Below, in pieces: positions 1 through 64,000 of a stretch of 64,000 nucleotides of DNA (the stretch's first letter is position 1; each line of letters opens with the position of its first letter). The stretch is from Gammaproteobacteria bacterium (GTDB lineage Bacteria; Pseudomonadota; Gammaproteobacteria; Nitrococcales; Nitrococcaceae), in contig JAUILK010000001.1 of NCBI GenBank assembly GCA_030433275.1, positions 1 through 64,000 on the forward strand. The letters are read 5' to 3'. The notes under the pieces are model-generated. The model was not told where the DNA came from. It did not search any database and saw nothing but the letters and a program-made list of their open reading frames with translations. Position numbers and translations under genes: made by a program.

Positions 1-46
1 CCTTGATCGCTTGCAGCCGCAGACTTTGGTGCGCTTCACGACTCAT
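1..46 (-). CDS. Possible 5' end of a gene cut by the window edge
   Basis: An ATG at 46 on the minus strand opens a frame of 15 codons (MSREAHQSLRLQAIK) that runs off the left edge. A purine-rich AAGGGG lies eight bases upstream of the ATG and could be its ribosome binding site. The gene would be co-directional with the cytochrome b gene on its right. Too little is visible to recognise a family, and it may be chance. Confidence 0.25.
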   Translation of the reverse strand, partial: MSREAHQSLRLQAIK

Positions 47-215
47 GCTCCGGGCCCCTTGGAGCGTTTGGGTGCAGTACTCCAAATACTATCAGACCAT
101 GGCAGAATTTACTAAAAGGTTAGTAACCAAGCTGGATAACAACACATGGGAGGCCACATGGGAATTCGGTGCCATCCGCGCCGACATGTGGAGCGCAAGG
201 ACGTAAAAGACAGCA

Positions 216-830
216 CTAATCAGGTGCCACTTGCCCGGTTGCTCCGGGACCCTCGCTTGCGGCTTCGCGTCGCTTGTAGCCATGAAACATGGACGCCATT
301 AGGTTTTCGCGATGGATCATGCTGCCCAATACAACACCGAAGGTATGCACGATAACCAGCGCCAGGGTCAGGTTGGCGAATAGCTCGTGGACTTCCTCAA
401 GGGGGTCTTCGAGGGCTTCGGATTTGGCTATCCAGCCTGCCAAAGGGCCTGCGCCCTCATCGGCGGCATACAAGACGATGCCTGACAAGGTTGCCAATAA
501 CAGAAAGACAAGAATAGCGAAGATCATAGCCGCCCCCGCTGGATTGTGACCGAGGTAACGGCGCGCCCGCCCCGTGATTTCTTCCCACAAATAGTGCAAG
601 GCTGCCGGTGGTGTGGTGACGAAGTTTGAAAAGCGAGCGTAGCGAGTGCCGATGAAACCCCAGATAACGCGCAGCACAACGAGACCCAGAACTAGATAAC
701 CTGCCCAAGTGTGCAGCCACAAGAACCCGTCCTCGGTAATAAAGTAGGCAGTGAAAAAGGCAGCGACCAGCATCCAGTGAAAAATACGTACCACTGGATC
801 CCATACTTTGATTTGCCCTTCGTGCGACAT
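216..830 (-). CDS. Cytochrome b561-family membrane protein
   Basis: A 204-residue integral membrane protein of the prokaryotic cytochrome b561 / Ni-Fe hydrogenase b-subunit family. These di-heme proteins pass electrons between quinone or soluble cytochromes and a partner enzyme in the inner membrane. It begins with the family hallmark (KVWDPVVRIFHWMLVAAFF), where the His is a likely heme ligand. Further histidines sit in WLHTWAGY, EVHELFANL and VIVHTFG. About four hydrophobic segments are visible, near residues 17-35, 40-60, 100-122 and 150-172. I take the ATG at 830 because AGAGGA precedes it at good spacing; the frame can be extended two codons to a TTG. No partner cytochrome or hydrogenase gene is visible, so the redox partner is unknown. 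Confidence 0.85.
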   Translation of the reverse strand: MSHEGQIKVWDPVVRIFHWMLVAAFFTAYFITEDGFLWLHTWAGYLVLGLVVLRVIWGFIGTRYARFSNFVTTPPAALHYLWEEITGRARRYLGHNPAGAAMIFAILVFLLLATLSGIVLYAADEGAGPLAGWIAKSEALEDPLEEVHELFANLTLALVIVHTFGVVLGSMIHRENLMASMFHGYKRREAASEGPGATGQVAPD

Positions 831-983
831 AGCCAATCCTCTTTGCCAGTGCTTTGGGTTAGCTTATCGGTTCCCATTAAGTTATGACTTGAAAGCATGA
901 GAAGGTTCTTTTCAGCTATCCTAAAATAAAGGGTGCAGTCAATAATGATGCGCGTTATGCATTTCCGCAGACATGCTTATTAA

Positions 984-1000
984 CCCGGCAAATAAATATA
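984..1000. repeat. 17-bp repeat, copy 1
   Basis: The sequence CCCGGCAAATAAATATA occurs here and again at 33915-33931 in the same orientation. Both copies are in gene-poor DNA with remnants, and both are preceded by a TTAT/TTAA-like context. They may be ends or internal parts of the same decayed mobile element. Flanking sequence diverges on both sides. Confidence 0.5.
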
Positions 1001-1106
1001 AGTCATCTGGCCAGGCCGCGTAACGGCTTTCGGGGTGCCTGAAATAAGTCTGTAAGCGGGCCGGCGTCTTTGCAGCATTTGCATGTGTGAATGGACCTGA
1101 TTTTTA

Positions 1107-1208
1107 AGCTCGCCACCGTCGCGCGCCGCCGAATACGCCCGCGACCTCGATAAAGCCAGCGAAGCCGCTGGATCTGCCTTTAAACAATCCGTGCTGGCCG
1201 GGCGGTAG
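1107..1208 (+). pseudogene. C-terminal coding remnant, family unknown
   Basis: A 33-codon frame ending in TAG at 1206-1208 translates to a helix-like tail (AAEYARDLDKASEAAGSAFK) that reads like the end of a real protein. There is no start codon, and the frame dissolves upstream. I do not recognise the family; it is probably what remains of a deleted gene. Confidence 0.25.
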
Positions 1209-1352
1209 GAAAAAGGCGAGGCATCCGTGCCCAGCCAGAGGTTTAGAGAGAGGATTCAGATAACCACACCCAGAAAACTAGCGCATTTCGCGCTGCGCGC
1301 TAGTGTCGAAAGTTACAGGGTTACGTGACGCGTAGCGCTCAAGCGCCGGATC

Positions 1353-1388
1353 GCACATAATATGCGGTTACCTAAAGGTTTTATGTGC
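1353..1388. repeat. Inverted repeat GCACATAA / TTATGTGC
   Basis: A perfect 8-bp inverted repeat with a 20-base spacer. It has no T-run, so it is not a terminator. With the neighbouring repeat at 1277-1304 it could be the end of an element or a recombinase or protein binding site. The function is unknown. Confidence 0.35.
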
Positions 1389-1621
1389 AGGGCGCGAAAC
1401 ATGATAGGCACCATTCATTGAATGGCAGATTCGCACATCCATCATCCAGGGCGGAAGGCTCGCAGCGCAGCGCGACGGCGCGCATTGATACTGTATTGAC
1501 ATGCGGATCGGATGACCTTCGTAAGATGGTAAGCAACCCAGATATGGCAGAAACTACGCTTTCTGTTGCCGAGGCTCTGGATTCCTACCCGCTCCCAGGA
1601 GAGCTGAAATCGAGCTTTTAG
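1385..1621 (+). CDS. Doubtful 78-residue open frame
   Basis: A small open frame with no recognised domain and no clear ribosome binding site. Its last third has ordinary protein-like composition (ending SYPLPGELKSSF), while the first half is Arg/Ser/His-rich and looks non-coding. It lies just upstream of an intrinsic terminator on the same strand, which slightly favours it being transcribed. It may be a remnant or a chance frame. Confidence 0.2.
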   Translation: MQGAKHDRHHSLNGRFAHPSSRAEGSQRSATARIDTVLTCGSDDLRKMVSNPDMAETTLSVAEALDSYPLPGELKSSF

Positions 1622-1704
1622 AATGCGTCAGAACCCGCATATGAGCTGTGCTTTCTGATGTCTTAGCTGTTCGAGTCAGCTAGCTAGCTGCTATACCACC
1701 ACAC

Positions 1705-1728
1705 AACCCGGCTTCGGCCGGGTTTTTT
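1705..1728 (+). terminator. Intrinsic terminator
   Basis: The stem AACCCGGC/GCCGGGTT with a short TTCG loop is followed by a run of T. It is a strong rho-independent terminator for plus-strand transcription, but no solid plus-strand gene lies upstream. It may end whatever once stood at 1385-1621. Confidence 0.75.
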
Positions 1729-1814
1729 ATGGACGGTGACAAATCCAAGAAGGTTACAAATTCGGTGACAAGCAATAAGTTACGGGCAAGACATTAATGT
1801 AACTTTTTGATTTA

Positions 1815-1890
1815 TGGAGCTGGCGAGAGGATTCGAACCCCCGACCGGCTGATTACAAATCAGCTGCTCTACCAACTGAGCTACGCCAGC
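1815..1890 (-). tRNA. tRNA-Thr (anticodon UGU)
   Basis: A 76-nt tRNA on the minus strand with CCA encoded at 1815-1817. The acceptor arm is GCTGGCG/CGCCAGC, the D arm contains AGCTCAGTTGGTAGAGC, and the T arm has GTTCGAATC. The anticodon stem GCTGA/TCAGC frames the loop TTTGTAA, giving anticodon UGU for threonine ACA/ACG codons. It lies downstream of coaX. In many gammaproteobacteria this tRNA-Thr begins a Thr-Tyr-Gly-Thr-tufB cluster near birA/coaX. Here the other tRNAs and tufB are absent. Confidence 0.95.
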
Positions 1891-2039
1891 TTGCTTGTCC
1901 TGCAGACTATCCCCCGTGCGCAGCGGGCAATCGTCAGTCCGCACTTAGAAAGTTTATCATAGCGCGGTGCGCCATTCGGCGGCCAATCCAGCGCCAGCGT
2001 AAAAAATGGACTGCTTGCGCACTTTGGAAACAATTGGCC

Positions 2040-2786
2040 TCAGCTGCCCTCCGCCGCAAGCATGGCGAGCCCCTCCAAGCCCAGGTGAGGCGCGTGCTCA
2101 AAGCGCTGAGTAAGCCAAGGGAGAAGCAATGCGGCATCTCCACCGGTCAACAACGGCTGAAGCGGCAAACCGCTGTGTTCCTTCAAACGATCGACCAAGC
2201 CGTCGATCAGCGCCGCGAGGCCGAGCAGAGTACCGCTGCGGATGCCGGTGGGGGTATCCGTTGCCAATGCCTCTATGCAACCGTCGCCGACCGCAGGGAG
2301 TTGGTGAGCGCGTTCAGTGAGCGAGCGCCGCATCGCCCCAAGCCCGGGTACGATGAGCCCACCCAAGTGGCGCCCTGCGCCGTCTACGGCATCCAGCGTC
2401 ACGGCGGTGCCACAATCGACTACACAGGCCGGCAACAAGCCCCGGTGCCGAGCCGCCACCATGGCCGTCCAACGGTCGGCACCCAATGCCGCCGGCTGCG
2501 GGTAGGCGATCTGAATCCCCCCCCCGGTGCGAGGGGTAACAAGCCACTGCGGATGACAAACCCAGTGTCGTTCGACCCACACACCGATTTCGCGGACGAT
2601 CTGCGGTGCGGCGACCGAAACGCCAAGCACACCGTCGCTCGGGGCTTGGAGTACAACCCAGCTCGCAAGCAACCCTGCCGGCACGACGCCCCCATGAGGG
2701 AGCGCAGCGACAGCGCCAACAAGCCGCCCGCCCTCGGCGCAGGCCCACTTGATCCGGCTATTGCCGATATCGAGCAGCAGCTTCAT
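2040..2786 (-). CDS. coaX: Type III pantothenate kinase
   Basis: CoaX phosphorylates pantothenate with ATP in the first committed step of coenzyme A synthesis, and is the feedback-insensitive alternative to CoaA. The 248 residues match the family length. The N-terminus MKLLLDIGNSRIKWA is the phosphate-1 motif of the ASKHA fold. Further motifs are the GADRW segment near residue 100 and the CVVDCGTAVTLDAVD segment near 120-130. The start overlaps the end of birA by four bases, so the two are translationally coupled, an arrangement common in gammaproteobacteria. The function is secure from the motifs. Confidence 0.95.
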   Translation of the reverse strand: MKLLLDIGNSRIKWACAEGGRLVGAVAALPHGGVVPAGLLASWVVLQAPSDGVLGVSVAAPQIVREIGVWVERHWVCHPQWLVTPRTGGGIQIAYPQPAALGADRWTAMVAARHRGLLPACVVDCGTAVTLDAVDGAGRHLGGLIVPGLGAMRRSLTERAHQLPAVGDGCIEALATDTPTGIRSGTLLGLAALIDGLVDRLKEHSGLPLQPLLTGGDAALLLPWLTQRFEHAPHLGLEGLAMLAAEGS

Positions 2787-3823
2787 TCGGTGAGCCTCAC
2801 CCGGATGTCGCCGCTGTAAAACCGCTGCTGACCGGCCGGCGTATCAAGCAGCAGAGCGCCTTCCCGGTCGATACCGGCCATGCGCCCGGTGACCAACCCG
2901 GAAGGCTGGTGAATGGTGATTTCACGGCCGTAGAGCACGTCGCGCCTCGGCCAGCGCTCGGCCAATATGCCGTCGAAATTTGCAGGGAAAGCATGGCAAG
3001 CGCGCACTAACGCATCTACCAGCGCCGCTGCCACCTGATTGCGGCCGGGCCGCCGAGTGCTGCCAATGATGTCCATGAGACCGGTGGCGGGCTGATCGCC
3101 CCCCCCTTCAAACGCAGGCGGGATTTGCCAATTGATGCCAACCCCAATAACCAACCGACACGTCCCGGTGGGATCGCCAGCGAGTTCGATGAGCACCCCC
3201 CCGAGCTTGCGCCCACCCCGGATCAGATCGTTCGGCCATTTGACACCGATGGCACCATAGCCGAGCGCCTCAAGGGTATCGGCAAGCGTTACCCCGACTA
3301 CCAGGGCCAGTGCGCCAGGGCCTGAAGGAAGATCGGTATAAACCCAGCGCAGCGACAGATAAAACCCGCCGCACCAAGCTGATTCCCAGCGCCGACCACG
3401 TCGGCCGCGGCCACAGCTCTGGTACTCGGCAAAAAGCACGCGCCGGTCGCTACGCGCCTCGCCAAGCAGCGCCGCATTAGTGGAATCAATCCTTTCCACG
3501 ACATCGAGCCGATCAAGCCGCGCTTGCACAACCGGATCCAGGTACGCGGCCATGACCTGCGCCGAAAGTGCCTCGATGGGATAGCGGCTGCGATAGCCGC
3601 GCCCGCGAACGGCATCGATCGCACCGCCCATTGCCCGCAGGCGCTGCATAGTCTTCCAAACCGCCGCCCGGCTCACGCCCAAAGTCCGCGCAATAACCTC
3701 GCCGGAGTGAAACCGCCCGTCGGCCAGCAGCTCGAAGAGCCGCACCTCTCGCCCCCCGGGCCGGCGCGTCGATACCTGCACGGCTGGTCCCTTACACTTC
3801 GGCGAAAAATGCGCTGAGCGCAC
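2783..3823 (-). CDS. birA: Biotin-protein ligase and biotin operon repressor
   Basis: BirA makes biotinyl-5'-AMP and transfers biotin to the carrier protein of acetyl-CoA carboxylase; the bifunctional type also represses biotin synthesis genes. The sequence shows an N-terminal winged-helix domain (RTLGVSRAAVWKTMQRLR), the catalytic GRGRRGR loop, KWPNDL and a C-terminal SH3-like segment. At 346 residues it is slightly longer than usual because the annotated start overlaps the end of the aminopeptidase gene by 32 bases; an internal GTG near VSTRRPG is a plausible alternative start. The presence of the DNA-binding domain means it can act as a regulator. It forms an operon with coaX and probably with the upstream peptidase gene. 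Confidence 0.95.
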   Translation of the reverse strand: MRSAHFSPKCKGPAVQVSTRRPGGREVRLFELLADGRFHSGEVIARTLGVSRAAVWKTMQRLRAMGGAIDAVRGRGYRSRYPIEALSAQVMAAYLDPVVQARLDRLDVVERIDSTNAALLGEARSDRRVLFAEYQSCGRGRRGRRWESAWCGGFYLSLRWVYTDLPSGPGALALVVGVTLADTLEALGYGAIGVKWPNDLIRGGRKLGGVLIELAGDPTGTCRLVIGVGINWQIPPAFEGGGDQPATGLMDIIGSTRRPGRNQVAAALVDALVRACHAFPANFDGILAERWPRRDVLYGREITIHQPSGLVTGRMAGIDREGALLLDTPAGQQRFYSGDIRVRLTE

Positions 3824-5099
3824 GGATCATATAGCCATGATCGAATGCGCCGGCGCTCTCGCGCACACTGTGCATAGACCACATCGGCGCACCGATGTCC
3901 ACAGTGCGCAGACCAAGGCGGGCGGCGCAGATCGGGCCTATGGTGCTGCCGCAGGGGAGGTTCGTGCGGTGGACATAGCGCTGCCAGGGCACGCCCGCTC
4001 GCTCGCAGAGTGCTTGAAAATAAGCATCGCCCACCGCATCGGTGGCGTAGCGTTGCTTGGCATTGAGCTTAATCACGGGGCCGGCATTCACCTGTGGGGC
4101 GTGCGCCTCGTCATAATGGGCCGGGAAGTTGGGATGATAAGCATGCGCCATATCCGCGCTGAGCAGCCAACCGCCGGCGAGCTCACGCTGCAACACGGCA
4201 GACTCGGCACCGAGCGCCACCCGCATAGCCTCCAGCGTATCGGGCAGGAAACGGCCGGCGGCCCCCTGGTAGCTCTCCGAGCCCACCTCTTCGTGATCAA
4301 AACAAGCGATCAGCGACACTCCGGCAGCGGGTTTCACCGCCATAATGGCTTCCAGGGCTGCATGGCAAGAAGCCAGATTATCGAGCCGAGCCGTGGCAAT
4401 GAACTCCTCGGCCGGACCAAAAAAGACACCGGGCTGCGTGTCCACCACGGCCAATTCCCAAGAGCGCAGGCTTTGCGGCGAGATATCCAGCCAGCCGGCA
4501 AGCTGCTGCCGAAACCGATCCTCCGTCGTCTCCGGCTCGGTTCCACTACACTCGAAGATCAGCGGCAGTTGCTCCTGCGGCTCAAAACGCAACCCTTCCT
4601 CGTTCACGCCGCGATTCATGTGGATCGCCAGATTGGGCAGACGCAGCAATGCGCCTGGGTACCGATAGAGCCGCTCTTCCAGACCCGCCCCGGTCCGCAC
4701 CAATATCCGCCCGGCAAGCGTCAGATCACGGTCGGAAAAGCTCGCGAGGATCGGTCCACCATAGATTTCCACGCCCAGCATGGCCATACCGCCGCGGGTG
4801 CTCGCGCCGGCCGGCTTGACTCGCAAACCGGGCGAATCCGTATGCGCCCCGATAATTCGCAGTCCCGTGCCCTGCAACGGACGCTCACCGAGGCGAAAAG
4901 CGATGACGGAGGAGCCGCCGCGGACAACGTAGTATCCTCTACCCGGGGCCAAATCCCAGGGTCGTGTCTCATCCAGCGCGACGAATCCGGCCGCGCTCAA
5001 AGCGGCGGCCAGCCGGGCGGCCGCATGCCATGGCGATGGGCTCTCATCGATGAATTCCAGCAAACGCCGCGCGGGGTCGCGTTCCTGCGGTGATTGCAT
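3792..5099 (-). CDS. apeB: M18-family aminopeptidase
   Basis: A cytosolic zinc aminopeptidase of family M18 (ApeB / aspartyl-aminopeptidase type), 435 residues, the normal length. It cleaves N-terminal residues from peptides as a large oligomer. Metal-binding and catalytic motifs are visible: HTDSP at 86-90, FDHEEVGS around 267-274, and a later conserved histidine in SMHSVRESAG. It overlaps the start of birA by 32 bases on the same strand, so the three genes apeB-birA-coaX may be cotranscribed. The exact substrate preference is not deducible from sequence. Confidence 0.92.
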   Translation of the reverse strand: MQSPQERDPARRLLEFIDESPSPWHAAARLAAALSAAGFVALDETRPWDLAPGRGYYVVRGGSSVIAFRLGERPLQGTGLRIIGAHTDSPGLRVKPAGASTRGGMAMLGVEIYGGPILASFSDRDLTLAGRILVRTGAGLEERLYRYPGALLRLPNLAIHMNRGVNEEGLRFEPQEQLPLIFECSGTEPETTEDRFRQQLAGWLDISPQSLRSWELAVVDTQPGVFFGPAEEFIATARLDNLASCHAALEAIMAVKPAAGVSLIACFDHEEVGSESYQGAAGRFLPDTLEAMRVALGAESAVLQRELAGGWLLSADMAHAYHPNFPAHYDEAHAPQVNAGPVIKLNAKQRYATDAVGDAYFQALCERAGVPWQRYVHRTNLPCGSTIGPICAARLGLRTVDIGAPMWSMHSVRESAGAFDHGYMIRALSAFFAEV

Positions 5100-5203
5100 T
5101 GCCGCTCCTGAACCTTACTCTCAATGCCATTACCAATTTGGCTCATACTAGCATTGATTGCGGCTCGACCATGGGTATGTGCTTTGCCTCGGCGTCCACC
5201 ACG

Positions 5204-5233
5204 AAAAAAGCCCAACTGCGGTTGGGCTTTTTT
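5204..5233. terminator. Bidirectional intrinsic terminator
   Basis: A symmetric hairpin, GCCCAAC/GTTGGGC with a TGCG loop, flanked by A6 on the left and T6 on the right, so it can terminate both strands. It stands 23 bases past the bfr stop codon and is the likely end of the bacterioferritin transcript. Confidence 0.85.
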
Positions 5234-5255
5234 CGTCCAGTCTGCACTGAACGTC

Positions 5256-5720
5256 TTACATCTTTGACTGTAAGTAATTTTCGAGCCCAACACGCTTAAT
5301 CAGGTCGAGCTGGGTCTCAAGCCAGTCGATGTGATCTTCCTCGCTCTCGAGGATGTCCTCAAACAGTTCGCGGCTGATGTAGTCCTGGGTCGATTCGCAA
5401 TGCGCGATGGCCTCGCGTAGCAACGGCACCGCATCCCGTTCGAGCTTGAGGTCGAGCTCCAACATCTCCTTCGGATTCTCACCGACCAACAGCTTGCCGA
5501 GATCCTGCAGGTTCGGCAGCCCTTCGAGGAACAGGATCCGTTCGATAAGCTTGTCGGCATGCTTCATCTCATCGATGGATTCGTGATACTCATGCTCGTT
5601 CAACTCGTCCAGGCCCCAGTTTTTATACATGCGGGCGTGCAGAAAATACTGATTGATGGCCGTCAACTCGTTGGTCAGCGCTTTGTTCAGATAATCGATA
5701 ACTTTCTTGTCACCTTGCAT
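5256..5720 (-). CDS. bfr: Bacterioferritin (heme-containing)
   Basis: A 154-residue iron-storage protein that forms a 24-mer shell and oxidises Fe(II) at a diiron centre. Ferroxidase ligands of the family are present, including Glu18, Glu51, His54 and the EDHIDWLE helix with Glu and His near 127-130. Met52 in SIDEMKHAD is the heme ligand of true bacterioferritins. The sequence is very close in pattern to E. coli Bfr. AGGAGA just upstream of the ATG is a good ribosome binding site. No adjacent bacterioferritin-associated ferredoxin gene is visible. The gene is monocistronic, ending at the hairpin at 5204-5233. Confidence 0.97.
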
Positions 5721-5903
5721 GGCCAGACTCTCCTTCTCAAGGGTTGTCTGTACAATAGGCGCTCTAAGCTCTTAGTTCAACAGTAACTTATTGATTTAAC
5801 TTGATAAGTATTCTTGTTTCGATACGCAGTGGCAAGTGCCTGACGTTACAATCGAGCCGTCTGAACGCGTCTTGATTCACCTGGGCAACGTCGGCTGGGC
5901 ACC

Positions 5904-5985
5904 ATCGGGATAGGGCCGGTCAGCATGTCTGACCGGCCCCTCCCACACCACCCGGCAAGCGGGCCCGCACCGGGTGGTTCGAGAA
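5904..5985 (-). other. Group II intron 3'-end remnant (domains V and VI)
   Basis: On the minus strand a 9-bp stem ACCACCCGG/CCGGGTGGT encloses a short GC-rich upper stem. A TGTGGGAGG linker follows, then an 11-bp hairpin GGGCCGGTCAG/CTGACCGGCCC and the tail CTATCCCGAT. This order matches domain V, linker, domain VI and 3' splice end of bacterial group II introns. A second, diverged copy of the pattern is at 27503-27576. The adjoining minus-strand sequence up to about 6200 is open in places but shows no reverse transcriptase motif. The intron body appears to be deleted. The call rests on pattern only. Confidence 0.5.
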
Positions 5986-6254
5986 GTTGAAGTTCATGCG
6001 AGACGAGGTAGACCCAGCGACCGAAGTAGGCGATGGGCATAAGGCGATTGAGCTCGTAACGGCTGGTGACCGCCACCCGACGCGCTTGCTCCGGGCAAGC
6101 GCCCAGAGTGAATTTGTCCATCGGCTCGCAGCTTCGATCCACGCCTCCTCTCCACGCTCAGTCACCTTCGCGCAGTTGCGCTTCACTTCGCTCGCTGTGA
6201 TCAACTCACGGCGGGACTTTCACACACAAGAGTGCGTCCGGTATGGGCGCACAT

Positions 6255-6282
6255 AAAAAAGCCCGAGCCGCAAGGCTCGGGC
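6255..6282 (-). terminator. Intrinsic terminator, possible small RNA 3' end
   Basis: On the minus strand the perfect 9-bp stem GCCCGAGCC/GGCTCGGGC with a short loop is followed by T6. No protein gene on this strand ends nearby, so the hairpin may terminate an untranslated RNA encoded roughly between 6285 and 6420. No known RNA family was recognised there. Confidence 0.7.
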
Positions 6283-6453
6283 TAAGCTCAGCTACTACTC
6301 GCAGCAACGGTTGCATCACTCCCATCCCGCCACACCGACGCTGTTGCGCGCCGACCATGACTATGGGGCAGGTTAACTGCGTCCGACCGGAGAAACCGCC
6401 TACCAATTCACAAATTTTGCAAACAAATCCAGAGCCGCACTAGATCTTGATGG

Positions 6454-6675
6454 CTAGGATTCATTACGCAAAACGCTGATACCAAGCTCAGTCAATTTGT
6501 CGGTTGCAACGTAGGCGAACAACCGCAACCCTAATCCATGCCACGACTTGACATTTTCCACCGACAACGAAACATTCCAAACAGAGCCAAGCTTACCTCG
6601 ATAGGCCTCGGCAATTTTATTCCCGGCGGCTGCATCACCGCCGGCAACGCAGTTGACAGAAATCAAGCATGGCAA
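6454..6675 (-). CDS. Doubtful 73-residue open frame
   Basis: An open frame from a TTG at 6675 with no convincing ribosome binding site, overlapping the first bases of glpK on the other strand. The translation (…[20 protein letters not shown]…) has protein-like composition, and its codon use is more AT-rich than the neighbours. It could be the end of a truncated gene. No domain is recognised. Confidence 0.25.
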
Positions 6676-8198
6676 ACCGACCGGTCATTCTCGCCATAGA
6701 TCAAGGTACGACCAGTTCCCGAGCGATCGTCTTTGACACCGCGGGAGGCATCGTAGCCGCTGCGGCACAGGAAATCCCCCAACTCTACCCACAAACAGGC
6801 TGGGTGGAGCAACGCCCGGATGACATCTACCGCTCCACGGTGGCCGTCTGCCGGGAAGCTCTCGCCCAGGCCGAAACGAACGGCGTCGAAGTGCTCACCA
6901 TAGGCATCACCAATCAACGTGAGACCACGCTCGTCTGGGACCGACAGACCGGCCAACCCGTCTATAACGCCATCGTCTGGCAAGATCGACGCACAGCCGA
7001 GTATTGTGCCCGCCTAAGCACCCAAGGATACGAAGCAGATATCACTGCCCGTACGGGGCTGCTACTGGACCCCTACTTCTCGGCAACGAAACTCGCCTGG
7101 ATCCTTGCTCACGTCGAGGGAGCCCGTCAGCAGGCCGACATGGGCCGCCTGGCCTTCGGCACCGTCGATAGTTATCTATTGTGGCGCCTAAGCGGAGGGC
7201 GCGTGCATGCAACCGACGCCACCAACGCATCCCGCACCCTGCTGTTCAACATCCATACCCAGCAATGGGACGAGGAGCTGCTCGCGCTATTCCGGGTGCC
7301 ACCGCAACTGTTGCCTGAAGTGCGCGACTGCGCCGCCGAATTCGGCCAAACGGAACCGGCTCATTTCGGCCGCGCCTTACCCATTCAGGGCATCGCCGGC
7401 GATCAGCACGCCGCCATGGTGGGGCAAACCTGTTTGCGCCCCGGCATGGTCAAGAGCACATACGGCACGGGCTGCTTTATGCTGCTCAACACCGGTCCGC
7501 GACCGGCACCTTCACATAATCGCCTACTCACCACGCTCGCCTATCGCATCGGCGGCGAGCCGACCTATGCGCTGGAGGGCTCGATTTTTACTGCCGGTGC
7601 CGCAATCAAGTGGCTGCGCGACTCACTCGGACTGCTGCGCAACGCGGCCGAGAGCGAAGAGTATGCCCGGCGGCTGGAATCGAACAAAGGTGTTTATCTG
7701 GTGCCGGCCTTCTCCGGGCTGGGCGCCCCGCATTGGAATCCCCATGCGCGCGGCGCGCTGTTCGGGATCACCCACGATACGGGGCCGGCAGAAATCATCC
7801 GCGCGGCATTGGAATCGGTCTGCTACCAAACCCATGACCTCATGGTCGCCATGACGAACGATGCCGGCGACCCCCCGCGAGAGCTGCGGGTCGATGGCGG
7901 TATGACTGCCAATGCCTGGCTGCTGCAACGATTGGCGGACCTGGTGGGCCTAACGGTAACGCGTCCACGCGTGATCGAGACCACCGCCTTCGGCGCCGCC
8001 TATCTGGCGGGATTGCAGGCGGGCATATGGTCTTCCTTAGCCGAAATTTACCATCTCTGGCAGGCCGATAGCCGCTACCAGCCGGGCATCGACACGAGTG
8101 AACGCGAACGATGCCTGTTCGGTTGGGCACAGGCGCTGCGCCAAGTTTTGACCGCCAGACACAACGACCCCAGCTGCGGCAAGGATGCGCGTCATTAG
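6669..8198 (+). CDS. glpK: Glycerol kinase
   Basis: GlpK phosphorylates glycerol to sn-glycerol 3-phosphate in the cytosol, trapping glycerol for lipid synthesis or catabolism. The 509 residues are the usual length. The N-terminal phosphate-binding motif [15 protein letters not shown], the ITNQRETT segment and the C-terminal [11 protein letters not shown] motif of FGGY kinases are present. The gene overlaps the next one (MCE transporter permease) by 14 bases. This unusual neighbour suggests coupling of glycerol salvage to phospholipid transport, though that is inference. No glpF or glpD is visible in the window. The ribosome binding site before the ATG is weak. Confidence 0.96.
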
Positions 8199-9327
8199 AG
8201 AAACGCCGGCCACCACCGAGCCCGAACCCCGATTGCGCTGGCGGGTCGCGCAGCGGCGCGTCGTCTGCTCAGGGGACTGGTCCGTAGCGCGTCTTGCCGC
8301 CGTGGAGCGGCAAATCCGGCGTAACGTGCCGAGGACCAGCGGCGAGTGGCGAATCAACTTGGACGAGATCTCCACTCTCGATACCGCCGGCGCGGTCATG
8401 GTGCAATGGCTCTGCCGCCGCTTGCGCGCCGCCGGCGCCACCGTGCGGCTGGAGGACGTCAGCGCCGAGCGCAACGCTGTGCTCAAACTCGCCGCTAGCG
8501 AGTTGGGAACGGCTCCGCCGCGTCCACGCAGCAACCCGTTGGAACAGCTGGGTCGCAAGATCACCAGTGGCTGTCTTGGTATAACCGAGTATCTGGCTTT
8601 CATCGGTCGCCTTACCGCCGACAGCCTACCCCGGATGCTGCGTCCACATCGTTTACGCTGGCATGAGATCGCCGTAGAGCTCGAACGCGCGGGGGTCATG
8701 GCGATACCGATCATCGGCCTACTGGCCTTTCTGATCGGCATCGTCATGGCCTATCAAAGCGGCGATATCCTGCAGACTTATGGTGCCAACGTTTTCCTGG
8801 TCGATCTGCTGGGCGTTATCATCCTACGTGAGATGGGTCCATTAATGACCTCTGTCATCGTCGCCGGGCGCACGGGCGCCTCTTACACGGCGCAGATTGG
8901 CACCATGCAGCTCACCGAGGAGATCGATGCGCTACGCACCATGGGGATCACCCCCTTCGAGATGTTGGTGCTGCCCAAATTTTTAGCGCTGCTCATCGCA
9001 TTACCGCTGCTTACGGTCTGGGCAGACGCCATGGGCCTGCTGGGCGGGATGTTGGTTTCGAGCCTTTTATACGGCTTGAGCTTCGAGGTCTTTTTGCAGC
9101 GACTACCCACGGTCGTGCCCCCAAACATGCTCTGGGTCGGCATCGCCAAAGCTCCGGTATTTGCCGCACTCATCGCGAGCATCGGCTGCTACCAGGGCTT
9201 CCGAGTCCGTCACAGCGCCGATGAAGTCGGACGGTACACCACGATCAGCGTGGTCCAAGGCATATTCTGGGTTATCGTGGCCGACGCCGTGTTCTCGATT
9301 CTTCTGTTCAGCTGGCTGGGTCTTTGA
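8185..9327 (+). CDS. MlaE-type lipid ABC permease with N-terminal STAS domain
   Basis: A 380-residue fusion. Residues about 20-110 form a STAS-like domain resembling MlaB ([19 protein letters not shown] type pattern). Residues about 125-380 are an MlaE/YrbE permease with the family motifs [36 protein letters not shown] and [11 protein letters not shown], and about five membrane segments. In E. coli, MlaB and MlaE are separate proteins. The permease moves phospholipids between the inner membrane and a periplasmic MCE protein. It is first in a tight run with the ATPase, MCE protein and auxiliary lipoprotein. The start lies within the end of glpK. Confidence 0.92.
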
Positions 9328-9329
9328 GC

Positions 9330-10103
9330 ATGGCAGCCCCGGCGATACGAATCCGCAATCTGGTAACCCGCCTCGGCGATCGCACTGTACACAACGAATT
9401 GAATCTGGACATCCGCGCCGGCTGCCTCACTGCGATCGCTGGCAGCAGCGGATCGGGCAAAACCGTCTTATTGCGCACCATGGCGCTGCTGCTGCCCCCC
9501 GTGGCGGGCACGATCGAGCTCTTCGGCCAGACCACGACAACCCTGTCTCACTCCGCCGAACGGGGAATGCGCGGCCGGATGGGCGTGATGTTCCAACGCG
9601 GCGCGCTGTTCACTGGAATGACGGTAATGGATAACGTCGCGTTCCCACTATTGGAACACACCGCATTGCCACGCTCGGCCGTCTACGAAATCGCACGGCT
9701 CAAACTGCGCCTAGCCGGTCTAGCTCCGGAGGCTGCCACGCTTTATCCAAGCGAGCTCTCCGGCGGCATGACCAAACGTGCAGCGCTCGCTCGCTCACTT
9801 GCGCTGGATCCGGAACTGCTGTTCCTGGACGAACCCACGGCCGGGCTCGATCCGGTGGGCGCGACCGCGTTTGACGAGCTGATCGTTCATTTACGTGATT
9901 TACTGGGGCTGACCGTGATTCTGGTCACCCATGACCCCGTCTCACTGTGGGAAATTGCCGATGAAATCGCCTTCATCGGCGAAGGACGGGTCCTCGCCTC
10001 AGGTACCGCACGGACGCTCGCTCGGTCAGCTGAGCCGGCCGTGCGCGGCTATTTCGGAGGCACGCGGATGCAGCGGGCAAGAGCCTCATGGGATCAAGAG
10101 TAA
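9330..10103 (+). CDS. MCE-transporter ATPase (MlaF-like)
   Basis: The cytoplasmic ATP-binding subunit of the MCE lipid transporter. Motifs in order: Walker A (GSSGSGKT), Q-loop in GRMGVMFQRGALF, ABC signature (LSGGMTKRAALARSL), Walker B (LLFLDEPTAGLDP) and the H-loop (VTHD). The GMTKR form of the signature is typical of MlaF-type ATPases. The ATG at 9330 lies two bases after the permease stop codon; an in-frame TTG six bases earlier is less likely. The end overlaps the MCE gene by 16 bases, so translation is coupled along the operon. Confidence 0.94.
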   Translation: MAAPAIRIRNLVTRLGDRTVHNELNLDIRAGCLTAIAGSSGSGKTVLLRTMALLLPPVAGTIELFGQTTTTLSHSAERGMRGRMGVMFQRGALFTGMTVMDNVAFPLLEHTALPRSAVYEIARLKLRLAGLAPEAATLYPSELSGGMTKRAALARSLALDPELLFLDEPTAGLDPVGATAFDELIVHLRDLLGLTVILVTHDPVSLWEIADEIAFIGEGRVLASGTARTLARSAEPAVRGYFGGTRMQRARASWDQE

Positions 10104-11017
10104 GCTATACCCTGGTAGGGCTGTTCGTCGTCATGCTCGCGATCGGTTTGGTCACAGCCGGGCTTTGGTTTGCTGGCGGACTGAAGCATGCCGGACAATT
10201 TCAACGCTATTCGGTGTACACAACAGGCTCCGTGGCCGGACTCACGCCGGGTGCCCTCGTGACCTACAAGGGAATCGGCGTGGGCAAGGTCGTCCGTATC
10301 GCAATCGACCGTAGTAACCCCAAGCGGGTCCATGTAGTGCTTGCCGTGGCGCAATCCGCGCCCGTTAATACCGCCACCAGGGCTGCCTTCAAACCGCGCG
10401 GGCTAACGGGCGCGACCTCGGTCGATCTCTCCGGCTACGCCGAGAACGCAGCGCCACTGTCGGCCCCATCGGACGAACCCTATCCAGTGATTCGATCAAA
10501 ACAATCCCCGTTAACCCAGCTCGACGAAGCCGTCTCCGAAAGCATTGGCACGCTGAACCAGATTGGCAAACAGTTCGAAGATCTACTCTCGGAGCACAAT
10601 CGCCAAGCCGTAACGGCTATTCTTGCCGATTTCGCCCGTCTAAACAGCACCCTGGCCACCAACAGCACACACATCGAGCAGATCCTGGTGAGCCTGGATC
10701 AAATCATGCAAAACAGCGCTCAAATCACACACCACATACCGAAAACCCTCGCGCAACTGGAACACAGCCTGCAGGGATTGGATCACCTGAGTCGGAGCCT
10801 GGATCAAACGGCGGCCAGCCTGACAAAACTCGGTCGCTCCGGCGAGATGGGCATAAACCGGGCATTTCGCACCACCGTGCCGGAGCTTAAGGCGCTTTTC
10901 ATCGAAATTCGGCGCACGACAGGCCATCTCGACCGTCTGGTCCAGAAGCTCGAACGCCAACCCGCCTCTCTGCTGCGGGGCACAAAACGGCGCCCACCCG
11001 GACCCGGCGAAGAATAA
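10088..11017 (+). CDS. MCE-domain periplasmic lipid-binding protein (MlaD-like)
   Basis: A 309-residue protein with one N-terminal membrane anchor (about residues 8-28) and one MCE domain (about 40-120; GLTPGALVTYKGIGVGKV and GLTGATSVDLSG are typical). The rest is a long, Gln/Ser/Thr-rich, helix-forming tail, as in proteins whose helices form a hydrophobic channel for lipids between the membranes. It is longer than E. coli MlaD (about 180 residues). With the ATPase and STAS-permease it makes a complete inner-membrane MCE complex. Substrate and direction of transport cannot be told from sequence. Confidence 0.92.
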   Translation: MGSRVSYTLVGLFVVMLAIGLVTAGLWFAGGLKHAGQFQRYSVYTTGSVAGLTPGALVTYKGIGVGKVVRIAIDRSNPKRVHVVLAVAQSAPVNTATRAAFKPRGLTGATSVDLSGYAENAAPLSAPSDEPYPVIRSKQSPLTQLDEAVSESIGTLNQIGKQFEDLLSEHNRQAVTAILADFARLNSTLATNSTHIEQILVSLDQIMQNSAQITHHIPKTLAQLEHSLQGLDHLSRSLDQTAASLTKLGRSGEMGINRAFRTTVPELKALFIEIRRTTGHLDRLVQKLERQPASLLRGTKRRPPGPGEE

Positions 11018-11038
11018 ACCGACCACAAGGAGCGTGGC

Positions 11039-11671
11039 GTGCTCAGAATGATCTTGCTGACCACCGTTGCGTTGATGAGCGGTTGCTCCGTGCTACTGCC
11101 GCCCAGCCAGGAAGCACTCCATATGTATCAACTGCAACTCAAAGCGCCGCTTGGCAATGTTGCTTCGATCCCACCCGAGGCGCGCCAAGGCGCCGTCGTG
11201 GTTGAATACCCGCAGGTCGCCGCGGGCTACGACACGGCGGCCATGGCTTATCGGCGCACACCTTGGGAGATCCGCTACTACTCCCTGAGCCGTTGGGTGG
11301 ATGAACCGGCCCGTATGCTGCGTGAAGCGCTCACCTGTGCCTTGAATCAGCTCGGTCCATTCCGCTCGGCGTTCGACGCCCCCGCCGGCATCAATGCTGA
11401 CTACAGCCTGCGCACTGAACTGGTGCGCTTGGAGCAAGACTTCAGCAATACATCGCCAAGCCGGGAAAGACTCGTGGTGCGCGTCCAGCTTGTAGATTTA
11501 GCACGCGGCGCACTCCTTGCGAGCCAAGTGCTGGAGCTCAACGTAACCGCCCCCAGCGAAGATGCATACGGTGGTGTAGTGGCGGCGAATACGGCTTTGC
11601 AGCAATTGGCGGCCGAGGTCGTAAGCCTCTGCCGAAAAGCGCTGCTGGAACACGCCCGCACCCAATCCTGA
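11039..11671 (+). CDS. ABC-type transport auxiliary lipoprotein (PqiC/YmbA-like)
   Basis: A predicted lipoprotein of about 210 residues. A signal peptide ends in the lipobox MSGC with the lipidated Cys at residue 16. The body resembles the PqiC/YmbA family that accompanies MCE transporters and is thought to sit at the outer membrane. It starts with GTG at 11039, preceded by AAGGAG at good spacing; an ATG three codons later is an alternative. It lies 21 bases after the MCE gene and completes the operon. Confidence 0.85.
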   Translation: MLRMILLTTVALMSGCSVLLPPSQEALHMYQLQLKAPLGNVASIPPEARQGAVVVEYPQVAAGYDTAAMAYRRTPWEIRYYSLSRWVDEPARMLREALTCALNQLGPFRSAFDAPAGINADYSLRTELVRLEQDFSNTSPSRERLVVRVQLVDLARGALLASQVLELNVTAPSEDAYGGVVAANTALQQLAAEVVSLCRKALLEHARTQS

Positions 11672-12260
11672 ATGCATTATCGAGCGGTTCCGCTTTACTA
11701 ACCGCCCCTATGGGTTGGATTACGCACGGGCGGATCGAATCGAATTGATCTCGTGCGGCTAAAATTGGACGGCCCAGGCCGTCACATTCTGACGACAGCG
11801 GTCAGCCCCATGCGAGTAGCGTGCGCCTCAACGCCCCTAAAACAACGACGCCGGACGGCGACAGCGCAAGCCGCGCGGCGCCTCAAAAGACACCGGTTTA
11901 AAAGGATTTATCCTATGGCACGCTTAATGCTTATTAGAATACGACCTTCATGCACAAAGGTCGTGGCTGGGAGCGGGGCAAACCTGCTCGAACGCCTGCC
12001 GCAAGGATGGCACCGCCAAGCGAACAAGGATGAAGCCGCATAGGCAACTCGCTGGTGGAGCGCTTGCTCCGGTAATAACGAAGGACCGCGGGAAACATCC
12101 CGCTACCGGCAAGCGCAGCAAGGCCGCCTGGAAGGAGCCGACTGGCAGAGGGAAAGTCGTTCGAGCAGAGTTTGCCCCACTTACCGCCCTAACCGCATTG
12201 AATCCTCGCCTCTCCTCTGCCAACCTCGGCGGCATACCCTTCGGCGAAGATGATGCCGCG
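11672..12260. other. 589-bp intergenic stretch
   Basis: No recognised gene. A frame of 42 codons at 11915-12043 (MARLMLIRIRPSCTK…) is preceded by AAAAGGA at good spacing and could encode a small protein, but has no known relatives to me. A hairpin ACGACCTT/AAGGTCGT lies inside it at 11941-11964. The aminotransferase frame is open upstream to 12030, but the homologous part begins at 12261. Confidence 0.4.
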
Positions 12261-13415
12261 ATGGCGTTTTCCATTCGTAGCAAACTACCACACCTCGGGA
12301 CGACCATATTCTCCGTGATGTCGCAAAAAGCGCTCGAGCGCGGCGCCATCAATCTCTCGCAAGGATTTCCGGATTTCCCTGTGCCCAAGCGACTGCGCAC
12401 GCTGCTCGCCGAAGCGGTTCACACCGGCCATAACCAATATGCCCCGCTCGCGGGGGAGCCGACGCTGCGCGAAGCCATTGCCGCGAAGGTACGCTCACTC
12501 TATGGATGCGCGCTGGACGCCCACGCAGCGGTCACAGTCACCTCCGGCGCGACGGAGGCGCTGTTTGCGGCAATCTGCGCGGTCGTACGCGCCGGGGACG
12601 AAGTGATTGTCTTCGATCCGGCTTATGATGCCTACGAGCCCGCGGTCAAGCTAGCCGGCGGCCACGTACGGCATCTGCCGCTTTCGCCGCCGGATTTTCG
12701 CGTGGATTGGGATCGGGTGCGCGATGCGCTGACGAGACATACTCGGCTGATCATCCTAAACTCGCCGCACAACCCCACTGGAGCGGTATTCGAGGCCATG
12801 GATCTGGAGGCATTAGCCCAGATAACGCAGAATGCCGACGTTTTGCTGCTCGCCGACGAAGTCTACGAGCACATCGTATTCGACCGCCGCCAACACCAAA
12901 GTCTGCTGCGCCACGCCGAACTCGCGGCACGCTCGTTTGTGATCTCCTCTTTCGGCAAGACGTATCACTGTACCGGTTGGAAGGTAGGTTACTGCATCGC
13001 CCCACCCCCGCTCACGGCGGAGCTGCGCAAAGTCCATCAATATCTGACCTTCAGCACCATGACTCCGGCGCAGCACGCCTTCGCGCACTTCATGGCCGAG
13101 GAGCCGGAACACTATAGGCAGCTTCCCGCCTTTTACCAAGCGAAACGTGATTATTTCTGCACCATTCTGCAACGCTCCCGCTTTCGTTTCACTCCCACCC
13201 GGGGGACTTACTTCCAGCTTCTGGACTATAGCGAGCTCGCTACCTGCGATGATGTAGAGTACGCCGAACAGCTGATAGCAAACGCGGGCGTGGCATCGAT
13301 TCCGATCTCCGTTTTTTACCAGCACCCGCCGCCACAGCAGCGGCTGCTGCGGTTTTGTTTCGCCAAAGCAGAACCGACTTTGGAGCGGGCCGGCGCCCGC
13401 CTATGCGCCCTGTGA
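12261..13415 (+). CDS. PLP-dependent aminotransferase, YbdL (methionine) type
   Basis: A fold-type I aminotransferase of 384 residues, strongly similar in pattern along its whole length to E. coli YbdL, which prefers methionine and aromatic acids. It shares SKLPHLGTTIFSVMS at the N-terminus, NLSQGFPDF, and SSFGKTYHCTGWKVGYC, in which Lys is the PLP Schiff base. The NSPHNPTG and LADEVYEH motifs bind the cofactor. The role may be in methionine salvage or general transamination. The ATG at 12261 matches the start of relatives; the frame is open further upstream but that part is unlike the family. Confidence 0.88.
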   Translation: MAFSIRSKLPHLGTTIFSVMSQKALERGAINLSQGFPDFPVPKRLRTLLAEAVHTGHNQYAPLAGEPTLREAIAAKVRSLYGCALDAHAAVTVTSGATEALFAAICAVVRAGDEVIVFDPAYDAYEPAVKLAGGHVRHLPLSPPDFRVDWDRVRDALTRHTRLIILNSPHNPTGAVFEAMDLEALAQITQNADVLLLADEVYEHIVFDRRQHQSLLRHAELAARSFVISSFGKTYHCTGWKVGYCIAPPPLTAELRKVHQYLTFSTMTPAQHAFAHFMAEEPEHYRQLPAFYQAKRDYFCTILQRSRFRFTPTRGTYFQLLDYSELATCDDVEYAEQLIANAGVASIPISVFYQHPPPQQRLLRFCFAKAEPTLERAGARLCAL

Positions 13416-13501
13416 AGCCTGGATTTCACCGCCACCGGCTCCCCATCTCCTCTCCCGGTGATCACGCTCAACGATTACTCACAGCGCAAGGGAAATTCTC
13501 C

Positions 13502-13942
13502 ATGCAATACCTGCACACCATGGTCCGCATCAGCAACCTCGAGGAATCGCTGGATTTCTTCTGCAACACGCTCGGGCTAAAGGAAATCCGGCGGCGCGAA
13601 AGTGACCGGGGCCGCTTCACATTGATCTTCCTCGCTGCACCCGAGGACAAAGAGCGGGCTTTGCGCGAGGGTACGCCAATACTCGAACTGACCTACAATT
13701 GGGATCCAGAGCGTTATGAAGGCGGACGGAATTTCGGCCACTTGGCGTTTCGCGTCGATGATATTTACGCCACCTGCCAGCGCCTCATGGACAACGGTGT
13801 CCCGATTAATCGACCGCCGCGTGACGGCCGCATGGCATTCATTCGCTCACCCGACGGCATTTCCATCGAACTGCTGCAGAAAAACGAGCCCTTGGCACCG
13901 CAAGAACCCTGGGTTTCCATGGAAAACACCGGCACGTGGTAG
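13502..13942 (+). CDS. gloA: Lactoylglutathione lyase (glyoxalase I)
   Basis: GloA converts the hemithioacetal of methylglyoxal and glutathione to S-lactoylglutathione. At 146 residues it has the usual size of the single-domain enzyme. It begins MQYLHTMVRISNLEESLDFF with the first metal His in LHTMVR. A Glu in TPILELTYNWD, His in FGHLAFRVDD and Glu in GISIELLQ complete the expected metal site. The ATG at 13502 aligns with the family start. It stands alone between the aminotransferase and the convergent AidB gene. Confidence 0.93.
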   Translation: MQYLHTMVRISNLEESLDFFCNTLGLKEIRRRESDRGRFTLIFLAAPEDKERALREGTPILELTYNWDPERYEGGRNFGHLAFRVDDIYATCQRLMDNGVPINRPPRDGRMAFIRSPDGISIELLQKNEPLAPQEPWVSMENTGTW

Positions 13943-13972
13943 GCGGGCAAATCCACCGCCTGACGGTACCGC

Positions 13973-15628
13973 TCACTCAGCATTCCAGGCGCGCGCCAAA
14001 AGGGTATCGACTCCGGCCCCTGGGGCAAGAGTGCCGTAAAGCATTCCTCCGGTGCCACCGAGCCGGCTCTCGCAGAAGGTATCCGCCACGACGACCGGGG
14101 CATGGCGCACCAGCAGGCTCGCCTGCAGAGTAAGCGCCATGAGCTCCGTTATCCGCCGAGCCCGCAGCTCGGCCGCCTCGCGGTAGCCAAACTCCTGTTT
14201 GAGCCGCTCGATGGCCGCATCGAGTCGGCGATGGCCACCGCACGCCGATTCCACCTCCGCTAAAAAAGCGGGGACGATTTGCGGTTCACGTTCCATGGCA
14301 CGCAACACATCGAGGCAGATGATATTCCCGGAACCCTCCCAAATACTGTTTACCGGAGCTTCTCGATAGAGCCGCGGTAAGATGGACTCCTCCACATAAC
14401 CGTTACCACCAAGGCATTCCATTGCTTCGTAGATGAATTCGGGGGCACGCTTATTGGTCCAGTACTTGGCCAGCGCCGTGCCCACTCGCCCAAGCAGACG
14501 CTCTTGAGGCGCTTGCGCGCCTTGATCGAACGCACGCGCGATGCGTAGCAGCAAGGCGACATCCGCCTCCAGCTCAAGCGCCAGATCGGCGAGCAAATTA
14601 CGCATCAACGGCTGATTGATCAGAGACTTGCCGAAGGCGCTTCGGTGCCGGACGTGGTGCAGAGCCTGCACGAAAGCTTGCCGCATCATACCCACCGGTG
14701 CGGTTGCAGCATCCAAGCGCGTCTGCTGCACCATTTCGATGATAGTGCGCACACCACGCCCCTCATCACCCACCCGCCGTGCCCAGGTATCGTAATATTC
14801 GATCTCGGCTGAAGCATTGGAGCGATTACCCAGCTTATCCTTCAGCCGTTGGATGAAAAACGGATTCCGCCGGCCATCCGGGCACCACCTTGGCACGAGG
14901 AAACAGGTCAACCCCGCCGGCGTTTGCGCCAAACTGAGGAAGGCATCCGACATCGGCGCGGAGCAGAACCACTTGTGCCCGGTCAACGTGTATTCGTCCC
15001 CTCCCAATGCTTGAGCACGTGTGGTATTGGCCCGGACATCGGAACCGCCCTGCTTTTCGGTCATGGCCATGCCAAAGGTGACACCTGCCTTCTCGGAACT
15101 GGGCAGGCAACGTGGGTCGTATTCCCGCACCCGGATCTTCGGCTCCCACTCCTGCGCCACTCCCGGCTCCAGCCGCAGCGCTGGCACCGCCGCGTGGGTC
15201 ATCGTGATGGGACAACACACACCCTGCTCCGGCTGGGTCAACAAATACAATGCCGCCACGTGGGCAACGTGCCCCCCCTCGCCCTGGTGATCCCAGGCGA
15301 TGCTGTGCACACCATGGCGAATCGCCAATTGCATCAACTCATGATAGGCCGAATGATAACGAACCTCATCGATACGCCGGCCATAGCGGTCAAAATTGAC
15401 GAGCTCGGGCGGTTGGCGATTCGCCAAAAAGCCCTGCTCCATAAGCAACTCACCGCCGGTCAACGCCCCCAAGGCGTGCAAGTACCCATTAACCCATGGC
15501 GCTCCTTCACGGCTGACGGCCTCACACAATACCCGATCCGTGGCAAAAGCCTGATAGTCGCCGAGAGGCGGCGGCTGATTGGTAACTTGATGAGTCGGCA
15601 AGTCACTAACCGGATCACGCGAAGGCAT
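13973..15628 (-). CDS. AidB-like acyl-CoA dehydrogenase
   Basis: A 551-residue FAD protein of the acyl-CoA dehydrogenase superfamily, AidB branch. In E. coli AidB is induced during alkylation stress and binds DNA. Visible features are FGMAMTEKQGGSDVRANTT (flavin and substrate loop), YTLTGHKWFCSAPMSDAF, RLKDKLGNRSNAS and YEAMECLGGNGYVEES. I choose the ATG at 15628 because GGGAGG lies just upstream; the frame extends 17 codons further without similarity. No ada or other repair gene adjoins, so induction by alkylation is unproven here. Confidence 0.9.
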   Translation of the reverse strand: MPSRDPVSDLPTHQVTNQPPPLGDYQAFATDRVLCEAVSREGAPWVNGYLHALGALTGGELLMEQGFLANRQPPELVNFDRYGRRIDEVRYHSAYHELMQLAIRHGVHSIAWDHQGEGGHVAHVAALYLLTQPEQGVCCPITMTHAAVPALRLEPGVAQEWEPKIRVREYDPRCLPSSEKAGVTFGMAMTEKQGGSDVRANTTRAQALGGDEYTLTGHKWFCSAPMSDAFLSLAQTPAGLTCFLVPRWCPDGRRNPFFIQRLKDKLGNRSNASAEIEYYDTWARRVGDEGRGVRTIIEMVQQTRLDAATAPVGMMRQAFVQALHHVRHRSAFGKSLINQPLMRNLLADLALELEADVALLLRIARAFDQGAQAPQERLLGRVGTALAKYWTNKRAPEFIYEAMECLGGNGYVEESILPRLYREAPVNSIWEGSGNIICLDVLRAMEREPQIVPAFLAEVESACGGHRRLDAAIERLKQEFGYREAAELRARRITELMALTLQASLLVRHAPVVVADTFCESRLGGTGGMLYGTLAPGAGVDTLLARAWNAE

Positions 15629-15792
15629 ATACAACCTCCCGAGCAGTACGCCCACCTTGCAAGCAGTATACGCTGCCAAAAAGTCGACGAGCCGCTCGAC
15701 TCATTTTCAGTAAAAGCACGTCCGTCAAACCCTGAACGATATGCCTGAAAAATCGCCATTGAAAAATCGGTTGCAAACGCCCAAGGATACTC

Positions 15793-17235
15793 ATGCCCCA
15801 GACTCATAAGATGCGCAACAGAGATCGAAAGCCCGTGATAAGCACCACAAGATTCAAACGTTGGTTCATCCGGAATGTGCTGAATGCCGAAACAACCGAC
15901 TATCCCTGGTGGAAGTCAGGAGCCGTTTTCGTATTGCGCCTCGGCTACGCTGTGCTGCAGGATTTGTCCCGGGGACAGCTGATGCTGCAGGCGACCAGCC
16001 TCGTATACACCACCTTGCTCTCGCTGGTGCCGCTGCTGGCCGTGAGCTTCTCAGTGCTGAAGGCTTTCGGCGTCCATAATCAGATCGAGCCGGCATTGAA
16101 TCAATTCCTTGTGCCGCTCGGTCCCAAAGGGGCCGAAATCACCCAACGCATCATCGAATTCGTAGAAAACGTCCAAGCCGGCGTGTTGGGAAGCCTGGGC
16201 TTAGCGCTGCTGCTCTACACCGCGGTAGGGCTTATGCAGAAGATCGAGCGGGCGTTCAACCAGCTCTGGCATATCCGCCGCCAACGTGCGCCTGCGCAAT
16301 TGTTCAGCGACTATCTGAGCGTACTGCTCGTCGGGCCTGTACTGATTTTCACCGCTCTGGGTATTACTGCAACAGTATTCGGCTCCGCGACGGTGCAACA
16401 GCTAAGCTCGGTGCAACCACTGGGTCTAGTCATCGAGCTGATCACCAGCATAGTGCCTTTCCTGCTTATTATCGGCGCCTTTACGTTCATCTACGCATTC
16501 GTCCCGAATACCCGAGTCCAGGTGAGCTCGGCGCTACTCGGCGGCGTGGTGTCGGGTATCCTTTGGCAGATCACGGGCTGGGTTTTTGCCGCCGTTATCG
16601 CCACCTCCACCAAATACACGGCCATCTACTCAGCCTTCGCCAGCCTGATCTTATTTATGATGTGGCTCTATCTGAGCTGGATGATTCTGCTGATCGGGTC
16701 GAACATTGCCTACTATCATCAGCACCCTCGGTACCTGCGCTGGCTACACCGGGAGCCGCGCCTGTCCTTACGCATGATCGAGTGGATTGGGCTGACCGTG
16801 CTGGTCTTGGTCGCCGAACGCTATTACCGTCACGAACCGCCGTGGACCGCCGAAAAGCTGGCGGCCCGGTTGCATCTTCCCCAACAGCCGTTCGATGAAG
16901 TGTTGAATACATTAACCGACTGCGGGCTACTCGAGCGAATCGAGAACCCGCGCGTGGTGAGCTATTTGCCGGCGATGCCGCTCGAAGCCATTCACGCCCG
17001 CGACGCGCTGGCGACGCTGCGCCGGCACGGCGAACGCAGCGGCCTGTCGCCGAAGCGATTGCACGCCCCACAGACGGTACAACGATTCATGGCGCAAATC
17101 GAGGCGCCCCCAGCGGAACGGTTCGGCGACTTGAGCATCCGCGATCTCGCCTTATCGGCAAAAACAAATACGAACACCGAGCTTTCGAATCCAACCGCTT
17201 TCGGCGCTCACCGAGCGCACCGCAACGACCCCTGA
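15793..17235 (+). CDS. YihY/BrkB-family inner-membrane protein
   Basis: A 480-residue protein of the YihY/virulence factor BrkB family, once misnamed ribonuclease BN. Residues about 45-320 contain six hydrophobic segments with the family motifs SLVYTTLLSLVPLLAV and FIYAFVPNTRV. The C-terminal part, from about 335, is soluble and resembles a winged-helix-like domain (WTAEKLAARLHLPQQPFDEVLNTL). The C-terminal extension is common in gammaproteobacterial members. The molecular role is unknown. AAGGA before the ATG supports this start. Confidence 0.88.
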   Translation: MPQTHKMRNRDRKPVISTTRFKRWFIRNVLNAETTDYPWWKSGAVFVLRLGYAVLQDLSRGQLMLQATSLVYTTLLSLVPLLAVSFSVLKAFGVHNQIEPALNQFLVPLGPKGAEITQRIIEFVENVQAGVLGSLGLALLLYTAVGLMQKIERAFNQLWHIRRQRAPAQLFSDYLSVLLVGPVLIFTALGITATVFGSATVQQLSSVQPLGLVIELITSIVPFLLIIGAFTFIYAFVPNTRVQVSSALLGGVVSGILWQITGWVFAAVIATSTKYTAIYSAFASLILFMMWLYLSWMILLIGSNIAYYHQHPRYLRWLHREPRLSLRMIEWIGLTVLVLVAERYYRHEPPWTAEKLAARLHLPQQPFDEVLNTLTDCGLLERIENPRVVSYLPAMPLEAIHARDALATLRRHGERSGLSPKRLHAPQTVQRFMAQIEAPPAERFGDLSIRDLALSAKTNTNTELSNPTAFGAHRAHRNDP

Positions 17236-17323
17236 ACGGGGAACGGAACTTCGGCAGGAGAGGTAAAACGGCGCCGCGCCAGTTTATCCGAATGGCGGCA
17301 ACGAATTGCCCTGACAAAAAATT

Positions 17324-18085
17324 CTAGCCGCTGACCGCCACCGGCGCTGTAATCGGGACAGTGACGATGCGAGTCGTCTGGCCGATGCGCAGTTCGAGGC
17401 GCAAGGACTGCGCCGAGCTGGCCTCGTCCTTGCCAGGGAAGAACAGGTAACCGTGGGCAAGTTCCCCTTTGCCGATGACCCGGTTTTCCAAGGAATTCTG
17501 CTCCAAATCCCGGCGCACGTCCTGACCCACCTCGGAGTAGCGCGCGGCGCCGCCGCCGATCGCACCGATCGCGGCACCCGCAGCAGCCCCTTTGCCCGCA
17601 GATAAGCCGACTTTATTACCCGTGACGATCCCAACCGCCGCACCGGCCACCGCTCCCGCCAGACCCGTGAGCAACGAAGCCTTGGCGCCGGCTTTGATGC
17701 TCTCGCCCTGGACGACCACCGATTGCACCCGCTCCTGTGCGCGCTTGGCCGAGAGCAAGGGCCAGGCATTGCCTTGTTCATCGATCAACAAGGTCTGCTG
17801 CGACTGCACGGCGATCGCCTGACCGCTTTGATTGTCCACTACGAACTGCACCGGCAACAGCCCCGCGCCGCGTATGTCGAACCCGAATGCTCGCTCGGCG
17901 GCTTTGGAATCGACGAAGGCACGGGCCAGGATCCAGGCGCCATCGACGTCCACTGCGCCATTTTGTGCCGACGGCAAAGGCACTGGGGCAACCCGATCAC
18001 CGTATGTTGCACAACCAACCATTGTGATGACAAACAGCAGCAGGACTGCCCGTATACAGCGATGTAAACACTCACCGTGGCGCAT
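17324..18085 (-). CDS. Glycine-zipper lipoprotein
   Basis: A 253-residue predicted lipoprotein. The signal peptide (about 1-24) ends in the lipobox MVGC. A Gly/Ala-rich glycine-zipper segment lies at about 155-200 (AGKGAAAGAAIGAIGGG), typical of outer-membrane-associated proteins. The rest is beta-rich and not assigned by me to a named function. It is convergent with the BrkB gene and has no operon partner. The outer-membrane location is inferred from the zipper. Confidence 0.7.
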   Translation of the reverse strand: MRHGECLHRCIRAVLLLFVITMVGCATYGDRVAPVPLPSAQNGAVDVDGAWILARAFVDSKAAERAFGFDIRGAGLLPVQFVVDNQSGQAIAVQSQQTLLIDEQGNAWPLLSAKRAQERVQSVVVQGESIKAGAKASLLTGLAGAVAGAAVGIVTGNKVGLSAGKGAAAGAAIGAIGGGAARYSEVGQDVRRDLEQNSLENRVIGKGELAHGYLFFPGKDEASSAQSLRLELRIGQTTRIVTVPITAPVAVSG

Positions 18086-18349
18086 GAGAACTCCGTTAGC
18101 GGCTCAATCTCCAGCAAGCCCTTCAGCCACCCGCCATGGCGGCGCGCATTGCGCTAATGGGGCTGCAAAAATCGGTTCGCCTCGCATGGCCACGCCCCCC
18201 CCCAGCGTAGGCACTGCATCCAACCACAATAATAATGGCCCCAACCGCCTGTCTACGATAGTTTGGAGTAGCACACGACACTTAAATAGTTCGGCAAGCA
18301 CATAGCAACTGCGACCCACTCGGATAAACCAAGCGGAGGGCACGACTCC

Positions 18350-18559
18350 ATGAGCGATCACATCTATAAGATGATCGAGTTGGCCGGCTCATCGCCCAAT
18401 AGCATCGAAGAGGCCATAACCAACGCCATCGATCGGGCCTCTAAAACCATCAACCATTTGCAATGGTTCGAGGTCGTAGAAACTCGCGGGCACATCGAAA
18501 ACGGCCGGGTCGCCCATTACCAAGTGGTGCTCAAGGTCGGCTTCACGTTGGAACAATAA
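18350..18559 (+). CDS. Dodecin (flavin-storage protein)
   Basis: Dodecins are dodecamers that bind and buffer free flavins. This 69-residue protein has the characteristic start ([20 protein letters not shown]), the Ala-rich helix and the [14 protein letters not shown] segment. That segment carries the Trp that stacks on the isoalloxazine ring. GGAGG precedes the ATG. It is monocistronic. Confidence 0.95.
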
Positions 18560-18631
18560 CGGCGTTCACCGACCGTCAAGCACCCAACCACTCTCGACTA
18601 CGCCTCGACCAGAATGACACGACCCCGCAAC

Positions 18632-19222
18632 CTAGGCGGGGCGTGTCTGTGCCAATGATGGGCGCTCGTCGATCTGTTTGCACCATTGCGCCAGCCCGGC
18701 CCCGCGCTGCTGCCAGCCAATCTCCGACATACGCAAGTCAAGATAGCCAATGGCGCAGGCGATGGCCAGGTCGCCCAGATCCGGCTGCTCAGAGTCGCCC
18801 ACAGCTTGGGCAATAACCTCGATGGCCGCGGGAATCTGTTGGCGGCGACGGCGGAGAATGGGGTCGCTGTCCGCGTCGTCGCGGAACTTGCGGTTAGAAA
18901 TAATGCCAACTGTGGCATCCATCAACCCCTGCGCAAGCCCAAGCTTGCGATAGACCGCCGACGCGCGCTCCGGCGGCAATAGCACAGGCTCTGGATAGGT
19001 GTGCTCCAAATACAGACTGATGAGCGCGGCCTCGCTGAGCACGGCGCCCGTGTCCGTCACCAGGGTCGGAACGCGGGAGAAAGGATTGACCTCGGTCAAA
19101 CCGGCCGGGTTCTCCCAAGGATTCACCAACACCGGCTCCACCCGGTCCCAAAGCCCTTTTTCGCGAAGTACGCAAGCCACCAGTCTAGCGTAGGGAGAGG
19201 TGGCCGACATGAACAGTTGCAT
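18632..19222 (-). CDS. Glutathione S-transferase family protein
   Basis: A 196-residue GST-fold protein with an N-terminal thioredoxin-like domain (MQLFMSATSPYARLVACVL, RVPTLVTDTGAVLSEAALI) and an all-alpha C-terminal domain. The Pro before TLV and the acidic-Ser pair after it form the usual glutathione-binding loop. The catalytic Ser/Cys is probably the Ser in SATSPYAR. I place the start at 19222, where homology begins; the frame extends 33 codons upstream. It follows fadJ on the same strand after about 150 bases. The substrate is unknown. Confidence 0.88.
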   Translation of the reverse strand: MQLFMSATSPYARLVACVLREKGLWDRVEPVLVNPWENPAGLTEVNPFSRVPTLVTDTGAVLSEAALISLYLEHTYPEPVLLPPERASAVYRKLGLAQGLMDATVGIISNRKFRDDADSDPILRRRRQQIPAAIEVIAQAVGDSEQPDLGDLAIACAIGYLDLRMSEIGWQQRGAGLAQWCKQIDERPSLAQTRPA

Positions 19223-19373
19223 AATCCGTCCTTCTCTTTCGATCCCAACTCTGAAGTCAGGCGATGATACTGCTTCAGAGCCCAGGCCTGAAAGACCCTG
19301 ATGGTCAATCGGTGTGGACATTTCGCACCTCTCGACCCAGGCTCAAACACATTTGGTCGGGCGTTCAGAACCC

Positions 19374-21554
19374 CTAACCCGGGTAGAAACGACGCCGCTC
19401 CCGGGCCATGGCGCTCACTAGCGGCGCGGGCGCATAACGGCGGCCCACGCTGGATTCGAAACCCGTGAGCGCGCTTGCTACGGCCTCGAGACCGCGGCTG
19501 TCCATATACCGAAAAGGCCCGCCCAGAAACGGTGGAAAACCGATGCCGAATACCGCCCCGACATCGCCGTCACGCGCCTGCCGGATGATCCCCTCATCCA
19601 GACAACGGGCCGCTTCATTGAGCATTAGGATGAGCGTGCGCTCGATGATCGGCGCGTCAGTCATCTCCTGCCGGGCGTTCACCGCCAATAGGCCATAGAC
19701 GCTCTCATCGACCTCCTTGCCGCTGCGTTTGCCGCCGTAGCGGTAAAACCCCCGGCCGCTTTTTTTGCCGAGCCGGCCCGCCTCGAGCATTCGCTCGACC
19801 GCACCCACCGGCCGCATGCGCTCGCCGAAAGCCTCGTGCAGGACGGGAGCCACCTTGGCGATGATGTCGATCCCCACCTCGTCCAGCAGCTTGAACGGGC
19901 CCACCGGGAAGCCGAAGCGCACCAGCGCCTGATCGATGCGATCGATGGCCACCCCCTCCTCCAGCAAATGCACGGCCTCGTTGAGATAGGGGGCCAGGAT
20001 GCGGTTGACGTAGAAACCGACCCCATCGCGCACCAAAATTGGTGTCTTGCCTTGTGCCCGGCCGAAGGCCATCGCCGTGGCGATCACCTCCGGTGCGGTG
20101 CGCTCGTGGGCGATGACCTCCAGCAACGGCATGCGATCCACCGGCGAGAAATAATGCAGCCCGATGACGTTCTGCGGCCGCTCGGCGGCCTGCGCAATCC
20201 GAGCGAGCGGCAGCGACGAGGTGTTGCTGGCGAAAATGACGTCCGCGGTACAGTTCGCTTCCACCTCGCGAATCATCCGATGCTTGAGCTCCAGATCTTC
20301 GAACACCGCCTCGATCACCAGATCCAGACCGCGATAGCCGCTGAAATCCAGGGTCGGGGTAACCCGACGGCGCGCGCGCTCGGCTTCGAAGCGACTGATG
20401 GCATGCCGGCGCAGGCGCTGATCGATACGCTCATCGATGTACTTCAATCCGAAGGCAAGGCCATTGGGCTCGACGTCCTTGAGGCGCACGGGCATTTTGG
20501 CCCGCACGGCGGTCACAAAGCTGATCCCCGCACCCATCAGCCCGGCGCCCAATACCCCTGCCCGGCGCACCGCGCGGGGCTCCACGTTCGGGTCGACCAC
20601 ACCGGTGTCCTTTTTCATGGCGCTGGTGGCGAAGTACAAATTGATGAGCTGACGCGCCTGGGGGGTCATCGCCAGCTCGCCGAACGCCTGCGCCTCGGCC
20701 TCGAGCCCTTGCTCGATCCCCTCGCCCAAGCCGCGCTCCACACACTCGATGAGACGCGCCGGTGCCGGGTAGTTGCCCTTAGCACGGGCCTCTACCTGCT
20801 TGCGCGCCTGCTTGAGAACCACTGCCCGGCCCAGCGGGTTGCCTCGCAGCGCCCAAGCCGTCAGTTCTTGGAGCCAGCCGCCGCCGCGTCGGACCCGGCC
20901 GCGTTGGCAGATCGCAACCCACTGCAGCGCCGTCTCCAGGAGGATCGAGGCCGGCACCCGGTCGTCGACCAGCCCGAGCCGCTGTGCTTGCGCTGCGTGC
21001 AAACGCTTGCCCGTCAACATCAGATCGAGCGCCGCCGGCAGACCGATCAACCGCGGCAACCGCTGGGTGCCGCCGCCGCCGGGCAGCAGCCCGAGCTGAA
21101 CTTCGGGCAGGCCTAACCGGGTCTGCTCGCTGTCCGTGCACACCCGAGCGTGGCAGGCCAGCGCCAATTCCAGGCCGCCACCGAGACAGGTTCCGTCAAT
21201 GGCGGCCACCACAGGCACCGGAAAGGCCGCAATGCGCTCAAAGATCGCTTGCCCCTCAGCGGAGAGGGCACTGGCCTCCTCGGCGCTATGGCAAGCCTCG
21301 ATCATATGAATATCGGCACCGGCGATGAACGAGTCGGCCTTACCGCTGATAAAAATAATTCCCTTGACCGACTCATCGCGCTCCAGGCGATCGAACAGCC
21401 GGTCGGCCTGGTCCATCTCCGCACGTCCAAGCGTATTTTGAGTCTGTCCTGAGCCATCGATCCGGATGCAGGCGATGCCATCCTCGCGCAGCTCGAGAGT
21501 CAATGACTGGCACGACGTATCCGAACTTCGTCTCGGCGTCTCATGTGTCGCCAT
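19374..21554 (-). CDS. fadJ: Fatty-acid oxidation alpha subunit (enoyl-CoA hydratase / 3-hydroxyacyl-CoA dehydrogenase)
   Basis: A 726-residue multifunctional beta-oxidation protein. The N-terminal crotonase domain (about 15-210) has SFIAGADI and GTCLGGGLELALACHARV with catalytic Glu residues. The NAD-binding 3-hydroxyacyl-CoA dehydrogenase part follows (VLGAGLMGAGISFV near 335; GLHYFSPVDRMPLLEVI with the catalytic His near 470). The C-terminal helical domain ends with FPPFLGGPFRYMDS. It pairs with the thiolase fadI, whose stop overlaps this start by one base. Pairing with a FadI-type thiolase favours the fadJ rather than the fadB name. Confidence 0.93.
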   Translation of the reverse strand: MATHETPRRSSDTSCQSLTLELREDGIACIRIDGSGQTQNTLGRAEMDQADRLFDRLERDESVKGIIFISGKADSFIAGADIHMIEACHSAEEASALSAEGQAIFERIAAFPVPVVAAIDGTCLGGGLELALACHARVCTDSEQTRLGLPEVQLGLLPGGGGTQRLPRLIGLPAALDLMLTGKRLHAAQAQRLGLVDDRVPASILLETALQWVAICQRGRVRRGGGWLQELTAWALRGNPLGRAVVLKQARKQVEARAKGNYPAPARLIECVERGLGEGIEQGLEAEAQAFGELAMTPQARQLINLYFATSAMKKDTGVVDPNVEPRAVRRAGVLGAGLMGAGISFVTAVRAKMPVRLKDVEPNGLAFGLKYIDERIDQRLRRHAISRFEAERARRRVTPTLDFSGYRGLDLVIEAVFEDLELKHRMIREVEANCTADVIFASNTSSLPLARIAQAAERPQNVIGLHYFSPVDRMPLLEVIAHERTAPEVIATAMAFGRAQGKTPILVRDGVGFYVNRILAPYLNEAVHLLEEGVAIDRIDQALVRFGFPVGPFKLLDEVGIDIIAKVAPVLHEAFGERMRPVGAVERMLEAGRLGKKSGRGFYRYGGKRSGKEVDESVYGLLAVNARQEMTDAPIIERTLILMLNEAARCLDEGIIRQARDGDVGAVFGIGFPPFLGGPFRYMDSRGLEAVASALTGFESSVGRRYAPAPLVSAMARERRRFYPG

Positions 21555-22897
21555 CAGGCCACCTCCAGAACCATGGCAGCGCCGAGGCCGCCGGCCGCGC
21601 AGGCCGCCACCAAAGCGGTGCCCCCACCGCGCCGGCGCAACTCGCGCAGCGTCTGCACGATCATGCGCCCGCCGGTGGCGGCGAACGGGTGTCCATAAGC
21701 GATGGAGCCGCCGAGCACGTTAAGCCGCTCCCAGTCCACCGCGCCGATCGGCTCCTTCCGGCCCAGCCGCTCGCGGGCGAAGTTCGGATCCGGCCAATAT
21801 TTCAGATTAGCAAGCGTTTGGGAGGCGAAGGCTTCATGGATATCGATCAGAGTCAGCTCCTCGAGCCGCAGACCGGCCCGCTCGAGCGCGATCGGCGTCA
21901 CGTAACTCGGCCCCATGAGCGCATCATGGAAAGGGTTCACCGCCGCAAACGCCCAGGAACGGATCCAGCCCAACGGCTCGCAGCCAAGCGCACGGGCGCG
22001 GCTGTCCTTCATCAGCACCAGGGCGCTCGCGCCATCGGTCAAGGGCGTGGAGTTGCCGGCCGTGACCGTGCCGTGCCGGCGATCGAACGCCGGTTTGAGC
22101 TTGGCCAACGCTTCCAGAGACGTATCGCCGCGAATGTTGTTATCGCGGTGAATAGGCTGGTGGTCCGCACCCACGAAGGCGTGCATCACCTCGCCGTCGA
22201 GCTTGCCCGCCTCCCAGGCCTGATGAGCCAGGCGGTGCGAGCGCAGCGCGAACTCATCCTGCTGCGCGCGGGTAATGCCATGGCTTTTCGCCATCTGCTC
22301 GCCGATCTCACCCATGCTCAGTTCAGTGGTGTAGTCCCGCACAGTCGGATAGCGCGGTACAAAATCCTTGGGACGCAACGCGCGAAACGGCGCCAACCGC
22401 TCGGACAGCGTCTTCGCCTTCGAGGCTCTCAACAAGGCCCCGGCAAGCCGTGTCGAGAGCCGAATCGGCAAAACCGAGGTTGTATCCGCCCCACCGGCCA
22501 ACCCCACTTCGATGTCCCCGAGGCGTATCGCTTGGGCGATGTCCGCTGTGGCTTGAAAGCTGGTGGCGCAGGCGCGCGTCACGCTGTAAGCATCGGTCGT
22601 CGGGTCCAATCCCGCGCGCAATAACACCTCCCGAGCGATGTTGGGCGCTTCGGGCATCGCCAGAACCTGACCGAAGACCACCCGTTCGATCAGCTTGGGG
22701 TCGAACTCCATGCGAGCCAACAGCTCATTGGTAACCAGCGTACCAAGCTGAACGGAATTGAGATCGCGATAGGCGGTGAGCTGCCGAGCGAATGGCGTGC
22801 GCAACCCCGCGATCACGGCGACCCGCTCGCCTGCCCCGGAACGCATTGGGCGACGGTGCGCATCACGCGTTTCCGCCCTCGTGGCCGATTCGTCCAT
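21554..22897 (-). CDS. fadI: Acetyl-CoA acyltransferase (thiolase, beta subunit)
   Basis: A 447-residue thiolase that cleaves 3-ketoacyl-CoA to acetyl-CoA and a shortened acyl-CoA. Motifs are the nucleophilic Cys in [31 protein letters not shown] with the catalytic His, and the second Cys in [18 protein letters not shown]. The start at 22897 gives the usual length; an extra N-terminal stretch in the open frame is unlike the family. It is translationally coupled to fadJ and forms the trifunctional oxidation complex with it. Confidence 0.93.
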
Positions 22898-23248
22898 ATC
22901 GGGATGTTGCCCAACCACCACGCCGCCACCTCCACGCAATATCGCCTCACCCCCATACGGCTGGGGAGTCTGCCTGTTGCCTGCCGCACGGACAGTCACC
23001 GTATCCAGGATACCTGCAAAAAAACGCAGTAAAAAAACCGCGCCGACAAGCATTCGCCCCGAAACCAGTCTTGCTAACAACAATATAACCGCCCGGCCCC
23101 GCATCGCGAACGCCTTGGTGCATCATCCTCGGCCCGGCCCGGAGCCATCGGAGCAGCAAGCGGGCGTTGGTGCCGAAGTCGCCGGCATCTGATTTCGCTT
23201 CGAATCCCACCTATACTCAGACTTTGCGGATTCTAGCGAGGAAACCTC
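22898..23248. other. Divergent intergenic region
   Basis: This 351-bp region between the fadI start and the divergent DUF533 gene must hold both promoters. No FadR-like or other operator was recognised. GAGGAAACCTC just before 23249 supplies the ribosome binding site for the rightward gene. Confidence 0.4.
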
Positions 23249-24058
23249 ATGAGCCTCGGAAATGTCATTGGACAGTTGCTGCAACAAGGGATGGCCAACC
23301 AGAGCCGCTCCAAGCTGGAGCACGCGGTCGGCCCACAAGGGCTGGGCGGCACCAGCGGCGGCACGCTTGAGCAGATGCTGGGCGGACTGCTCGGTGGCCG
23401 AACCGGCGAGCGCAACGCATCGGGCGGCATGCTCGACGGTTTAATGAACACCGCCAAGGATTTTCTTGGCAATCAACAGGCAGGCGGCCTGACCGGTGGC
23501 CAAATGGGTGGGATCGGGGCTCTGGCCGGTGCTCTGTTGGGCGGTGGCGGCGGCGCGGCCAAAGGCGCTATCGGTGGGAGTGCGATGGCCATACTGGGCG
23601 CCTTGGCCATCAAGGCGCTGCAAAACCGTGGTAACGCTGCATCCATGCATGGCAGTAGCGCTATCGAATCCCTGCCGCAGCAACAGCTCGAAACATTGGC
23701 TGCCCCTGAAACCGAGCAACGGTTGGTGCGAGCCATGATCACCGCCGCCAAGGCGGACGGGCAAATCAGCCGACAGGAAATGGACAAAATCCTCGGCAAA
23801 ATCGGCAGCGATGGGGTTACCGACGAGGAACGCCAGCTGGTCATCACAGAACTGAGCCGTCCGATGGATCTACAGGGGTTGATTTCGGAAGTTCCCAATA
23901 AAACCGTGGCGGCCGAGGTCTACGCCGCCTCGCTGCTCGCCATAGACATCGATACGCAAGCGGAGCGCGGCTATCTTCAGCAACTCGCCCAAGCCCTGAA
24001 CCTGGACGCGGAAACCGTCGACCGGCTCCACCAAATGACCGGCTCACCGACCGTGTGA
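23249..24058 (+). CDS. DUF533 / YebE-like protein with TerB-like domain
   Basis: A 269-residue protein of the DUF533 (YebE) family. The N-terminal half is Gly-rich with low complexity (about 15-110), including a possible glycine-zipper membrane segment. Residues about 145-265 form an all-helical TerB-like domain (MITAAKADGQISRQEMDKIL with an EF-hand-like acidic pattern). The family's function is unknown; in enterobacteria YebE is linked to envelope stress. GAGGAAACC precedes the ATG. Confidence 0.85.
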   Translation: MSLGNVIGQLLQQGMANQSRSKLEHAVGPQGLGGTSGGTLEQMLGGLLGGRTGERNASGGMLDGLMNTAKDFLGNQQAGGLTGGQMGGIGALAGALLGGGGGAAKGAIGGSAMAILGALAIKALQNRGNAASMHGSSAIESLPQQQLETLAAPETEQRLVRAMITAAKADGQISRQEMDKILGKIGSDGVTDEERQLVITELSRPMDLQGLISEVPNKTVAAEVYAASLLAIDIDTQAERGYLQQLAQALNLDAETVDRLHQMTGSPTV

Positions 24059-24148
24059 CACGAGCGTGCTCATGGGTGGCAGGATCTTGGAGAAGCTTGT
24101 TCCTTCTCGAGGAGCTGAGGCAAATTCAGTTGCTGGGAGGGTGAACCG

Positions 24149-25957
24149 ATGTTGCGACAGCTTTTTTCCTTCTGCCTCTGCATCACGACGGTCCTTGGGA
24201 GCACAGCGCCGGCGCAGGCGGGCACGCTGCGAGGAATTGTAACCACCCCGGCGAATCAACCGGTCAACGGCGCGATGGTGACGGTGTTCAGTCCGAACCG
24301 GCTACGCAAGGAGACCGTTTTCACCAATGGCAACGGGCGGTATATCATCGACGTCAGCTTCGGTGGCAAGCTGACGGTTCGGGCGCGAGCACCGAGCTTC
24401 GCCGATCAAACAAAGACATTGACGCTCGACAGCCACGATCGGCGGACGCTCGATCTGCAGATCGCACCGTTCGAGTCCGAGCTCGACCGCTCCAACGCGC
24501 TTCCCGCATCGGCACACCTCACGTCGCTCCCGTGGCACGACCCCGTGGAGCGTCAACCCTTCATCGCGCAGTGCAACTACTGCCATCAGATTGGAAATTC
24601 ACTCACCCGAGGCAAACGAAGCGTGAATGCCTGGAGGAAAACAATTCAAAGAATGGAGGGCTACATGGCGATCGTTACCGACACCCAAGCCAGGCGATTC
24701 AGCGAAGTGCTAGCAACGGGCTTCGACGGACGACCGATCGATATCGTTCAAACCTACGACGCCAGCCCCGAACTCGCGCGCGCCAAGATCGAGGAGTGGT
24801 TAGTTGGCGACGGCATGTCCTTCATCCATGACACCGCGGTCGGCGAAGATGGAAAGCTCTATGGTGTGGACGAGGGGCACGACGTAGTCTGGGTGCTCGA
24901 TCGCAAGACGGCCGAAGTCGAAGAGATCCCCCTACCCGACTCGGATTTGCCGGTGGGCGGGCTGTTCTCGGGCGCGGCGCTTCCAATTGGGATCTTCACC
25001 GGCAAGCACGGACCGCACAGCCTCATGCAGGCCGAGGACGGACGCTTTTGGATCACCAATGCCCTGTCAGCAACCTTGATGGGCTTCGATCCGCAGACCA
25101 AAGAGTTCGAAATTGTCGAAATAGGCGAGGATGCCCTCTACCCGCATACCATTCGTATCGATAACGAAGGGATCGTTTGGTTCACGATCGCGGTGTCGAA
25201 TCAGCTAGGGCGCTTCGATCCGCAGACCAAGGAACTCGAGGTGCTACAACTTCCGCACAATGGCTTTTGGCGCTGGGCCACTGACACTTTCTTTCCGATG
25301 CTGCTCAAGTACGCGGCCCGAACACCGCGCGGCAATAAGCCCATTGAGCTTTCTCCTCACAAGTTATTTGAGGGCATCGAGTACCAGAACCTCTTCAATC
25401 TGCCCTACGGCATCGACATCAACCCGAAGGATGGCGGTGTCTGGTACGCAAAAGTATGGGCGGACAAAATCGGCCACATCGATCCGGAGACGCTGGAGAT
25501 CACCGAGTACGACACGCCACTCAAGGGTCCCAGGCGCCCGCGCTTCGACGCCGATGGGATCCTTTGGATTCCCTCCTTCGACGAGAGCGCCCTGCTGCGC
25601 TTCGACCCCGCCACCGCCAAGTTCAAAGCCTACCCGCTGCCAACGCTCTCACCGAACGAATATGAAACCCCCTACGCGCTCAATATTCAGCGCGAGACCG
25701 GAGACGTCTGGATCACCTCCAACATGTCCGATCGCATCCTGCGCTTCATTCCACGCGAGGAACGCTTCGTCAGCTACCCGAGCCCGACCCGCGTCACTTG
25801 GCTCCGCGACCTGGTGTTCACCAACGACGGCAAGGTCTGCTCGAGCTCATCGAACCTCCCGGCCTACGCCATCGAAGACGGGGTTCCCTCGTTCCTTTGC
25901 TTGGATCCGGAAGGTGGAGCGAAGGATCGGGCGAAGCAAAATAATCACCCGCACTGA
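24149..25957 (+). CDS. Secreted protein: carboxypeptidase-like regulatory domain, CxxCH motif, Vgb-type beta-propeller
   Basis: A 602-residue exported protein with a signal peptide (1-24, cleaved after AQA). Residues about 26-108 look like a carboxypeptidase-regulatory-like beta-sandwich. A heme-attachment motif CNYCH lies at 142-146. Residues about 210-590 form a beta-propeller of the virginiamycin B lyase (Vgb) type with repeated WITN/WFT and FDPQTKE elements. The Vgb fold here need not mean lyase activity; many relatives are redox-associated periplasmic proteins. A single covalent heme would make it an electron-transfer or oxidoreductase protein, which is inference. GGGAGG precedes the ATG. 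It stands alone. Confidence 0.75.
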   Translation: MLRQLFSFCLCITTVLGSTAPAQAGTLRGIVTTPANQPVNGAMVTVFSPNRLRKETVFTNGNGRYIIDVSFGGKLTVRARAPSFADQTKTLTLDSHDRRTLDLQIAPFESELDRSNALPASAHLTSLPWHDPVERQPFIAQCNYCHQIGNSLTRGKRSVNAWRKTIQRMEGYMAIVTDTQARRFSEVLATGFDGRPIDIVQTYDASPELARAKIEEWLVGDGMSFIHDTAVGEDGKLYGVDEGHDVVWVLDRKTAEVEEIPLPDSDLPVGGLFSGAALPIGIFTGKHGPHSLMQAEDGRFWITNALSATLMGFDPQTKEFEIVEIGEDALYPHTIRIDNEGIVWFTIAVSNQLGRFDPQTKELEVLQLPHNGFWRWATDTFFPMLLKYAARTPRGNKPIELSPHKLFEGIEYQNLFNLPYGIDINPKDGGVWYAKVWADKIGHIDPETLEITEYDTPLKGPRRPRFDADGILWIPSFDESALLRFDPATAKFKAYPLPTLSPNEYETPYALNIQRETGDVWITSNMSDRILRFIPREERFVSYPSPTRVTWLRDLVFTNDGKVCSSSSNLPAYAIEDGVPSFLCLDPEGGAKDRAKQNNHPH

Positions 25958-26155
25958 ACCAAACGCACAGGCATCGAGCGGAAGGGCCGACAGCAAGCGC
26001 AGCAGATGTTCCAACTCACAGAATCGGCGACGGCTCGGCCTCGCTCGAATTCGAGACCGGGGATATGGGAATGGGGCCGATTGTGCCTGGTCCTGACCAC
26101 CCGACTTGGCGGTAAGCGGCGGGCAGCGCGGACAAGCGTCAGCATCACCACTCCG

Positions 26156-26788
26156 CTAGCCCGCAGGCCCGGTATCGTAGGTTGCGAGCCAGACGGTGTG
26201 ATCCCCGCACTCGGGATCCTCTGCTACGTATACGCTCACCCCGAACCCGTTCGCGGCCAGGAGATACTCGTAGTCCGCGGGGCGGAGGCTCGCATGGTAG
26301 AGCGGCTCACCGCAGTAGACGCCGATCGCCTCGCCTTCTGCAGGACCGCTTGTGAACATCAGCGGCGCGCCCCGCCGGGCGTGCGAGGTAAAACGTCGAA
26401 AGAGATCCCGCTGATCGGCCGGGCTCAAGTGAAAGAAGCTATCCCACGCCAGAATGCCGTCGAAAAACCGACCGAGCTCGATTTCGCGCATGTCCGCTGC
26501 AACCCATTCCGAATCGGGAAAACGCACGCGGCACCAATCAATCATCGACGAGGCAGCATCCACGCCGACGACACCAAATCCATGGCCGATAAGATAGCGA
26601 GCGATGGGCTCGCCCATCCCGCAACCCAAGTCGAGAACGGTGCCTCCGGCAGGGACATGGGCAAGAAACCGATTGAGCCATCCGCGCTCCTCAAGAGACC
26701 GGTCGCGATCCTGCTCGTACTCCAGTGCATGACGCTCGTAGAGATCAATCACCGCGTCTTTGCACACGCTCGACGAACTCTCCGGCAT
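26156..26788 (-). CDS. Class I SAM-dependent methyltransferase
   Basis: About 210 residues with a Rossmann-type methyltransferase core. Motif I is VLDLGCGMGEPIARYL, followed by VVGVDAASSMIDW with the acidic residue binding the SAM ribose, and GILAWDSFFHL. The substrate is not deducible. I use the ATG at 26788; an in-frame GTG at 26842 is possible but the extra residues look non-homologous. No operon partner is visible. Confidence 0.8.
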   Translation of the reverse strand: MPESSSSVCKDAVIDLYERHALEYEQDRDRSLEERGWLNRFLAHVPAGGTVLDLGCGMGEPIARYLIGHGFGVVGVDAASSMIDWCRVRFPDSEWVAADMREIELGRFFDGILAWDSFFHLSPADQRDLFRRFTSHARRGAPLMFTSGPAEGEAIGVYCGEPLYHASLRPADYEYLLAANGFGVSVYVAEDPECGDHTVWLATYDTGPAG

Positions 26789-26997
26789 CAAGATGCAGTC
26801 AAACGGCCAGGGGAACCGGCTCGACGAGTTCCAGGTACACACCGAAACACTGCCATGCCGGTTGGTGAAACGACAAAACGCAAATTCTCCCTTAAAGTCG
26901 GCGGGTCCGGATTGAGCGGGTTGTTAGCGCCCTATTGCCCAGGAAGCGCTAACCGTCGACTCCCGTCACGCGAGACCGGACATTTGCAATTCAATGA

Positions 26998-27474
26998 TCA
27001 TATCTTTGACCATCTGTATAAGACAGCGGCTTGCCCACGGTATACGCCATTTTCATCTACCATGTTCCAGACAATAGAATCTTCAACGAAAAACCGCTTT
27101 CCTGAAGAAGATATTCGCACACCTTTATAATTTTTTATAAAACCATTTTCGGTTACACGCGCGAGCAGTTGCTGTCTTTCTTCTCTTATTTTTGGCTCTG
27201 CTGAAAATCTCGATGGAAAATTGATAAACTCAACCCATTTCATTTCGAAGAGCTTTAACGCAACTTTGTTGCCATAATTAAAGACCGGATCAGCTTCCGT
27301 ATTATGTGAGACAACAGCAAATGGTGCTTCGAATAGCGAACGATAGCGGTCTTTATGAGATAGTGTGGGATCGACCAAATCTCTACCCGTCATACGAAAC
27401 AGGCTCGACACGATCAGTTCCGCATGTTCGCCAAGATAGTCATTTTCTGGGCACGGCTTGTTAATCTCTTGCAT
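26998..27474 (-). CDS. MEKHLA domain protein
   Basis: A 158-residue protein that looks like the stand-alone MEKHLA domain, a PAS-related sensor-like fold first seen in plant HD-Zip III proteins. It has VFNYGNKVALKLFEMKWVEF and FFVEDSIVWNMVDENG near the C-terminus. The base composition is more AT-rich than that of neighbours, suggesting transfer. The start at 27474 is chosen because upstream sequence belongs to the intron-like remnant. The ligand and role are unknown. Confidence 0.75.
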   Translation of the reverse strand: MQEINKPCPENDYLGEHAELIVSSLFRMTGRDLVDPTLSHKDRYRSLFEAPFAVVSHNTEADPVFNYGNKVALKLFEMKWVEFINFPSRFSAEPKIREERQQLLARVTENGFIKNYKGVRISSSGKRFFVEDSIVWNMVDENGVYRGQAAVLYRWSKI

Positions 27475-27502
27475 ATACGGATGTTTCTCTTGTAACCCAC
27501 TC

Positions 27503-27576
27503 GGGATAAGGCGAAGCCTCACGGGCCCGCTCCTCCCACACTACCGTGATAGTCCTCATCGGCGAGTCCACGGTAG
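27503..27576 (-). other. Second group II intron 3'-end-like remnant
   Basis: On the minus strand an 8-bp stem CTACCGTG/CACGGTAG (domain V-like) is followed by a TGTGGGAGG linker, a short hairpin and the tail TTATCCCGA. The layout matches that at 5904-5985, and the linker is identical. It lies immediately upstream of the MEKHLA gene. Overall sequence similarity between the two copies is otherwise modest, so they would come from different introns. Confidence 0.4.
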
Positions 27577-27747
27577 CGAATCGCATTTTAAAAAACGCTC
27601 GGGCGGATTGCGCTGACGCAAAAGCTGCGTTCGGTGGTGAGCAAAGCACTTGAGCACCAGGAAACGCCGCTGCGGCTGAATCGAGTGCTGCACTGGGCAC
27701 GCTGGTAAACTACTGCACGCCGGAGTCGTGCTGCAGCACCCACGTTT

Positions 27748-27849
27748 CACCAAGATGATCGCCTATTCGATACCATGGCATACGCACTGCGAACCCTGGA
27801 TGCGCTGCATCTCGCCATCGCGCTCAGCATAAGGCATCGAACGGGTTAG
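27748..27849 (+). pseudogene. VapC-type PIN toxin, C-terminal remnant
   Basis: A frame ending in TAG at 27847-27849 translates to AYALRTLDALHLAIALS, which is the conserved C-terminal helix of VapC PIN-domain toxins (TLDALHLA with the last acidic residue). The rest of the toxin and any antitoxin are missing. It lies in decayed DNA between the MEKHLA and slp genes. Confidence 0.55.
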
Positions 27850-27970
27850 GGCGGGTCGCTGCCTGAACGATGCGGCCATGGAGATCGCGCATCCTTTTAC
27901 ATGCCTCGAAAGGAATGCACTGTCTCAGCCTTGATCGGGGCGAAAAGCCCTCACCCCGAGACCAGTTCCA

Positions 27971-28516
27971 CTACCAACAGTCACCAGTCGGCCCTGTGTA
28001 CCCAAATCGATACCACGGGTAGTAAAATGGCGAACCGTACCAAAACCGATTGGCACAAGGCCCGTAGCGAGCCACCTGCCGTGGTTGCGGCCAGAAATGA
28101 TACTTTTCCACGGCGACGACAGGATACTGATAGGTGTAACCGCCAATCTTGCGCGGCTCCGCACCGACCAACATGCCCACCACGGTCACCGAACGGCCGG
28201 CCGGGTAGACAACCGGGTCCAGAAAACCGTTGATCTTTGCCATAAAGCGCCCCTGGCTGGTACCGTCGGTCCGTGGCCCACCGTCATCGTCCAGCGGCTG
28301 ACCCATGATCAGTAAGACGGTTTCTTGCGCGCGATTCTCGACCTCGACAAGCGTCCCGCCCCAGCGTACCGCCACCCCCCGATAATCATTCGGTCGAGTA
28401 TGCACTTGAGCAAGCTGCGGATTATTGGCAGGCGCGTCGGGAATCACCGGCTGTGTGCCACAACCGGTCAATACCACCAACACACCCGCGAAAAGCCACC
28501 ATCTTTGCAATCGCAT
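27971..28516 (-). CDS. slp: Slp-family outer-membrane lipoprotein
   Basis: A 181-residue lipoprotein. The signal peptide ends in the lipobox LTGC. The body has the Slp pattern NDYRGVAVRWGGTLVEVENR, GRFMAKINGFLDPVVYPAGR and GGYTYQYPVVAVEKYHFW. In E. coli Slp is induced by starvation and acid. The C-terminus is Tyr/Trp/Pro-rich. The ATG at 28516 places the lipobox at the right distance; the open frame extends 15 codons further. It is downstream of the aconitase gene on the same strand. Confidence 0.88.
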   Translation of the reverse strand: MRLQRWWLFAGVLVVLTGCGTQPVIPDAPANNPQLAQVHTRPNDYRGVAVRWGGTLVEVENRAQETVLLIMGQPLDDDGGPRTDGTSQGRFMAKINGFLDPVVYPAGRSVTVVGMLVGAEPRKIGGYTYQYPVVAVEKYHFWPQPRQVARYGPCANRFWYGSPFYYPWYRFGYTGPTGDCW

Positions 28517-28605
28517 ACCCTTGCACCTCGCTTGCGCGGCTGCGATGTTCGCGTGCAACAACCTTTTTCATTGCTAAAAATGACCTACTCACACTCATAG
28601 CAGTC

Positions 28606-30546
28606 TCAGGCTGCGTGCTTATGGCGAACGTAATTGATCAGACTACCAGTCATCAGCACCTCAATCTGCCGCTCGCTTAAAGAGTACTTAACTACATAGA
28701 CCTCATCGCGGGTCCGATTGTTCGCATGCAGCTCATCACCGCGACGCAAGGCCTCGTGAATCCCCTTGATCTCAAGGAGATCACCTTGACCTATCCGCTG
28801 CCAATCTTCCGGATTGCCGAACTGCAACGGCAGTACGCCAAAATTGATCAGATTCTGCCAATGGATGCGGGCGAACGATTTGGCAAGTACCGCCCGCACG
28901 CCGAGATAGGAGGGGCAGACGGCCGCATGCTCACGGCTGGAACCCTGACCGTAATTACTCCCACCGACGATGAGCGAGCCGTGCCGTTGATATTCCAAGG
29001 CCCGCTCGTAGTAACCCTCGTCCAAACGGCTGAAGGCGAATCGACTGATCGCCTCGATATTACTGCGCAGCGCCAATACCTGGACGCCGGCCGGCATGAT
29101 CTCGTCGGTCGACACGTCGTCGCCGACCTTCAGCAGCACCGGCCCCTCGATCTCATCTTGTAGCGGCTCGAACTCGGGCAGCCCCCTGATATTGGGTCCT
29201 TTTTGCAGCTCGACAGCGGCGCCGCCCTCCTCCGGCGGCTGCAACACACCCGCCGCAGTCGCCAGCGTCTCGGGTTCCACGAAACGCGGATAAGCTCTAT
29301 CGAGGGTGCGCGGATCCGTGATCACGCCGGTCAACGCCGACGCTGCCGCTGTCTCCGGACTGCACAAATAGACTGCATCCTCTTCAGTGCCGGAACGCCC
29401 GGGGAAGTTGCGCGGTACGGTGCGCAGACTGATGCGGCCGGTGGCCGGCGCCTGCCCCATGCCGATGCAGCCGTTACAGCCCGTCTGGTGCAGCCGCGCA
29501 CCAGCCGCGAGCAAGACGCTCAGCAAATCGAGCTTGATCAGCGAGTCGAGGAGTTGACGTGAGGTGGGATTGATATCGAACGACACCCCCGGAGCGATCC
29601 GCCGCTCGGCGAGCATGTTGGCGACGATACCGAAATCACGCAGCCCCGGATTGGCGGAGGAGCCGAGATAGCTCTGATAGATCGGCCGACCCGCGACCTC
29701 GCGCACCGCAACCACATTGCCCGGACTGCTCGGCAGCGCAATCAGCGGCTCGAGCGCGGCAAGATCAATCGTCTCGTGTGTGTCGTAATCGGCGCCGGCA
29801 TCAGCTTGCAACGGGCGCCACTCGGACTCTCGGCCCTGCTGACGCAAAAAACGCCGGGTCTGCTCGTCCGAGGGGAAAACCGTCGTCGTCGCCCCCAACT
29901 CCGCGCCCATATTGGCGATCACGTGGCGATCCATGGCGCTCAATTCAGCAAGGCCCGGGCCATAGTACTCGACGATCTTACCCACACCACCCGCCACACC
30001 GTGGCGACGCAGCATCTCCAAGATCACATCCTTGGCGCTGACCCAATCCGACAGCTTACCGGTTAGACGCACCCCCATGATCTGCGGCATCTTCAGATAG
30101 AATGGTTCGCCCGCCATAGCCATAGCAACCTCCAGGCCGCCGGCACCGATCGCCAGCATCCCCAGCGATCCGGCCGCGCAGGTGTGGCTGTCGGAGCCCA
30201 GCAAAGTCTTACCAGGAGCGCCGAAACATTGCATATGAACGGGATGACTCACGCCGTTTCCGGGCGGACTGAACCACAATCCGAACTTGCGCGCGGCGCT
30301 GCGCAGGAAGAGATGGTCGTCGGCGTTTTTGAAATCTACCTGGAGCAGGTTGTGATCTACATATTGGGCGGAGAGCTCGGTACGCACCCGCGCTAGACCC
30401 ATAGCCTCGAACTCCTGCATGGCCAGCGTCCCGGTGGCGTCCTGGGTGAGGGTCTGATCGATACGCAGCCCCATTTCCCCTCCGGGCTGCATCGCACCCT
30501 CCAGCAGATGGTCGGCGATGAGCTTGTGGGTCACCGTATAGCTCAT
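28606..30546 (-). CDS. Aconitate hydratase, Aquifex-type
   Basis: A 646-residue aconitase that isomerises citrate and isocitrate with a 4Fe-4S cluster. Cluster cysteines are recognisable in SDSHTCAAGSLG and in TGCNGCIGMG. The swivel domain contains GGSNYGQGSSREHAA with the substrate-binding Ser-Arg. At about 650 residues it is clearly shorter than AcnA or AcnB and matches the short putative, Aquifex-type family. GGAGG precedes the ATG at 30546. No other TCA gene is near. Confidence 0.88.
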   Translation of the reverse strand: MSYTVTHKLIADHLLEGAMQPGGEMGLRIDQTLTQDATGTLAMQEFEAMGLARVRTELSAQYVDHNLLQVDFKNADDHLFLRSAARKFGLWFSPPGNGVSHPVHMQCFGAPGKTLLGSDSHTCAAGSLGMLAIGAGGLEVAMAMAGEPFYLKMPQIMGVRLTGKLSDWVSAKDVILEMLRRHGVAGGVGKIVEYYGPGLAELSAMDRHVIANMGAELGATTTVFPSDEQTRRFLRQQGRESEWRPLQADAGADYDTHETIDLAALEPLIALPSSPGNVVAVREVAGRPIYQSYLGSSANPGLRDFGIVANMLAERRIAPGVSFDINPTSRQLLDSLIKLDLLSVLLAAGARLHQTGCNGCIGMGQAPATGRISLRTVPRNFPGRSGTEEDAVYLCSPETAAASALTGVITDPRTLDRAYPRFVEPETLATAAGVLQPPEEGGAAVELQKGPNIRGLPEFEPLQDEIEGPVLLKVGDDVSTDEIMPAGVQVLALRSNIEAISRFAFSRLDEGYYERALEYQRHGSLIVGGSNYGQGSSREHAAVCPSYLGVRAVLAKSFARIHWQNLINFGVLPLQFGNPEDWQRIGQGDLLEIKGIHEALRRGDELHANNRTRDEVYVVKYSLSERQIEVLMTGSLINYVRHKHAA

Positions 30547-30656
30547 GAGCCCGCCCTCCGATTTCGAGAACATGCGCTTATAAGCTTAATGCATGCGGGC
30601 TGGCGATGGATACTGCAACCCTGCAAATAACCCTCCGCACCGCGCGCTGCACCAAC

Positions 30657-32564
30657 TTAGCTTACGGCAGCTGCTGCCTGTAGGGCTTCCTCGGCCTCCA
30701 TCCAAGCGCTCTCCAGTCTCGCCTGGCGGCCCCGCAACTCACCCTGGCGCTGTAGCAGCTGCTTCAGGCGTTGTTTTTCTCCGGTCTCGTACAACGCCGG
30801 CTCGGCGAGTTCGACTTCGATTGCGCTCATCTCATCGGCCACCTGCTCCAGCTCGTGCAGCACTTCGTCGACCCGCCGGCGCAGGGGCTGCAACACGGCG
30901 CGCTGCTGCGCTTCGCGGCGGCGCTCTGCCTTACGCACCGCCGCACGATTGGCCTGCTCGACGTCACCATCCACAACTTTGGTCTGGCGTTGACGGCGCC
31001 GCCCACTGAGCCACTGCCGGTAATCGTCCAGATCGCCGTCGAAGCGCTGCACGCGGCCATCGCTCACCAGCAGATACTCATCCACCGTGCTATTGAGCAA
31101 ATGGCGATCGTGGGCGATGGTGATCGTCGCCCCCGCAAAGCCTTGCAGCGCCACTACCAAAGCATGACGCATCGCCAAATCCAGATGATTGGTCGGCTCG
31201 TCGAGCAGCAGCAAATTGGGGCGTTGCCAGACCAGCAACGCCAACACGAGCCGCGCCCGCTCGCCGCCGGAAAGCGGCGCGCAAGCTGCGATGGCCTGCT
31301 CACCAGAGAAGCCAAAGCCACCCAGAAAATCCCGTAACTCCTGCACCTGCACCGCCGGGGCGAAACGCTGCAAATGTTGCAGCGGACTCGCCGCAGCGTC
31401 GAGTTGCTCGAGCTGATGCTGGGCAAAGTAACCCACTTCGAGACGCGGACTGCGGGTCAGCAGCCCACTTCTAGGTGCTAATTTCCCGGCCAAGGCCTGC
31501 ACCAAAGTGGACTTTCCGGCACCGTTCGGCCCCAGCAGACCAATCCGGCTGCCCGGGCGCAGGCTCAGACGGATACCGGAGAGTACAGTTCGATCGGCAT
31601 AGCCAAGCGAGACCTCTTCGAGCTGCAACATGGGGTTGGAGGCCTTCGGCGGCTGCGGAAATACAAACTGGAATGGTGAATCCACATGCGCCGGAGCGAC
31701 GCGCTCCATGCGCTCCAACGCCTTGACCCGGCTCTGTGCGGCACGCGCCTTGCTCGCCTTGGCCCGGAACCGCTCGATGAACCGCTGCAGATGAGCAACC
31801 TCCCGCTGCTGCTTATCGCGCAGGGCCTGTTGTTGGGCGAGTTGGGCCGCCCGCTGCCGCTCGAACTCACTGAAACCACCTCGGTAGTAACTCAACTGCC
31901 GCTGCTCGATGTGCACGATTCCGTCGGTAACCGCATCCAAAAATTCGCGATCATGGGAGATCAGCAGAAGCGTGCCCGGATAGGCACGCAGCCAGGCCTC
32001 GAACCAAAGGACCGCCTCCAAATCCAAATGGTTGGTCGGCTCGTCGAGCAACAGCAGATCCGAGCGCTGCATAAGCGCCCGGGCGAGATTCAGTCGCACC
32101 CGCCAACCACCGGAGAATTCTTTGACCGCTTGCACCTGCTCGGTGGCCGCAAAACCGAGCCCGTCGAGCAATTCCGCGGCGCGGGCCCGAGCGCTGTAAC
32201 CGTCGATGGCATCGAAGCGGGCGTGACTGGCGGCGATCGCTTCACCCTCTCCCGAAGCCTCGGCCGCGGCCATCGCACGCTCCACTTCACGCAGCTGCGC
32301 ATCGCCATCGAGGACGTAGTCGATGGCCGCGCGCGCAAGCGCTGGGGTCTCCTGACTCATATGAGCGATGGCGAGACCACTGGGTAATGCCAAGTCACCA
32401 ACATCGGCCTGCAACTCGCCGAGCAACAGCGCAAACAGGGAACTTTTACCCGAGCCGTTCATGCCTACGAGACCGATTTTGTGGCCGGGATAAACGACCA
32501 GGTTCGCCTCTTCCAGAAGTGGCTCGGGACCACGGCGCAGAGTGATGTTTCGCAGTGTAATCAT
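30657..32564 (-). CDS. ABC-F family ATPase (YheS-like)
   Basis: A 635-residue protein with two ABC domains and no membrane segments. Walker A motifs are GMNGSGKSS (first) and GPNGAGKST (second). Signatures are FSGGWRVRLNLARAL and LSGGERARLVLALLV, each followed by LLLDEPTNHLD. The linker between the domains is the basic interdomain helix of translation-related ABC-F factors, and the C-terminus is a coiled-coil-rich region. Such proteins act on ribosomes rather than in transport. The YheS-type assignment is by length and layout. Confidence 0.92.
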   Translation of the reverse strand: MITLRNITLRRGPEPLLEEANLVVYPGHKIGLVGMNGSGKSSLFALLLGELQADVGDLALPSGLAIAHMSQETPALARAAIDYVLDGDAQLREVERAMAAAEASGEGEAIAASHARFDAIDGYSARARAAELLDGLGFAATEQVQAVKEFSGGWRVRLNLARALMQRSDLLLLDEPTNHLDLEAVLWFEAWLRAYPGTLLLISHDREFLDAVTDGIVHIEQRQLSYYRGGFSEFERQRAAQLAQQQALRDKQQREVAHLQRFIERFRAKASKARAAQSRVKALERMERVAPAHVDSPFQFVFPQPPKASNPMLQLEEVSLGYADRTVLSGIRLSLRPGSRIGLLGPNGAGKSTLVQALAGKLAPRSGLLTRSPRLEVGYFAQHQLEQLDAAASPLQHLQRFAPAVQVQELRDFLGGFGFSGEQAIAACAPLSGGERARLVLALLVWQRPNLLLLDEPTNHLDLAMRHALVVALQGFAGATITIAHDRHLLNSTVDEYLLVSDGRVQRFDGDLDDYRQWLSGRRRQRQTKVVDGDVEQANRAAVRKAERRREAQQRAVLQPLRRRVDEVLHELEQVADEMSAIEVELAEPALYETGEKQRLKQLLQRQGELRGRQARLESAWMEAEEALQAAAAVS

Positions 32565-32615
32565 GGCGCCGCAGATTATCCGCCTTGAGCGCTCAGCGCA
32601 AAAGCAGACGCGCCG

Positions 32616-32933
32616 TTATTCCTCGGGCGGCGCCGGGGTGGCGCAGTTCCAGCAGGCGGCGAATTGGCCTTCGATCCGCTCGCCGCAACCGGGGCACACC
32701 CAAGCGGGCGCCGGCAAGCCGGTGGTGCCGAGCACTTCGCCGATCAGCCGCCGCGCCAGTTCGTAGTCCTCATCATCCACCCAAAGCTCGGGCCAGATGG
32801 CCGTAGGCGGCAACTCGCCGGCACCGCCAGTGAGGTAGAAGTTGCGCACGACGTGATTGATGTTGCGCCGTTTCAATATCTCGGCCAAATGACCAACGAT
32901 GAGCAGATCCGATGCTGTGTAGACCCGCTGCAC
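32616..32933 (-). CDS. DUF2007 protein with C-terminal zinc ribbon
   Basis: A 105-residue protein. The N-terminal part (MQRVYTASDLLIVGHLAEILKR) matches the DUF2007 signal-transducing-like family. The C-terminus has two CxxC-type pairs (CPGCGE and CWNC), forming a likely zinc ribbon. The function is unknown. It ends about 50 bases before the ABC-F gene start on the same strand and begins two bases after the neighbouring cyclotransferase stop codon, so an operon is likely. Confidence 0.75.
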   Translation of the reverse strand: MQRVYTASDLLIVGHLAEILKRRNINHVVRNFYLTGGAGELPPTAIWPELWVDDEDYELARRLIGEVLGTTGLPAPAWVCPGCGERIEGQFAACWNCATPAPPEE

Positions 32934-32935
32934 GG

Positions 32936-33490
32936 TTACACGTAGCCGTGTTCCGGGCGCCAGGCTTGTATTGCCTGAAACAGCGCCTGGTGCTCAGCCG
33001 AGCGCGCGGGGTCGGGATCGGAGCGTGCCGTCACCCGGCGAATACGCTCCACATAGCTCGCCGGGAAGCCGTGCCAAACCGCACCGTACCAAACAAGATC
33101 GCGATACCAAGTAAATGGGGCCAACCAGGCATCGATATGGCTCTCCAATGCCGCATAGAAGTATACTGGCGCACGCTGCCCCGCCAAGACGACCTCCGCC
33201 GTTCGGCGCTCATAACCGCCCGGACCCAGACCCTCGATACGATCCAGGACAGCCCGGCCCTGCGCGTCGAGCTGATAGACAGCGCCCATAACCGTATGCC
33301 GATGTTCGTCTGTCGGCAGGACGTTGCATTTACCCGAGCCGTCGGCATCGCTGCGTTTATGAAAATGCAGCTGATAACCCTTAAGCTCCGTCACGCCCAC
33401 CAGCCGGCAGGACGGGGTGCGACGACCCAACCGCAGCGGGTGCAGATTCGACCCGTAGGCAAAATAATGACGCGGTCGTGATTGTGCCAT
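32936..33490 (-). CDS. Gamma-glutamylcyclotransferase-like protein
   Basis: A 184-residue protein with the family signature HYFAYGSNLHPLRLG near the start. A Glu in DRIEGLG probably serves as catalytic acid. The fold releases 5-oxoproline from gamma-glutamyl compounds, although many bacterial members are uncharacterised. The ATG at 33490 has GAGGGAG directly upstream; the open frame extends 26 codons more without similarity. It is the first gene of a likely three-gene run with the DUF2007 and ABC-F genes. Confidence 0.82.
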   Translation of the reverse strand: MAQSRPRHYFAYGSNLHPLRLGRRTPSCRLVGVTELKGYQLHFHKRSDADGSGKCNVLPTDEHRHTVMGAVYQLDAQGRAVLDRIEGLGPGGYERRTAEVVLAGQRAPVYFYAALESHIDAWLAPFTWYRDLVWYGAVWHGFPASYVERIRRVTARSDPDPARSAEHQALFQAIQAWRPEHGYV

Positions 33491-33809
33491 CTCCCTCTCT
33501 CGCTTTGAAATTGCTCCTAAGCCAACGCGGTTTGAGTGCACCGCGCAAAATCTGCACCCCGACCTCAACAGACCGAGCCATATCGGATCAAGGGAACGCC
33601 TGGGCTATTCGGGCTGAGATCAAACGCCTTCGTCTCTGACGAAAGGAAGGGCAAGAATGCTCGGTTGTTCGACGCCGAGCGCGGCTCTGAATGATCACTT
33701 GGCTCATCAAGTCCCTGCTTGTTTAAGAACACAATATCAGAGGACACGACACTCACTCTGACACTGGGGGCCAGCTCCCAGAGAAAGCCGCTATAATTCC
33801 AGCCCCGCG

Positions 33810-33902
33810 GGCAGCGAGGGCAACTTCCTGACCTGCTATCGATACATCGAGTTCAATCCCGTCCGGGCTCGAATGGTCAAGGCCCCAGAAGATTATCCTT
33901 GA
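33810..33902 (+). pseudogene. REP-associated tyrosine transposase (RAYT) remnant
   Basis: A short frame translates to NFLTCYRYIEFNPVRARM followed by VKAPEDYP and a stop at 33900-33902. This is the strongly conserved C-terminal core of the RAYT/Y1-transposase family (YRYIELNPVRA). The usual WSSY continuation is broken by the stop. A likely second piece of the same gene is at 34096-34188. Confidence 0.75.
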
Positions 33903-33914
33903 TCAAGTTGTTAT

Positions 33915-33931
33915 CCCGGCAAATAAATATA
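33915..33931. repeat. 17-bp repeat, copy 2
   Basis: An identical copy of CCCGGCAAATAAATATA at 984-1000, same orientation, 13 bases after the RAYT remnant's stop. A link of this repeat to the RAYT element is possible but unproven. Confidence 0.5.
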
Positions 33932-34095
33932 GGCCAATAAGCCGGGCAGTACACCAACCAGTGGTTGTCCTAACTCGAATTGTATCCACAATATTGAATT
34001 GTCTGGTTAATACCTACAACGCCTGCGCATGAAAATCCAGCATAGCTCAACCGTCCCCCCTGCCATCTCGAACTCGGCCTGACCGAGGGCCTACG

Positions 34096-34188
34096 CTACG
34101 CCAACAGCACTATCAGCAATTCGCCCGCGAACCCATATCCGAAGGTGAATGGAACCTCATTCTGGAGGCGCAACAACATAGGCGCTGA
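34096..34188 (+). pseudogene. Possible extreme C-terminal remnant of the RAYT gene
   Basis: A 30-codon frame ending in TGA translates to LRQQHYQQFAREPISEGEWN and a short basic tail. It resembles the RAYT tail, in which a FREPL-like segment precedes a final helix. About 190 bases of unrelated sequence separate it from the first remnant. Confidence 0.4.
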
Positions 34189-34189
34189 T

Positions 34190-34581
34190 CGACCTCCAAT
34201 GCTTTATCGATGAAGTCGATCACACCCTGTAAAAATGGATTGAACTCCGTGGCCGAAGCAGGCCTGGCAAGACACTTGACGATGAAAAATAAACCCACTT
34301 TTTCTCTTTTCTTGCAACGAGGAGTTAAGTGGAGAAACATGATTAGCAAACGCGACACCAAAATCATATTTTCTTTTATTTTGAAATTATTCCTTATTAA
34401 ATTTTTATAAGGAAGTCAACAAAATGACTATTTGGCATGAATTTAAATATTAAGAGCTCTAGCGTAAAAATCAAGAATGCTTTAAAATTGAACAAAGCCA
34501 AGTCGCTATTGTCTAAAGTCAAAATTAATATAGCGCTAAATAGATTTAAAAACTCAAATTGACGCAAGCCGAGGCACCCTA
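34190..34581. other. AT-rich stretch upstream of carbonic anhydrase
   Basis: The composition shifts to strongly AT-rich from about 34270. The stretch contains no recognised gene. It probably contains the promoter of the carbonic anhydrase gene and came with it from a low-GC donor. Confidence 0.5.
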
Positions 34582-35223
34582 ATGAAAAAATTAATTCGCG
34601 GGATTGTTGATTTTCGTAACAATGTCCAAGAAGACTATCGCAAAGCTTTCGGAAAATTAGCCACAGGGCAGCGCCCTGACGCTTTGTTTATCGCTTGTTC
34701 TGACAGCCGTGTGGTTCCGAATACTTTTGCCTCCACAGACCCTGGAGATCTTTTTGTCCTTCGCAATATAGGCAATCTGATCCCCTGCTGCAGCAAGGCA
34801 AGCTACTCGGAATATGCGGGCATTGAATTTTCTATCGAATACCTCAATATTTCTGACATTATTGTTTGTGGCCATTCTGAATGTGGTGCCATGAAAGGCT
34901 TGCTGGACAAAATCAGCGGAGATCATGGCCTGGCTGGTTGGCTTGAAAATGGGAAAAAAAGTTTGAGGCGCTTTCAAAAGGGTGAAAGCCTAGACAACTC
35001 CTTATCTGAAGTGAATCAACTTTCGCAGCTCAATGTTTTGCAACAACTTGAAAATCTCAAAACTTATCCTGAAATTGGAAAACGTGTCGAAACAGAAGAA
35101 CTCCATCTTCACGCTTGGTGGTTTGATATCGCAAAAGCTGAGGTTTATTGTTACGAAAAAGAACTAAAGAGATTTGTTATTATTGACGAAACCCAAGCAG
35201 ATAAACTTTTATCTGAAATGTAA
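34582..35223 (+). CDS. Beta-class carbonic anhydrase
   Basis: A 213-residue zinc enzyme interconverting CO2 and bicarbonate. Zinc ligands are Cys39 (ACSDSR), His98 and Cys101 (CGHSECGAM), with the Asp41-Arg43 dyad of the active site. The length and motifs are complete, so the gene should be functional. The coding sequence is AT-rich and Lys/Asn-rich compared with all neighbours, and it is flanked by transposase remnants, a clear sign of transfer. A bicarbonate transporter gene lies 7 kb downstream but is not linked in an operon. Confidence 0.95.
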   Translation: MKKLIRGIVDFRNNVQEDYRKAFGKLATGQRPDALFIACSDSRVVPNTFASTDPGDLFVLRNIGNLIPCCSKASYSEYAGIEFSIEYLNISDIIVCGHSECGAMKGLLDKISGDHGLAGWLENGKKSLRRFQKGESLDNSLSEVNQLSQLNVLQQLENLKTYPEIGKRVETEELHLHAWWFDIAKAEVYCYEKELKRFVIIDETQADKLLSEM

Positions 35224-35698
35224 ATCATTGTTTTACTATAAAAAAACCCAAAATATCTCATTAAAAAAACATGCAAAATTCTGCATGTAACGACAGATAG
35301 AGCCTACCCCATCGCATAGCTGAGTGGACGTGCGTATACAGCAACAAAAGACTCACAGGAGTTTTTAGAAACTCCAGATTTTCTTTCTTATTGGATCTTA
35401 CCAGTAAACCGCCAGCAATATGGAAAAGTGGCCTTGATTCAAAGATGCGAGACTTTGGATATTCAATCTCGGCGAGCTTACGCTCGATATCGCGGCTCAC
35501 CCGCCCTGGGTAGGTTTCGAGCCGCCACATCTCGCGGCGCTTACACCACGATGTTGAGTTCAACAGCGGTCTGGGAGTGGGTTACCCGCCGCCGAGGTCA
35601 AATTACACGCTCCATTGCTTGCCCCGACAGAATTGGTAAAGTGCGGTCCTCCGTCATCGAAGCAGGCAACCGCCACTTCCAGCGGCGGCCGTCGCAAA
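35224..35698. other. Decayed region with transposase-like fragment
   Basis: This region passes from AT-rich to normal composition at about 35430. Apart from the IS5-like fragment at 35447-35530, no gene is recognised. It is the right-hand border of the AT-rich insertion. Confidence 0.45.
35447..35530 (-). pseudogene. IS5-like transposase fragment
   Basis: The minus-strand translation WRLETYPGRVSRDIERKLAE resembles the R-x-L-x-T-Y-x-G-R-V-x-R-D-I-E-R segment of some IS5-family transposases. The homology covers fewer than 30 codons and then ends. No inverted repeat is visible. Confidence 0.4.
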
Positions 35699-36283
35699 TC
35701 AGGGCCGACTCCATCCCCCACCCTGGGGCAACCTCACCGCCGCGCTTGGTGCCGATGCCTCGAGTGCAGCTTCGATCAGGGCCAGGTTTTGCGGGGCATC
35801 AGGCACCATAAGGCCACGCCAGTGGTGCACAATGCGGCCGGCACGGTCAATGAGGAAGGTCTCCGGCACACCCAAAACCCGAAAGCGCTTACTAAAACGA
35901 TTTCGGGCATCACGCCAGATCGGGAAACTCACGTCGAGCGCTTCAATATAGCGCTCGACGCTCACATCGGCGCGCCCTTCGTCAATATTGACCCCGACCA
36001 TTATAAAGCCACGCTCCCGGTATTTGCGGTAAAGGGCTTCAAACCCCGGGATTTCCTGGCGGCAGGGAACACACCAGGTCGCCCAGGTATTAAGCAGAAC
36101 CACTTGGCCACGCAGCGAAGCGAGTGTCACTTCCTCGCTGCCGCCGAGTACCCGTGCCGTATACTCCGGCGCGGGTCGCGTCGCGGCTGCAGCTGACAGC
36201 CCCCAACAAGCCAAAGCGATGACCGTAGCAACCAGAGCGCCCAAAAAACGGCTGGTGCGGCGAGCCAAACGCGGCCCTCTCAC
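35699..36283 (-). CDS. TlpA-family periplasmic thioredoxin
   Basis: A 194-residue thioredoxin-fold protein with an N-terminal signal or anchor (about 10-34) and the active site WCVPC (Cys71, Cys74). The family pattern LRGQVVLLNTWATWCVPCRQE and the cis-Pro segment GVPETFLIDRAG are intact. Such proteins reduce periplasmic disulfides, often for metal-site or cytochrome assembly. The start overlaps the end of the Asp-box protein gene by four bases, so the two are coupled. The neighbour has a CACC motif that could be its substrate, which is inference. Confidence 0.9.
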   Translation of the reverse strand: MRGPRLARRTSRFLGALVATVIALACWGLSAAAATRPAPEYTARVLGGSEEVTLASLRGQVVLLNTWATWCVPCRQEIPGFEALYRKYRERGFIMVGVNIDEGRADVSVERYIEALDVSFPIWRDARNRFSKRFRVLGVPETFLIDRAGRIVHHWRGLMVPDAPQNLALIEAALEASAPSAAVRLPQGGGWSRP

Positions 36284-37698
36284 TGCCCTGCGCCTCGCCC
36301 GAGGTGAACGAGCCCAATCTTGATCGCACCACCAGCCATATGCTTGTCCATATGCCCTTCACTCGTTTGCGTGCCCCAGCTAACCAGAGCAGCCTCATCG
36401 AGTGTAGTAATATCCGGAGCTGTACCTGGCCAGCTTGCCGAAAACGTCACCTCGCCGCGCGGCGAGATCCGCGCGATCTGGATTCGGTCCTCATCGCCCC
36501 GGCGATCCTCGAAAGCCACCCAGGCATTGTCGTCGCTATCCAGAGCGAGTTTGACATCCCCATAAGGGACCCACTCATCGTTGAGCAGGGTGATGGGCTT
36601 CGAGAAGGTCTGCCCCTGATCATCCGAGCGCGCATAGAACACTCCGGGATGGGATTCGGTACCCGTATACCAAGCGGCATGCAACCGTCCATGCGCATCG
36701 ACCGCGAGCCCTGAGCTGACGTCCGGACAGCCGCTGATCTTGAAACGATCGTTGTGGATCTTGGCGGCCTTGGACCAACTCATACCTTCATCGCGCGAGG
36801 TGGAGATGAAAAGATCGCGAACCTCGTCCATAGAGCCCTTGAGCTCTTTCCACGCCCCGCGGGTAGTCGCGTACAACGGACCGTCTGCGCCTTGGGCCAT
36901 CTGGGTCCCGCAGCAGGCGCAGGTCGGTTTAGACACGAGCCGGCTCGCCTCGAAGCTCTTGCCGCCATCCCGCGAGCGGGCCACGCGCAGCTGAGTGGGC
37001 GGCGTTTGCCGCCATGGCGGAGCCTCTTGGTGCTCGAGAAAGTACCCAAGCTGCTCCCGAAAATCGAGAAAAGAGACATAGAGCGCCCCTTGCGGCGCGA
37101 TGAACAGATTGAGCATTCCAACCGAGTTCGGCACCCCCTCGAGTGCCTCACTCGCCACATCCACGGGGGCCGCAAAGCGGCGCCCACCATCGTGCGATAC
37201 GGCGAGCCGGAAGACGTTGCGACCGTAAGGCCAACCACCGGGTTTGTAGCCCACGTCACGATGCTGGTAAAGCACGTACACCTCACCCTTGGGACCTATT
37301 GCGACGCGGGTCGGGCTCACGGTATGAGATACCACATGATCCTGCGGCGTATTGACCACCACCGGAGCACTGAATCGGTGCCCACCGTCATCCGAACGCG
37401 CCAGCAGCGCTTGCACCTCGGGGTCGTCTCCCCGCTCACCCTCCTTTGCCTCGGGATCCGTCCCCGGCGTTTCCTGCGCCCATGCCAAGTACACCGTGCC
37501 TGAGCGCCGGTCAACGGCCACCGTGGGGTTGCGGGCATCGGTTCGCGTGAGCGTAACCGGTTCGGACAACTCCAGCGCAGCCACCCCAGGATGCGCAGCC
37601 GGCGCCACCTCGACCACGGCGAGAGCGCCGACAAGCCCCAGCCCCGCAAGCAGGAGAATGTGCCGTGTCCAGGTGAGTGAAGACAAGCTTTGCGGCAC
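36280..37698 (-). CDS. Exported Asp-box (sialidase-like) beta-propeller protein with CxCC motif
   Basis: A 472-residue protein with an N-terminal signal/anchor (about 12-34). It has five Asp-box repeats: SDDGGHRF (102), SHDGGRRF (168), SRDGGKSF (242), SRDEGMSW (301) and SDDQGQTF (358). This is the sialidase/BNR propeller fold. The catalytic Arg triad and Tyr-Glu pair of sialidases are not evident, so enzyme activity is doubtful. A CACC motif at 260-263 and a Cys at 324 could bind metal or form disulfides. It is the promoter-proximal gene of a two-gene operon with the TlpA thioredoxin. A palindromic operator lies 109 bases upstream. Confidence 0.75.
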   Translation of the reverse strand: MPQSLSSLTWTRHILLLAGLGLVGALAVVEVAPAAHPGVAALELSEPVTLTRTDARNPTVAVDRRSGTVYLAWAQETPGTDPEAKEGERGDDPEVQALLARSDDGGHRFSAPVVVNTPQDHVVSHTVSPTRVAIGPKGEVYVLYQHRDVGYKPGGWPYGRNVFRLAVSHDGGRRFAAPVDVASEALEGVPNSVGMLNLFIAPQGALYVSFLDFREQLGYFLEHQEAPPWRQTPPTQLRVARSRDGGKSFEASRLVSKPTCACCGTQMAQGADGPLYATTRGAWKELKGSMDEVRDLFISTSRDEGMSWSKAAKIHNDRFKISGCPDVSSGLAVDAHGRLHAAWYTGTESHPGVFYARSDDQGQTFSKPITLLNDEWVPYGDVKLALDSDDNAWVAFEDRRGDEDRIQIARISPRGEVTFSASWPGTAPDITTLDEAALVSWGTQTSEGHMDKHMAGGAIKIGLVHLGRGAGQ

Positions 37699-37806
37699 CG
37701 CAGTCGCCCTCCTTCGGCCTATGGTGCAATGGCGCCACCCCAGGCGGAGCGCGGCCAGCCGTGCTGATCAAACCGAAGTATTATAAGGAGTCGACCTTCG
37801 CAGACA

Positions 37807-37824
37807 ATGCGACAAAATGTCGCA
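37807..37824. promoter_or_regulatory. Palindromic operator, site 1
   Basis: The sequence ATGCGACAAAATGTCGCA is a palindrome of half-sites TGCGACA and TGTCGCA around a 3-base centre. It lies upstream of the minus-strand propeller-TlpA operon and has the same half-sites as sites 2 and 3 in front of the TonB receptor. It is not a Fur box. The cognate regulator is not seen in the window. Confidence 0.7.
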
Positions 37825-38070
37825 CCCGGCTTTTGCCGCATGCTCCTCACTACAGCCCTCGTCGCCGACTCGCCCCCAAGTCGCGACCAGGAAAGCGAGT
37901 GCAGCTCCCATCACCCTGAAAACGAGTTCGCCAACCCGTGTTCCAGCGCTTCCCATAAAAAGGGGACACAAAAAAATTGGCACAAATTAGCTAGATAACA
38001 ACTCAGGTTAATCAATAACAGAAAATAACATAAAAATCGCTGAAGATAATTCATCGTTTCATACGAATAA

Positions 38071-38088
38071 ATGCGACATATTGTCGCA
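38071..38088. promoter_or_regulatory. Palindromic operator, site 2
   Basis: ATGCGACATATTGTCGCA, a perfect palindrome of the same half-sites as site 1. Its centre is 24 bp from that of site 3, so two dimers could bind on nearly the same face of the helix. Confidence 0.75.
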
Positions 38089-38095
38089 CCCATAC

Positions 38096-38113
38096 TGCGA
38101 CAATATGTCGCAT
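38096..38113. promoter_or_regulatory. Palindromic operator, site 3
   Basis: TGCGACAATATGTCGCAT, the reverse complement of site 2. It is followed at fixed distance by a segment that is also conserved behind site 4 at 41375, including a TATCGT/TATCAT element that may be the promoter -10 box. Confidence 0.75.
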
Positions 38114-38206
38114 TCCAATCCGTTGAACTCCGCCTTATCGTTACGAGCGTTTCGCCTCATGGATAAGTGAACGTCAAAACGTTCATCAACCTACTGCAGC
38201 CTATTT

Positions 38207-38242
38207 GGACACCGATCTTGCCGGATCGGTGTCCGATTTTTT
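38207..38242 (+). terminator. Intrinsic terminator in the receptor leader (possible attenuator)
   Basis: A perfect 11-bp stem GGACACCGATC/GATCGGTGTCC with a 6-base loop is followed by GA and T6. It lies between the operators and the receptor start codon, so it must be bypassed for expression. A smaller hairpin TGAACGT/ACGTTCA at 38168-38185 lies just before it. The same terminator is conserved at 41486-41521. Confidence 0.8.
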
Positions 38243-38287
38243 GCGCTCTCCTCGCAACCAAAAGACCAACATAAGGAGACTCAAGAA

Positions 38288-40417
38288 ATGCGCATGCGCC
38301 CCCGCACGGCCGTTGTCGGCCTGCTCGTGGCACTGAGCACGGCCCAAGCCGACGAGCAGCACGCCGGTGCGCCTGCCGGGTCAGCCGAGCAAGATCCGGC
38401 CAGTCAGCTGCCGGCCTTGACCGTATCCGCCAGCCCCGTCTCCGGCTACAGCGTCCCCGACGCCTCCACCGCCACCAAAACCGACACCCCGATCCTGGAA
38501 ACGCCGGTGTCGGTGCAGGTCATTCCGCAGCAAGTGCTGCAGGACACGCAAGCCCGTTCGCTGCCCGACGCCGTCAACGGCAAAGTCAGCGGCGTGCTCG
38601 GGCGCACGGGCGGCGGGTTTCTGTACGACAATTTCGTGATCCGCGGTTTCAGCGACACGAGCGGTTTCGGAACGGCTTACCGCAACGGCCTGATAAACCG
38701 CCAGGACATCTACGATGTCTCCAACATCGAGCGCATCGAAATCCTCAAAGGGCCGGCCTCGGTGCTGTATGGACGCATCGAGCCCGGCGGCATGGTCAAC
38801 TACGTCACCAAAAGACCGCTGGACGAACCCTATTACGCCATCCAGCAACAAATCGGCAATTACCATCAGCAACGCACTTCGCTCGACCTGACCAGCCCGG
38901 TGGACGACGATCACACGCTGCTTTATCGACTCAACGCCGCCTATCAGAACAATGAATCGTTTCGGGATTTCGTCGCCAGCGAGCGGACCTTCATCGCGCC
39001 CGTGGTGACGTGGCGCCCCAACGCGCACTTCGAAGCCAACGTGGAACTCGAATACAAGCGAGATCGCTTCCAGGCCGACATGGGCATCCCGGCCGTGGGC
39101 GAGCGCCCCGCGCCGATCCCGACCAAGCGCAGCCTGACAGACGGTCCAGGGCGCCAGTTTTTGGAGGAACTTCTGATCGCCTACGACTGGACATGGCGTT
39201 TGAATGAGAACTGGAAGGTCACGCAGCGCTTTCACTGGCGGGATTGGACGTTGGACCACCGCCAGACGCTCCCGCGCAGGCTGGCGGTGGATAATCGGAC
39301 ATTGGATCGATGGCAGCATAATGCTTCCCAAAAGGTAGAAACCCAGGTCGCCAGTCTCGACATCAACGGCCACTTCGAGCTCCTCGGCACCCGCCACAAT
39401 CTTCTCATCGGCGTCGACGACTTTCGAAGTGAAACGCGTTCCCCGTCGAATTTCAGCCCCGCGCCATCGATCGACATTTACAACCCAATCTATGGCCAAA
39501 TCGATTTCGACGCTCTGTCCGACAACGGCTACTTCTACCGCAAGCAGAGATGGAACGGCATCTACATTCAGGATCAGATCACGCTGGGCGGGAGGCTGCA
39601 TCTGCTTCTCGGCGGGCGCTACGATTGGACGAAATCAGGCCAGAATTTTTCGCCGACTTCGGTGGGCGACGCGAAATCAAACCGGGATGATCTGACCAAC
39701 AATCAGTTCAGCCCACGCGCCGGCCTGCTATACGAGCTCACTGACGCGCTGTCGACCTATGCGAGCTACAGCAAATCATTCGGCATCAACAACGGTCTCG
39801 CCGCCGATGGCAGCACGTTCGACCCCGAGCAGGCCGAACAGTACGAAATCGGCTTCAAAGGAGGCTGGTTCGACCAGCGCCTGACCGGCTCGCTCGCACT
39901 GTTCGAGCTGACGCGGGACAATCTGCGCACGGCCGACCTCTCCAACCCAGGCTTTCAAGTTTTGACGGGGAAGGCAAAAAGTACAGGGCTCGAGTTCGAT
40001 CTGGCCGGCCAGCTTACCGACCATCTCAAGCTGCTCGCAACCTACGCCTACACCAACGTGCGCTACACCCGCAACAATGACGGCTTGGAAGGCAACCGGT
40101 TCGAAAACGCGCCCCGGCATCAAGGCAGCCTATGGACCAACTATCAACTCAACGCCGAGCTCAACGGAGCCTTGGGGGTCATCGCGGTGGGTAAGCGCAA
40201 GGGCGACCGGGTCAACTCGTTTCAACTGCCGGGCTACGGTCGGGTCGATGCGATGCTCTCCTATGCCCCACGCCTTGGCCCAAGCCGCATGAGACTGCAG
40301 CTCAACATCTACAACCTGCTGGATAAGAAATACTACGCCAATTCGGGCGGCAGCCGCTGGAATATAATGCCCGGCGCGCCGCGCAGCATACTGGGATCCG
40401 TTCGATTCGAGTTCTAA
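38288..40417 (+). CDS. TonB-dependent siderophore/metallophore receptor
   Basis: A 709-residue outer-membrane receptor. The signal peptide is 1-20 (AQA). The plug domain follows (ETPVSVQVIPQQVLQDTQAR, then IERIEILKGPASVLYGRIEPGG). The 22-strand barrel ends in the OMP-type sequence GSVRFEF. The plug pattern GPASVLYGRIEPGGMVNYV is typical of the siderophore receptor subfamily. No N-terminal STN signalling domain is present, in contrast to the decayed paralogue at 41566. AAGGAG precedes the ATG. Upstream are two palindromic operators and a leader terminator, suggesting regulated expression by a non-Fur factor. The ligand is unknown. Confidence 0.92.
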   Translation: MRMRPRTAVVGLLVALSTAQADEQHAGAPAGSAEQDPASQLPALTVSASPVSGYSVPDASTATKTDTPILETPVSVQVIPQQVLQDTQARSLPDAVNGKVSGVLGRTGGGFLYDNFVIRGFSDTSGFGTAYRNGLINRQDIYDVSNIERIEILKGPASVLYGRIEPGGMVNYVTKRPLDEPYYAIQQQIGNYHQQRTSLDLTSPVDDDHTLLYRLNAAYQNNESFRDFVASERTFIAPVVTWRPNAHFEANVELEYKRDRFQADMGIPAVGERPAPIPTKRSLTDGPGRQFLEELLIAYDWTWRLNENWKVTQRFHWRDWTLDHRQTLPRRLAVDNRTLDRWQHNASQKVETQVASLDINGHFELLGTRHNLLIGVDDFRSETRSPSNFSPAPSIDIYNPIYGQIDFDALSDNGYFYRKQRWNGIYIQDQITLGGRLHLLLGGRYDWTKSGQNFSPTSVGDAKSNRDDLTNNQFSPRAGLLYELTDALSTYASYSKSFGINNGLAADGSTFDPEQAEQYEIGFKGGWFDQRLTGSLALFELTRDNLRTADLSNPGFQVLTGKAKSTGLEFDLAGQLTDHLKLLATYAYTNVRYTRNNDGLEGNRFENAPRHQGSLWTNYQLNAELNGALGVIAVGKRKGDRVNSFQLPGYGRVDAMLSYAPRLGPSRMRLQLNIYNLLDKKYYANSGGSRWNIMPGAPRSILGSVRFEF

Positions 40418-40706
40418 GGCCTCCGGTGCTCGCCACCGCAAGCGATGGGAGCCGATTCGATAGTGGGGATTCGCTTTTCTGAAAAGGTCGACCGCGCAAT
40501 CGAGGTACTTTTTGCGAATCCGAAACGAGCAACGATTGACCACCCACCCAGGTTACGTCGTTGTGCGATGCTTTTAACACTCTATACTTGTGCTTGGTGC
40601 CTCAACATGGGCACCCATACACTGTTTATCGTTGGTATATCCCATGACAACAGAAAGCTAGGATACCGGCAGTCAAGGTCATTCCTACCCTATAAGGAGA
40701 GATACA

Positions 40707-41123
40707 ATGAAACATAAAGTTGGCTCAATACTGGCAGCGCTGGTTTTTGCCGCTTGCGCTTCAGCTTATGCCGCAGAAGATCACTCTGGCCAGGACATGA
40801 CGATGCATCACATGCACATGATGATCAATCATGCTGTCGAAATGGCTGCAGAAGGATCCAATCTCATAATGCTCGGCCAAATGGGAATGACCGAGGATGT
40901 TGACAAATTGAGCATTAGCCACGGCGAAATGATGATTAAAAATGCTCAATCACTGATGGAAAAAATCGTGAAAGGGAAGCCGATGCAATCGCTGCATAAA
41001 GAAGGTGCAACGCCGAAGACATCAGAAGAAATGGCGGATACCCATGACCTTGCCAAATCCGCCATGTCTTATATCGATATGCTATCCCGCATGTCACAAG
41101 CACCTGACACAAACACCCAGTGA
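40707..41123 (+). CDS. Met/His-rich periplasmic protein
   Basis: A 138-residue exported protein with a signal peptide of about 22 residues (cleaved after AYA). The mature N-terminus has a striking metal-ligand cluster, DMTMHHMHMMINH (30-42), and further Met and His residues follow in an otherwise helical protein. Such Met/His clusters bind Cu(I)/Cu(II) in periplasmic copper proteins, so a copper chaperone or sponge is my inference. It is 289 bases downstream of the receptor gene in the same direction, with AAGGAG before the ATG. No named family is recognised. Confidence 0.7.
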   Translation: MKHKVGSILAALVFAACASAYAAEDHSGQDMTMHHMHMMINHAVEMAAEGSNLIMLGQMGMTEDVDKLSISHGEMMIKNAQSLMEKIVKGKPMQSLHKEGATPKTSEEMADTHDLAKSAMSYIDMLSRMSQAPDTNTQ

Positions 41124-41142
41124 GCTGAAAGGGTCTAAAAAA

Positions 41143-41198
41143 ATCGACCCGATGGCGGGTTTCAAATCACCAAACTCACCCCCTACCGTCGGGTCGAT
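41143..41198. repeat. Inverted repeat ATCGACCCGA / TCGGGTCGAT
   Basis: A perfect 10-bp inverted repeat, extendable to about 16 bp with two mismatches, separated by 36 bases, just after the Met/His-rich gene. No T-run follows. It could form a weak hairpin or mark a former element. Confidence 0.4.
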
Positions 41199-41374
41199 CT
41201 TCACAGGAGCAAGTTCTGTTACCGTCGCCCCATAATATAATCGCATCCGCACCCATCGCGCCAACTGCAACATCGGCAAATTCTTTAAGCACCAAATAAT
41301 TTTGACAGTCAAATAATTACCCAGCCTAGATTAAGCGACTCTTTTGAAAAAAATGACTGCCATCCATTAGTAAG

Positions 41375-41392
41375 TGCGACAATATGCCGCAT
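41375..41392. promoter_or_regulatory. Palindromic operator, site 4
   Basis: TGCGACAATATGCCGCAT matches site 3 with one changed base. The following 60 bases also align well with those after site 3, so this is a duplicate of the receptor promoter region. Confidence 0.65.
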
Positions 41393-41485
41393 TTCAATCT
41401 GCCAAATCCTGCCTTATCATTACGATCGCTTCGCACCATGGATAGGCTGCGCTGATAGGTTCTCCACACGACTGCAACCTTATCT

Positions 41486-41521
41486 GGGCACCGATCTTGC
41501 GGGATCGGTGCTCAACTTTTT
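41486..41521 (+). terminator. Conserved leader terminator, second copy
   Basis: The stem GGGCACCGATC/GATCGGTGCTC (one wobble pair) with a 6-base loop is followed by AAC and a T-run. It corresponds in position and sequence to the terminator at 38207-38242 and stands in front of the truncated receptor gene. Confidence 0.7.
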
Positions 41522-41565
41522 ATGCGCTTCTCGCAACCCAAAAAAATTCAGAGAAAATTCGGGAG

Positions 41566-41814
41566 ATGCGGCAACGCCCCCTCCTCGCAATCGCCGTCGG
41601 TTTGCTATTGATACTGAACACCGCTCGGGCCGGGGAACGACGCTTCCAGCGCGACCTCGAAACACAAGATCTCACCGCCGCTCTAAAAGCGGTTGCCAGC
41701 AAGGTCAACGTCAAACTCCGCTATACCGATGACCAGGACCGTCCGAGCTTCAATCCCGGAGCGGCTCCTAACCGATTAAACAGAAAATTTGACACCTCCG
41801 ACCATTCTTGTTGA
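41566..41814 (+). pseudogene. Truncated STN-domain TonB receptor
   Basis: The start ATG at 41566 opens a signal peptide (LLAIAVGLLLILNTARA) followed by an STN-like segment (LETQDLTAALKAVASKVNVK). After about 55 residues the homology stops and the frame ends at 41812-41814. STN domains head TonB receptors that signal to FecR/sigma systems. The plug and barrel are gone, so this is a relic. Its leader is a duplicate of that of the intact receptor. Confidence 0.65.
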
Positions 41815-41892
41815 GACTGCACTCGCCATCGGATGACCCTGCCTGCAGGGCCAACTGCACGATAGTGCGCCATTTGGAAAAGGATAGCGATC

Positions 41893-43434
41893 ATGGCACC
41901 TGTTGATCCATTGCAACACACCGGCCGTTTCGCAGGAGGCGTTCGCGGAGACTTGCGCCGCCGAGTCCTGCCTTGGTATGGCGACGATTTCCGTCAAGGG
42001 CTGCATCCGAAGGCCCTCGCCTCCGTGCTTTTCCTCTTTTTTGCCTGCCTCGCGAACGCGGTGGCCTTCGGTGGCCTTACTGAAGTCGTTACCGATGGGG
42101 CCATCGGCACTGTCGAGATGATCGTGGTCACCGCCGCCGGCGGTGTCATCTTCGCGCTCTTTTCGGGACAGCCCCTGACCATCCTCGGCGGGACCGGGCC
42201 GATCGTTATCTTTACCGGACTCCTCTATACCGCCTGCGAGCGCTACGGTATCCCTTTCCTGACTACTTACGCATGGACGGGTGTTTGGTCGGGCATCTTC
42301 CTCATCATTCTCGCGCTTACCGATGCCTCAGCCATGATGCGTCTGTTCACCCGTTTCACCGACGAGATCTTCGCCACGCTCATCGCAGTCATTTTTATCG
42401 TCGAGGCGGCGCAGAAGGCCATCTTTCCAGTTTTCATCCACGACAGCGATCCCACCCTCGAACTCGCGAGTCTCGTCGTCGCCCTCATGACCTACGCTTT
42501 GGCGCGCGGAATGAAGCAGTTCACACAGACGCCCTATCTGCGGCGGACGATTCGCACCCTTATCTCGGATTTTGGCCCCGCACTGGCCATCGTCATCGCA
42601 ACGGCTTTCTCCTTTCTGTACGTCGACGTCCCTTTCGCGCGACCCCAAGTGCCCGAAACGTTCGCGACCACTACCGGCCGACCCTGGCTCGTGGATCTGA
42701 TGAGCGTTCCTACCTGGGCGATCTTCGCGACCATCATCCCGGCGCTCATGGCAACGATTCTGCTGTTTCTCGATCAGAACATCACCACACGCCTGGTCAA
42801 TGCTCCCAGCTACCAGCTGAAAAAAGGCGGCGGCTTCCACCTCGACCTGCTCGTGCTCGGCTTCATCGTCGTAGGCGCTTCCGTTTTCGCGCTCCCGTGG
42901 ATCGTCGCCGCCACGGTGCACGCGCTCAACCACGTCAAAAGCCTGGCCGAAACGGAAATCGTCGAGGTCGACGGCCAACGGCGCGAGCGAATCGTCGGCG
43001 TGCGTGAGAACCGTCTCTCCGCCCTGACCATCCATATCCTCATCGGCGTATCGCTCCTTCTGCTGCCGCTATTCAAGCTCATCCCCATGGCCGTTCTGTT
43101 CGGTCTCTTCCTCTATATGGGGTTCGTCACCCTGGCGGGGAACCAGTTCTTCGATCGCGTCACGCTCTGGTTCACCGATCGGAATCTCTACCCGAATACG
43201 CACTATGTTCGCAACGTCCCACGCAGGATCATCCATTACTTCACGGCCATCCAGGTAGCGTGCTTTGCGGCACTCTGGATCTTGAAATCGAGCCCCGTCG
43301 GCATCCTCTTCCCGGTGCTGATCGCCTTGCTCGCACCGCTGCGCCTGTTGCTGGACCGCTTCTTCAAGCGCGAACATCTCCAGGCCCTTGACGCCGACGA
43401 GGATATGGATGAAACCGAGGTCGCCGTCCACTGA
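41893..43434 (+). CDS. SLC4-like bicarbonate/anion transporter
   Basis: A 513-residue membrane protein of the HCO3 transporter (anion exchanger, SLC4) family, rare but known in bacteria. It carries ALFSGQPLTILGGTGPIVIF and, in the second half, LDQNITTRLVNAPSYQLKKGGGFHLDL in pieces typical of this family. About 12 to 14 hydrophobic segments fit the 7+7 inverted-repeat fold. The C-terminal tail is acidic (DADEDMDETE). It may import bicarbonate or exchange anions; the ion and coupling are not deducible. AAAGGA precedes the ATG. It could supply bicarbonate that the nearby carbonic anhydrase interconverts. Confidence 0.9.
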   Translation: MAPVDPLQHTGRFAGGVRGDLRRRVLPWYGDDFRQGLHPKALASVLFLFFACLANAVAFGGLTEVVTDGAIGTVEMIVVTAAGGVIFALFSGQPLTILGGTGPIVIFTGLLYTACERYGIPFLTTYAWTGVWSGIFLIILALTDASAMMRLFTRFTDEIFATLIAVIFIVEAAQKAIFPVFIHDSDPTLELASLVVALMTYALARGMKQFTQTPYLRRTIRTLISDFGPALAIVIATAFSFLYVDVPFARPQVPETFATTTGRPWLVDLMSVPTWAIFATIIPALMATILLFLDQNITTRLVNAPSYQLKKGGGFHLDLLVLGFIVVGASVFALPWIVAATVHALNHVKSLAETEIVEVDGQRRERIVGVRENRLSALTIHILIGVSLLLLPLFKLIPMAVLFGLFLYMGFVTLAGNQFFDRVTLWFTDRNLYPNTHYVRNVPRRIIHYFTAIQVACFAALWILKSSPVGILFPVLIALLAPLRLLLDRFFKREHLQALDADEDMDETEVAVH

Positions 43435-43507
43435 GCCGGTGATCCACCAAGCGCCTGCATTGCGATGACGCTGCACCTCTAGCGCGCCGCGCCCGGATAT
43501 CGCACGC

Positions 43508-44290
43508 TCAGGCCAGCAAAGACGCCCAACGTTTGTAACGCTGCAGATAGTGCTGGGTATAGCTGCACACCGGCCTCACTTTGAAGCCCTGGGCCTCGAT
43601 GGCCTCGAACGCCCGCTCCAGCAGGCGGGCGCCCAAGCCCTGGCCACGGCGGTCGGCCGGCACCTCAGTGTGCACCAGCTCGAGCACCGGTCCATGCCGG
43701 CGATAAACGAGCTCACCCTCGCCGCCGTCGTGGAACTTCAGCACGAAACGCTGGCCGGCCTCGTCGTGAACCAGAGTATCTTCACGTGCCTCGGGCGGTT
43801 TGCCCGTGCCGTCGAGAGCCGCATCCAAGGTTCGACACGCCAGATCAAGGCGCCAGTGGAAGTCGTTGTAGATCACCCGTCCCTGCCGATCGATGACGAT
43901 CCACCACGGCGTACCGCCTGTGCGGTAAGCGGTCATCGTGGCCGGGCGCGGCTGGGCATCATCCTGGCCGAACGGTAGCGTTAAGCCGTAACGTCGCTGC
44001 ATCACGCGGCGCTGTGCTGCACTGTTGGCATCGTAGCCCTCGAACACAGTCTGGATGACACCGAACTGCACACCGCGATCCGCGTATTCCCTCGTCAACG
44101 TCTGCAGGGTAGGAAAACCGCTGCTGTGGCATCCCGGACACCAGGCCTGGAAACAGTAGACCACCCGCACGGCCTCAGGATGATCGGCTAACCGCCAGGG
44201 CGCGCGCGGCTCACCCCTGCCGTTGATCCAATCGGCGACGGCCAGCTCGGGCGCGGCTTGACCAAGAATTCCATACGGCACGTTAAACAC
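43508..44290 (-). CDS. Thioredoxin-like / GNAT acetyltransferase fusion
   Basis: About 260 residues with two parts. The first, up to about residue 165, is a peroxiredoxin/TlpA-like thioredoxin domain with the redox motif WCPGC and the GTPWWIVIDRQG cis-Pro segment. The second, roughly the last 90 residues, is a short YjdJ-type GNAT acetyltransferase domain (HTEVPADRRGQGLGARLLE). Such a fusion is unusual. The start is uncertain: the best choice is GTG at 44290, because the upstream open frame is unlike the family. It lies 150 bases after msrA on the same strand, suggesting an oxidative-stress role. Confidence 0.78.
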   Translation of the reverse strand: MFNVPYGILGQAAPELAVADWINGRGEPRAPWRLADHPEAVRVVYCFQAWCPGCHSSGFPTLQTLTREYADRGVQFGVIQTVFEGYDANSAAQRRVMQRRYGLTLPFGQDDAQPRPATMTAYRTGGTPWWIVIDRQGRVIYNDFHWRLDLACRTLDAALDGTGKPPEAREDTLVHDEAGQRFVLKFHDGGEGELVYRRHGPVLELVHTEVPADRRGQGLGARLLERAFEAIEAQGFKVRPVCSYTQHYLQRYKRWASLLA

Positions 44291-44439
44291 CTCGTTTATC
44301 CGTTGCCGGTGAGGATGTCCCAGCAGCGATTCAAGATGGTTTCGCGGCCTAACGGCACGCTCACAGGCAGGACTTACGTTGCGCTCGGCACACGGTGACC
44401 TCCCGTGCAGCTCTCGCCTCGCGTGTATCCCTGCCGAGT

Positions 44440-44955
44440 TCAGGCAGCGCCGGCACGGCGCGGCAGTTTCCAGTCCGGTCGCACATAATGGCAAGTGTAG
44501 CCCTGGGGATTGCGCTGCAGATAGTCCTGGTGCTCAGGCTCAGCCTCCCAGAACGGCCCCGCAGGCGCCACCTCGGTCACCACTTTACCCGGCCACAGGC
44601 CGGAAGCATCCACCGCTGCGATCGTCTCCTCGGCGATCCGGCGCTGGGCATCATCGCAGTAGAAAATGGCGGAACGATAGCTCATGCCGCGGTCATTACC
44701 CTGCCGATTCGGCGTGGTCGGATCGTGGATTTGGAAGAAGAACTCGAGTAGCCTGCGGTAACTGATCCGCGACGGGTCGAATACGAGCTCAATCGCTTCC
44801 GCGTGGGTGCCATGATTGCGGTAGGTCGCGTTCTCCACATCGCCGCCGCTATAGCCCACGCGGGTGGACACGATGCCGAGTTGACGACGCAGAAGCTCCT
44901 GCATGCCCCAGAAGCAGCCGCCAGCAAGAATCGCCTTTTCGGTGGAATCAGCCAT
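44440..44955 (-). CDS. msrA: Peptide methionine (S)-sulfoxide reductase
   Basis: MsrA repairs the S-epimer of methionine sulfoxide in proteins. The 171 residues include the catalytic motif GGCFWG near the start and the family segments [20 protein letters not shown] and [13 protein letters not shown]. There is no signal peptide, so it is cytosolic. Its start overlaps the msrB stop codon by one base, so the two are translationally coupled. Confidence 0.96.
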
Positions 44956-45413
44956 CAGTCACCTCCTTCGTTCTCGAACAGATGGAGATAAGCGTCGTAT
45001 CCGGCGCTGTCCAATTCGTCGCGATGGATGAAACGCAACGCAGCGGAATTGATGCAATAACGCAGGCCTCCGCACTCGCGCGGGCCATCGGGAAAAACGT
45101 GCCCGAGATGGCTGTTGCCATACCTGGAACGCACCTCGGTACGGATCATACCGTGGCTTGCATCACGATTCTCGATGACGTTGTCCGTCTCCACCGGCCG
45201 GGTGAAGCTCGGCCAGCCGGTGCCGCTGTCGAATTTGTCCACGGACGCGAACAAAGGCTCGCCGGAGACCACGTCGACGTACAGACCCGGCTCCTTGTTG
45301 TCCCAGAAGGCGTTCGCGAACGGCGGCTCGGTTCCGTCCTGCTGGGTGACGCGGTGCTGCTCCGGGGTCAGGCCCGCCAAGGCCTCGGGGCTCTTGCGGT
45401 ACTCGGCTTTCAT
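44955..45413 (-). CDS. msrB: Peptide methionine (R)-sulfoxide reductase
   Basis: MsrB repairs the R-epimer of methionine sulfoxide. The 152-residue protein has [33 protein letters not shown] and the catalytic Cys in [12 protein letters not shown]. The two CxxC zinc sites of many MsrBs are absent, so it is the zinc-free type. AGGAGA before the ATG at 45413 fixes the start; the open frame extends 26 codons more. It is cotranscribed with msrA. Confidence 0.96.
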
Positions 45414-45879
45414 GGTTTTTCTCCTTGCGGTTGGGCGGATGACGTTGCCTGAAGCATCAATGTCCCACACGCAGCACACAACCGACAGCACGGCGATCGT
45501 AGTTCCATCGTGCCGATGAGTGAGAGACGTTCTACACGCGGTAGCATCGCAATACAGTCAGCAGGTGAATGTCCTGTTGCTGGCCAATCCCTGGATAACG
45601 CCGGCTTCATGCGCGGTGAACGTCGTGCTTATGAACCAGGCGAACCCGATGCTCACCGCACAGACAAGGCCAGGTTAGCACGGACCGACCGGTCAAGTAT
45701 TACTCTCCCAACACGCAGACCAGCCACGCCAACACCCAATTAATTCATTTAAAATCAATTATTTAATAATAAAAAGAACCTGTTTCAGGGAACACGGCTG
45801 CGAGGCTCCAAACGCACGAAGCGGCGGTTCTCGCATAGTTCTTCTTACCGTTGACCTCTCCCGCAATGCTTGCCTGCCT
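45414..45879. other. Intergenic region between msrB and regulator
   Basis: A 466-bp stretch with no recognised gene. It holds the msrB promoter region on the left and an AT-rich segment at about 45735-45785 that would be the end of the regulator transcript. No regulatory motif is recognised. Confidence 0.4.
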
Positions 45880-46941
45880 CTAAGGCACACCGGGCGGTAA
45901 CATCGCATCAGTCTCGACGTTCATACCGATCATCGGCTGGAACAAACGCCTGTACTGGCGCGGACTCAGCCCGGTGCGGCGTTTGAACAACCGACGAAAA
46001 AAAGAGGCATCCTCATAACCGACCTGGGCGCTGATCGCGTCCACCGGACTATGAGTGCTTTCCAGAATTCGCTTTGCCTCCTCGATGCGTAGATTCTGCA
46101 CATAGTCGATCAACGTCGCACCCGTCGCCGCCTTGAACCGCCGTTTCAAGGTCCGCTCGGGAAGACCGGAGTGTGTCACCATGCTCTGTAACACGTCTCT
46201 CTCCGGATGATGCTTCGCAAGCCACTGCTCACAAGCGTTGACCACCGAGTCGGCGTGCGGTGCGTGCCGCACGAGCGGACCATACGGTAATTGCCCCTCA
46301 TCATGCCATTTCAGTAGATACACTTTGGCAATACGCATGGCTTCACCGGGACTGCCGTAGCGCGCAATGATGTGCAGCGCAAGATCATGCCATGAGGTTG
46401 CCCCGCCCGCCGTCACAATACTCCCCGCCGGATCGGCGAAGACGAGATTGGGTTCCGGCCGAAAGCGCACCTTGGGATAGTGGCGCCGGAACAACTCCCG
46501 GTAACCCCAGTGCGAAGTGGCCTCACAACCGTCGAGCAGACCGGTTTCCGCCAGCATGATGGCGCCGGAGCATGCCGAGTAGATTGCCGCCCCTTCGGTA
46601 TATTGCCGCGGAATCCACTCCATCAGCTCCGGATAGCGGCCGTGAATCCCTTCGTCCGGACCGAGCCATAGTTCCGGAAGGATCACAACCGGCGCCCTAG
46701 GATCGTCCACAACGCCGAAATCGGGCCTCACCGGAATTCCGTTGCCGCAATCAAAGGGCTGCCGCTGCGAAGAAACAATCCGCACGGAAAACAGCGGCTG
46801 CTCAGCGGAGCGGCGCACCAATTGCTGCCACAACGTACCCGCCGCCATCAGCACATCCAGCATGCCATATAAAGCCGAGCCTGCGGTCTCGGGTACCGCG
46901 ACGATCAGCACGTCAATCGGCTTTGCTTGAGTGCGGGCCAT
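45880..46941 (-). CDS. GlxA-type AraC-family regulator (DJ-1/PfpI + HTH)
   Basis: A 353-residue transcriptional regulator. The N-terminal DJ-1/PfpI-like domain (about 10-200) has the nucleophile-elbow-like IYSACSGAIMLAETGLLDG. The C-terminal AraC double helix-turn-helix (about 230-335) ends with VGYEDASFFRRLFKRRTGLSP. It is divergent from the OsmC-family gene, a typical place for its target. Ligand unknown; the DJ-1 domain probably senses a small molecule. A paralogue lies at 50991-52001. Confidence 0.9.
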   Translation of the reverse strand: MARTQAKPIDVLIVAVPETAGSALYGMLDVLMAAGTLWQQLVRRSAEQPLFSVRIVSSQRQPFDCGNGIPVRPDFGVVDDPRAPVVILPELWLGPDEGIHGRYPELMEWIPRQYTEGAAIYSACSGAIMLAETGLLDGCEATSHWGYRELFRRHYPKVRFRPEPNLVFADPAGSIVTAGGATSWHDLALHIIARYGSPGEAMRIAKVYLLKWHDEGQLPYGPLVRHAPHADSVVNACEQWLAKHHPERDVLQSMVTHSGLPERTLKRRFKAATGATLIDYVQNLRIEEAKRILESTHSPVDAISAQVGYEDASFFRRLFKRRTGLSPRQYRRLFQPMIGMNVETDAMLPPGVP

Positions 46942-47137
46942 AGGAGTTCTCTATTAAGTGGCAAAAAAAGCCTGTTTTTGTCAAAAATCCCTCTTACTAC
47001 GGGTAGTGTCAAAGCCTATCGTATCTCTCACTGGGTGCAGCTACAGCGTGTGGCGCCAAGCGACCCAGAAACCCACTTGGGCACCAGCCTGTGAGACAGA
47101 TACACGAACCGGATCGATAGCGAAGGAGACGATGACC

Positions 47138-47722
47138 ATGAACGCTTCATCCAACGATACCCGCAATGGTTTTAACGTCGATCAAATGAATCAGACTGTC
47201 GAAGCGCTCCGCCAGGACCCATCTCTCGCTCAGTTCGAATTTCGCGCGCGTAACCGCTGGATCGGCGGCGGTGAAAATCGCTCCACTATTCAGTCCTTCT
47301 ATGGCGCCGGGCGCGAAGACGACTCCCGGGAGGAGCCCTTCGTGTTCATCAACGGTGAGCCTCCCGTCCTGTTGGGCAACAACGAGGGCGGCAATCCGGT
47401 CGAGTTTTTGCTGCACGCGCTGGCCGGATGTGTCACCACGACGACAGTGCTGCACGCCGCCGCCCGCGGTATACGGATCAAGTCACTTTCCACCGAGCTG
47501 ACGGGCACCATGGATCTTCAGGGGTTGCTCGCCCTGGATGAGGCGGCCCCGATCGGGTACAAGCACATTCACATCGACATGCGGATCGAAGCTGACTGCA
47601 GTGAACAGGAACTCGACGAGCTGTTGGCATTTACCAAGGCCCACTCGCCTGTATGCAACACGGTCTGCCAGCCGGTCCCGGTGACGCTGAGCAGGGTAAC
47701 GACCCGGCAAGCCGCCGCCTGA
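47138..47722 (+). CDS. OsmC-family peroxide-resistance-like protein
   Basis: A 194-residue OsmC/YhfA-like protein. It has LLHALAGCVTTTTVLHAAARG with the first redox Cys and HSPVCNTVCQPVPV with the second. The two Cys suggest reduction of organic hydroperoxides. AAGGAG at 47123 sits nine bases before the ATG at 47138, so I choose that start; an ATG two codons earlier is too close to it. It is divergent from the GlxA-type regulator and probably under its control. Confidence 0.88.
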   Translation: MNASSNDTRNGFNVDQMNQTVEALRQDPSLAQFEFRARNRWIGGGENRSTIQSFYGAGREDDSREEPFVFINGEPPVLLGNNEGGNPVEFLLHALAGCVTTTTVLHAAARGIRIKSLSTELTGTMDLQGLLALDEAAPIGYKHIHIDMRIEADCSEQELDELLAFTKAHSPVCNTVCQPVPVTLSRVTTRQAAA

Positions 47723-47963
47723 GCGCTGGCGCCAGCCACATGGTCGAGACGTGCCACGTTCTATGTCAGGATCGGACTCCAACTTCAACCTGAGGGTCCG
47801 ATCCTGATTCGGCCCTGTGCCGCCCGAAAAGACAATCAGCCGAATCAAAGGACGAGAACGAAGAAGGCATTTTCTCAGGATTTTCTTGCGACCGCCGAAC
47901 AACATTTTCGTAGACAGACCATGATTTCCTCTTCTATTTTGGTTTTTATAAACTGGGCTCTGT

Positions 47964-49327
47964 CCCCAATGGCACTTCTTAACCTTCTTCGGGTGGCCAT
48001 AGCGACGAACGGGATCCCTGGCTTTGGTGCGCACCCTCATTAGCAGAGGAAAGGGTTTATTACCTCGCTTGACGGCCCGCGGCCCAATTCGGCCCGGGCG
48101 ACCACCGACTCGTTGCTGTGCCATCAGCATGAGCAAACTTCCTATCTGATCCGGATCGCCACCGAGTCCATAGCGGTGCCGGCTCATCCACAGCTGCACG
48201 GTATGTTTGAAGCTGATCTGACGGGGCAAGCCACCGCTGAGGTTCGCGGCTTGCGCCATCATTGCTCGAATCAGATTGTAGGCGAGCAGATAGACCCAGA
48301 TTTCCTTCTCGGCCATCCCAGGCGTCTTGCAGCTGAGCACGTCCATCCCCAAGGTGGTTTTGAGGTGGCGCAGATCCAGTTCTATATGCCAGCGCTCCCG
48401 ATACAGCGCCTTGAGCTCGGATTTGGAGGGGCGCTTGGGGCAGAGCCGCGTCGTTACGAGCAGCCGGCCGCCGGCATGGAATTCTCGCACGGTGAGCTCG
48501 TTGGGCGCTCTGGCGTAGTCATCAGGGCTCATCCACGCCGGGCGCTGCTTTGGCTTGGGCAGCGCGATGAGATGATCCCGTTCCCCGAGCTGTCGCCCGC
48601 GCCGAAAGTCGGTGCTGCGCCGCGGGCACCTTGCTGTTCGAAAACGCCATCGATGCCACGCTCGTGCAAGGCACAAAGCAGGAAGTAGGTGGCGAAGTAG
48701 GCGTCGCCCAGCAGCAACTCACCTCGCTCCAGGGTATCGAGCACCGAACGCAACAAACTTTGCTCATCGCCCTCTTTGCCGCGCTAGGGACCAATCGCGG
48801 CATTGAGCAGTGCACCGCTGCCGAAGCCGATCAGCCCAAGCACTCGGCACAGCGGAAATCCCAAACCAGGCTTCTGGCGGCCCGGTTGGGGGTAAGCCGC
48901 TTGATGGGCCAGCGTATCGGGCATGGGGACGGTGGTGCCGTCGACGAGACGTACCGCTTGCCCCCGCCAATGCCAATCCGCTACGGCACGCTCACTCATG
49001 CGCCGCCCGCTCCAGCGCGCCAACGATTGCACCCCCTCGAAGGGCAAGCGCTGCCGAGCACGGCAATAAGCACCCGTGTGCGTGCTGCAAACCCGCAGGC
49101 CGGTTGCAAGCCGCTTGACCGCCGCCTCGTCGACCGCATTCTGGCAGGAGCGGTCTGTGCTGAGCGCTTGGCCTAAGAACATCGACAGGGTTTCGGTCGG
49201 CGGGAACAACCGCTCGCGGTGGGCGGGCAACAGCGTTTCGACCTGATCCCGCCAATGTGGGCCGGTCAGCAAGTTGAAGAAAGCCTCGGCGTCGATCTCC
49301 TCCGCCCGTCGGCGGATTGGGCGACAT
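47964..49327 (-). pseudogene. IS4-family transposase, inactivated
   Basis: The transposase can be followed from an ATG at 49327 through three pieces. Lesions are an extra base near codon 3 (49319-49321), an in-frame TAG at 48784-48786 after GSGALLNAAIGP, and a frameshift near 48610 after HERGIDGVFEQQGARG. The DDE core shows in LVDGTTVPMPDT, GDAYFATYFLL and YRERWHIELDLRHLKTTLGM. At the 3' end the frame runs through the inverted repeat without a stop. The copy cannot make a full transposase. Confidence 0.8.
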
Positions 49328-49473
49328 TATTGTAGGCGCGCACGTTGGTTACGATGCATGAGGGCTGGCCTTCTGGGTGATGGGTGTTTGTTTGGCGACT
49401 AAGACTTTATCACCCAGGTCAGCCTTTCTCTCACCCTTTCAAGGGCTTGCCCTTAAAGTAAGTGCCATTGGGG
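47964..49473 (-). mobile_element. Degenerate IS4-family insertion sequence
   Basis: A 1.5-kb element bounded by the inverted repeat CCCCAATGGCACTT (47964-47977 and, reversed, 49460-49473). It carries a broken IS4-type transposase reading leftward. No target-site duplication was identified. It separates the OsmC gene from the methyltransferase gene. Confidence 0.75.
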
Positions 49474-49815
49474 TTTGTCCCCAAAAAATCCTTTGAAGCT
49501 TTGCCGCCAAGTCATGACGTGTGGCTTACGGATGACTCCCAGCGGCAGGTTGCTGATCACCACGGCAGAGCGCAATCATTCAAAACGAAAATCCTTGCCG
49601 GACGGCCTACCAGTCGCGTCAGGAAACGATAGTTGCAAAGTGCGCGTTGCGTATCGTAGTTGATGACCCAGTACGGTTCGGGCAGGCGGGCGGCCATGGT
49701 GGCTTTCGTAATGTGCTGTCTTCATCGAGAAGCTCCTCTCCTGCCGCCGCTGATATCAGCGCGCTTTCCCGCCATCGGACGGGGCGCAACACGCGCCCCG
49801 TCCGTGGCACCCGTG
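49474..49815. other. Remnant region beside the IS element
   Basis: No clear gene. A 49-codon minus-strand frame (49576-49725, MKTAHYESHHGRPPARTV…) is preceded by GGAGAGGAG at good spacing, downstream of the methyltransferase gene. A second 49-codon frame (49548-49697, MAARLPEPYWVINYDTQRA) overlaps it in another phase. The two may be one gene broken by a frameshift. No family is recognised. Confidence 0.35.
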
Positions 49816-50874
49816 TCAGCGACGCACCTCCATCACCAGGTTGAACGGTGTTTCCGTGGCGCGTCGGAAGTGTCCGTAACCTGCTTTCTTGAAGACATCT
49901 GCCAGGCGGGATGCGCCGGCCTGGGCGCCTAGCGCAAGTCCGACTTCTTCAGACAGGGAATGCGCACAGCACATCGTGGTTGACGCGGCGTAGTAGAGCC
50001 GGCCGATCGGGTTGATGTTGTCCTCCAGGCGATCATCGGCGTAGGGCTCGACCAGCATGACCGTGCCATCTTCGTCCAGGGTGTCACGTGCATAGCGCGC
50101 TGCCCCAACCGGATCACCCATGTCGTGCAGGCAATCGAAGTAGCAGACCAGACCGTAATCCTTGCCAGGAAAAGTCTTAGCGGTGGCCACCTCAAATGTC
50201 ACACGATCTGCCACGCCTTCGCTGTCTGCAAGTTCCCGCGCGGTTGCAATCGAGTCCTCGTGAACGTCGAAGCCAAAGAAACGCGACTCGGGGTAGGCCT
50301 TGGCCATGATCACTGTGGAATGTCCGTGACCGCAGCCAATGTCAGCAACTTTGATGCCTTTTTTCAGCTGCGCTTCGACGCCATCCAGCGTCGGCAGCCA
50401 ATTCTGCACCAAGTTGGCGCGGTAGCCGTTGCGGAAGAAGGCGGCAACACCGCAAAACAGACGATCGTGGTGTTTGTCCCAGCTCAGGCCTTTGCCGCTG
50501 CGGAAGGTTTGCAGGGATTTTGCTTCGTCCAACCACATCGATGCCGCAATATTCCAGGCATTCGGAATGAAGAAGGGACTCTCGTCGTTGGCGAGCACCA
50601 TGGCCTGCTCTGGTGTCAGGGTGAACGTCTGTGTAATGGAGTCATAGTCGATGTAGCCACCTGCGACCTGGCTGTTCAGCCATTCCCTCACGTAGCGCTC
50701 ACTGCAGGCGGTCTTTTTCGCAAGTTCCCGGGAACTGAGCGGGCCCACGCCGTCCATGGCACGATACAGTCCCAACTGATTGCCCAGGCTAATCATGACG
50801 CCCATGTAGCTGGCGGAAAGGTCATATACGGCATGTTCGACACACTGGTTGAGTTTCTGGTCGTCGAGTTGCAT
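49816..50874 (-). CDS. SAM-dependent methyltransferase with N-terminal winged helix
   Basis: A 352-residue methyltransferase. The N-terminal part (about 20-100) is a winged-helix-like dimerisation domain (SSRELAKKTACSERYVREWL) as in many O-methyltransferase-like proteins. The SAM-binding core begins at KVADIGCGHGHSTVIMAKA and continues with FFGFDVHEDSI. The overall layout resembles the Rv2258c type. The substrate is unknown. It is divergent from a second GlxA-type regulator, 116 bases away, which probably controls it. Confidence 0.85.
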   Translation of the reverse strand: MQLDDQKLNQCVEHAVYDLSASYMGVMISLGNQLGLYRAMDGVGPLSSRELAKKTACSERYVREWLNSQVAGGYIDYDSITQTFTLTPEQAMVLANDESPFFIPNAWNIAASMWLDEAKSLQTFRSGKGLSWDKHHDRLFCGVAAFFRNGYRANLVQNWLPTLDGVEAQLKKGIKVADIGCGHGHSTVIMAKAYPESRFFGFDVHEDSIATARELADSEGVADRVTFEVATAKTFPGKDYGLVCYFDCLHDMGDPVGAARYARDTLDEDGTVMLVEPYADDRLEDNINPIGRLYYAASTTMCCAHSLSEEVGLALGAQAGASRLADVFKKAGYGHFRRATETPFNLVMEVRR

Positions 50875-50990
50875 TTGCGTCCGCTCCTCGAAGGTTGGGG
50901 TGTGAACGTCATGTTTTCACTTGAGCAAAAAGCAAGTAATAGCTAGATTGGCCATTAACAAGGCATTTAGGCCATATAGCAGTATATACA

Positions 50991-52001
50991 GTGAAAAAAA
51001 GAGCGGTAATGGTCAGCCTCCTAGCGCTTCCGGAAGCGCCGCTCTCTACGGTGACCGGGCTCTACGACATCTTTTCCACGTTCGACATCGTGGTGCCCGG
51101 CGATACCCGTTTCGATATCGACCTTGTCGCCCCCACGCGGCAGCAGGTCTGTAATGCCAGCGGCCTGCCGCTCAGCGCGCACCGCAACATCGACGATGTG
51201 GATGGAACCGATCTGGTCATCGTGCCGTCATTGTGGCTGATGAACGATCAGTGGCACGTTGGGCGTTACGGCCGGCTGGTGGACTGGATCCGACGGATGT
51301 ACGAACAGGGTGCGATGGTGTGTTCTTCCTGTTCCGGTTCCTGCCTGATCGCAGAAACCGGTTTGCTCGACGGCCAGGTCGCCACCTGTCACTGGGCATA
51401 TGAAGACACCTATCGCCAGAACTTTCCGGCGGTGGATCTGCGTCTGGCGGAAGTTCTCGTTGTCAGCGGTAACGACCAGCGCCTGATCATGTCCGGTTCG
51501 GCTTCCTGCTGGCACGATCTGGCACTGTATCTGATTGCCCGACTGGTCGGGCCGGCCGCGGCTAACACCGTAGCGAAATTCTTCCTGCTGCAATGGCATG
51601 CTGACGGTCAGGCGCCATACATCACCTTTCGGGAGAAGACCGATCACGGTGACGCCGTTGTGCTCGAAGCTCAGCAATGGATGCGTGACAACCTGGATTG
51701 CCAGAACCCGGTGGAACAAATGGTGCAGCGTTCGGGATTGCCGGAAAGGAGTTTCAAGCGGCGTTTCAGGAAAGCTACCGGCTGTTCACCAATCAACTAT
51801 ATCCAGCGCCTGCGCATCGAAGCAGCCAAACAGCAACTGGAAACGGCCTATGTGGCTGTGGACGAGATCAGTTGCAGCATCGGTTACGAAGATCCGGCTT
51901 TTTTCCGTCGCCTGTTCAAACGGACGACCGGACTGACACCGAGCGCCTACCGGCGGAAGTTCCGGCTACCGATGGTATCCAGCAAACGTGCCGGCTCCTG
52001 A
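50991..52001 (+). CDS. GlxA-type AraC-family regulator, second copy
   Basis: A 336-residue paralogue of the regulator at 45880-46941. The DJ-1/PfpI domain contains VCSSCSGSCLIAETGLLDGQ, and the C-terminal AraC part ends with IGYEDPAFFRRLFKRTTGLT. The start is GTG at 50991, or possibly the ATG at 51009; neither has a strong ribosome binding site. It is divergent from the methyltransferase gene. Confidence 0.88.
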   Translation: MKKRAVMVSLLALPEAPLSTVTGLYDIFSTFDIVVPGDTRFDIDLVAPTRQQVCNASGLPLSAHRNIDDVDGTDLVIVPSLWLMNDQWHVGRYGRLVDWIRRMYEQGAMVCSSCSGSCLIAETGLLDGQVATCHWAYEDTYRQNFPAVDLRLAEVLVVSGNDQRLIMSGSASCWHDLALYLIARLVGPAAANTVAKFFLLQWHADGQAPYITFREKTDHGDAVVLEAQQWMRDNLDCQNPVEQMVQRSGLPERSFKRRFRKATGCSPINYIQRLRIEAAKQQLETAYVAVDEISCSIGYEDPAFFRRLFKRTTGLTPSAYRRKFRLPMVSSKRAGS

Positions 52002-52486
52002 CTCGGTGCGCTGTTTGCAGCAAAATTGCCGAACTAGGCCTTTTCCGCGCAATGGCGCGAGGGCCAACATACCGCCGGCGAAACATCTCGGACCACGATA
52101 TCGCTTCCGCTTGGAAGCACACGGCGTGCCGGAGAAGCGCCTGCCATGAATGGCGTGCATCCAAACGGGACCACCTTCGGCAGGCGAACGAGTTCCGCCG
52201 GCGTCAACATTGGCGCCTCGGAGATACTGATGCGATACTCGTTGCGGGACTTGCGACCAATACCCGAGCCCGGGTCCGAAAAGCCATCGACGCTGGATAC
52301 GCTCATCAGCGTAAACACCTCTACCATGGCAACTGACCGGTCAGCATCTCTGCCGTCGCGAGTTCCTTTTAGTGGGCAGGCAACGCGCCCCGAGGCCTAC
52401 CCAGGCAACACGACGGGTCCGTGTCCTACAGACTGTGCCGGGGGGCCTATAGTCGGATCAGTTGGTCACGCGTGCCGAAACCAGTG
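52002..52486. other. Gene-poor stretch with possible conjugation remnant
   Basis: No intact gene. A minus-strand frame at 52034-52327 includes GRKSRNEYRISISEAPMLTP followed by AELVRLPK, reminiscent of the C-terminal tail of VirD4/TraG coupling proteins, in which an SxSE-x-LMTPxEL-x-LP pattern is common. The similarity is short and low confidence. The rest is unassigned. Confidence 0.3.
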
Positions 52487-53356
52487 ATGCGAAGCGTTCA
52501 TGCCAGGCGAATCTCTATGCTGGATCCGGTCCGCGACTGCCGCGAGATCGTCTACCTGCTGACCTGCTACGAGTTTCCCTGGGACATCGAACGCGCCCTG
52601 GAGTTCGCCCTGTTTCGCAGCTACGCCGTGCCCTCCATATCGGGCCTGCTCGACCGGACGGGAGAGTTCACCCGGCGGCCGCGCAAGCGTTACGACGACA
52701 CCGAGTTGATCCTGGCGGAAATCCTGGAAAACGGGTTCGACACCCCGCGCGGGCAAGCCGCGCTCGAGCGTCTGAACGAAATGCACGGCCGCTTCCGCAT
52801 CGCCAACGGCGATTTTCTCTACGTCCTCAGCACCTTCGTGTTCGAGCCCCCGCGCTGGATCGATCGCTTCGGCTGGCGGCCCCTCACGGCTACGGAACGG
52901 CTCGGTTTCTTCCACTATTACCGGGAACTCGGCCGACGGATGCAGATCCGCGACATTCCCGACACCCTCGAAGCGTTCGAGCGATACAACCAGGACTACG
53001 AGGCACGACGCTTCCGGTACCGGGATACGAACCAGCGTATCGGCACCATCACCCGCGATCTGCTGCTCGGCTTCTATCTGCCGCGGTTCCTGCTGCCCCT
53101 GGGCCGACCCCTCGCCCATGCATTGATGGACGAGCCGCTGTTACAGGCGATGGGGTTCGAGCGGCCCTCCAATCTACTGCGACGCCTGGTCACGGGGAGC
53201 CTGAAGCTGCGGGCACGGCTCCAGCGATGGATGCCGCCGCGGCAACGCCCCCATTTGCTCACGCATGTCAAACGACCCACCTACCCGGAGGGATATGAGA
53301 TCGCGGAACTCGGCACGTTCGACGAGAAGCCCGGCGGCAGCGGAGCCCCGGTATGA
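52487..53356 (+). CDS. MpaB-like oxygenase (DUF2236)
   Basis: A 289-residue protein of the MpaB/DUF2236 family, heme-dependent oxygenases or ER/bacterial relatives with poorly known roles. It shows RDCREIVYLLTCYEFPWDIE and the FEPPRWIDRFGWRPLTATER segment found in the family. The frame is open upstream; the ATG at 52487 gives the usual N-terminus, though 52517 is possible. Its end overlaps the next gene by four bases, so the two products probably act together. Confidence 0.75.
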   Translation: MRSVHARRISMLDPVRDCREIVYLLTCYEFPWDIERALEFALFRSYAVPSISGLLDRTGEFTRRPRKRYDDTELILAEILENGFDTPRGQAALERLNEMHGRFRIANGDFLYVLSTFVFEPPRWIDRFGWRPLTATERLGFFHYYRELGRRMQIRDIPDTLEAFERYNQDYEARRFRYRDTNQRIGTITRDLLLGFYLPRFLLPLGRPLAHALMDEPLLQAMGFERPSNLLRRLVTGSLKLRARLQRWMPPRQRPHLLTHVKRPTYPEGYEIAELGTFDEKPGGSGAPV

Positions 53357-53853
53357 AGCCGGTCGAATTTCACCTGCGCTCGCACTGGCGCGTCCGCGGG
53401 GGCATCGATGAAGTCTTCGAAGTGATCAGCGAGCCCCTGCATTTCGTCCGCTGGTGGCCTGCCGTCTATCTGGGGGTGGAGGAGATCGAACCGGGTGATG
53501 CCGACGGCGTCGGCAGGAGGCTGAATCTCCATACCCGCGGCCTATTGCCCTACACCTTGCACTGGCAGGCCACGGCGACGCAGGTGGACAAACCCGTGCG
53601 ACTGATCATCGAGGCGCAGGGAGACCTTGAGGGCCGGGGGGAGTGGAACCTGCGCCAGGATGGCGAATGGACCCAGGTCGACTACGATTGGAAGGTGTTC
53701 GCCAACAAACCCTGGATGCGGTGCCTGACCCCACTCCTGCGGCCGGTGTTCGCGGCCAACCACCGCTGGGCGATGAATAAGGGCCAACAAGGACTCGCCC
53801 AGGAATTGCGCCGGCTACGCAACCGCCAAGCCGGCCTCGTAGTCAGTGACTGA
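53353..53853 (+). CDS. SRPBCC/START-like (polyketide cyclase type) protein
   Basis: A 166-residue protein with the Bet v 1-like SRPBCC fold (WRVRGGIDEVFEVISEPLHF, WWPAVYLGVEEIE). The fold binds hydrophobic ligands. It overlaps the MpaB-like gene by four bases (ATGA), suggesting that it presents or binds the oxygenase substrate, which is inference. Its 3' end overlaps the antisense antitoxin gene by 39 bases. Confidence 0.82.
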   Translation: MKPVEFHLRSHWRVRGGIDEVFEVISEPLHFVRWWPAVYLGVEEIEPGDADGVGRRLNLHTRGLLPYTLHWQATATQVDKPVRLIIEAQGDLEGRGEWNLRQDGEWTQVDYDWKVFANKPWMRCLTPLLRPVFAANHRWAMNKGQQGLAQELRRLRNRQAGLVVSD

Positions 53854-53991
53854 TTGCACGACGGCAACGCCGCGGCCACGGCGGATCAGCGGCACGGGCC
53901 GGTGGCTCTCGGTCACACGCTTAACCAGCTGGCTCGGGTTGACCTTCAGATTTGTGAACGGAATGACGTCCTCGGCGAACGGGGTGCGCAT
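53815..53991 (-). CDS. Short Phd/YefM-family antitoxin, orphan
   Basis: A 58-residue protein matching the DNA-binding N-terminal half of Phd/YefM antitoxins (FTNLKVNPSQLVKRVTESHR, RRGRGVAVVQSVTDYE). Normal members have about 80-90 residues; the C-terminal toxin-binding tail is missing and no toxin gene follows. TGAGGT precedes the ATG at 53991. It lies in antisense overlap with the SRPBCC gene end. It may still bind its operator, or it may be a decaying relic. Confidence 0.7.
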   Translation of the reverse strand: MRTPFAEDVIPFTNLKVNPSQLVKRVTESHRPVPLIRRGRGVAVVQSVTDYEAGLAVA

Positions 53992-54148
53992 AGTTGACCT
54001 CATGAGTCTAGAAAAGGTCATATGATTAATAGCAGCTGCTCAAGAAGCTTATCCGTAGAATCGGTTCACCTCGCTGGATAACGTCTGCAAGGCCATTCAG
54101 TGGCCGATGTTAGCGTCCATCAATGAATTAACACCATAACGAGAGCCG

Positions 54149-55945
54149 TCAATTATTGCCCGGACTGACCTTTTTCAGTCTTTCCAAACTACCGCGCCGT
54201 AAGAAAAGGGGATTGATGAAGCGCAAATACCCTCGGACGAACACCGTTCCCAGCAAAGGAAGAGCGGAGCGGAACAGGAAACGCTTGACGGATTGATAGA
54301 ATGCTAACGGCGTCTGCAAATATTTGAGGATGTCTATAACATTCGCCAATTTATGCAGCGTTTTCAGGTGCGCCAGCCTGCGGCCCAAGTAATCGATTAA
54401 TACGACAATCAAGGTAAGCACGATGGCGGCCACCGACAGACTCGAGTTCAGCACCCTCCTCAACTCCGGCCACAGCAAAAACATCCCGACGAGTGCAGAC
54501 AAAACCGTTATCACCAACAACCAAGGAATCAAGAGTAAGGGTTTACCCACCTGGTATCGGGCAACCTCGAGCTGGTGCAGATAGTCCTCACCGCCGTTTT
54601 CAATCCAAGACCGGATTTGCTGAAATCGCCATTGCGGCGGTTCCCCGGTAACGCTTTCGGAATAGCCGAGCTTTCGGCTCAAGCGGGTCAGTTCCTGGTT
54701 GCTCGCGAGAAAGCCGTCCAGCATCAAAGAATTTGCTTCCACCTCGCTGAAGGCGTCCAGATCAGTGCGGATATTGGCAAGACGTTCCTGGACCTCCGCA
54801 GCGACCCCGTATTCCTTGGTGAAAGGACCCACCGTCCGATCCGGCTCGGCCGGTTGGCCGTACGGACCCACCCAAGACAGTTCACGAATGGCGAGTCCTT
54901 TACGAAGATAAACGAAGGCTACTCGATCCCTTCCCCGAGTTTCGAACAAGCGGTCCAGATTTTCGCCGCGGACCCGGTCCTGGAGAACGGAGGCGGTTCG
55001 GAGCAGAACCGGCACCGTCGAGGCGGCTGGTTGGTGATCGAACGCCATTTGTCCGGAAGCGTCGCTGACCACGAAGTGCGTGCAATTTTCATCCCGCAAC
55101 GCGCCGACACCTTGATTATCGTGGATACCGCCGTCCACCAATTGCACCCGGATGGCAGCGTTGCCGTCACGATAAAGCTCACTGACAGCGAGAGGATGAA
55201 ACAAGCCCGGAACGCAAGCCGAGGCGGCCACCGCATCCCCCAAAGTAAAAGCCTGCTGGCAAGTGACCACATCATCGTAGCTGCGTCGAGCGCGGCGCAG
55301 GCGAATGGGAATATTGTCGCTTTCCGCGTAGCTGGATTGACCTGGCTCGTCAGGGCGCATCGGCTCGCCCATCGTTTGAGCGGTAAACTGCCAGTCTCGA
55401 CCGGTATTGAGCGTCGTGGCGTTGAGGATCAAGATGGGAATTTTAGCCTTGCGATAGTCATTGTGGTGGTGGGGATGAAAGTTGGGAAAATCCGGCGGAT
55501 GGATTTTCAGCTCCCGCATCTCGATGCGCCCGGATTTTCCAAAAACCGGTCGATAGAAGTGCTCGTTGTATAATTCGGCCATCCGGTCCGAGCGGGAATA
55601 ATCGGCACGGCGCATTTTCCAATTGGCGGCAAAACTGGAAAAGGTTTGCATGCGCAAATTGGTTTCCGTGGCCTTAATGAAATCGTGCTCGATCGTTCCC
55701 AGTATCTGGACATAATCGGCGTCTTCGATTCGATCATCCGGCTTCGATTCTAGCAGTTTTTTAAGGTGCAAATAATACAATGCGGCGATGATGGAACCGC
55801 CCGACACCGCACTTATCACTTCCACACGGCGAAGCAAACCTTGTTCAGCCATTTGCGCCAACACGCCGATGTGATAAAAGGATGCACGGAATCCACCGCC
55901 GGATAATGCTAGGCCAAGCTTAGTTGTGATTTTGCGCGTCGCCAT
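54149..55945 (-). CDS. Patatin-like phospholipase with C-terminal membrane segments
   Basis: A 598-residue protein. The patatin domain (about 8-400) has the oxyanion loop LSGGGFRASF (14-23), the nucleophile region ISAVSGGS with Ser48, and the catalytic Asp in LVDGGIHDN. The nucleophile motif lacks the first Gly of the usual GxSxG. The C-terminal part (about 465-525) contains two hydrophobic segments (LLLIPWLLVITVLSALVGMF and IVLTLIVVLIDY), so it is probably membrane-anchored. It would hydrolyse acyl esters of phospholipids. No neighbouring secretion or defence genes explain its role. Confidence 0.85.
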   Translation of the reverse strand: MATRKITTKLGLALSGGGFRASFYHIGVLAQMAEQGLLRRVEVISAVSGGSIIAALYYLHLKKLLESKPDDRIEDADYVQILGTIEHDFIKATETNLRMQTFSSFAANWKMRRADYSRSDRMAELYNEHFYRPVFGKSGRIEMRELKIHPPDFPNFHPHHHNDYRKAKIPILILNATTLNTGRDWQFTAQTMGEPMRPDEPGQSSYAESDNIPIRLRRARRSYDDVVTCQQAFTLGDAVAASACVPGLFHPLAVSELYRDGNAAIRVQLVDGGIHDNQGVGALRDENCTHFVVSDASGQMAFDHQPAASTVPVLLRTASVLQDRVRGENLDRLFETRGRDRVAFVYLRKGLAIRELSWVGPYGQPAEPDRTVGPFTKEYGVAAEVQERLANIRTDLDAFSEVEANSLMLDGFLASNQELTRLSRKLGYSESVTGEPPQWRFQQIRSWIENGGEDYLHQLEVARYQVGKPLLLIPWLLVITVLSALVGMFLLWPELRRVLNSSLSVAAIVLTLIVVLIDYLGRRLAHLKTLHKLANVIDILKYLQTPLAFYQSVKRFLFRSALPLLGTVFVRGYLRFINPLFLRRGSLERLKKVSPGNN

Positions 55946-56225
55946 TGCCCCTCCTCGTTATTGTGTTCATGGCTCGGTCGGGCTCCAACAACCTGTTTCA
56001 ATTCCGCCATCGCTCCGTTGATAAAGGCTTGGAAAGGCTGCCAGAGTCTGGCGGCGAGGGCGATTTTCAGAGTACAGCGAGTTTAAACTACCTTACTCCG
56101 ACGTTCCCCCACTGAATCTACAATCTGCCAAATCGGTGCCACATGGTCGGTTCTCATATGGACTCCCTTTAACGTGCAAGATAGGTGGTGTAGATACCAG
56201 TTCACCACCCGACTGCACAGCCTCT

Positions 56226-56960
56226 CTATGAACGCTTATGGCTCGGGCCCTGATGGAAACCGCCCGCCGAGACCTCATCTGAACAGCAGACAGTGAGAAC
56301 GTGATCGCGAAGCCGCCCCCATCGGCCATAGAAGATTTCGCCTGTTACCGGAACGTTTTTCGGGTTAACAAGGCGCACCCGAAATATAGGTATGCGAGTG
56401 TCAAATTCGATTTCCACATCTAGGAAGTCGAAGTATTCTTCCGGTGAACAGTACTTGTAGAACGCCTCCTTGGCGCTAAAGGCTAACGTGGGAACAAAAT
56501 CGAATAGCTCTTTCAAAGCCAACCGATCGAAAGCTGCTAGTTCGCGCTGAGTAAAAAGCATGCTAAACAGGTCAGGGGTAACGCGACCATTTTCTTCGAG
56601 GTCAATCCCGACTGCGTGGAACTTGTCTTTCGAGGCTACTACCGAAACGCATAGACTGTCCGTATGCGATATTGAGCCGACGATGCCGTCGGGCCACACT
56701 GGCGCTCGGTTTCCTCCAATTGGCAGACCATTAACAATCACACCAAGATTACAAAGTGCCTGCAGAGCATAGTACCGACCAGACCAATACTCGGCACGAC
56801 GCTTGCGCGAGAACGTCGGCGGAAGCCCCCTTTGGTCATCCGATGGCGCCACTATAGGCCCGCCCGCAACAGCCATACCGGCTGGAACCAGCGCTCTACA
56901 GACTTCCGCTAAGTCCGCCCCTCTTTCGCGCGCTGTCAATTCGTCACTCTTATCCTGCAT
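56226..56960 (-). CDS. 4'-phosphopantetheinyl transferase (EntD/Sfp type)
   Basis: A 244-residue enzyme that attaches phosphopantetheine to carrier domains of peptide or polyketide synthetases. Motifs are GSISHTDSLCVSVVA, GIDLEENGRV (Mg binding) and FSAKEAFYK. The EntD-like layout, with a GGNRAPVWPDG segment, points to siderophore synthesis. I choose the ATG at 56960, as the 41 upstream codons of the frame lack similarity. It lies about 3 kb from the salicylate genes in the same direction and probably serves their synthetases. Confidence 0.88.
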   Translation of the reverse strand: MQDKSDELTARERGADLAEVCRALVPAGMAVAGGPIVAPSDDQRGLPPTFSRKRRAEYWSGRYYALQALCNLGVIVNGLPIGGNRAPVWPDGIVGSISHTDSLCVSVVASKDKFHAVGIDLEENGRVTPDLFSMLFTQRELAAFDRLALKELFDFVPTLAFSAKEAFYKYCSPEEYFDFLDVEIEFDTRIPIFRVRLVNPKNVPVTGEIFYGRWGRLRDHVLTVCCSDEVSAGGFHQGPSHKRS

Positions 56961-57692
56961 TTGTAGACACCTGCGTAAGCATTTAAGCCGCGTCTCACGA
57001 AGGCTCCCGCGCTGATGTAACCCAGCATGCTGTGATACCGCTAGTCGGTTTCGATGTATTAAAACCCCGTTTTCACTACGCATACGGGTGCGCGTGCTAA
57101 AGCGCTCCCCTGGGAGACACTCGACCCATGAGGCTGCGAAAAACGCTCTCGGAATGCATTATTTTAACAGTTGCTCTTTGCGCTAACGCTGCACCGAAAC
57201 GGATCGGCGTGATCAGCCGGTCTCCGAGGAACACGCAGATCGGTTGAGGAGATTGAATCGGCTGCGGCTGGGCGACGTTTTTCGCCAGAGCTACGGCTAT
57301 TGCCCCGCTGGAGCCGATCAGGCGTTGGTCACCTGCCGAGGTCGAGACTGAGTCCTATGAGCAGGAATCAACCATGGCAACTTGACTCAAACAAGCTAAT
57401 TTCCGAACAAACCGTGGCCGTTCACTTCCAATGGGGCCGGAAATCGGGGAGCCGGCCAGGGTCAACAGCCCTTGCTCAACAAGGCATGGCCCTTTCGGCT
57501 CCATGCCCACACCTCACTTCCGTGCACAGTGGGCGGCACCTCCAGCAAAGGGTACAACCCTCTTCTGAAACGGCATAGGGAGCCAATCGCGGCCCAGATC
57601 GGCGCCGAGCGCAAACGTCGACGGGCGATCAAAGCGGGGTGCTATCGGATGGAAAAGACGAAAAAGCGGTTTATATTGCCTATACACCGACT
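56961..57692. other. Gene-poor stretch between PPTase and M23 genes
   Basis: A 732-bp stretch without a recognised large gene. It contains one small plus-strand frame with a signal-like start (57128-57247, listed separately). Other frames have no recognised similarity. Nothing else can be assigned. Confidence 0.4.
57128..57247 (+). CDS. Possible small or truncated exported protein
   Basis: A 39-codon frame whose first half looks like a signal peptide (MRLRKTLSECIILTVALCAN) ending at ANA, followed by APKRIGVISRSPRNTQIG and a stop. GGGAG lies about ten bases upstream. It could be the 5' end of a truncated periplasmic binding protein gene. Low confidence. Confidence 0.3.
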   Translation: MRLRKTLSECIILTVALCANAAPKRIGVISRSPRNTQIG

Positions 57693-59099
57693 TCAGAGAT
57701 CGCGCTTGTTGTTGCCCTGGTCCACGCGGGCAGTGCTCAGCGGCTGCTCATCCAGTGCAGCCAGACGCTGCCTTGAGCTGTCACTGTCAGGATCTGTCAA
57801 GACAGCCAGCAACGGCTGAATGGTTTGCTGGAAATTGGACATGAGTTTCTTTGGCAGAGATGCACTGTCAGGCAACTTTACCTTCAATGGAGGATAGGGC
57901 TTGCCGTGGATACGAATCTCGAAATGCAGATGCGGCCCAGTGGCTTCTCCCGACTGCCCCACATAGCCAATCACCTCGCCCTGACGTACAGGATCGCCCT
58001 TCTTCAGCCCCTTGGCGAAACGCGACATGTGACCATAACGGGTGGAGTAGGCACCCATGTTTTCCAGCTCGATCAGGCGGCCATAGCCACTGGCTCGACC
58101 AATGTACTTGACAACGCCATTAGCGGCAGCCTTAATCGGCGTACCCGCGGGCGCTGCTAGATCCACGCCGTAATGTGGCCTCCAGATATGGAGGATCGGG
58201 TGCCAGCGGTGGCGGGAAAAAGTGGAACTGACACGCGTGTAGCGCAACGGCGTGCGCAATATGGATGGCTCCAGCGAATATCCCTCTGCCGTGTAATAGC
58301 CGTAGCCACCCTTACCGTTTTCGTAGCGATACACTCGTAACACCTTGCCAGCATTAGTCAGCTCGGCTGCCTCTATCGGTCCCTGCCCCACTTCCTTGCC
58401 ATTTTGCATGAGCTGCTGATAGATCACCGCGAAAGTGGCACCCGGGCGCATATCACGACGAAAATTGACCTTCCAATGAAAGATCTTGACGAACGCTGCC
58501 GCCATGCCAGAAGTGATGCCAGCAGCTCGCAAACTGGGCGACAGGGCACCATCCACACTGCCATTCTTCACCACCGTATGAGGAGTCGGTTTGAGATGAC
58601 GCACTCCGGCCTGCCAACCGTCCGAACCAGATTCCATCATCAGTGTATCGAGATCACCCGGAGCATGACTGACGGCCAACAGTTGCCCCTTTTCGTCTAC
58701 ACGGAAACGCAGCTCACCACCAGGGCGCAGGTTGGCAAGCGGCACCGCCGCCTGACCGGCGGCTATTACCTGCTGCAGAGTGGACCCACCAAAACCCTGT
58801 CTCTGAAAGAGGCCGGACAAGGTATCGCCTTTGGCCACGGTATAATTCCGCCAGACAGGCTTTGGCTTTCTTCTGGTTTCCGCAACGAAAACGCCGCTGG
58901 CTGCAGCAACCATTGCCGCCACTGCAGCGGGAGCCGCATCCGTTTCGGCTGCGGCATCAGACGGATACCACCAATATATGAATGCCAGCAGCGACAGGAG
59001 AACAGCCAACAACAGCAGATGAAGGCGGAGTCCCCTTGACAGAGGAACAGGTGTTGGTAAAGAGGAACCAGTTCCGCCCCAAACATTGCCAGATATCAT
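57693..59099 (-). CDS. M23-family peptidoglycan endopeptidase (MepM-like)
   Basis: A 468-residue cell-wall hydrolase cleaving peptide cross-bridges. Order: N-terminal membrane segment (about 25-45), LysM/OapA-like domain (YTVAKGDTLSGLFQRQGF, from about 86), then a C-terminal LytM domain with HYGVDLAAPAGTPI, YGHMSRFAKGLKKGDPV and HLHFEIR zinc and catalytic motifs. It resembles MepM. The ATG at 59099 has GAGGA upstream. Placement beside siderophore genes may be incidental. Confidence 0.92.
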   Translation of the reverse strand: MISGNVWGGTGSSLPTPVPLSRGLRLHLLLLAVLLSLLAFIYWWYPSDAAAETDAAPAAVAAMVAAASGVFVAETRRKPKPVWRNYTVAKGDTLSGLFQRQGFGGSTLQQVIAAGQAAVPLANLRPGGELRFRVDEKGQLLAVSHAPGDLDTLMMESGSDGWQAGVRHLKPTPHTVVKNGSVDGALSPSLRAAGITSGMAAAFVKIFHWKVNFRRDMRPGATFAVIYQQLMQNGKEVGQGPIEAAELTNAGKVLRVYRYENGKGGYGYYTAEGYSLEPSILRTPLRYTRVSSTFSRHRWHPILHIWRPHYGVDLAAPAGTPIKAAANGVVKYIGRASGYGRLIELENMGAYSTRYGHMSRFAKGLKKGDPVRQGEVIGYVGQSGEATGPHLHFEIRIHGKPYPPLKVKLPDSASLPKKLMSNFQQTIQPLLAVLTDPDSDSSRQRLAALDEQPLSTARVDQGNNKRDL

Positions 59100-59370
59100 T
59101 GGGTATCCTCGGAAATAAAATGGTACTTTTCTTGCGGCCCCGTCTTTCTGGGCAAGACACAAAAACGCTCCGGAAACATCCCGGATAAGAGACGGCTTTA
59201 AAAAAATTGGCGGTCAATTTACGTATGGGCATGGAAGCGGCAGCTAGAGTTAGGCTGCTCCCTTGAACCTATCTTTAGGCATGAGCAACGCCCAGTGCGG
59301 GTAGACAAACGCATACGGGAACCCTACCCGCCCCTAAAGGGCTTACGAAACCGATCGCCCCATTAGGGAA

Positions 59371-59676
59371 TCAGCCGTAGAACGGAGGAGCGCGAATTGG
59401 AGGCCCATGATGCGGTTCCGACTCCGCCAAGGCCGGTAGGCCATTAACCTGATACTGGTAATGGAAACAGAGGGTGATGAATTGAAAGGATATCGATGGG
59501 AGCTGAGCAGCGAAGGAATGCGAAGCCTTCACGACCTCGCAATGATCCTGCCCTGCCTTGGCCAAGTGCATTGCGCTATGCAGCGAAAGGATGAACTGCG
59601 CGAGCAAGATCAGCACCGCCATGGTGATGGCAATGCTGTGCCGGCGCGCCCATAGGCTACGTAGCATCCCGCTCAC
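59371..59676 (-). CDS. Small membrane protein, DUF2946-like
   Basis: A 101-residue protein with one transmembrane segment (about 15-35) and a periplasmic tail with a Cys, several His, and the C-terminal ESEPHHGPPIRAPPFYG. This Pro-rich ending is typical of the DUF2946 group often found near metal-uptake genes. The function is unknown. It lies downstream of the PchA-like gene on the same strand, 112 bases away. Confidence 0.55.
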   Translation of the reverse strand: MSGMLRSLWARRHSIAITMAVLILLAQFILSLHSAMHLAKAGQDHCEVVKASHSFAAQLPSISFQFITLCFHYQYQVNGLPALAESEPHHGPPIRAPPFYG

Positions 59677-59788
59677 ACACCGTGCCCTTAGTTATATCCT
59701 CCGCAATACTTGCACATTTAATTTTCTCTAGCCACTATCCCGTACTCGGCTTTCATTTGTGACGAATCTTCGCAATAGTCGGAGCGGT

Positions 59789-61165
59789 TCATACTGCCTC
59801 CTGCATACTGGATAGTTTGAGGCAGGTCTCCTGATACTCATACTCGGGAACAGAATCGGCCACCAACCCGCAACCGGCGAACAGGTGACAATCGCGCCCC
59901 TTTATCAACGCCGAACGCAGCGCCACTACAAAATCTCCGTTTCCATTGCCGTCAATCCAACCCAGGGGTCCCGCGTACCAGCCGCGGTCAAACCCTTCAT
60001 GCAGGCGAATACAAGACAGTGCCTCGACCTTTGGATAGCCGGCCACGGCCGGGGTGGGCTGCAAGGCTTCCACCAATTTCAGGATGCCGGTGGCACCGGG
60101 GATCCGGGCTTCGATCAAGGTGCTCAGATGCTGCATCACAGGCAGACGATGCAATACTGGTTTCGGAGACACGGTCAGTCCCTCCACCAGCGGCGCAAGG
60201 GCATCGCGGATCGCGCGCACCACCAGTTCATGTTCATGAAGGTCCTTGGCGGAACTCAGCAGTTGCTGCCCCAACCTTTGGTCGGTTTCGGGATCGTCAC
60301 CCCGCTGTATGGTGCCCGCCAGAGCATGAGTTCTCACCCTCCCCTCCCGCACGGAAACCAGGCGTTCGGGGGTTGCACCGAGAAAACAGAGATCGCCGTG
60401 CCGTACCGCAAACAGATGAGAACGGGCATCCGTTCTCCGAAGCCGACGAAGTATAGCCGCCGGGGACAAAGGGTCCGAGTAGGTTTGGTGCAGATGCCTT
60501 GCCAACACAACCTTCTGCAGCCTGCCCTTTCGAATCGCCCCTATCAGGGCCTCGGCCTTGGATTGCCATTGCCCCGCGGATACTCCCTGGTTCTGAACCA
60601 GCGACGGGTTCGCCTGCCGTCGTGAACTCGCCCCCTGCCCTAGTAAGGCTTCGATATCACGGCGGTACCGGTGTCCCTCGGCAATAGGATCATCATCCAC
60701 CCCAATCAACTTCTGACAGACCAGCAGGCTTCCTTGCGGAGTGCGCTCCAATAATAAACGGGGCACTATCAAACGCGCCGACGGAAACTGCCGCCAGGGC
60801 CATTCCGGAACGGCCTCGGCGTCGAACCGGAACCCGCCGATGGCTCGAGGTGCCGCAGACCCCTCGACCAGGGCGGCGGCGGTCATCTCCCGCCATCGCT
60901 GTTCCACCCGCTCAAACCCGGAGCCAAGATCGGGACACAATTCCAATGTTCTGCCAATGCCCAATAACGTCAATTCCGGATCCCGGGTTTCCCAATACAA
61001 GCACGGGACGGAGGAGGACTCCAACCGTTCGTATAGCTCCAGCGGATCCCGGCCCGTCCAGCGAAAAGTCAGCACCGCCAGAACCGGCTGGCAGGCTTGC
61101 CTGGCCTGGGCCCGAGCCGCCGTGAACACGGATTCAAAATTCCACATTCGGGTCAGTATGTTCAT
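59789..61165 (-). CDS. pchA: Isochorismate synthase (salicylate pathway)
   Basis: A 458-residue chorismate-utilising enzyme that turns chorismate into isochorismate. It carries THALAGTIQRGDDPETDQ, SAKDLHEHELVVRAI and, in the C-terminal part, DRGWYAGPLGWIDGNGNGDF with AGCGLVADSVPEYEYQET, all typical of the EntC/PchA/DhbC family. The adjacent isochorismate-pyruvate lyase shows that salicylate is the product. The start overlaps the pchB stop (ATGA), so translation is coupled. Confidence 0.92.
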   Translation of the reverse strand: MNILTRMWNFESVFTAARAQARQACQPVLAVLTFRWTGRDPLELYERLESSSVPCLYWETRDPELTLLGIGRTLELCPDLGSGFERVEQRWREMTAAALVEGSAAPRAIGGFRFDAEAVPEWPWRQFPSARLIVPRLLLERTPQGSLLVCQKLIGVDDDPIAEGHRYRRDIEALLGQGASSRRQANPSLVQNQGVSAGQWQSKAEALIGAIRKGRLQKVVLARHLHQTYSDPLSPAAILRRLRRTDARSHLFAVRHGDLCFLGATPERLVSVREGRVRTHALAGTIQRGDDPETDQRLGQQLLSSAKDLHEHELVVRAIRDALAPLVEGLTVSPKPVLHRLPVMQHLSTLIEARIPGATGILKLVEALQPTPAVAGYPKVEALSCIRLHEGFDRGWYAGPLGWIDGNGNGDFVVALRSALIKGRDCHLFAGCGLVADSVPEYEYQETCLKLSSMQEAV

Positions 61166-61467
61166 TGCAGCCCCCGCTGTGCGCGCCAGTAGTCCACCTG
61201 TCGGGCTATATACCAAGAGACGATCTGCTGAAAAAGAGATTCCGCGAAGTCACCGTCGAGCCCGTTTTCCTCCGCCCAACGGCGACGGTCCACCAACATC
61301 GACGCCACCCGATCCGGCGCGGGAATGCTTTTTTCATCCGATTTAAATCGCGACGCGGCCAGAACATACTGCATCCGTTTGCCCAGAATCGTCAGCACCT
61401 CCCGATCCAACCCGTCGATGGCCTGGCGAATATCGGTGAGGCTGGCACAATCATCAGGCGCCAACAT
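61162..61467 (-). CDS. pchB: Isochorismate-pyruvate lyase (salicylate forming)
   Basis: A 101-residue all-helical protein of the AroQ chorismate mutase family, PchB type. It releases pyruvate from isochorismate to give salicylate. Visible are IRQAIDGLDREVLTILGKRM, KSDEKSIPAPDRVASML and VSWYIARQVDYWR. AGGAGGT before the ATG is a strong ribosome binding site. It is between pchA and the thioesterase gene in one operon. Confidence 0.92.
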   Translation of the reverse strand: MLAPDDCASLTDIRQAIDGLDREVLTILGKRMQYVLAASRFKSDEKSIPAPDRVASMLVDRRRWAEENGLDGDFAESLFQQIVSWYIARQVDYWRAQRGLQ

Positions 61468-61472
61468 TCCAT

Positions 61473-62234
61473 TTACCTCCTCGGCTCGTTGGTGGAATCC
61501 AGACGTTGCAACAGTCGCTCAACGACCTCCCGATATTGCTTTTGCAGATAAAAGTGCCCACCCCGGAACAACAGAATCCCCAGCATCCAGGGCGTCACGT
61601 CCTGCCAGGCACACGCTTCGCTTTCACTGATTTCGTCGTCGTCGAGTGGAAAGCACACATCTACCGGAGCCCCGACCCGCTCGGGAATATCGCGCGCATA
61701 GCTTTCGATGAGTCGATAGTCATTGCGCAACATGGGCATGAACACCTCTCGCATCACGGGTTCGTCCAGAGGAGTACTGCCGCCGGAAAGGCGTCTTATA
61801 TCCTCAAGCAGATCGTCATCGGTCTGCTGGTGCAAAGAACTTTCACGCTGCCGGTGGGGAGCGGGGTGGGCGGAGACGATCAAGCGTTCCAGAGGTAGGG
61901 CCCGCTGCTCGAGTCGTAGCGCGACTTCGTAAGCCAGCGCGGCACCGAGGCTGTGCCCGAACAGCACCAGCGGCACGTCGGCGAACTGCACCAGGGCCGC
62001 AGCGGTTTCATCCGCCAACGACTCCAGCGAGCGCGCAAAGGGTTCGGAATACCGCTCCGCGCGCCCGGGGTACTGCACCGCCAACAGATCGATATGGCCG
62101 GGCAACGCTTTGCTCCAGTCACGGTAATAGCTGGCGCTGCCTCCGGCATGAGGCAGGCAAACCAGCCGGGCGCGCGGCTTCGGAGAGACCCTAAGCGCGC
62201 AGATGCCACGGCTGGATGGCTGAACCGCTCTCAT
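61473..62234 (-). CDS. Type II thioesterase (PchC/YbtT-like)
   Basis: A 253-residue alpha/beta hydrolase that clears misloaded acyl groups from peptide synthetase carriers. It starts RLVCLPHAGGSASYYRDW, has the nucleophile in VLFGHSLGAALAYE and the catalytic His in FRGGHFYLQ. The start at 62234 overlaps the ligase stop codon by four bases. The 61 codons upstream in the frame lie within the ligase gene and are not part of it. The presence of this enzyme predicts peptide synthetase genes nearby, probably beyond the right edge. Confidence 0.92.
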   Translation of the reverse strand: MRAVQPSSRGICALRVSPKPRARLVCLPHAGGSASYYRDWSKALPGHIDLLAVQYPGRAERYSEPFARSLESLADETAAALVQFADVPLVLFGHSLGAALAYEVALRLEQRALPLERLIVSAHPAPHRQRESSLHQQTDDDLLEDIRRLSGGSTPLDEPVMREVFMPMLRNDYRLIESYARDIPERVGAPVDVCFPLDDDEISESEACAWQDVTPWMLGILLFRGGHFYLQKQYREVVERLLQRLDSTNEPRR

Positions 62235-63838
62235 GAGGCCACCCTGGCGTGAAACTGCTCCGCCAGTTGACGGCGATTGACCTTGCCCAATCGGGTAAGC
62301 GGAAAACGGTCGATGATTTCCAACCGATCCAGCAGCTTGTACGCCGCCAGCCCCGATGCGGAAAGGTGAGCGTTCAACTCGGAGAGCCGGGGTGCTTCGC
62401 CTCTGGCGATAACGCACGCGCAGTTACATTCGCCCAGAGTGTTATGCGGCATCCCGATCAAAGCTACGTCGGCGACACTGGGATGCGACAACAAGTGGTT
62501 CTCCACATCCTCCACCGGTACTTTTTCGCCCCCCCGGTTGATGATGTCCTTCTCACGCCCCTCCACCACCAGATAGCCGCTGGCCAGCCGGCGCACTCGA
62601 TCACCGCTCCGATAAAAGCCGCCCTCGGTGAAGGAACGGCGATTATGTTCCTCGGCGCGGTAGTAGCCGCGCAGAGTGTAGGGCCCGCGTACCAGCAACT
62701 CACCGATTTCTCCGTCCGGCAAATCACGCCCCTGATCGTCCACCACCCGAACCTCGTCGCCGGGAGAAATAGGGCATCCCTGGGTGTTGAGCACCAATGA
62801 TCCCGGGTCCCCCGGCGCAGTCATGCATAACAGCCCCTCGGCCATGCCGTAAACCTGCTGAAGACCGCACCCCAGTATCTCGCCCACCTGTGCCGCAACC
62901 TCCACCTTCAGACGTGCCCCTCCCACCTGCAGGCAAGTTAGGCTGCTCAAATCGGCTTCGGTAAGCGGGGCGAATTCCAGCCAGACCCGTACCAGCGTGG
63001 GAATCAGCGCGGCAACCGTAATCCCCTCTTTCTCGATCAGTGCAAAAGCCGTATCGGGGCTGGGGTCAGGGCAAAGCACCACCGTCCCTCCCGCATCGAA
63101 AGTGCCGAGCAGCCCCGGACACGCCAACGGAAAATTATGCGCCACGGGCAACACGGCCAAATAACGGGTGTCTTCAGTAAAACCGGCCCGTTCAGCGCTC
63201 GTGCGGGCGTTATAGAGATAGTCGTTGTGTGTACGCGGAATCAGCTTGGGCAATCCCGTAGTGCCGCCGGACAATAACATTACGGCAACGTCCTCGGCGG
63301 CCGGCGCGGGCACTGAGCGCGGCTCCCCTTCCAGAGCCGAGAACGGAGCAAAACTTCCCGGTTCTCCAACCACGAAGACCGAGCGCAGGGTCTCGACATT
63401 GTCCAGCACCGTTCTGGCCATCGGCCGATAATCGAATCCGAGATGCGTGTCGGGGATCACATAGGCAACCGCCTGTGAAGCTTCCGCCAAGTGACGAATT
63501 TCCTTCTCTCGATGCGCCGGCAAGGCCAGTACCGGAATTACACCAATCCTGAAAAAAGCCAGGCACAAAGCAACAAACTCCGCCTTGTTGGGCAGCTGCA
63601 GCAGAACCCTCTGTCCCGGTTCAAATCCAACCTCCAGAATGCCCCCCGCTAACCTCTCTACCCAGGCATCCAGTTCCCGATAAGACCATTGCCGACTGCC
63701 TTCGATCAGCGCTGTGCTGACAGCGAATTCGTCGGCACAGCAGCGCCACCACTCTCCCAGATCGATACCCCGCCAATATCCTTTTTCCCGGTAATGCTCC
63801 GCGAGTTCCACCGGCCAGGCCACACAACCTTCCAACAT
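62231..63838 (-). CDS. pchD: Salicyl-AMP (aryl-AMP) ligase
   Basis: A 535-residue stand-alone adenylation enzyme of the DhbE/PchD/YbtE family. It activates an aryl acid and loads it onto a carrier domain. Motifs are LLSGGTTGLPKLIPRTHNDY, GMAEGLLCMT, the core GFYRSGDRVRRL and the C-terminal lysine motif PLTRLGKVNRRQL. Salicylate is the likely substrate, since pchA and pchB follow. GGAGG precedes the ATG. It is the first complete gene of the operon in this window. Confidence 0.93.
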   Translation of the reverse strand: MLEGCVAWPVELAEHYREKGYWRGIDLGEWWRCCADEFAVSTALIEGSRQWSYRELDAWVERLAGGILEVGFEPGQRVLLQLPNKAEFVALCLAFFRIGVIPVLALPAHREKEIRHLAEASQAVAYVIPDTHLGFDYRPMARTVLDNVETLRSVFVVGEPGSFAPFSALEGEPRSVPAPAAEDVAVMLLSGGTTGLPKLIPRTHNDYLYNARTSAERAGFTEDTRYLAVLPVAHNFPLACPGLLGTFDAGGTVVLCPDPSPDTAFALIEKEGITVAALIPTLVRVWLEFAPLTEADLSSLTCLQVGGARLKVEVAAQVGEILGCGLQQVYGMAEGLLCMTAPGDPGSLVLNTQGCPISPGDEVRVVDDQGRDLPDGEIGELLVRGPYTLRGYYRAEEHNRRSFTEGGFYRSGDRVRRLASGYLVVEGREKDIINRGGEKVPVEDVENHLLSHPSVADVALIGMPHNTLGECNCACVIARGEAPRLSELNAHLSASGLAAYKLLDRLEIIDRFPLTRLGKVNRRQLAEQFHARVAS

Positions 63839-63847
63839 CTTTGCCTC

Positions 63848-64000
63848 CTACTTTGCAAATGCGGGTGAGCTTCGCGCCGCGTCGGCGCGCGCGCCGGCCG
63901 GGCGAATCTCCGCCCCGTGCGTCAACGTCTCAGGCAGCGGCAGCGAAAGGCCCTCCAATTCGATCCACAACACGCCGGTTTGCTCGGCAGGCGTCAAGGA
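63848..64000 (-). CDS. C-terminal end of an upstream gene, cut by the window edge
   Basis: The last 50 codons of a gene entering from the right, with TAG at 63848-63850, nine bases before the pchD start. The visible part (TGVLWIELEGLSLPLPETLT) has no clear family to me. It is most likely the next gene of the siderophore operon. Confidence 0.6.
   Translation of the reverse strand, partial: SLTPAEQTGVLWIELEGLSLPLPETLTHGAEIRPAGARADAARSSPAFAK

Follow-up and report, generated by a model that had tools for sequence, protein, structure and literature searches.

A locus in the 64-kb window (the whole 64,000-nucleotide stretch of DNA that was analysed) of Nitrococcus, a marine nitrite oxidiser, probably encodes a RegA-controlled module for the import of copper, or of a copper chelate, and for its periplasmic handling, in which a TlpA-type thioredoxin would service the thiols of an Asp-box propeller protein. 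Five elements can be read from the DNA itself: (i) a shared palindrome, (ii) its target genes, (iii) genes for RegB and RegA, (iv) four conserved cysteines in the propeller and (v) a recurring receptor–propeller–TlpA gene set, in some cases with PCu(A)C.

Organisation of the locus

The gene content given in the original prediction, a TlpA-like protein, a BNR/Asp-box propeller, a TonB receptor, a Met/His-rich open reading frame (ORF) and a further short ORF, is confirmed (Table 1). The short ORF had been taken for a truncated second receptor. This description stands, because N. mobilis Nb-231 has an intact receptor of 793 aa at the corresponding place, and the ORF matches its N-terminal part at 70% identity.

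Table 1. Features of the locus, in window coordinates
Feature	Position	Strand	Basis
TlpA-type periplasmic thioredoxin, 194 aa, WCVPC	35699..36283	-	Pfam AhpC-TSA 7.9e-23
Asp-box propeller, sialidase fold class, 472 aa	36280..37698	-	Pfam BNR_2/BNR
Promoter-like TTGTCT-N16-TATAAT of the propeller–TlpA operon, abutting the palindrome	37780..37807	-	Hexamer pattern
Exact palindrome (RegA-type site) of the propeller–TlpA operon	37808..37824	.	Pattern scan
Distal palindrome, exact, of the tandem pair 5′ of the receptor	38072..38088	.	Pattern scan
Proximal palindrome, exact, of the tandem pair 5′ of the receptor	38096..38112	.	Pattern scan
Intrinsic terminator in the receptor 5′ leader, before the start codon; candidate attenuator	38205..38236	+	
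TonB-dependent receptor, siderophore (FoxA) class	38288..40417	+	TIGR01783
Met/His-rich 138-aa protein	40707..41123	+	ORF
Palindrome, one mismatch, 5′ of the receptor remnant	41375..41391	.	Pattern scan
Leader terminator of the receptor remnant	41485..41514	+	Terminator scan and leader alignment
Second TonB receptor, N-terminal remnant	41497..41814	+	Match to Nb-231 receptor

The TlpA gene has a GTG start and shares 4 bases with the 3′ end of the propeller gene; its product has an orthologue in Nb-231 (81% identity) and a homologue behind the propeller of another Nitrococcus genome, G035 (48%). The Met/His-rich ORF (18 Met and 9 His) matches no family in Pfam (E 0.01) or NCBIfam (0.001) and no homologue in a plasmid search at 0.001. 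A tandem palindrome in G035 separates the gene for a Met/His-rich protein from a PCu(A)C gene.

The palindrome and its targets

Exact copies of TGCGACA-N3-TGTCGCA number three in the window and eight in the genome, against 0.0005 and 0.024 expected from the dinucleotide frequencies of the window, and the reversed control has no exact match in the genome. The exact and single one-mismatch copies that had been reported in the window are real, with coordinates that were one base low. The excess holds for exact matches; loose ones are not above chance. With up to three mismatches the window has 6 sites against 3.84 expected, a number reached by 17 of 100 shuffles, and with up to two the genome has 21 against 16 for the reversed control. 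Two degenerate copies were treated as chance and left uncounted, one with two mismatches inside an ABC-transporter-like gene (contig position 74366) and one with a single mismatch inside an open frame (C89:789). The palindrome differs from the Fur consensus, and a literature search with the half-sites as strings gave nothing related, by title or start of abstract, among the matches listed.

Of the 39 exact or near sites counted in five Nitrococcus genomes, 35 lie 5′ of genes for TonB receptors, PCu(A)C, the propeller, CopC-CopD or RegA; the count used a relaxed pattern over loci chosen for holding exact sites, and the tally by target class was compiled by hand. Receptors account for 21 sites, one of them 5′ of the remnant. 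A distance of 637 bp separates the CopC-CopD site from its target, and the pair on contig 46 is counted as PCu(A)C, a nearer 55% match to the window receptor being taken as spurious. The four unassigned sites are two at a contig start, one at a contig end, followed by a leader similar to those of receptors, and one at L038:8129. Exact copies in the genus stand before TonB receptors and also 5′ of PCu(A)C-TonB-ExbBD and CopC-CopD, which supports the earlier proposal of a single regulon. The tandem palindromes of the window receptor are 24 bp apart, and 11 pairs in the genus have spacings of 23–25 bp.

Outside Nitrococcus, a receptor lies under the palindrome in only 5 of 19 genomes examined, and many sites are without an assignable target. 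The surroundings were inspected in 20 of the 24 palindrome genomes (leaving out G111, G119, G308 and G353, as well as the second G081 site and a sixth G226 site), and targets at the class level were assigned to loci other than L064, L065, L076–L080, L082 and L083. Small ‘HTRL’ proteins near the palindromes of L064 and L065 were considered as YcnI-like and rejected, as they have no Pfam match.

RegB/RegA as the probable reader of the palindrome

The original prediction described a shared, non-Fur palindrome. Judged by motif and gene context, its reader is likely to be the RegB/RegA (PrrBA/ActSR) redox system, not a dedicated metal repressor. The palindrome is directly 5′ of regB in 5 of the 20 genomes examined (L067, L072, L074, L075 and L100, from five families of gammaproteobacteria), with the RegB proteins matching NF033792 at 162–281 bits, and regBA is within 3.5 kb of it in two more (L066 and L070). 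Tandem palindromes in Nitrococcus G035 lie ~207 bp 5′ of a second regA, and regBA is upstream of a tandem-palindrome receptor. RegA is encoded by 22 of 24 palindrome genomes and by 101 of the 345 that lack the palindrome (Fisher p 1.2e-9, relatedness ignored), the 123 matches including a few partial ones of 92–120 bits.

The R. capsulatus RegA consensus SSGNVRDNHYSNCSS (PMC5506826) is fitted by all five site variants, but this fit is weak alone because the degenerate consensus has 97 matches in the 64-kb window. One of the five variants fits the B. japonicum RegR box GNGRCRTTNNGNCGC, and the R. sphaeroides PrrA consensus YSCGGC(5)GWCRMA is, by eye, not fitted, the half-site here being GCGAC and not CGGC. 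Passages of PMC5506826 state that three published RegA-family consensuses differ despite an identical HTH, and that prediction of a RegA motif did not succeed in Acidithiobacillus ferrooxidans. Excerpts of other reports connect the family with copper: RegR controls copCAB (PMC4064962) and R. capsulatus RegA binds copper (PMC9147068).

The window genome resembles characterised RegB/RegA systems (PrrBA, ActSR, RegSR and RoxSR) in having homologues of both proteins and a palindrome that fits the RegA consensus. It differs in its targets, which are importers and copper chaperones, and in scores below the equivalog cut-offs, at 190.5 bits for RegA (NF033791, cut-off 250) and 231.6 for RegB (NF033792, cut-off 350). 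Both are filed as homologues, not equivalogs; no homologue tested reaches its curated cut-off, and none of the 369 class genomes has a protein that attains the one for RegA. The window-genome RegB carries GGATNPF, HELGTPL and GRCRQAL, in agreement with the quinone motif (GGxxNPF), the H-box and the redox cysteine of the family. The RegA of this genome has no cysteine beside the HTH and therefore cannot work, in that form, by the Cys156 copper switch that has been put forward for R. capsulatus.

RegBA and the propeller also meet in G614, where regB, regA, a receptor, a propeller and a CxxC protein are consecutive. The receptor shares 42% identity with a Nitrococcus receptor that is linked to the palindrome, the cluster has only a half-site before the receptor and no palindrome, and the CxxC protein matches no Pfam family at 0.001.

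Putative promoter and possible leader control

Two Nitrococcus orthologues share the hexamers and the spacing of the putative promoter of the window's propeller–TlpA operon, which lies in a region where promoter-like sites are no more numerous than in shuffles; the palindrome is centred at ~-43 from the inferred start. The terminator of the receptor leader is kept in seven aligned leaders, with two of nine pairs changed on both sides. Of 13 receptor leaders, seven have a strong terminator, two were cut short and four lack it (C89_806, C12, C46_692 and the Nb-231 orthologue of the last). Over the whole region terminator-like sites are not above shuffles (10 versus 8.3), and an Rfam search of the leader gave no match, one hit lying far below its gathering score. 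The terminator suggests that some receptor genes may be under a second, post-initiation control.

The propeller and its proposed thioredoxin partner

The window propeller contains five Asp boxes, a TCACCG stretch and only four cysteines, at 260, 262 and 263 (CxCC) and at 324 (CP); its hydrophobic N-terminus suggests export. A further 25 homologues retain all four cysteines, the most distant of them at 22% identity (alignments A1 and A2 and 16 more homologues). The first propeller profile, at a strict 1e-30, finds 3 of 369 genomes in the class, including that of the window, and the phylum search finds 16 of 398 genomes with 17 places, thus 16 loci in 15 genomes besides the window's.

At 14 of these 16 loci a TonB receptor is directly upstream on the same strand (13 pass Pfam, and that of L130 was recognised by BLAST); at the other two it is downstream (L137) or on the opposite strand (L127). 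Nine loci have a PCu(A)C gene, all nine passing Pfam, and eleven have a neighbour whose sequence includes a TlpA-like WxxxCxxC-type stretch, found by motif in nine and by eye in L129 and L130. Eight of these thioredoxin-like neighbours were put to Pfam, which those of L123, L124, L127, L134 and L135 pass and those of L129, L130 and L133 fail. Copper genes are near the propeller in all four of the plasmid records opened, out of 47. The propeller of G124 is fused to a TlpA-like CPPC domain (AhpC-TSA match of 24.1 bits, below the Pfam cut-off of 26). The predicted partnership of propeller and TlpA thus gains support from a common operon and a natural fusion, and the gene set recurs in receptor–propeller–TlpA(–PCu(A)C) arrangements or copper islands of unrelated bacteria.

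Receptors and the identity of the metal

The window receptor scores 401.8 bits with TIGR01783 (siderophore receptor, cut-off 223.5), and its best PDB chains are named FoxA and the metal-pseudopaline receptor CntO. These matches place it outside the OprC/CrtA group, in a comparison that did not include CrtA itself. Among 20 other receptors compared, its closest relative outside Nb-231 (43%) is the G035 receptor directly 5′ of propeller–TlpA. A second receptor of the same genome, on contig 46, matches nothing but OprC in the PDB and is ~1 kb from the PCu(A)C palindrome pair. OprC-like receptors score 181 and 190 bits with TIGR01778, below its cut-off of 472; in G396 and G191 relatives follow the palindrome directly, and the one in G191 is beside regBA. 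The PCu(A)C and CopC/CopD proteins of the palindrome-linked genes are confirmed by Pfam. The metal reading of the locus is thus largely supported, and its copper part is upheld by PCu(A)C, CopC/CopD, an OprC-like receptor and propellers in copper operons, but not by the window's own receptor, for which iron is a conceivable cargo because it is of the siderophore class.

Alternative explanations

It is unlikely, though well worth considering, that the metal is iron and not copper, with FoxA-like and STN-type receptors and TonB importing ferric siderophores under RegA, and propeller–TlpA a neighbour with another role. The siderophore would then perhaps be the product of an NRPS cluster ~21 kb downstream (contig 61–88 kb; pyochelin/yersiniabactin-like, named by eye), and the class of the receptor and its best solved relatives agree with such a function. 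Parts of the literature likewise report that RegA acts on iron transport genes in R. capsulatus (PMC5359404) and affects iron uptake in Methylomonas, where ChIP led to the conclusion that a receptor and the tonB operon are affected indirectly (PMC13274454). However, the same palindrome precedes PCu(A)C-TonB-ExbBD and CopC-CopD and is absent from the NRPS cluster at up to one mismatch, the receptor closest to that of the window, among those compared from outside N. mobilis, shares an operon with propeller–TlpA, and propeller homologues lie within copper operons.

We consider it quite improbable that another regulator reads the palindrome and that its association with RegA is a by-product of a respiratory life style. 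Such a regulator would account for the palindromes of G138 and G215 and of the Nitrococcus MAG G036 (660 contigs), genomes scored as lacking RegA on best search scores of 76–77 and 77 bits, respectively; the window genome's own regBA operon also has no palindrome at up to two mismatches, and the RegA consensus is loose. The siting of the palindrome 5′ of regB in five families and of regA in G035 argues against it, as does the enrichment of RegA among palindrome genomes, and our first candidate, a BlaI/CopY-type repressor, has no Penicillinase_R (PF03965) match in the genome. Very improbable is an ordinary exported sialidase-like glycosidase, with TlpA as a general thioredoxin and a place beside receptors by operon convenience. 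The propeller does share Asp boxes and a fold class with GH33-type sialidases, which are the best fold matches of a low-confidence model (mean pLDDT 57) and most of its PDB sequence matches, and 14 of 15 listed plasmid matches are annotated as sialidase. It differs from them in its CxCC...CP set, kept in distant homologues, its TlpA partner, to which it can be fused, and its copper contexts; the comparison with GH33 sialidases covered fold class and Asp boxes.

Proposed mechanism

In the copper module that we favour, RegB, a quinone or redox sensor by homology, would phosphorylate RegA, and RegA dimers would bind and activate at the single palindrome of propeller–TlpA (~-43) and at the tandem pair of the receptor (~-41 and -65). 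Co-regulated TonB-ExbBD would power the receptors and bring the metal chelate into the periplasm, where the propeller may take up or strip copper through its CxCC...C set, TlpA would keep the propeller thiols reduced and PCu(A)C would carry copper on to oxidase assembly; the leader terminator may add a second, post-initiation control. We suggest, tentatively, that the four-cysteine propeller and its dedicated TlpA form an undescribed periplasmic copper handler between TonB receptors and PCu(A)C, stripping or reducing chelated copper, with RegB/RegA tying import to respiratory redox in gammaproteobacteria and the leader terminator as a further gate.

Bacterial copper acquisition pathways are described as poorly characterised in PMC12914433. 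The recurrent receptor–propeller–TlpA–PCu(A)C operon is a candidate for the link from TonB receptor to chaperone, and the four cysteines of the propeller are targets for mutagenesis. If RegA sites precede these genes, they would couple the supply of copper directly to the redox state of electron transport, both in marine nitrite oxidisers and in gammaproteobacteria at large, and would provide a searchable 17-bp motif.

Relation to known copper systems

The original prediction named no system with this exact set of genes, which is only partly right: operons for copper acquisition that combine a TonB receptor with PCu(A)C have been described (CrtA, OprC and B. japonicum pcu). What stands is the propeller, since our literature search found no paper naming one in such operons. 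The words ‘propeller’, ‘sialidase’, ‘TlpA’ and ‘RegA’ are absent from the main text of PMC12914433, and ‘TlpA’ and ‘sialidase’ from that of PMC9426467, which mentions AhpC_TSA genes.

Sections of PMC12914433, PMC9426467 and PMC13038864 describe Bordetella pertussis CrtA (BfrG), from a cruR-crtA-PepSY operon, as a TonB receptor for copper chelates, and report some crtA operons with TonB-ExbBD, PCu(A)C and ScoI, a link to heme-copper oxidases and no Fur site. A DUF2946 (CruR family) gene likewise heads two propeller operons (L134 and L135). Control of crtA is by the uORF CruR, whereas the window genome has a RegA-type palindrome and no DUF2946 (PF11162) match, so that the locus is not CruR-headed. 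The copper-starvation operon of B. japonicum, as portions of PMC12617631 and PMC9426467 present it, encodes the TonB receptor PcuB, the PCu(A)C-like chaperone PcuC and a membrane protein, and is headed by a cruR homologue (PMC9426467). Locus L126 similarly joins a receptor and PCu(A)C, in the order receptor–propeller–CxxC protein–PCu(A)C–DUF1775–CopCD.

A palindrome shared by metal-related genes

The palindrome TGCGACA-N3-TGTCGCA is real and specific, as long as matching is kept exact. Eight exact copies are present in the 3.41-Mb genome, in which the window makes up the opening 64 kb of a 186-kb contig, versus 0.024 expected and none for the reversed control; at two mismatches the palindrome is indistinct from noise (21 matches versus 16 for the control). 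Exact copies number 8, 6, 3, 13 and 2 (32 in total) in the five Nitrococcus genomes, and 48 of 49 other genomes of the order have none, the last having one copy, centred on GCG.

The original prediction of one regulon is supported by what lies downstream of 39 sites, exact or near, across the five Nitrococcus genomes: a TonB receptor for 21 (one being the window's receptor remnant), PCu(A)C for eight, the propeller for three, a regA for two and CopC-CopD for one, with four unassigned. Tandem pairs, spaced 23–25 bp, number 11. One pair, on contig 46 of the window's genome, precedes a PCu(A)C-TonB-ExbB-ExbD operon (ExbB and ExbD named by eye), and an OprC-like receptor lies ~1 kb away on the opposite side. 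The second receptor, predicted to be truncated, is indeed a remnant in the window and is intact in N. mobilis Nb-231.

Beyond Nitrococcus, the palindrome targets are mixed. A TonB receptor stands under the palindrome in five of 19 other genomes inspected (G244, G396, G191, G184 and G138). Behind this receptor lie a PepSY-like gene and ExbB-ExbD-TonB-like genes in G184 (locus L071) and a PepSY-like gene in G138 (L073), a genome without RegA. The remaining targets are small exported proteins, outer-membrane-like proteins or no nameable gene. The L071 receptor is ~60% identical to the receptors adjoining propellers at L095 and L096. Loci L064 and L065 each carry five exact or near palindromes within 6–9 kb around DUF3570-like genes, small exported 'HTRL' proteins that match no Pfam family and, at L065, TlpA-like and ApbE-like genes. 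Outer-membrane-like proteins follow the palindrome at L072, L077, L080 and L081, some with an N-terminal CxxC or CCxxC; the two tested have no Pfam match, and at L081 a cytochrome c-like gene and a TlpA-like gene follow.

Probable assignment of the palindrome to RegA

We assign the palindrome to RegA as a putative site, and consider this very likely to be correct. Restricted to an A/T centre, the palindrome turns up in 24 of the 369 gammaproteobacterial genomes searched (reversed control, three of 369). In the 20 whose site surroundings were inspected, the window's genome included, regB-regA lies directly behind the palindrome in five, from five families (L067, L072, L074, L075 and L100), and within 3.5 kb in two more (L066 and L070). 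The palindrome-linked RegB proteins score 149–281 bits against NF033792 (six tested) and the RegA proteins 145–213 bits against NF033791; none of the RegB/RegA proteins reaches the NCBI equivalog cut-off, and we therefore name them homologues only. In Nitrococcus G035, regBA lies ~0.7 kb upstream of one receptor's tandem palindromes, and another regA, the second in that genome, is itself preceded by tandem palindromes at ~207 bp.

RegA (E ≤ 1e-25) is found in 22 of 24 palindrome-bearing genomes versus 101 of 345 others (Fisher p 1.2e-9, in a test that ignores relatedness). Every palindrome variant fits the published R. capsulatus RegA consensus, and one of five fits the RegR box. Palindrome-bearing genomes with no RegA are G138, G215 and G036, the last a fragmented Nitrococcus MAG. 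A single regBA operon is present in the window's genome; it lacks the palindrome, and its RegB carries GGATNPF, HELGTPL and GRCRQAL stretches.

Promoters and leaders

The hexamers TTGTCT-N16-TATAAT abut the propeller palindrome, are kept in both Nitrococcus orthologues having the site, and would put its midpoint near -43, a location expected of an activator site. If a conserved CTTATC stretch is the -10 element, the tandem pair of the receptor would sit near -41 and -65. Between the presumed transcription start and the start codon, the leaders of both the window receptor and the remnant contain an intrinsic terminator. Of 13 palindrome-linked receptor leaders inspected in the genus, seven have a strong terminator, four have none and two are cut short. 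RNAalifold predicts 13 pairs for the seven, nine of them forming the terminator stem; both partners have changed in four pairs, two of which belong to that stem. The receptor leader has no Rfam match above threshold. The terminator resembles an attenuator and is a candidate attenuator or short RNA.

Coordinates of features of the metal locus and its surroundings
Feature	Sequence	Position	Strand
Carbonic anhydrase	window	34582-35223	
TlpA-like protein	window	35699-36283	-
Propeller (Asp-box protein)	window	36280-37698	-
Intrinsic terminator, receptor leader	window	38205-38236	
TonB receptor	window	38288-40417	+
Met/His protein	window	40707-41123	+
Intrinsic terminator, remnant's leader	window	41485-41514	
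Receptor remnant	window	41497-41814	+
HCO3_cotransp (SLC4-type) bicarbonate transporter	window	41893-43434	
Redoxin/TlpA-like domain joined to small GNAT domain	window	43508-44494	
NRPS metallophore cluster (L139, L140)	window, on to ~88 kb of the contig	61473-64000	
Two receptors and propeller-TlpA pair (L042)	G035	2333-10196	

The propeller and its company

The propeller contains five Asp boxes and a total of four cysteines. The set C-x-C-C...C-P is kept in 25 homologues: each of the nine rows of alignment A2, with identities as low as 22%, one further Nitrococcus orthologue (alignment A1) and all 16 loci of the phylum search. The fold model is of low confidence (mean pLDDT 57, pTM 0.68), and its structural matches are sialidases (query TM ~0.53). 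In the named genome collection, matches are confined to two loci at 89% identity, both Nitrococcus mobilis (Nb-231 and a MAG), which assigns the window to a different Nitrococcus.

The neighbours of the propeller are informative. Receptor, propeller and TlpA are consecutive in G035, under tandem palindromes, and in G135 (L096); at phylum level (16 loci, 15 genomes), a TonB receptor lies directly upstream on the same strand in 14 of 16 loci. A neighbouring CxxC protein of TlpA appearance is found in 11 of 16 (five of eight tested pass Pfam) and a PCu(A)C gene in nine of 16 (all nine pass). The G124 propeller (L095) has a C-terminal CPPC domain scoring 24.1 bits for AhpC-TSA, below the cut-off of 26. 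A DUF2946 gene precedes the L134 and L135 propeller operons, and the L126 operon ends in DUF1775-CopCD. Among 47 plasmid records with propeller homologues, four were inspected: in three, from a Roseobacter and two Sulfitobacter, the propeller lies in a copper-resistance operon, and in the fourth, from Methylomagnum, CopC lies beside it.

The G614 cluster (L130), which has no palindrome, holds regulator and module in one piece, in the order regB-regA-receptor-propeller-CxxC protein; its receptor shares 42% identity with the palindrome-linked contig 12 receptor of the window's genome. The G035 stretch L042, which combines two palindrome-linked receptors with a propeller-TlpA pair, suggests a local module duplication within Nitrococcus.

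Copper or iron

The module most likely handles copper, as suggested by PCu(A)C, CopC/CopD, the OprC-like receptors and the copper operons around the propeller. Nitrococcus is a marine nitrite oxidiser; two COX1-family genes in the window's genome imply that copper demand exists. The window receptor, a member of the siderophore class, is the weak link. The proposal of metal import, possibly of copper, is largely supported, though less securely for this receptor. Among compared receptors, its closest relative outside Nb-231 is the G035 receptor heading propeller-TlpA (43%), and the window receptor therefore probably belongs with the propeller module, which would hold even for a siderophore ligand carrying iron or also copper.

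The Met/His protein, which from its composition may bind copper, follows the receptor at the same place in Nb-231. In G035 it is divergent from PCu(A)C with tandem palindromes between, which ties it to the regulon. It has no family match and no homologue among the plasmids searched.

Relation to known systems

Copper receptors of the TonB type that are partnered by PCu(A)C have been described (CrtA, PMC12914433; OprC; pcu, cited in PMC9426467), and the original view that no known system has this gene set is only partly right. In the literature searched, which mostly excludes subscription papers, nothing joins a sialidase-like propeller to copper receptors or TlpA; apart from one TlpA reference (PMC13038864), the papers searched by word lack these terms. 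The pair thus appears undescribed, and the module is of a known kind with one apparently undescribed component.

On the regulatory side, earlier work reports copCAB under RegR control (PMC4064962), copper binding by R. capsulatus RegA (PMC9147068), ~40 iron transport genes affected by RegA in that species (PMC5359404) and, in Methylomonas, a receptor and tonB operon affected by RegA, indirectly by ChIP (PMC13274454). The Cys156 copper switch proposed for R. capsulatus RegA is inapplicable in that form here because RegA of the window's genome has no cysteine before the HTH.

Neighbouring genes

Starting ~21 kb from the receptor is a pyochelin/yersiniabactin-like NRPS cluster that includes two ABC transporters along with an AraC-like regulator (names by eye); it has no palindrome at up to one mismatch. 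The metal locus is flanked by the carbonic anhydrase and the bicarbonate transporter (Pfam 2e-163), and msrA-like and msrB-like genes, named by eye, adjoin the redoxin-GNAT ORF (Acetyltransf_CG).
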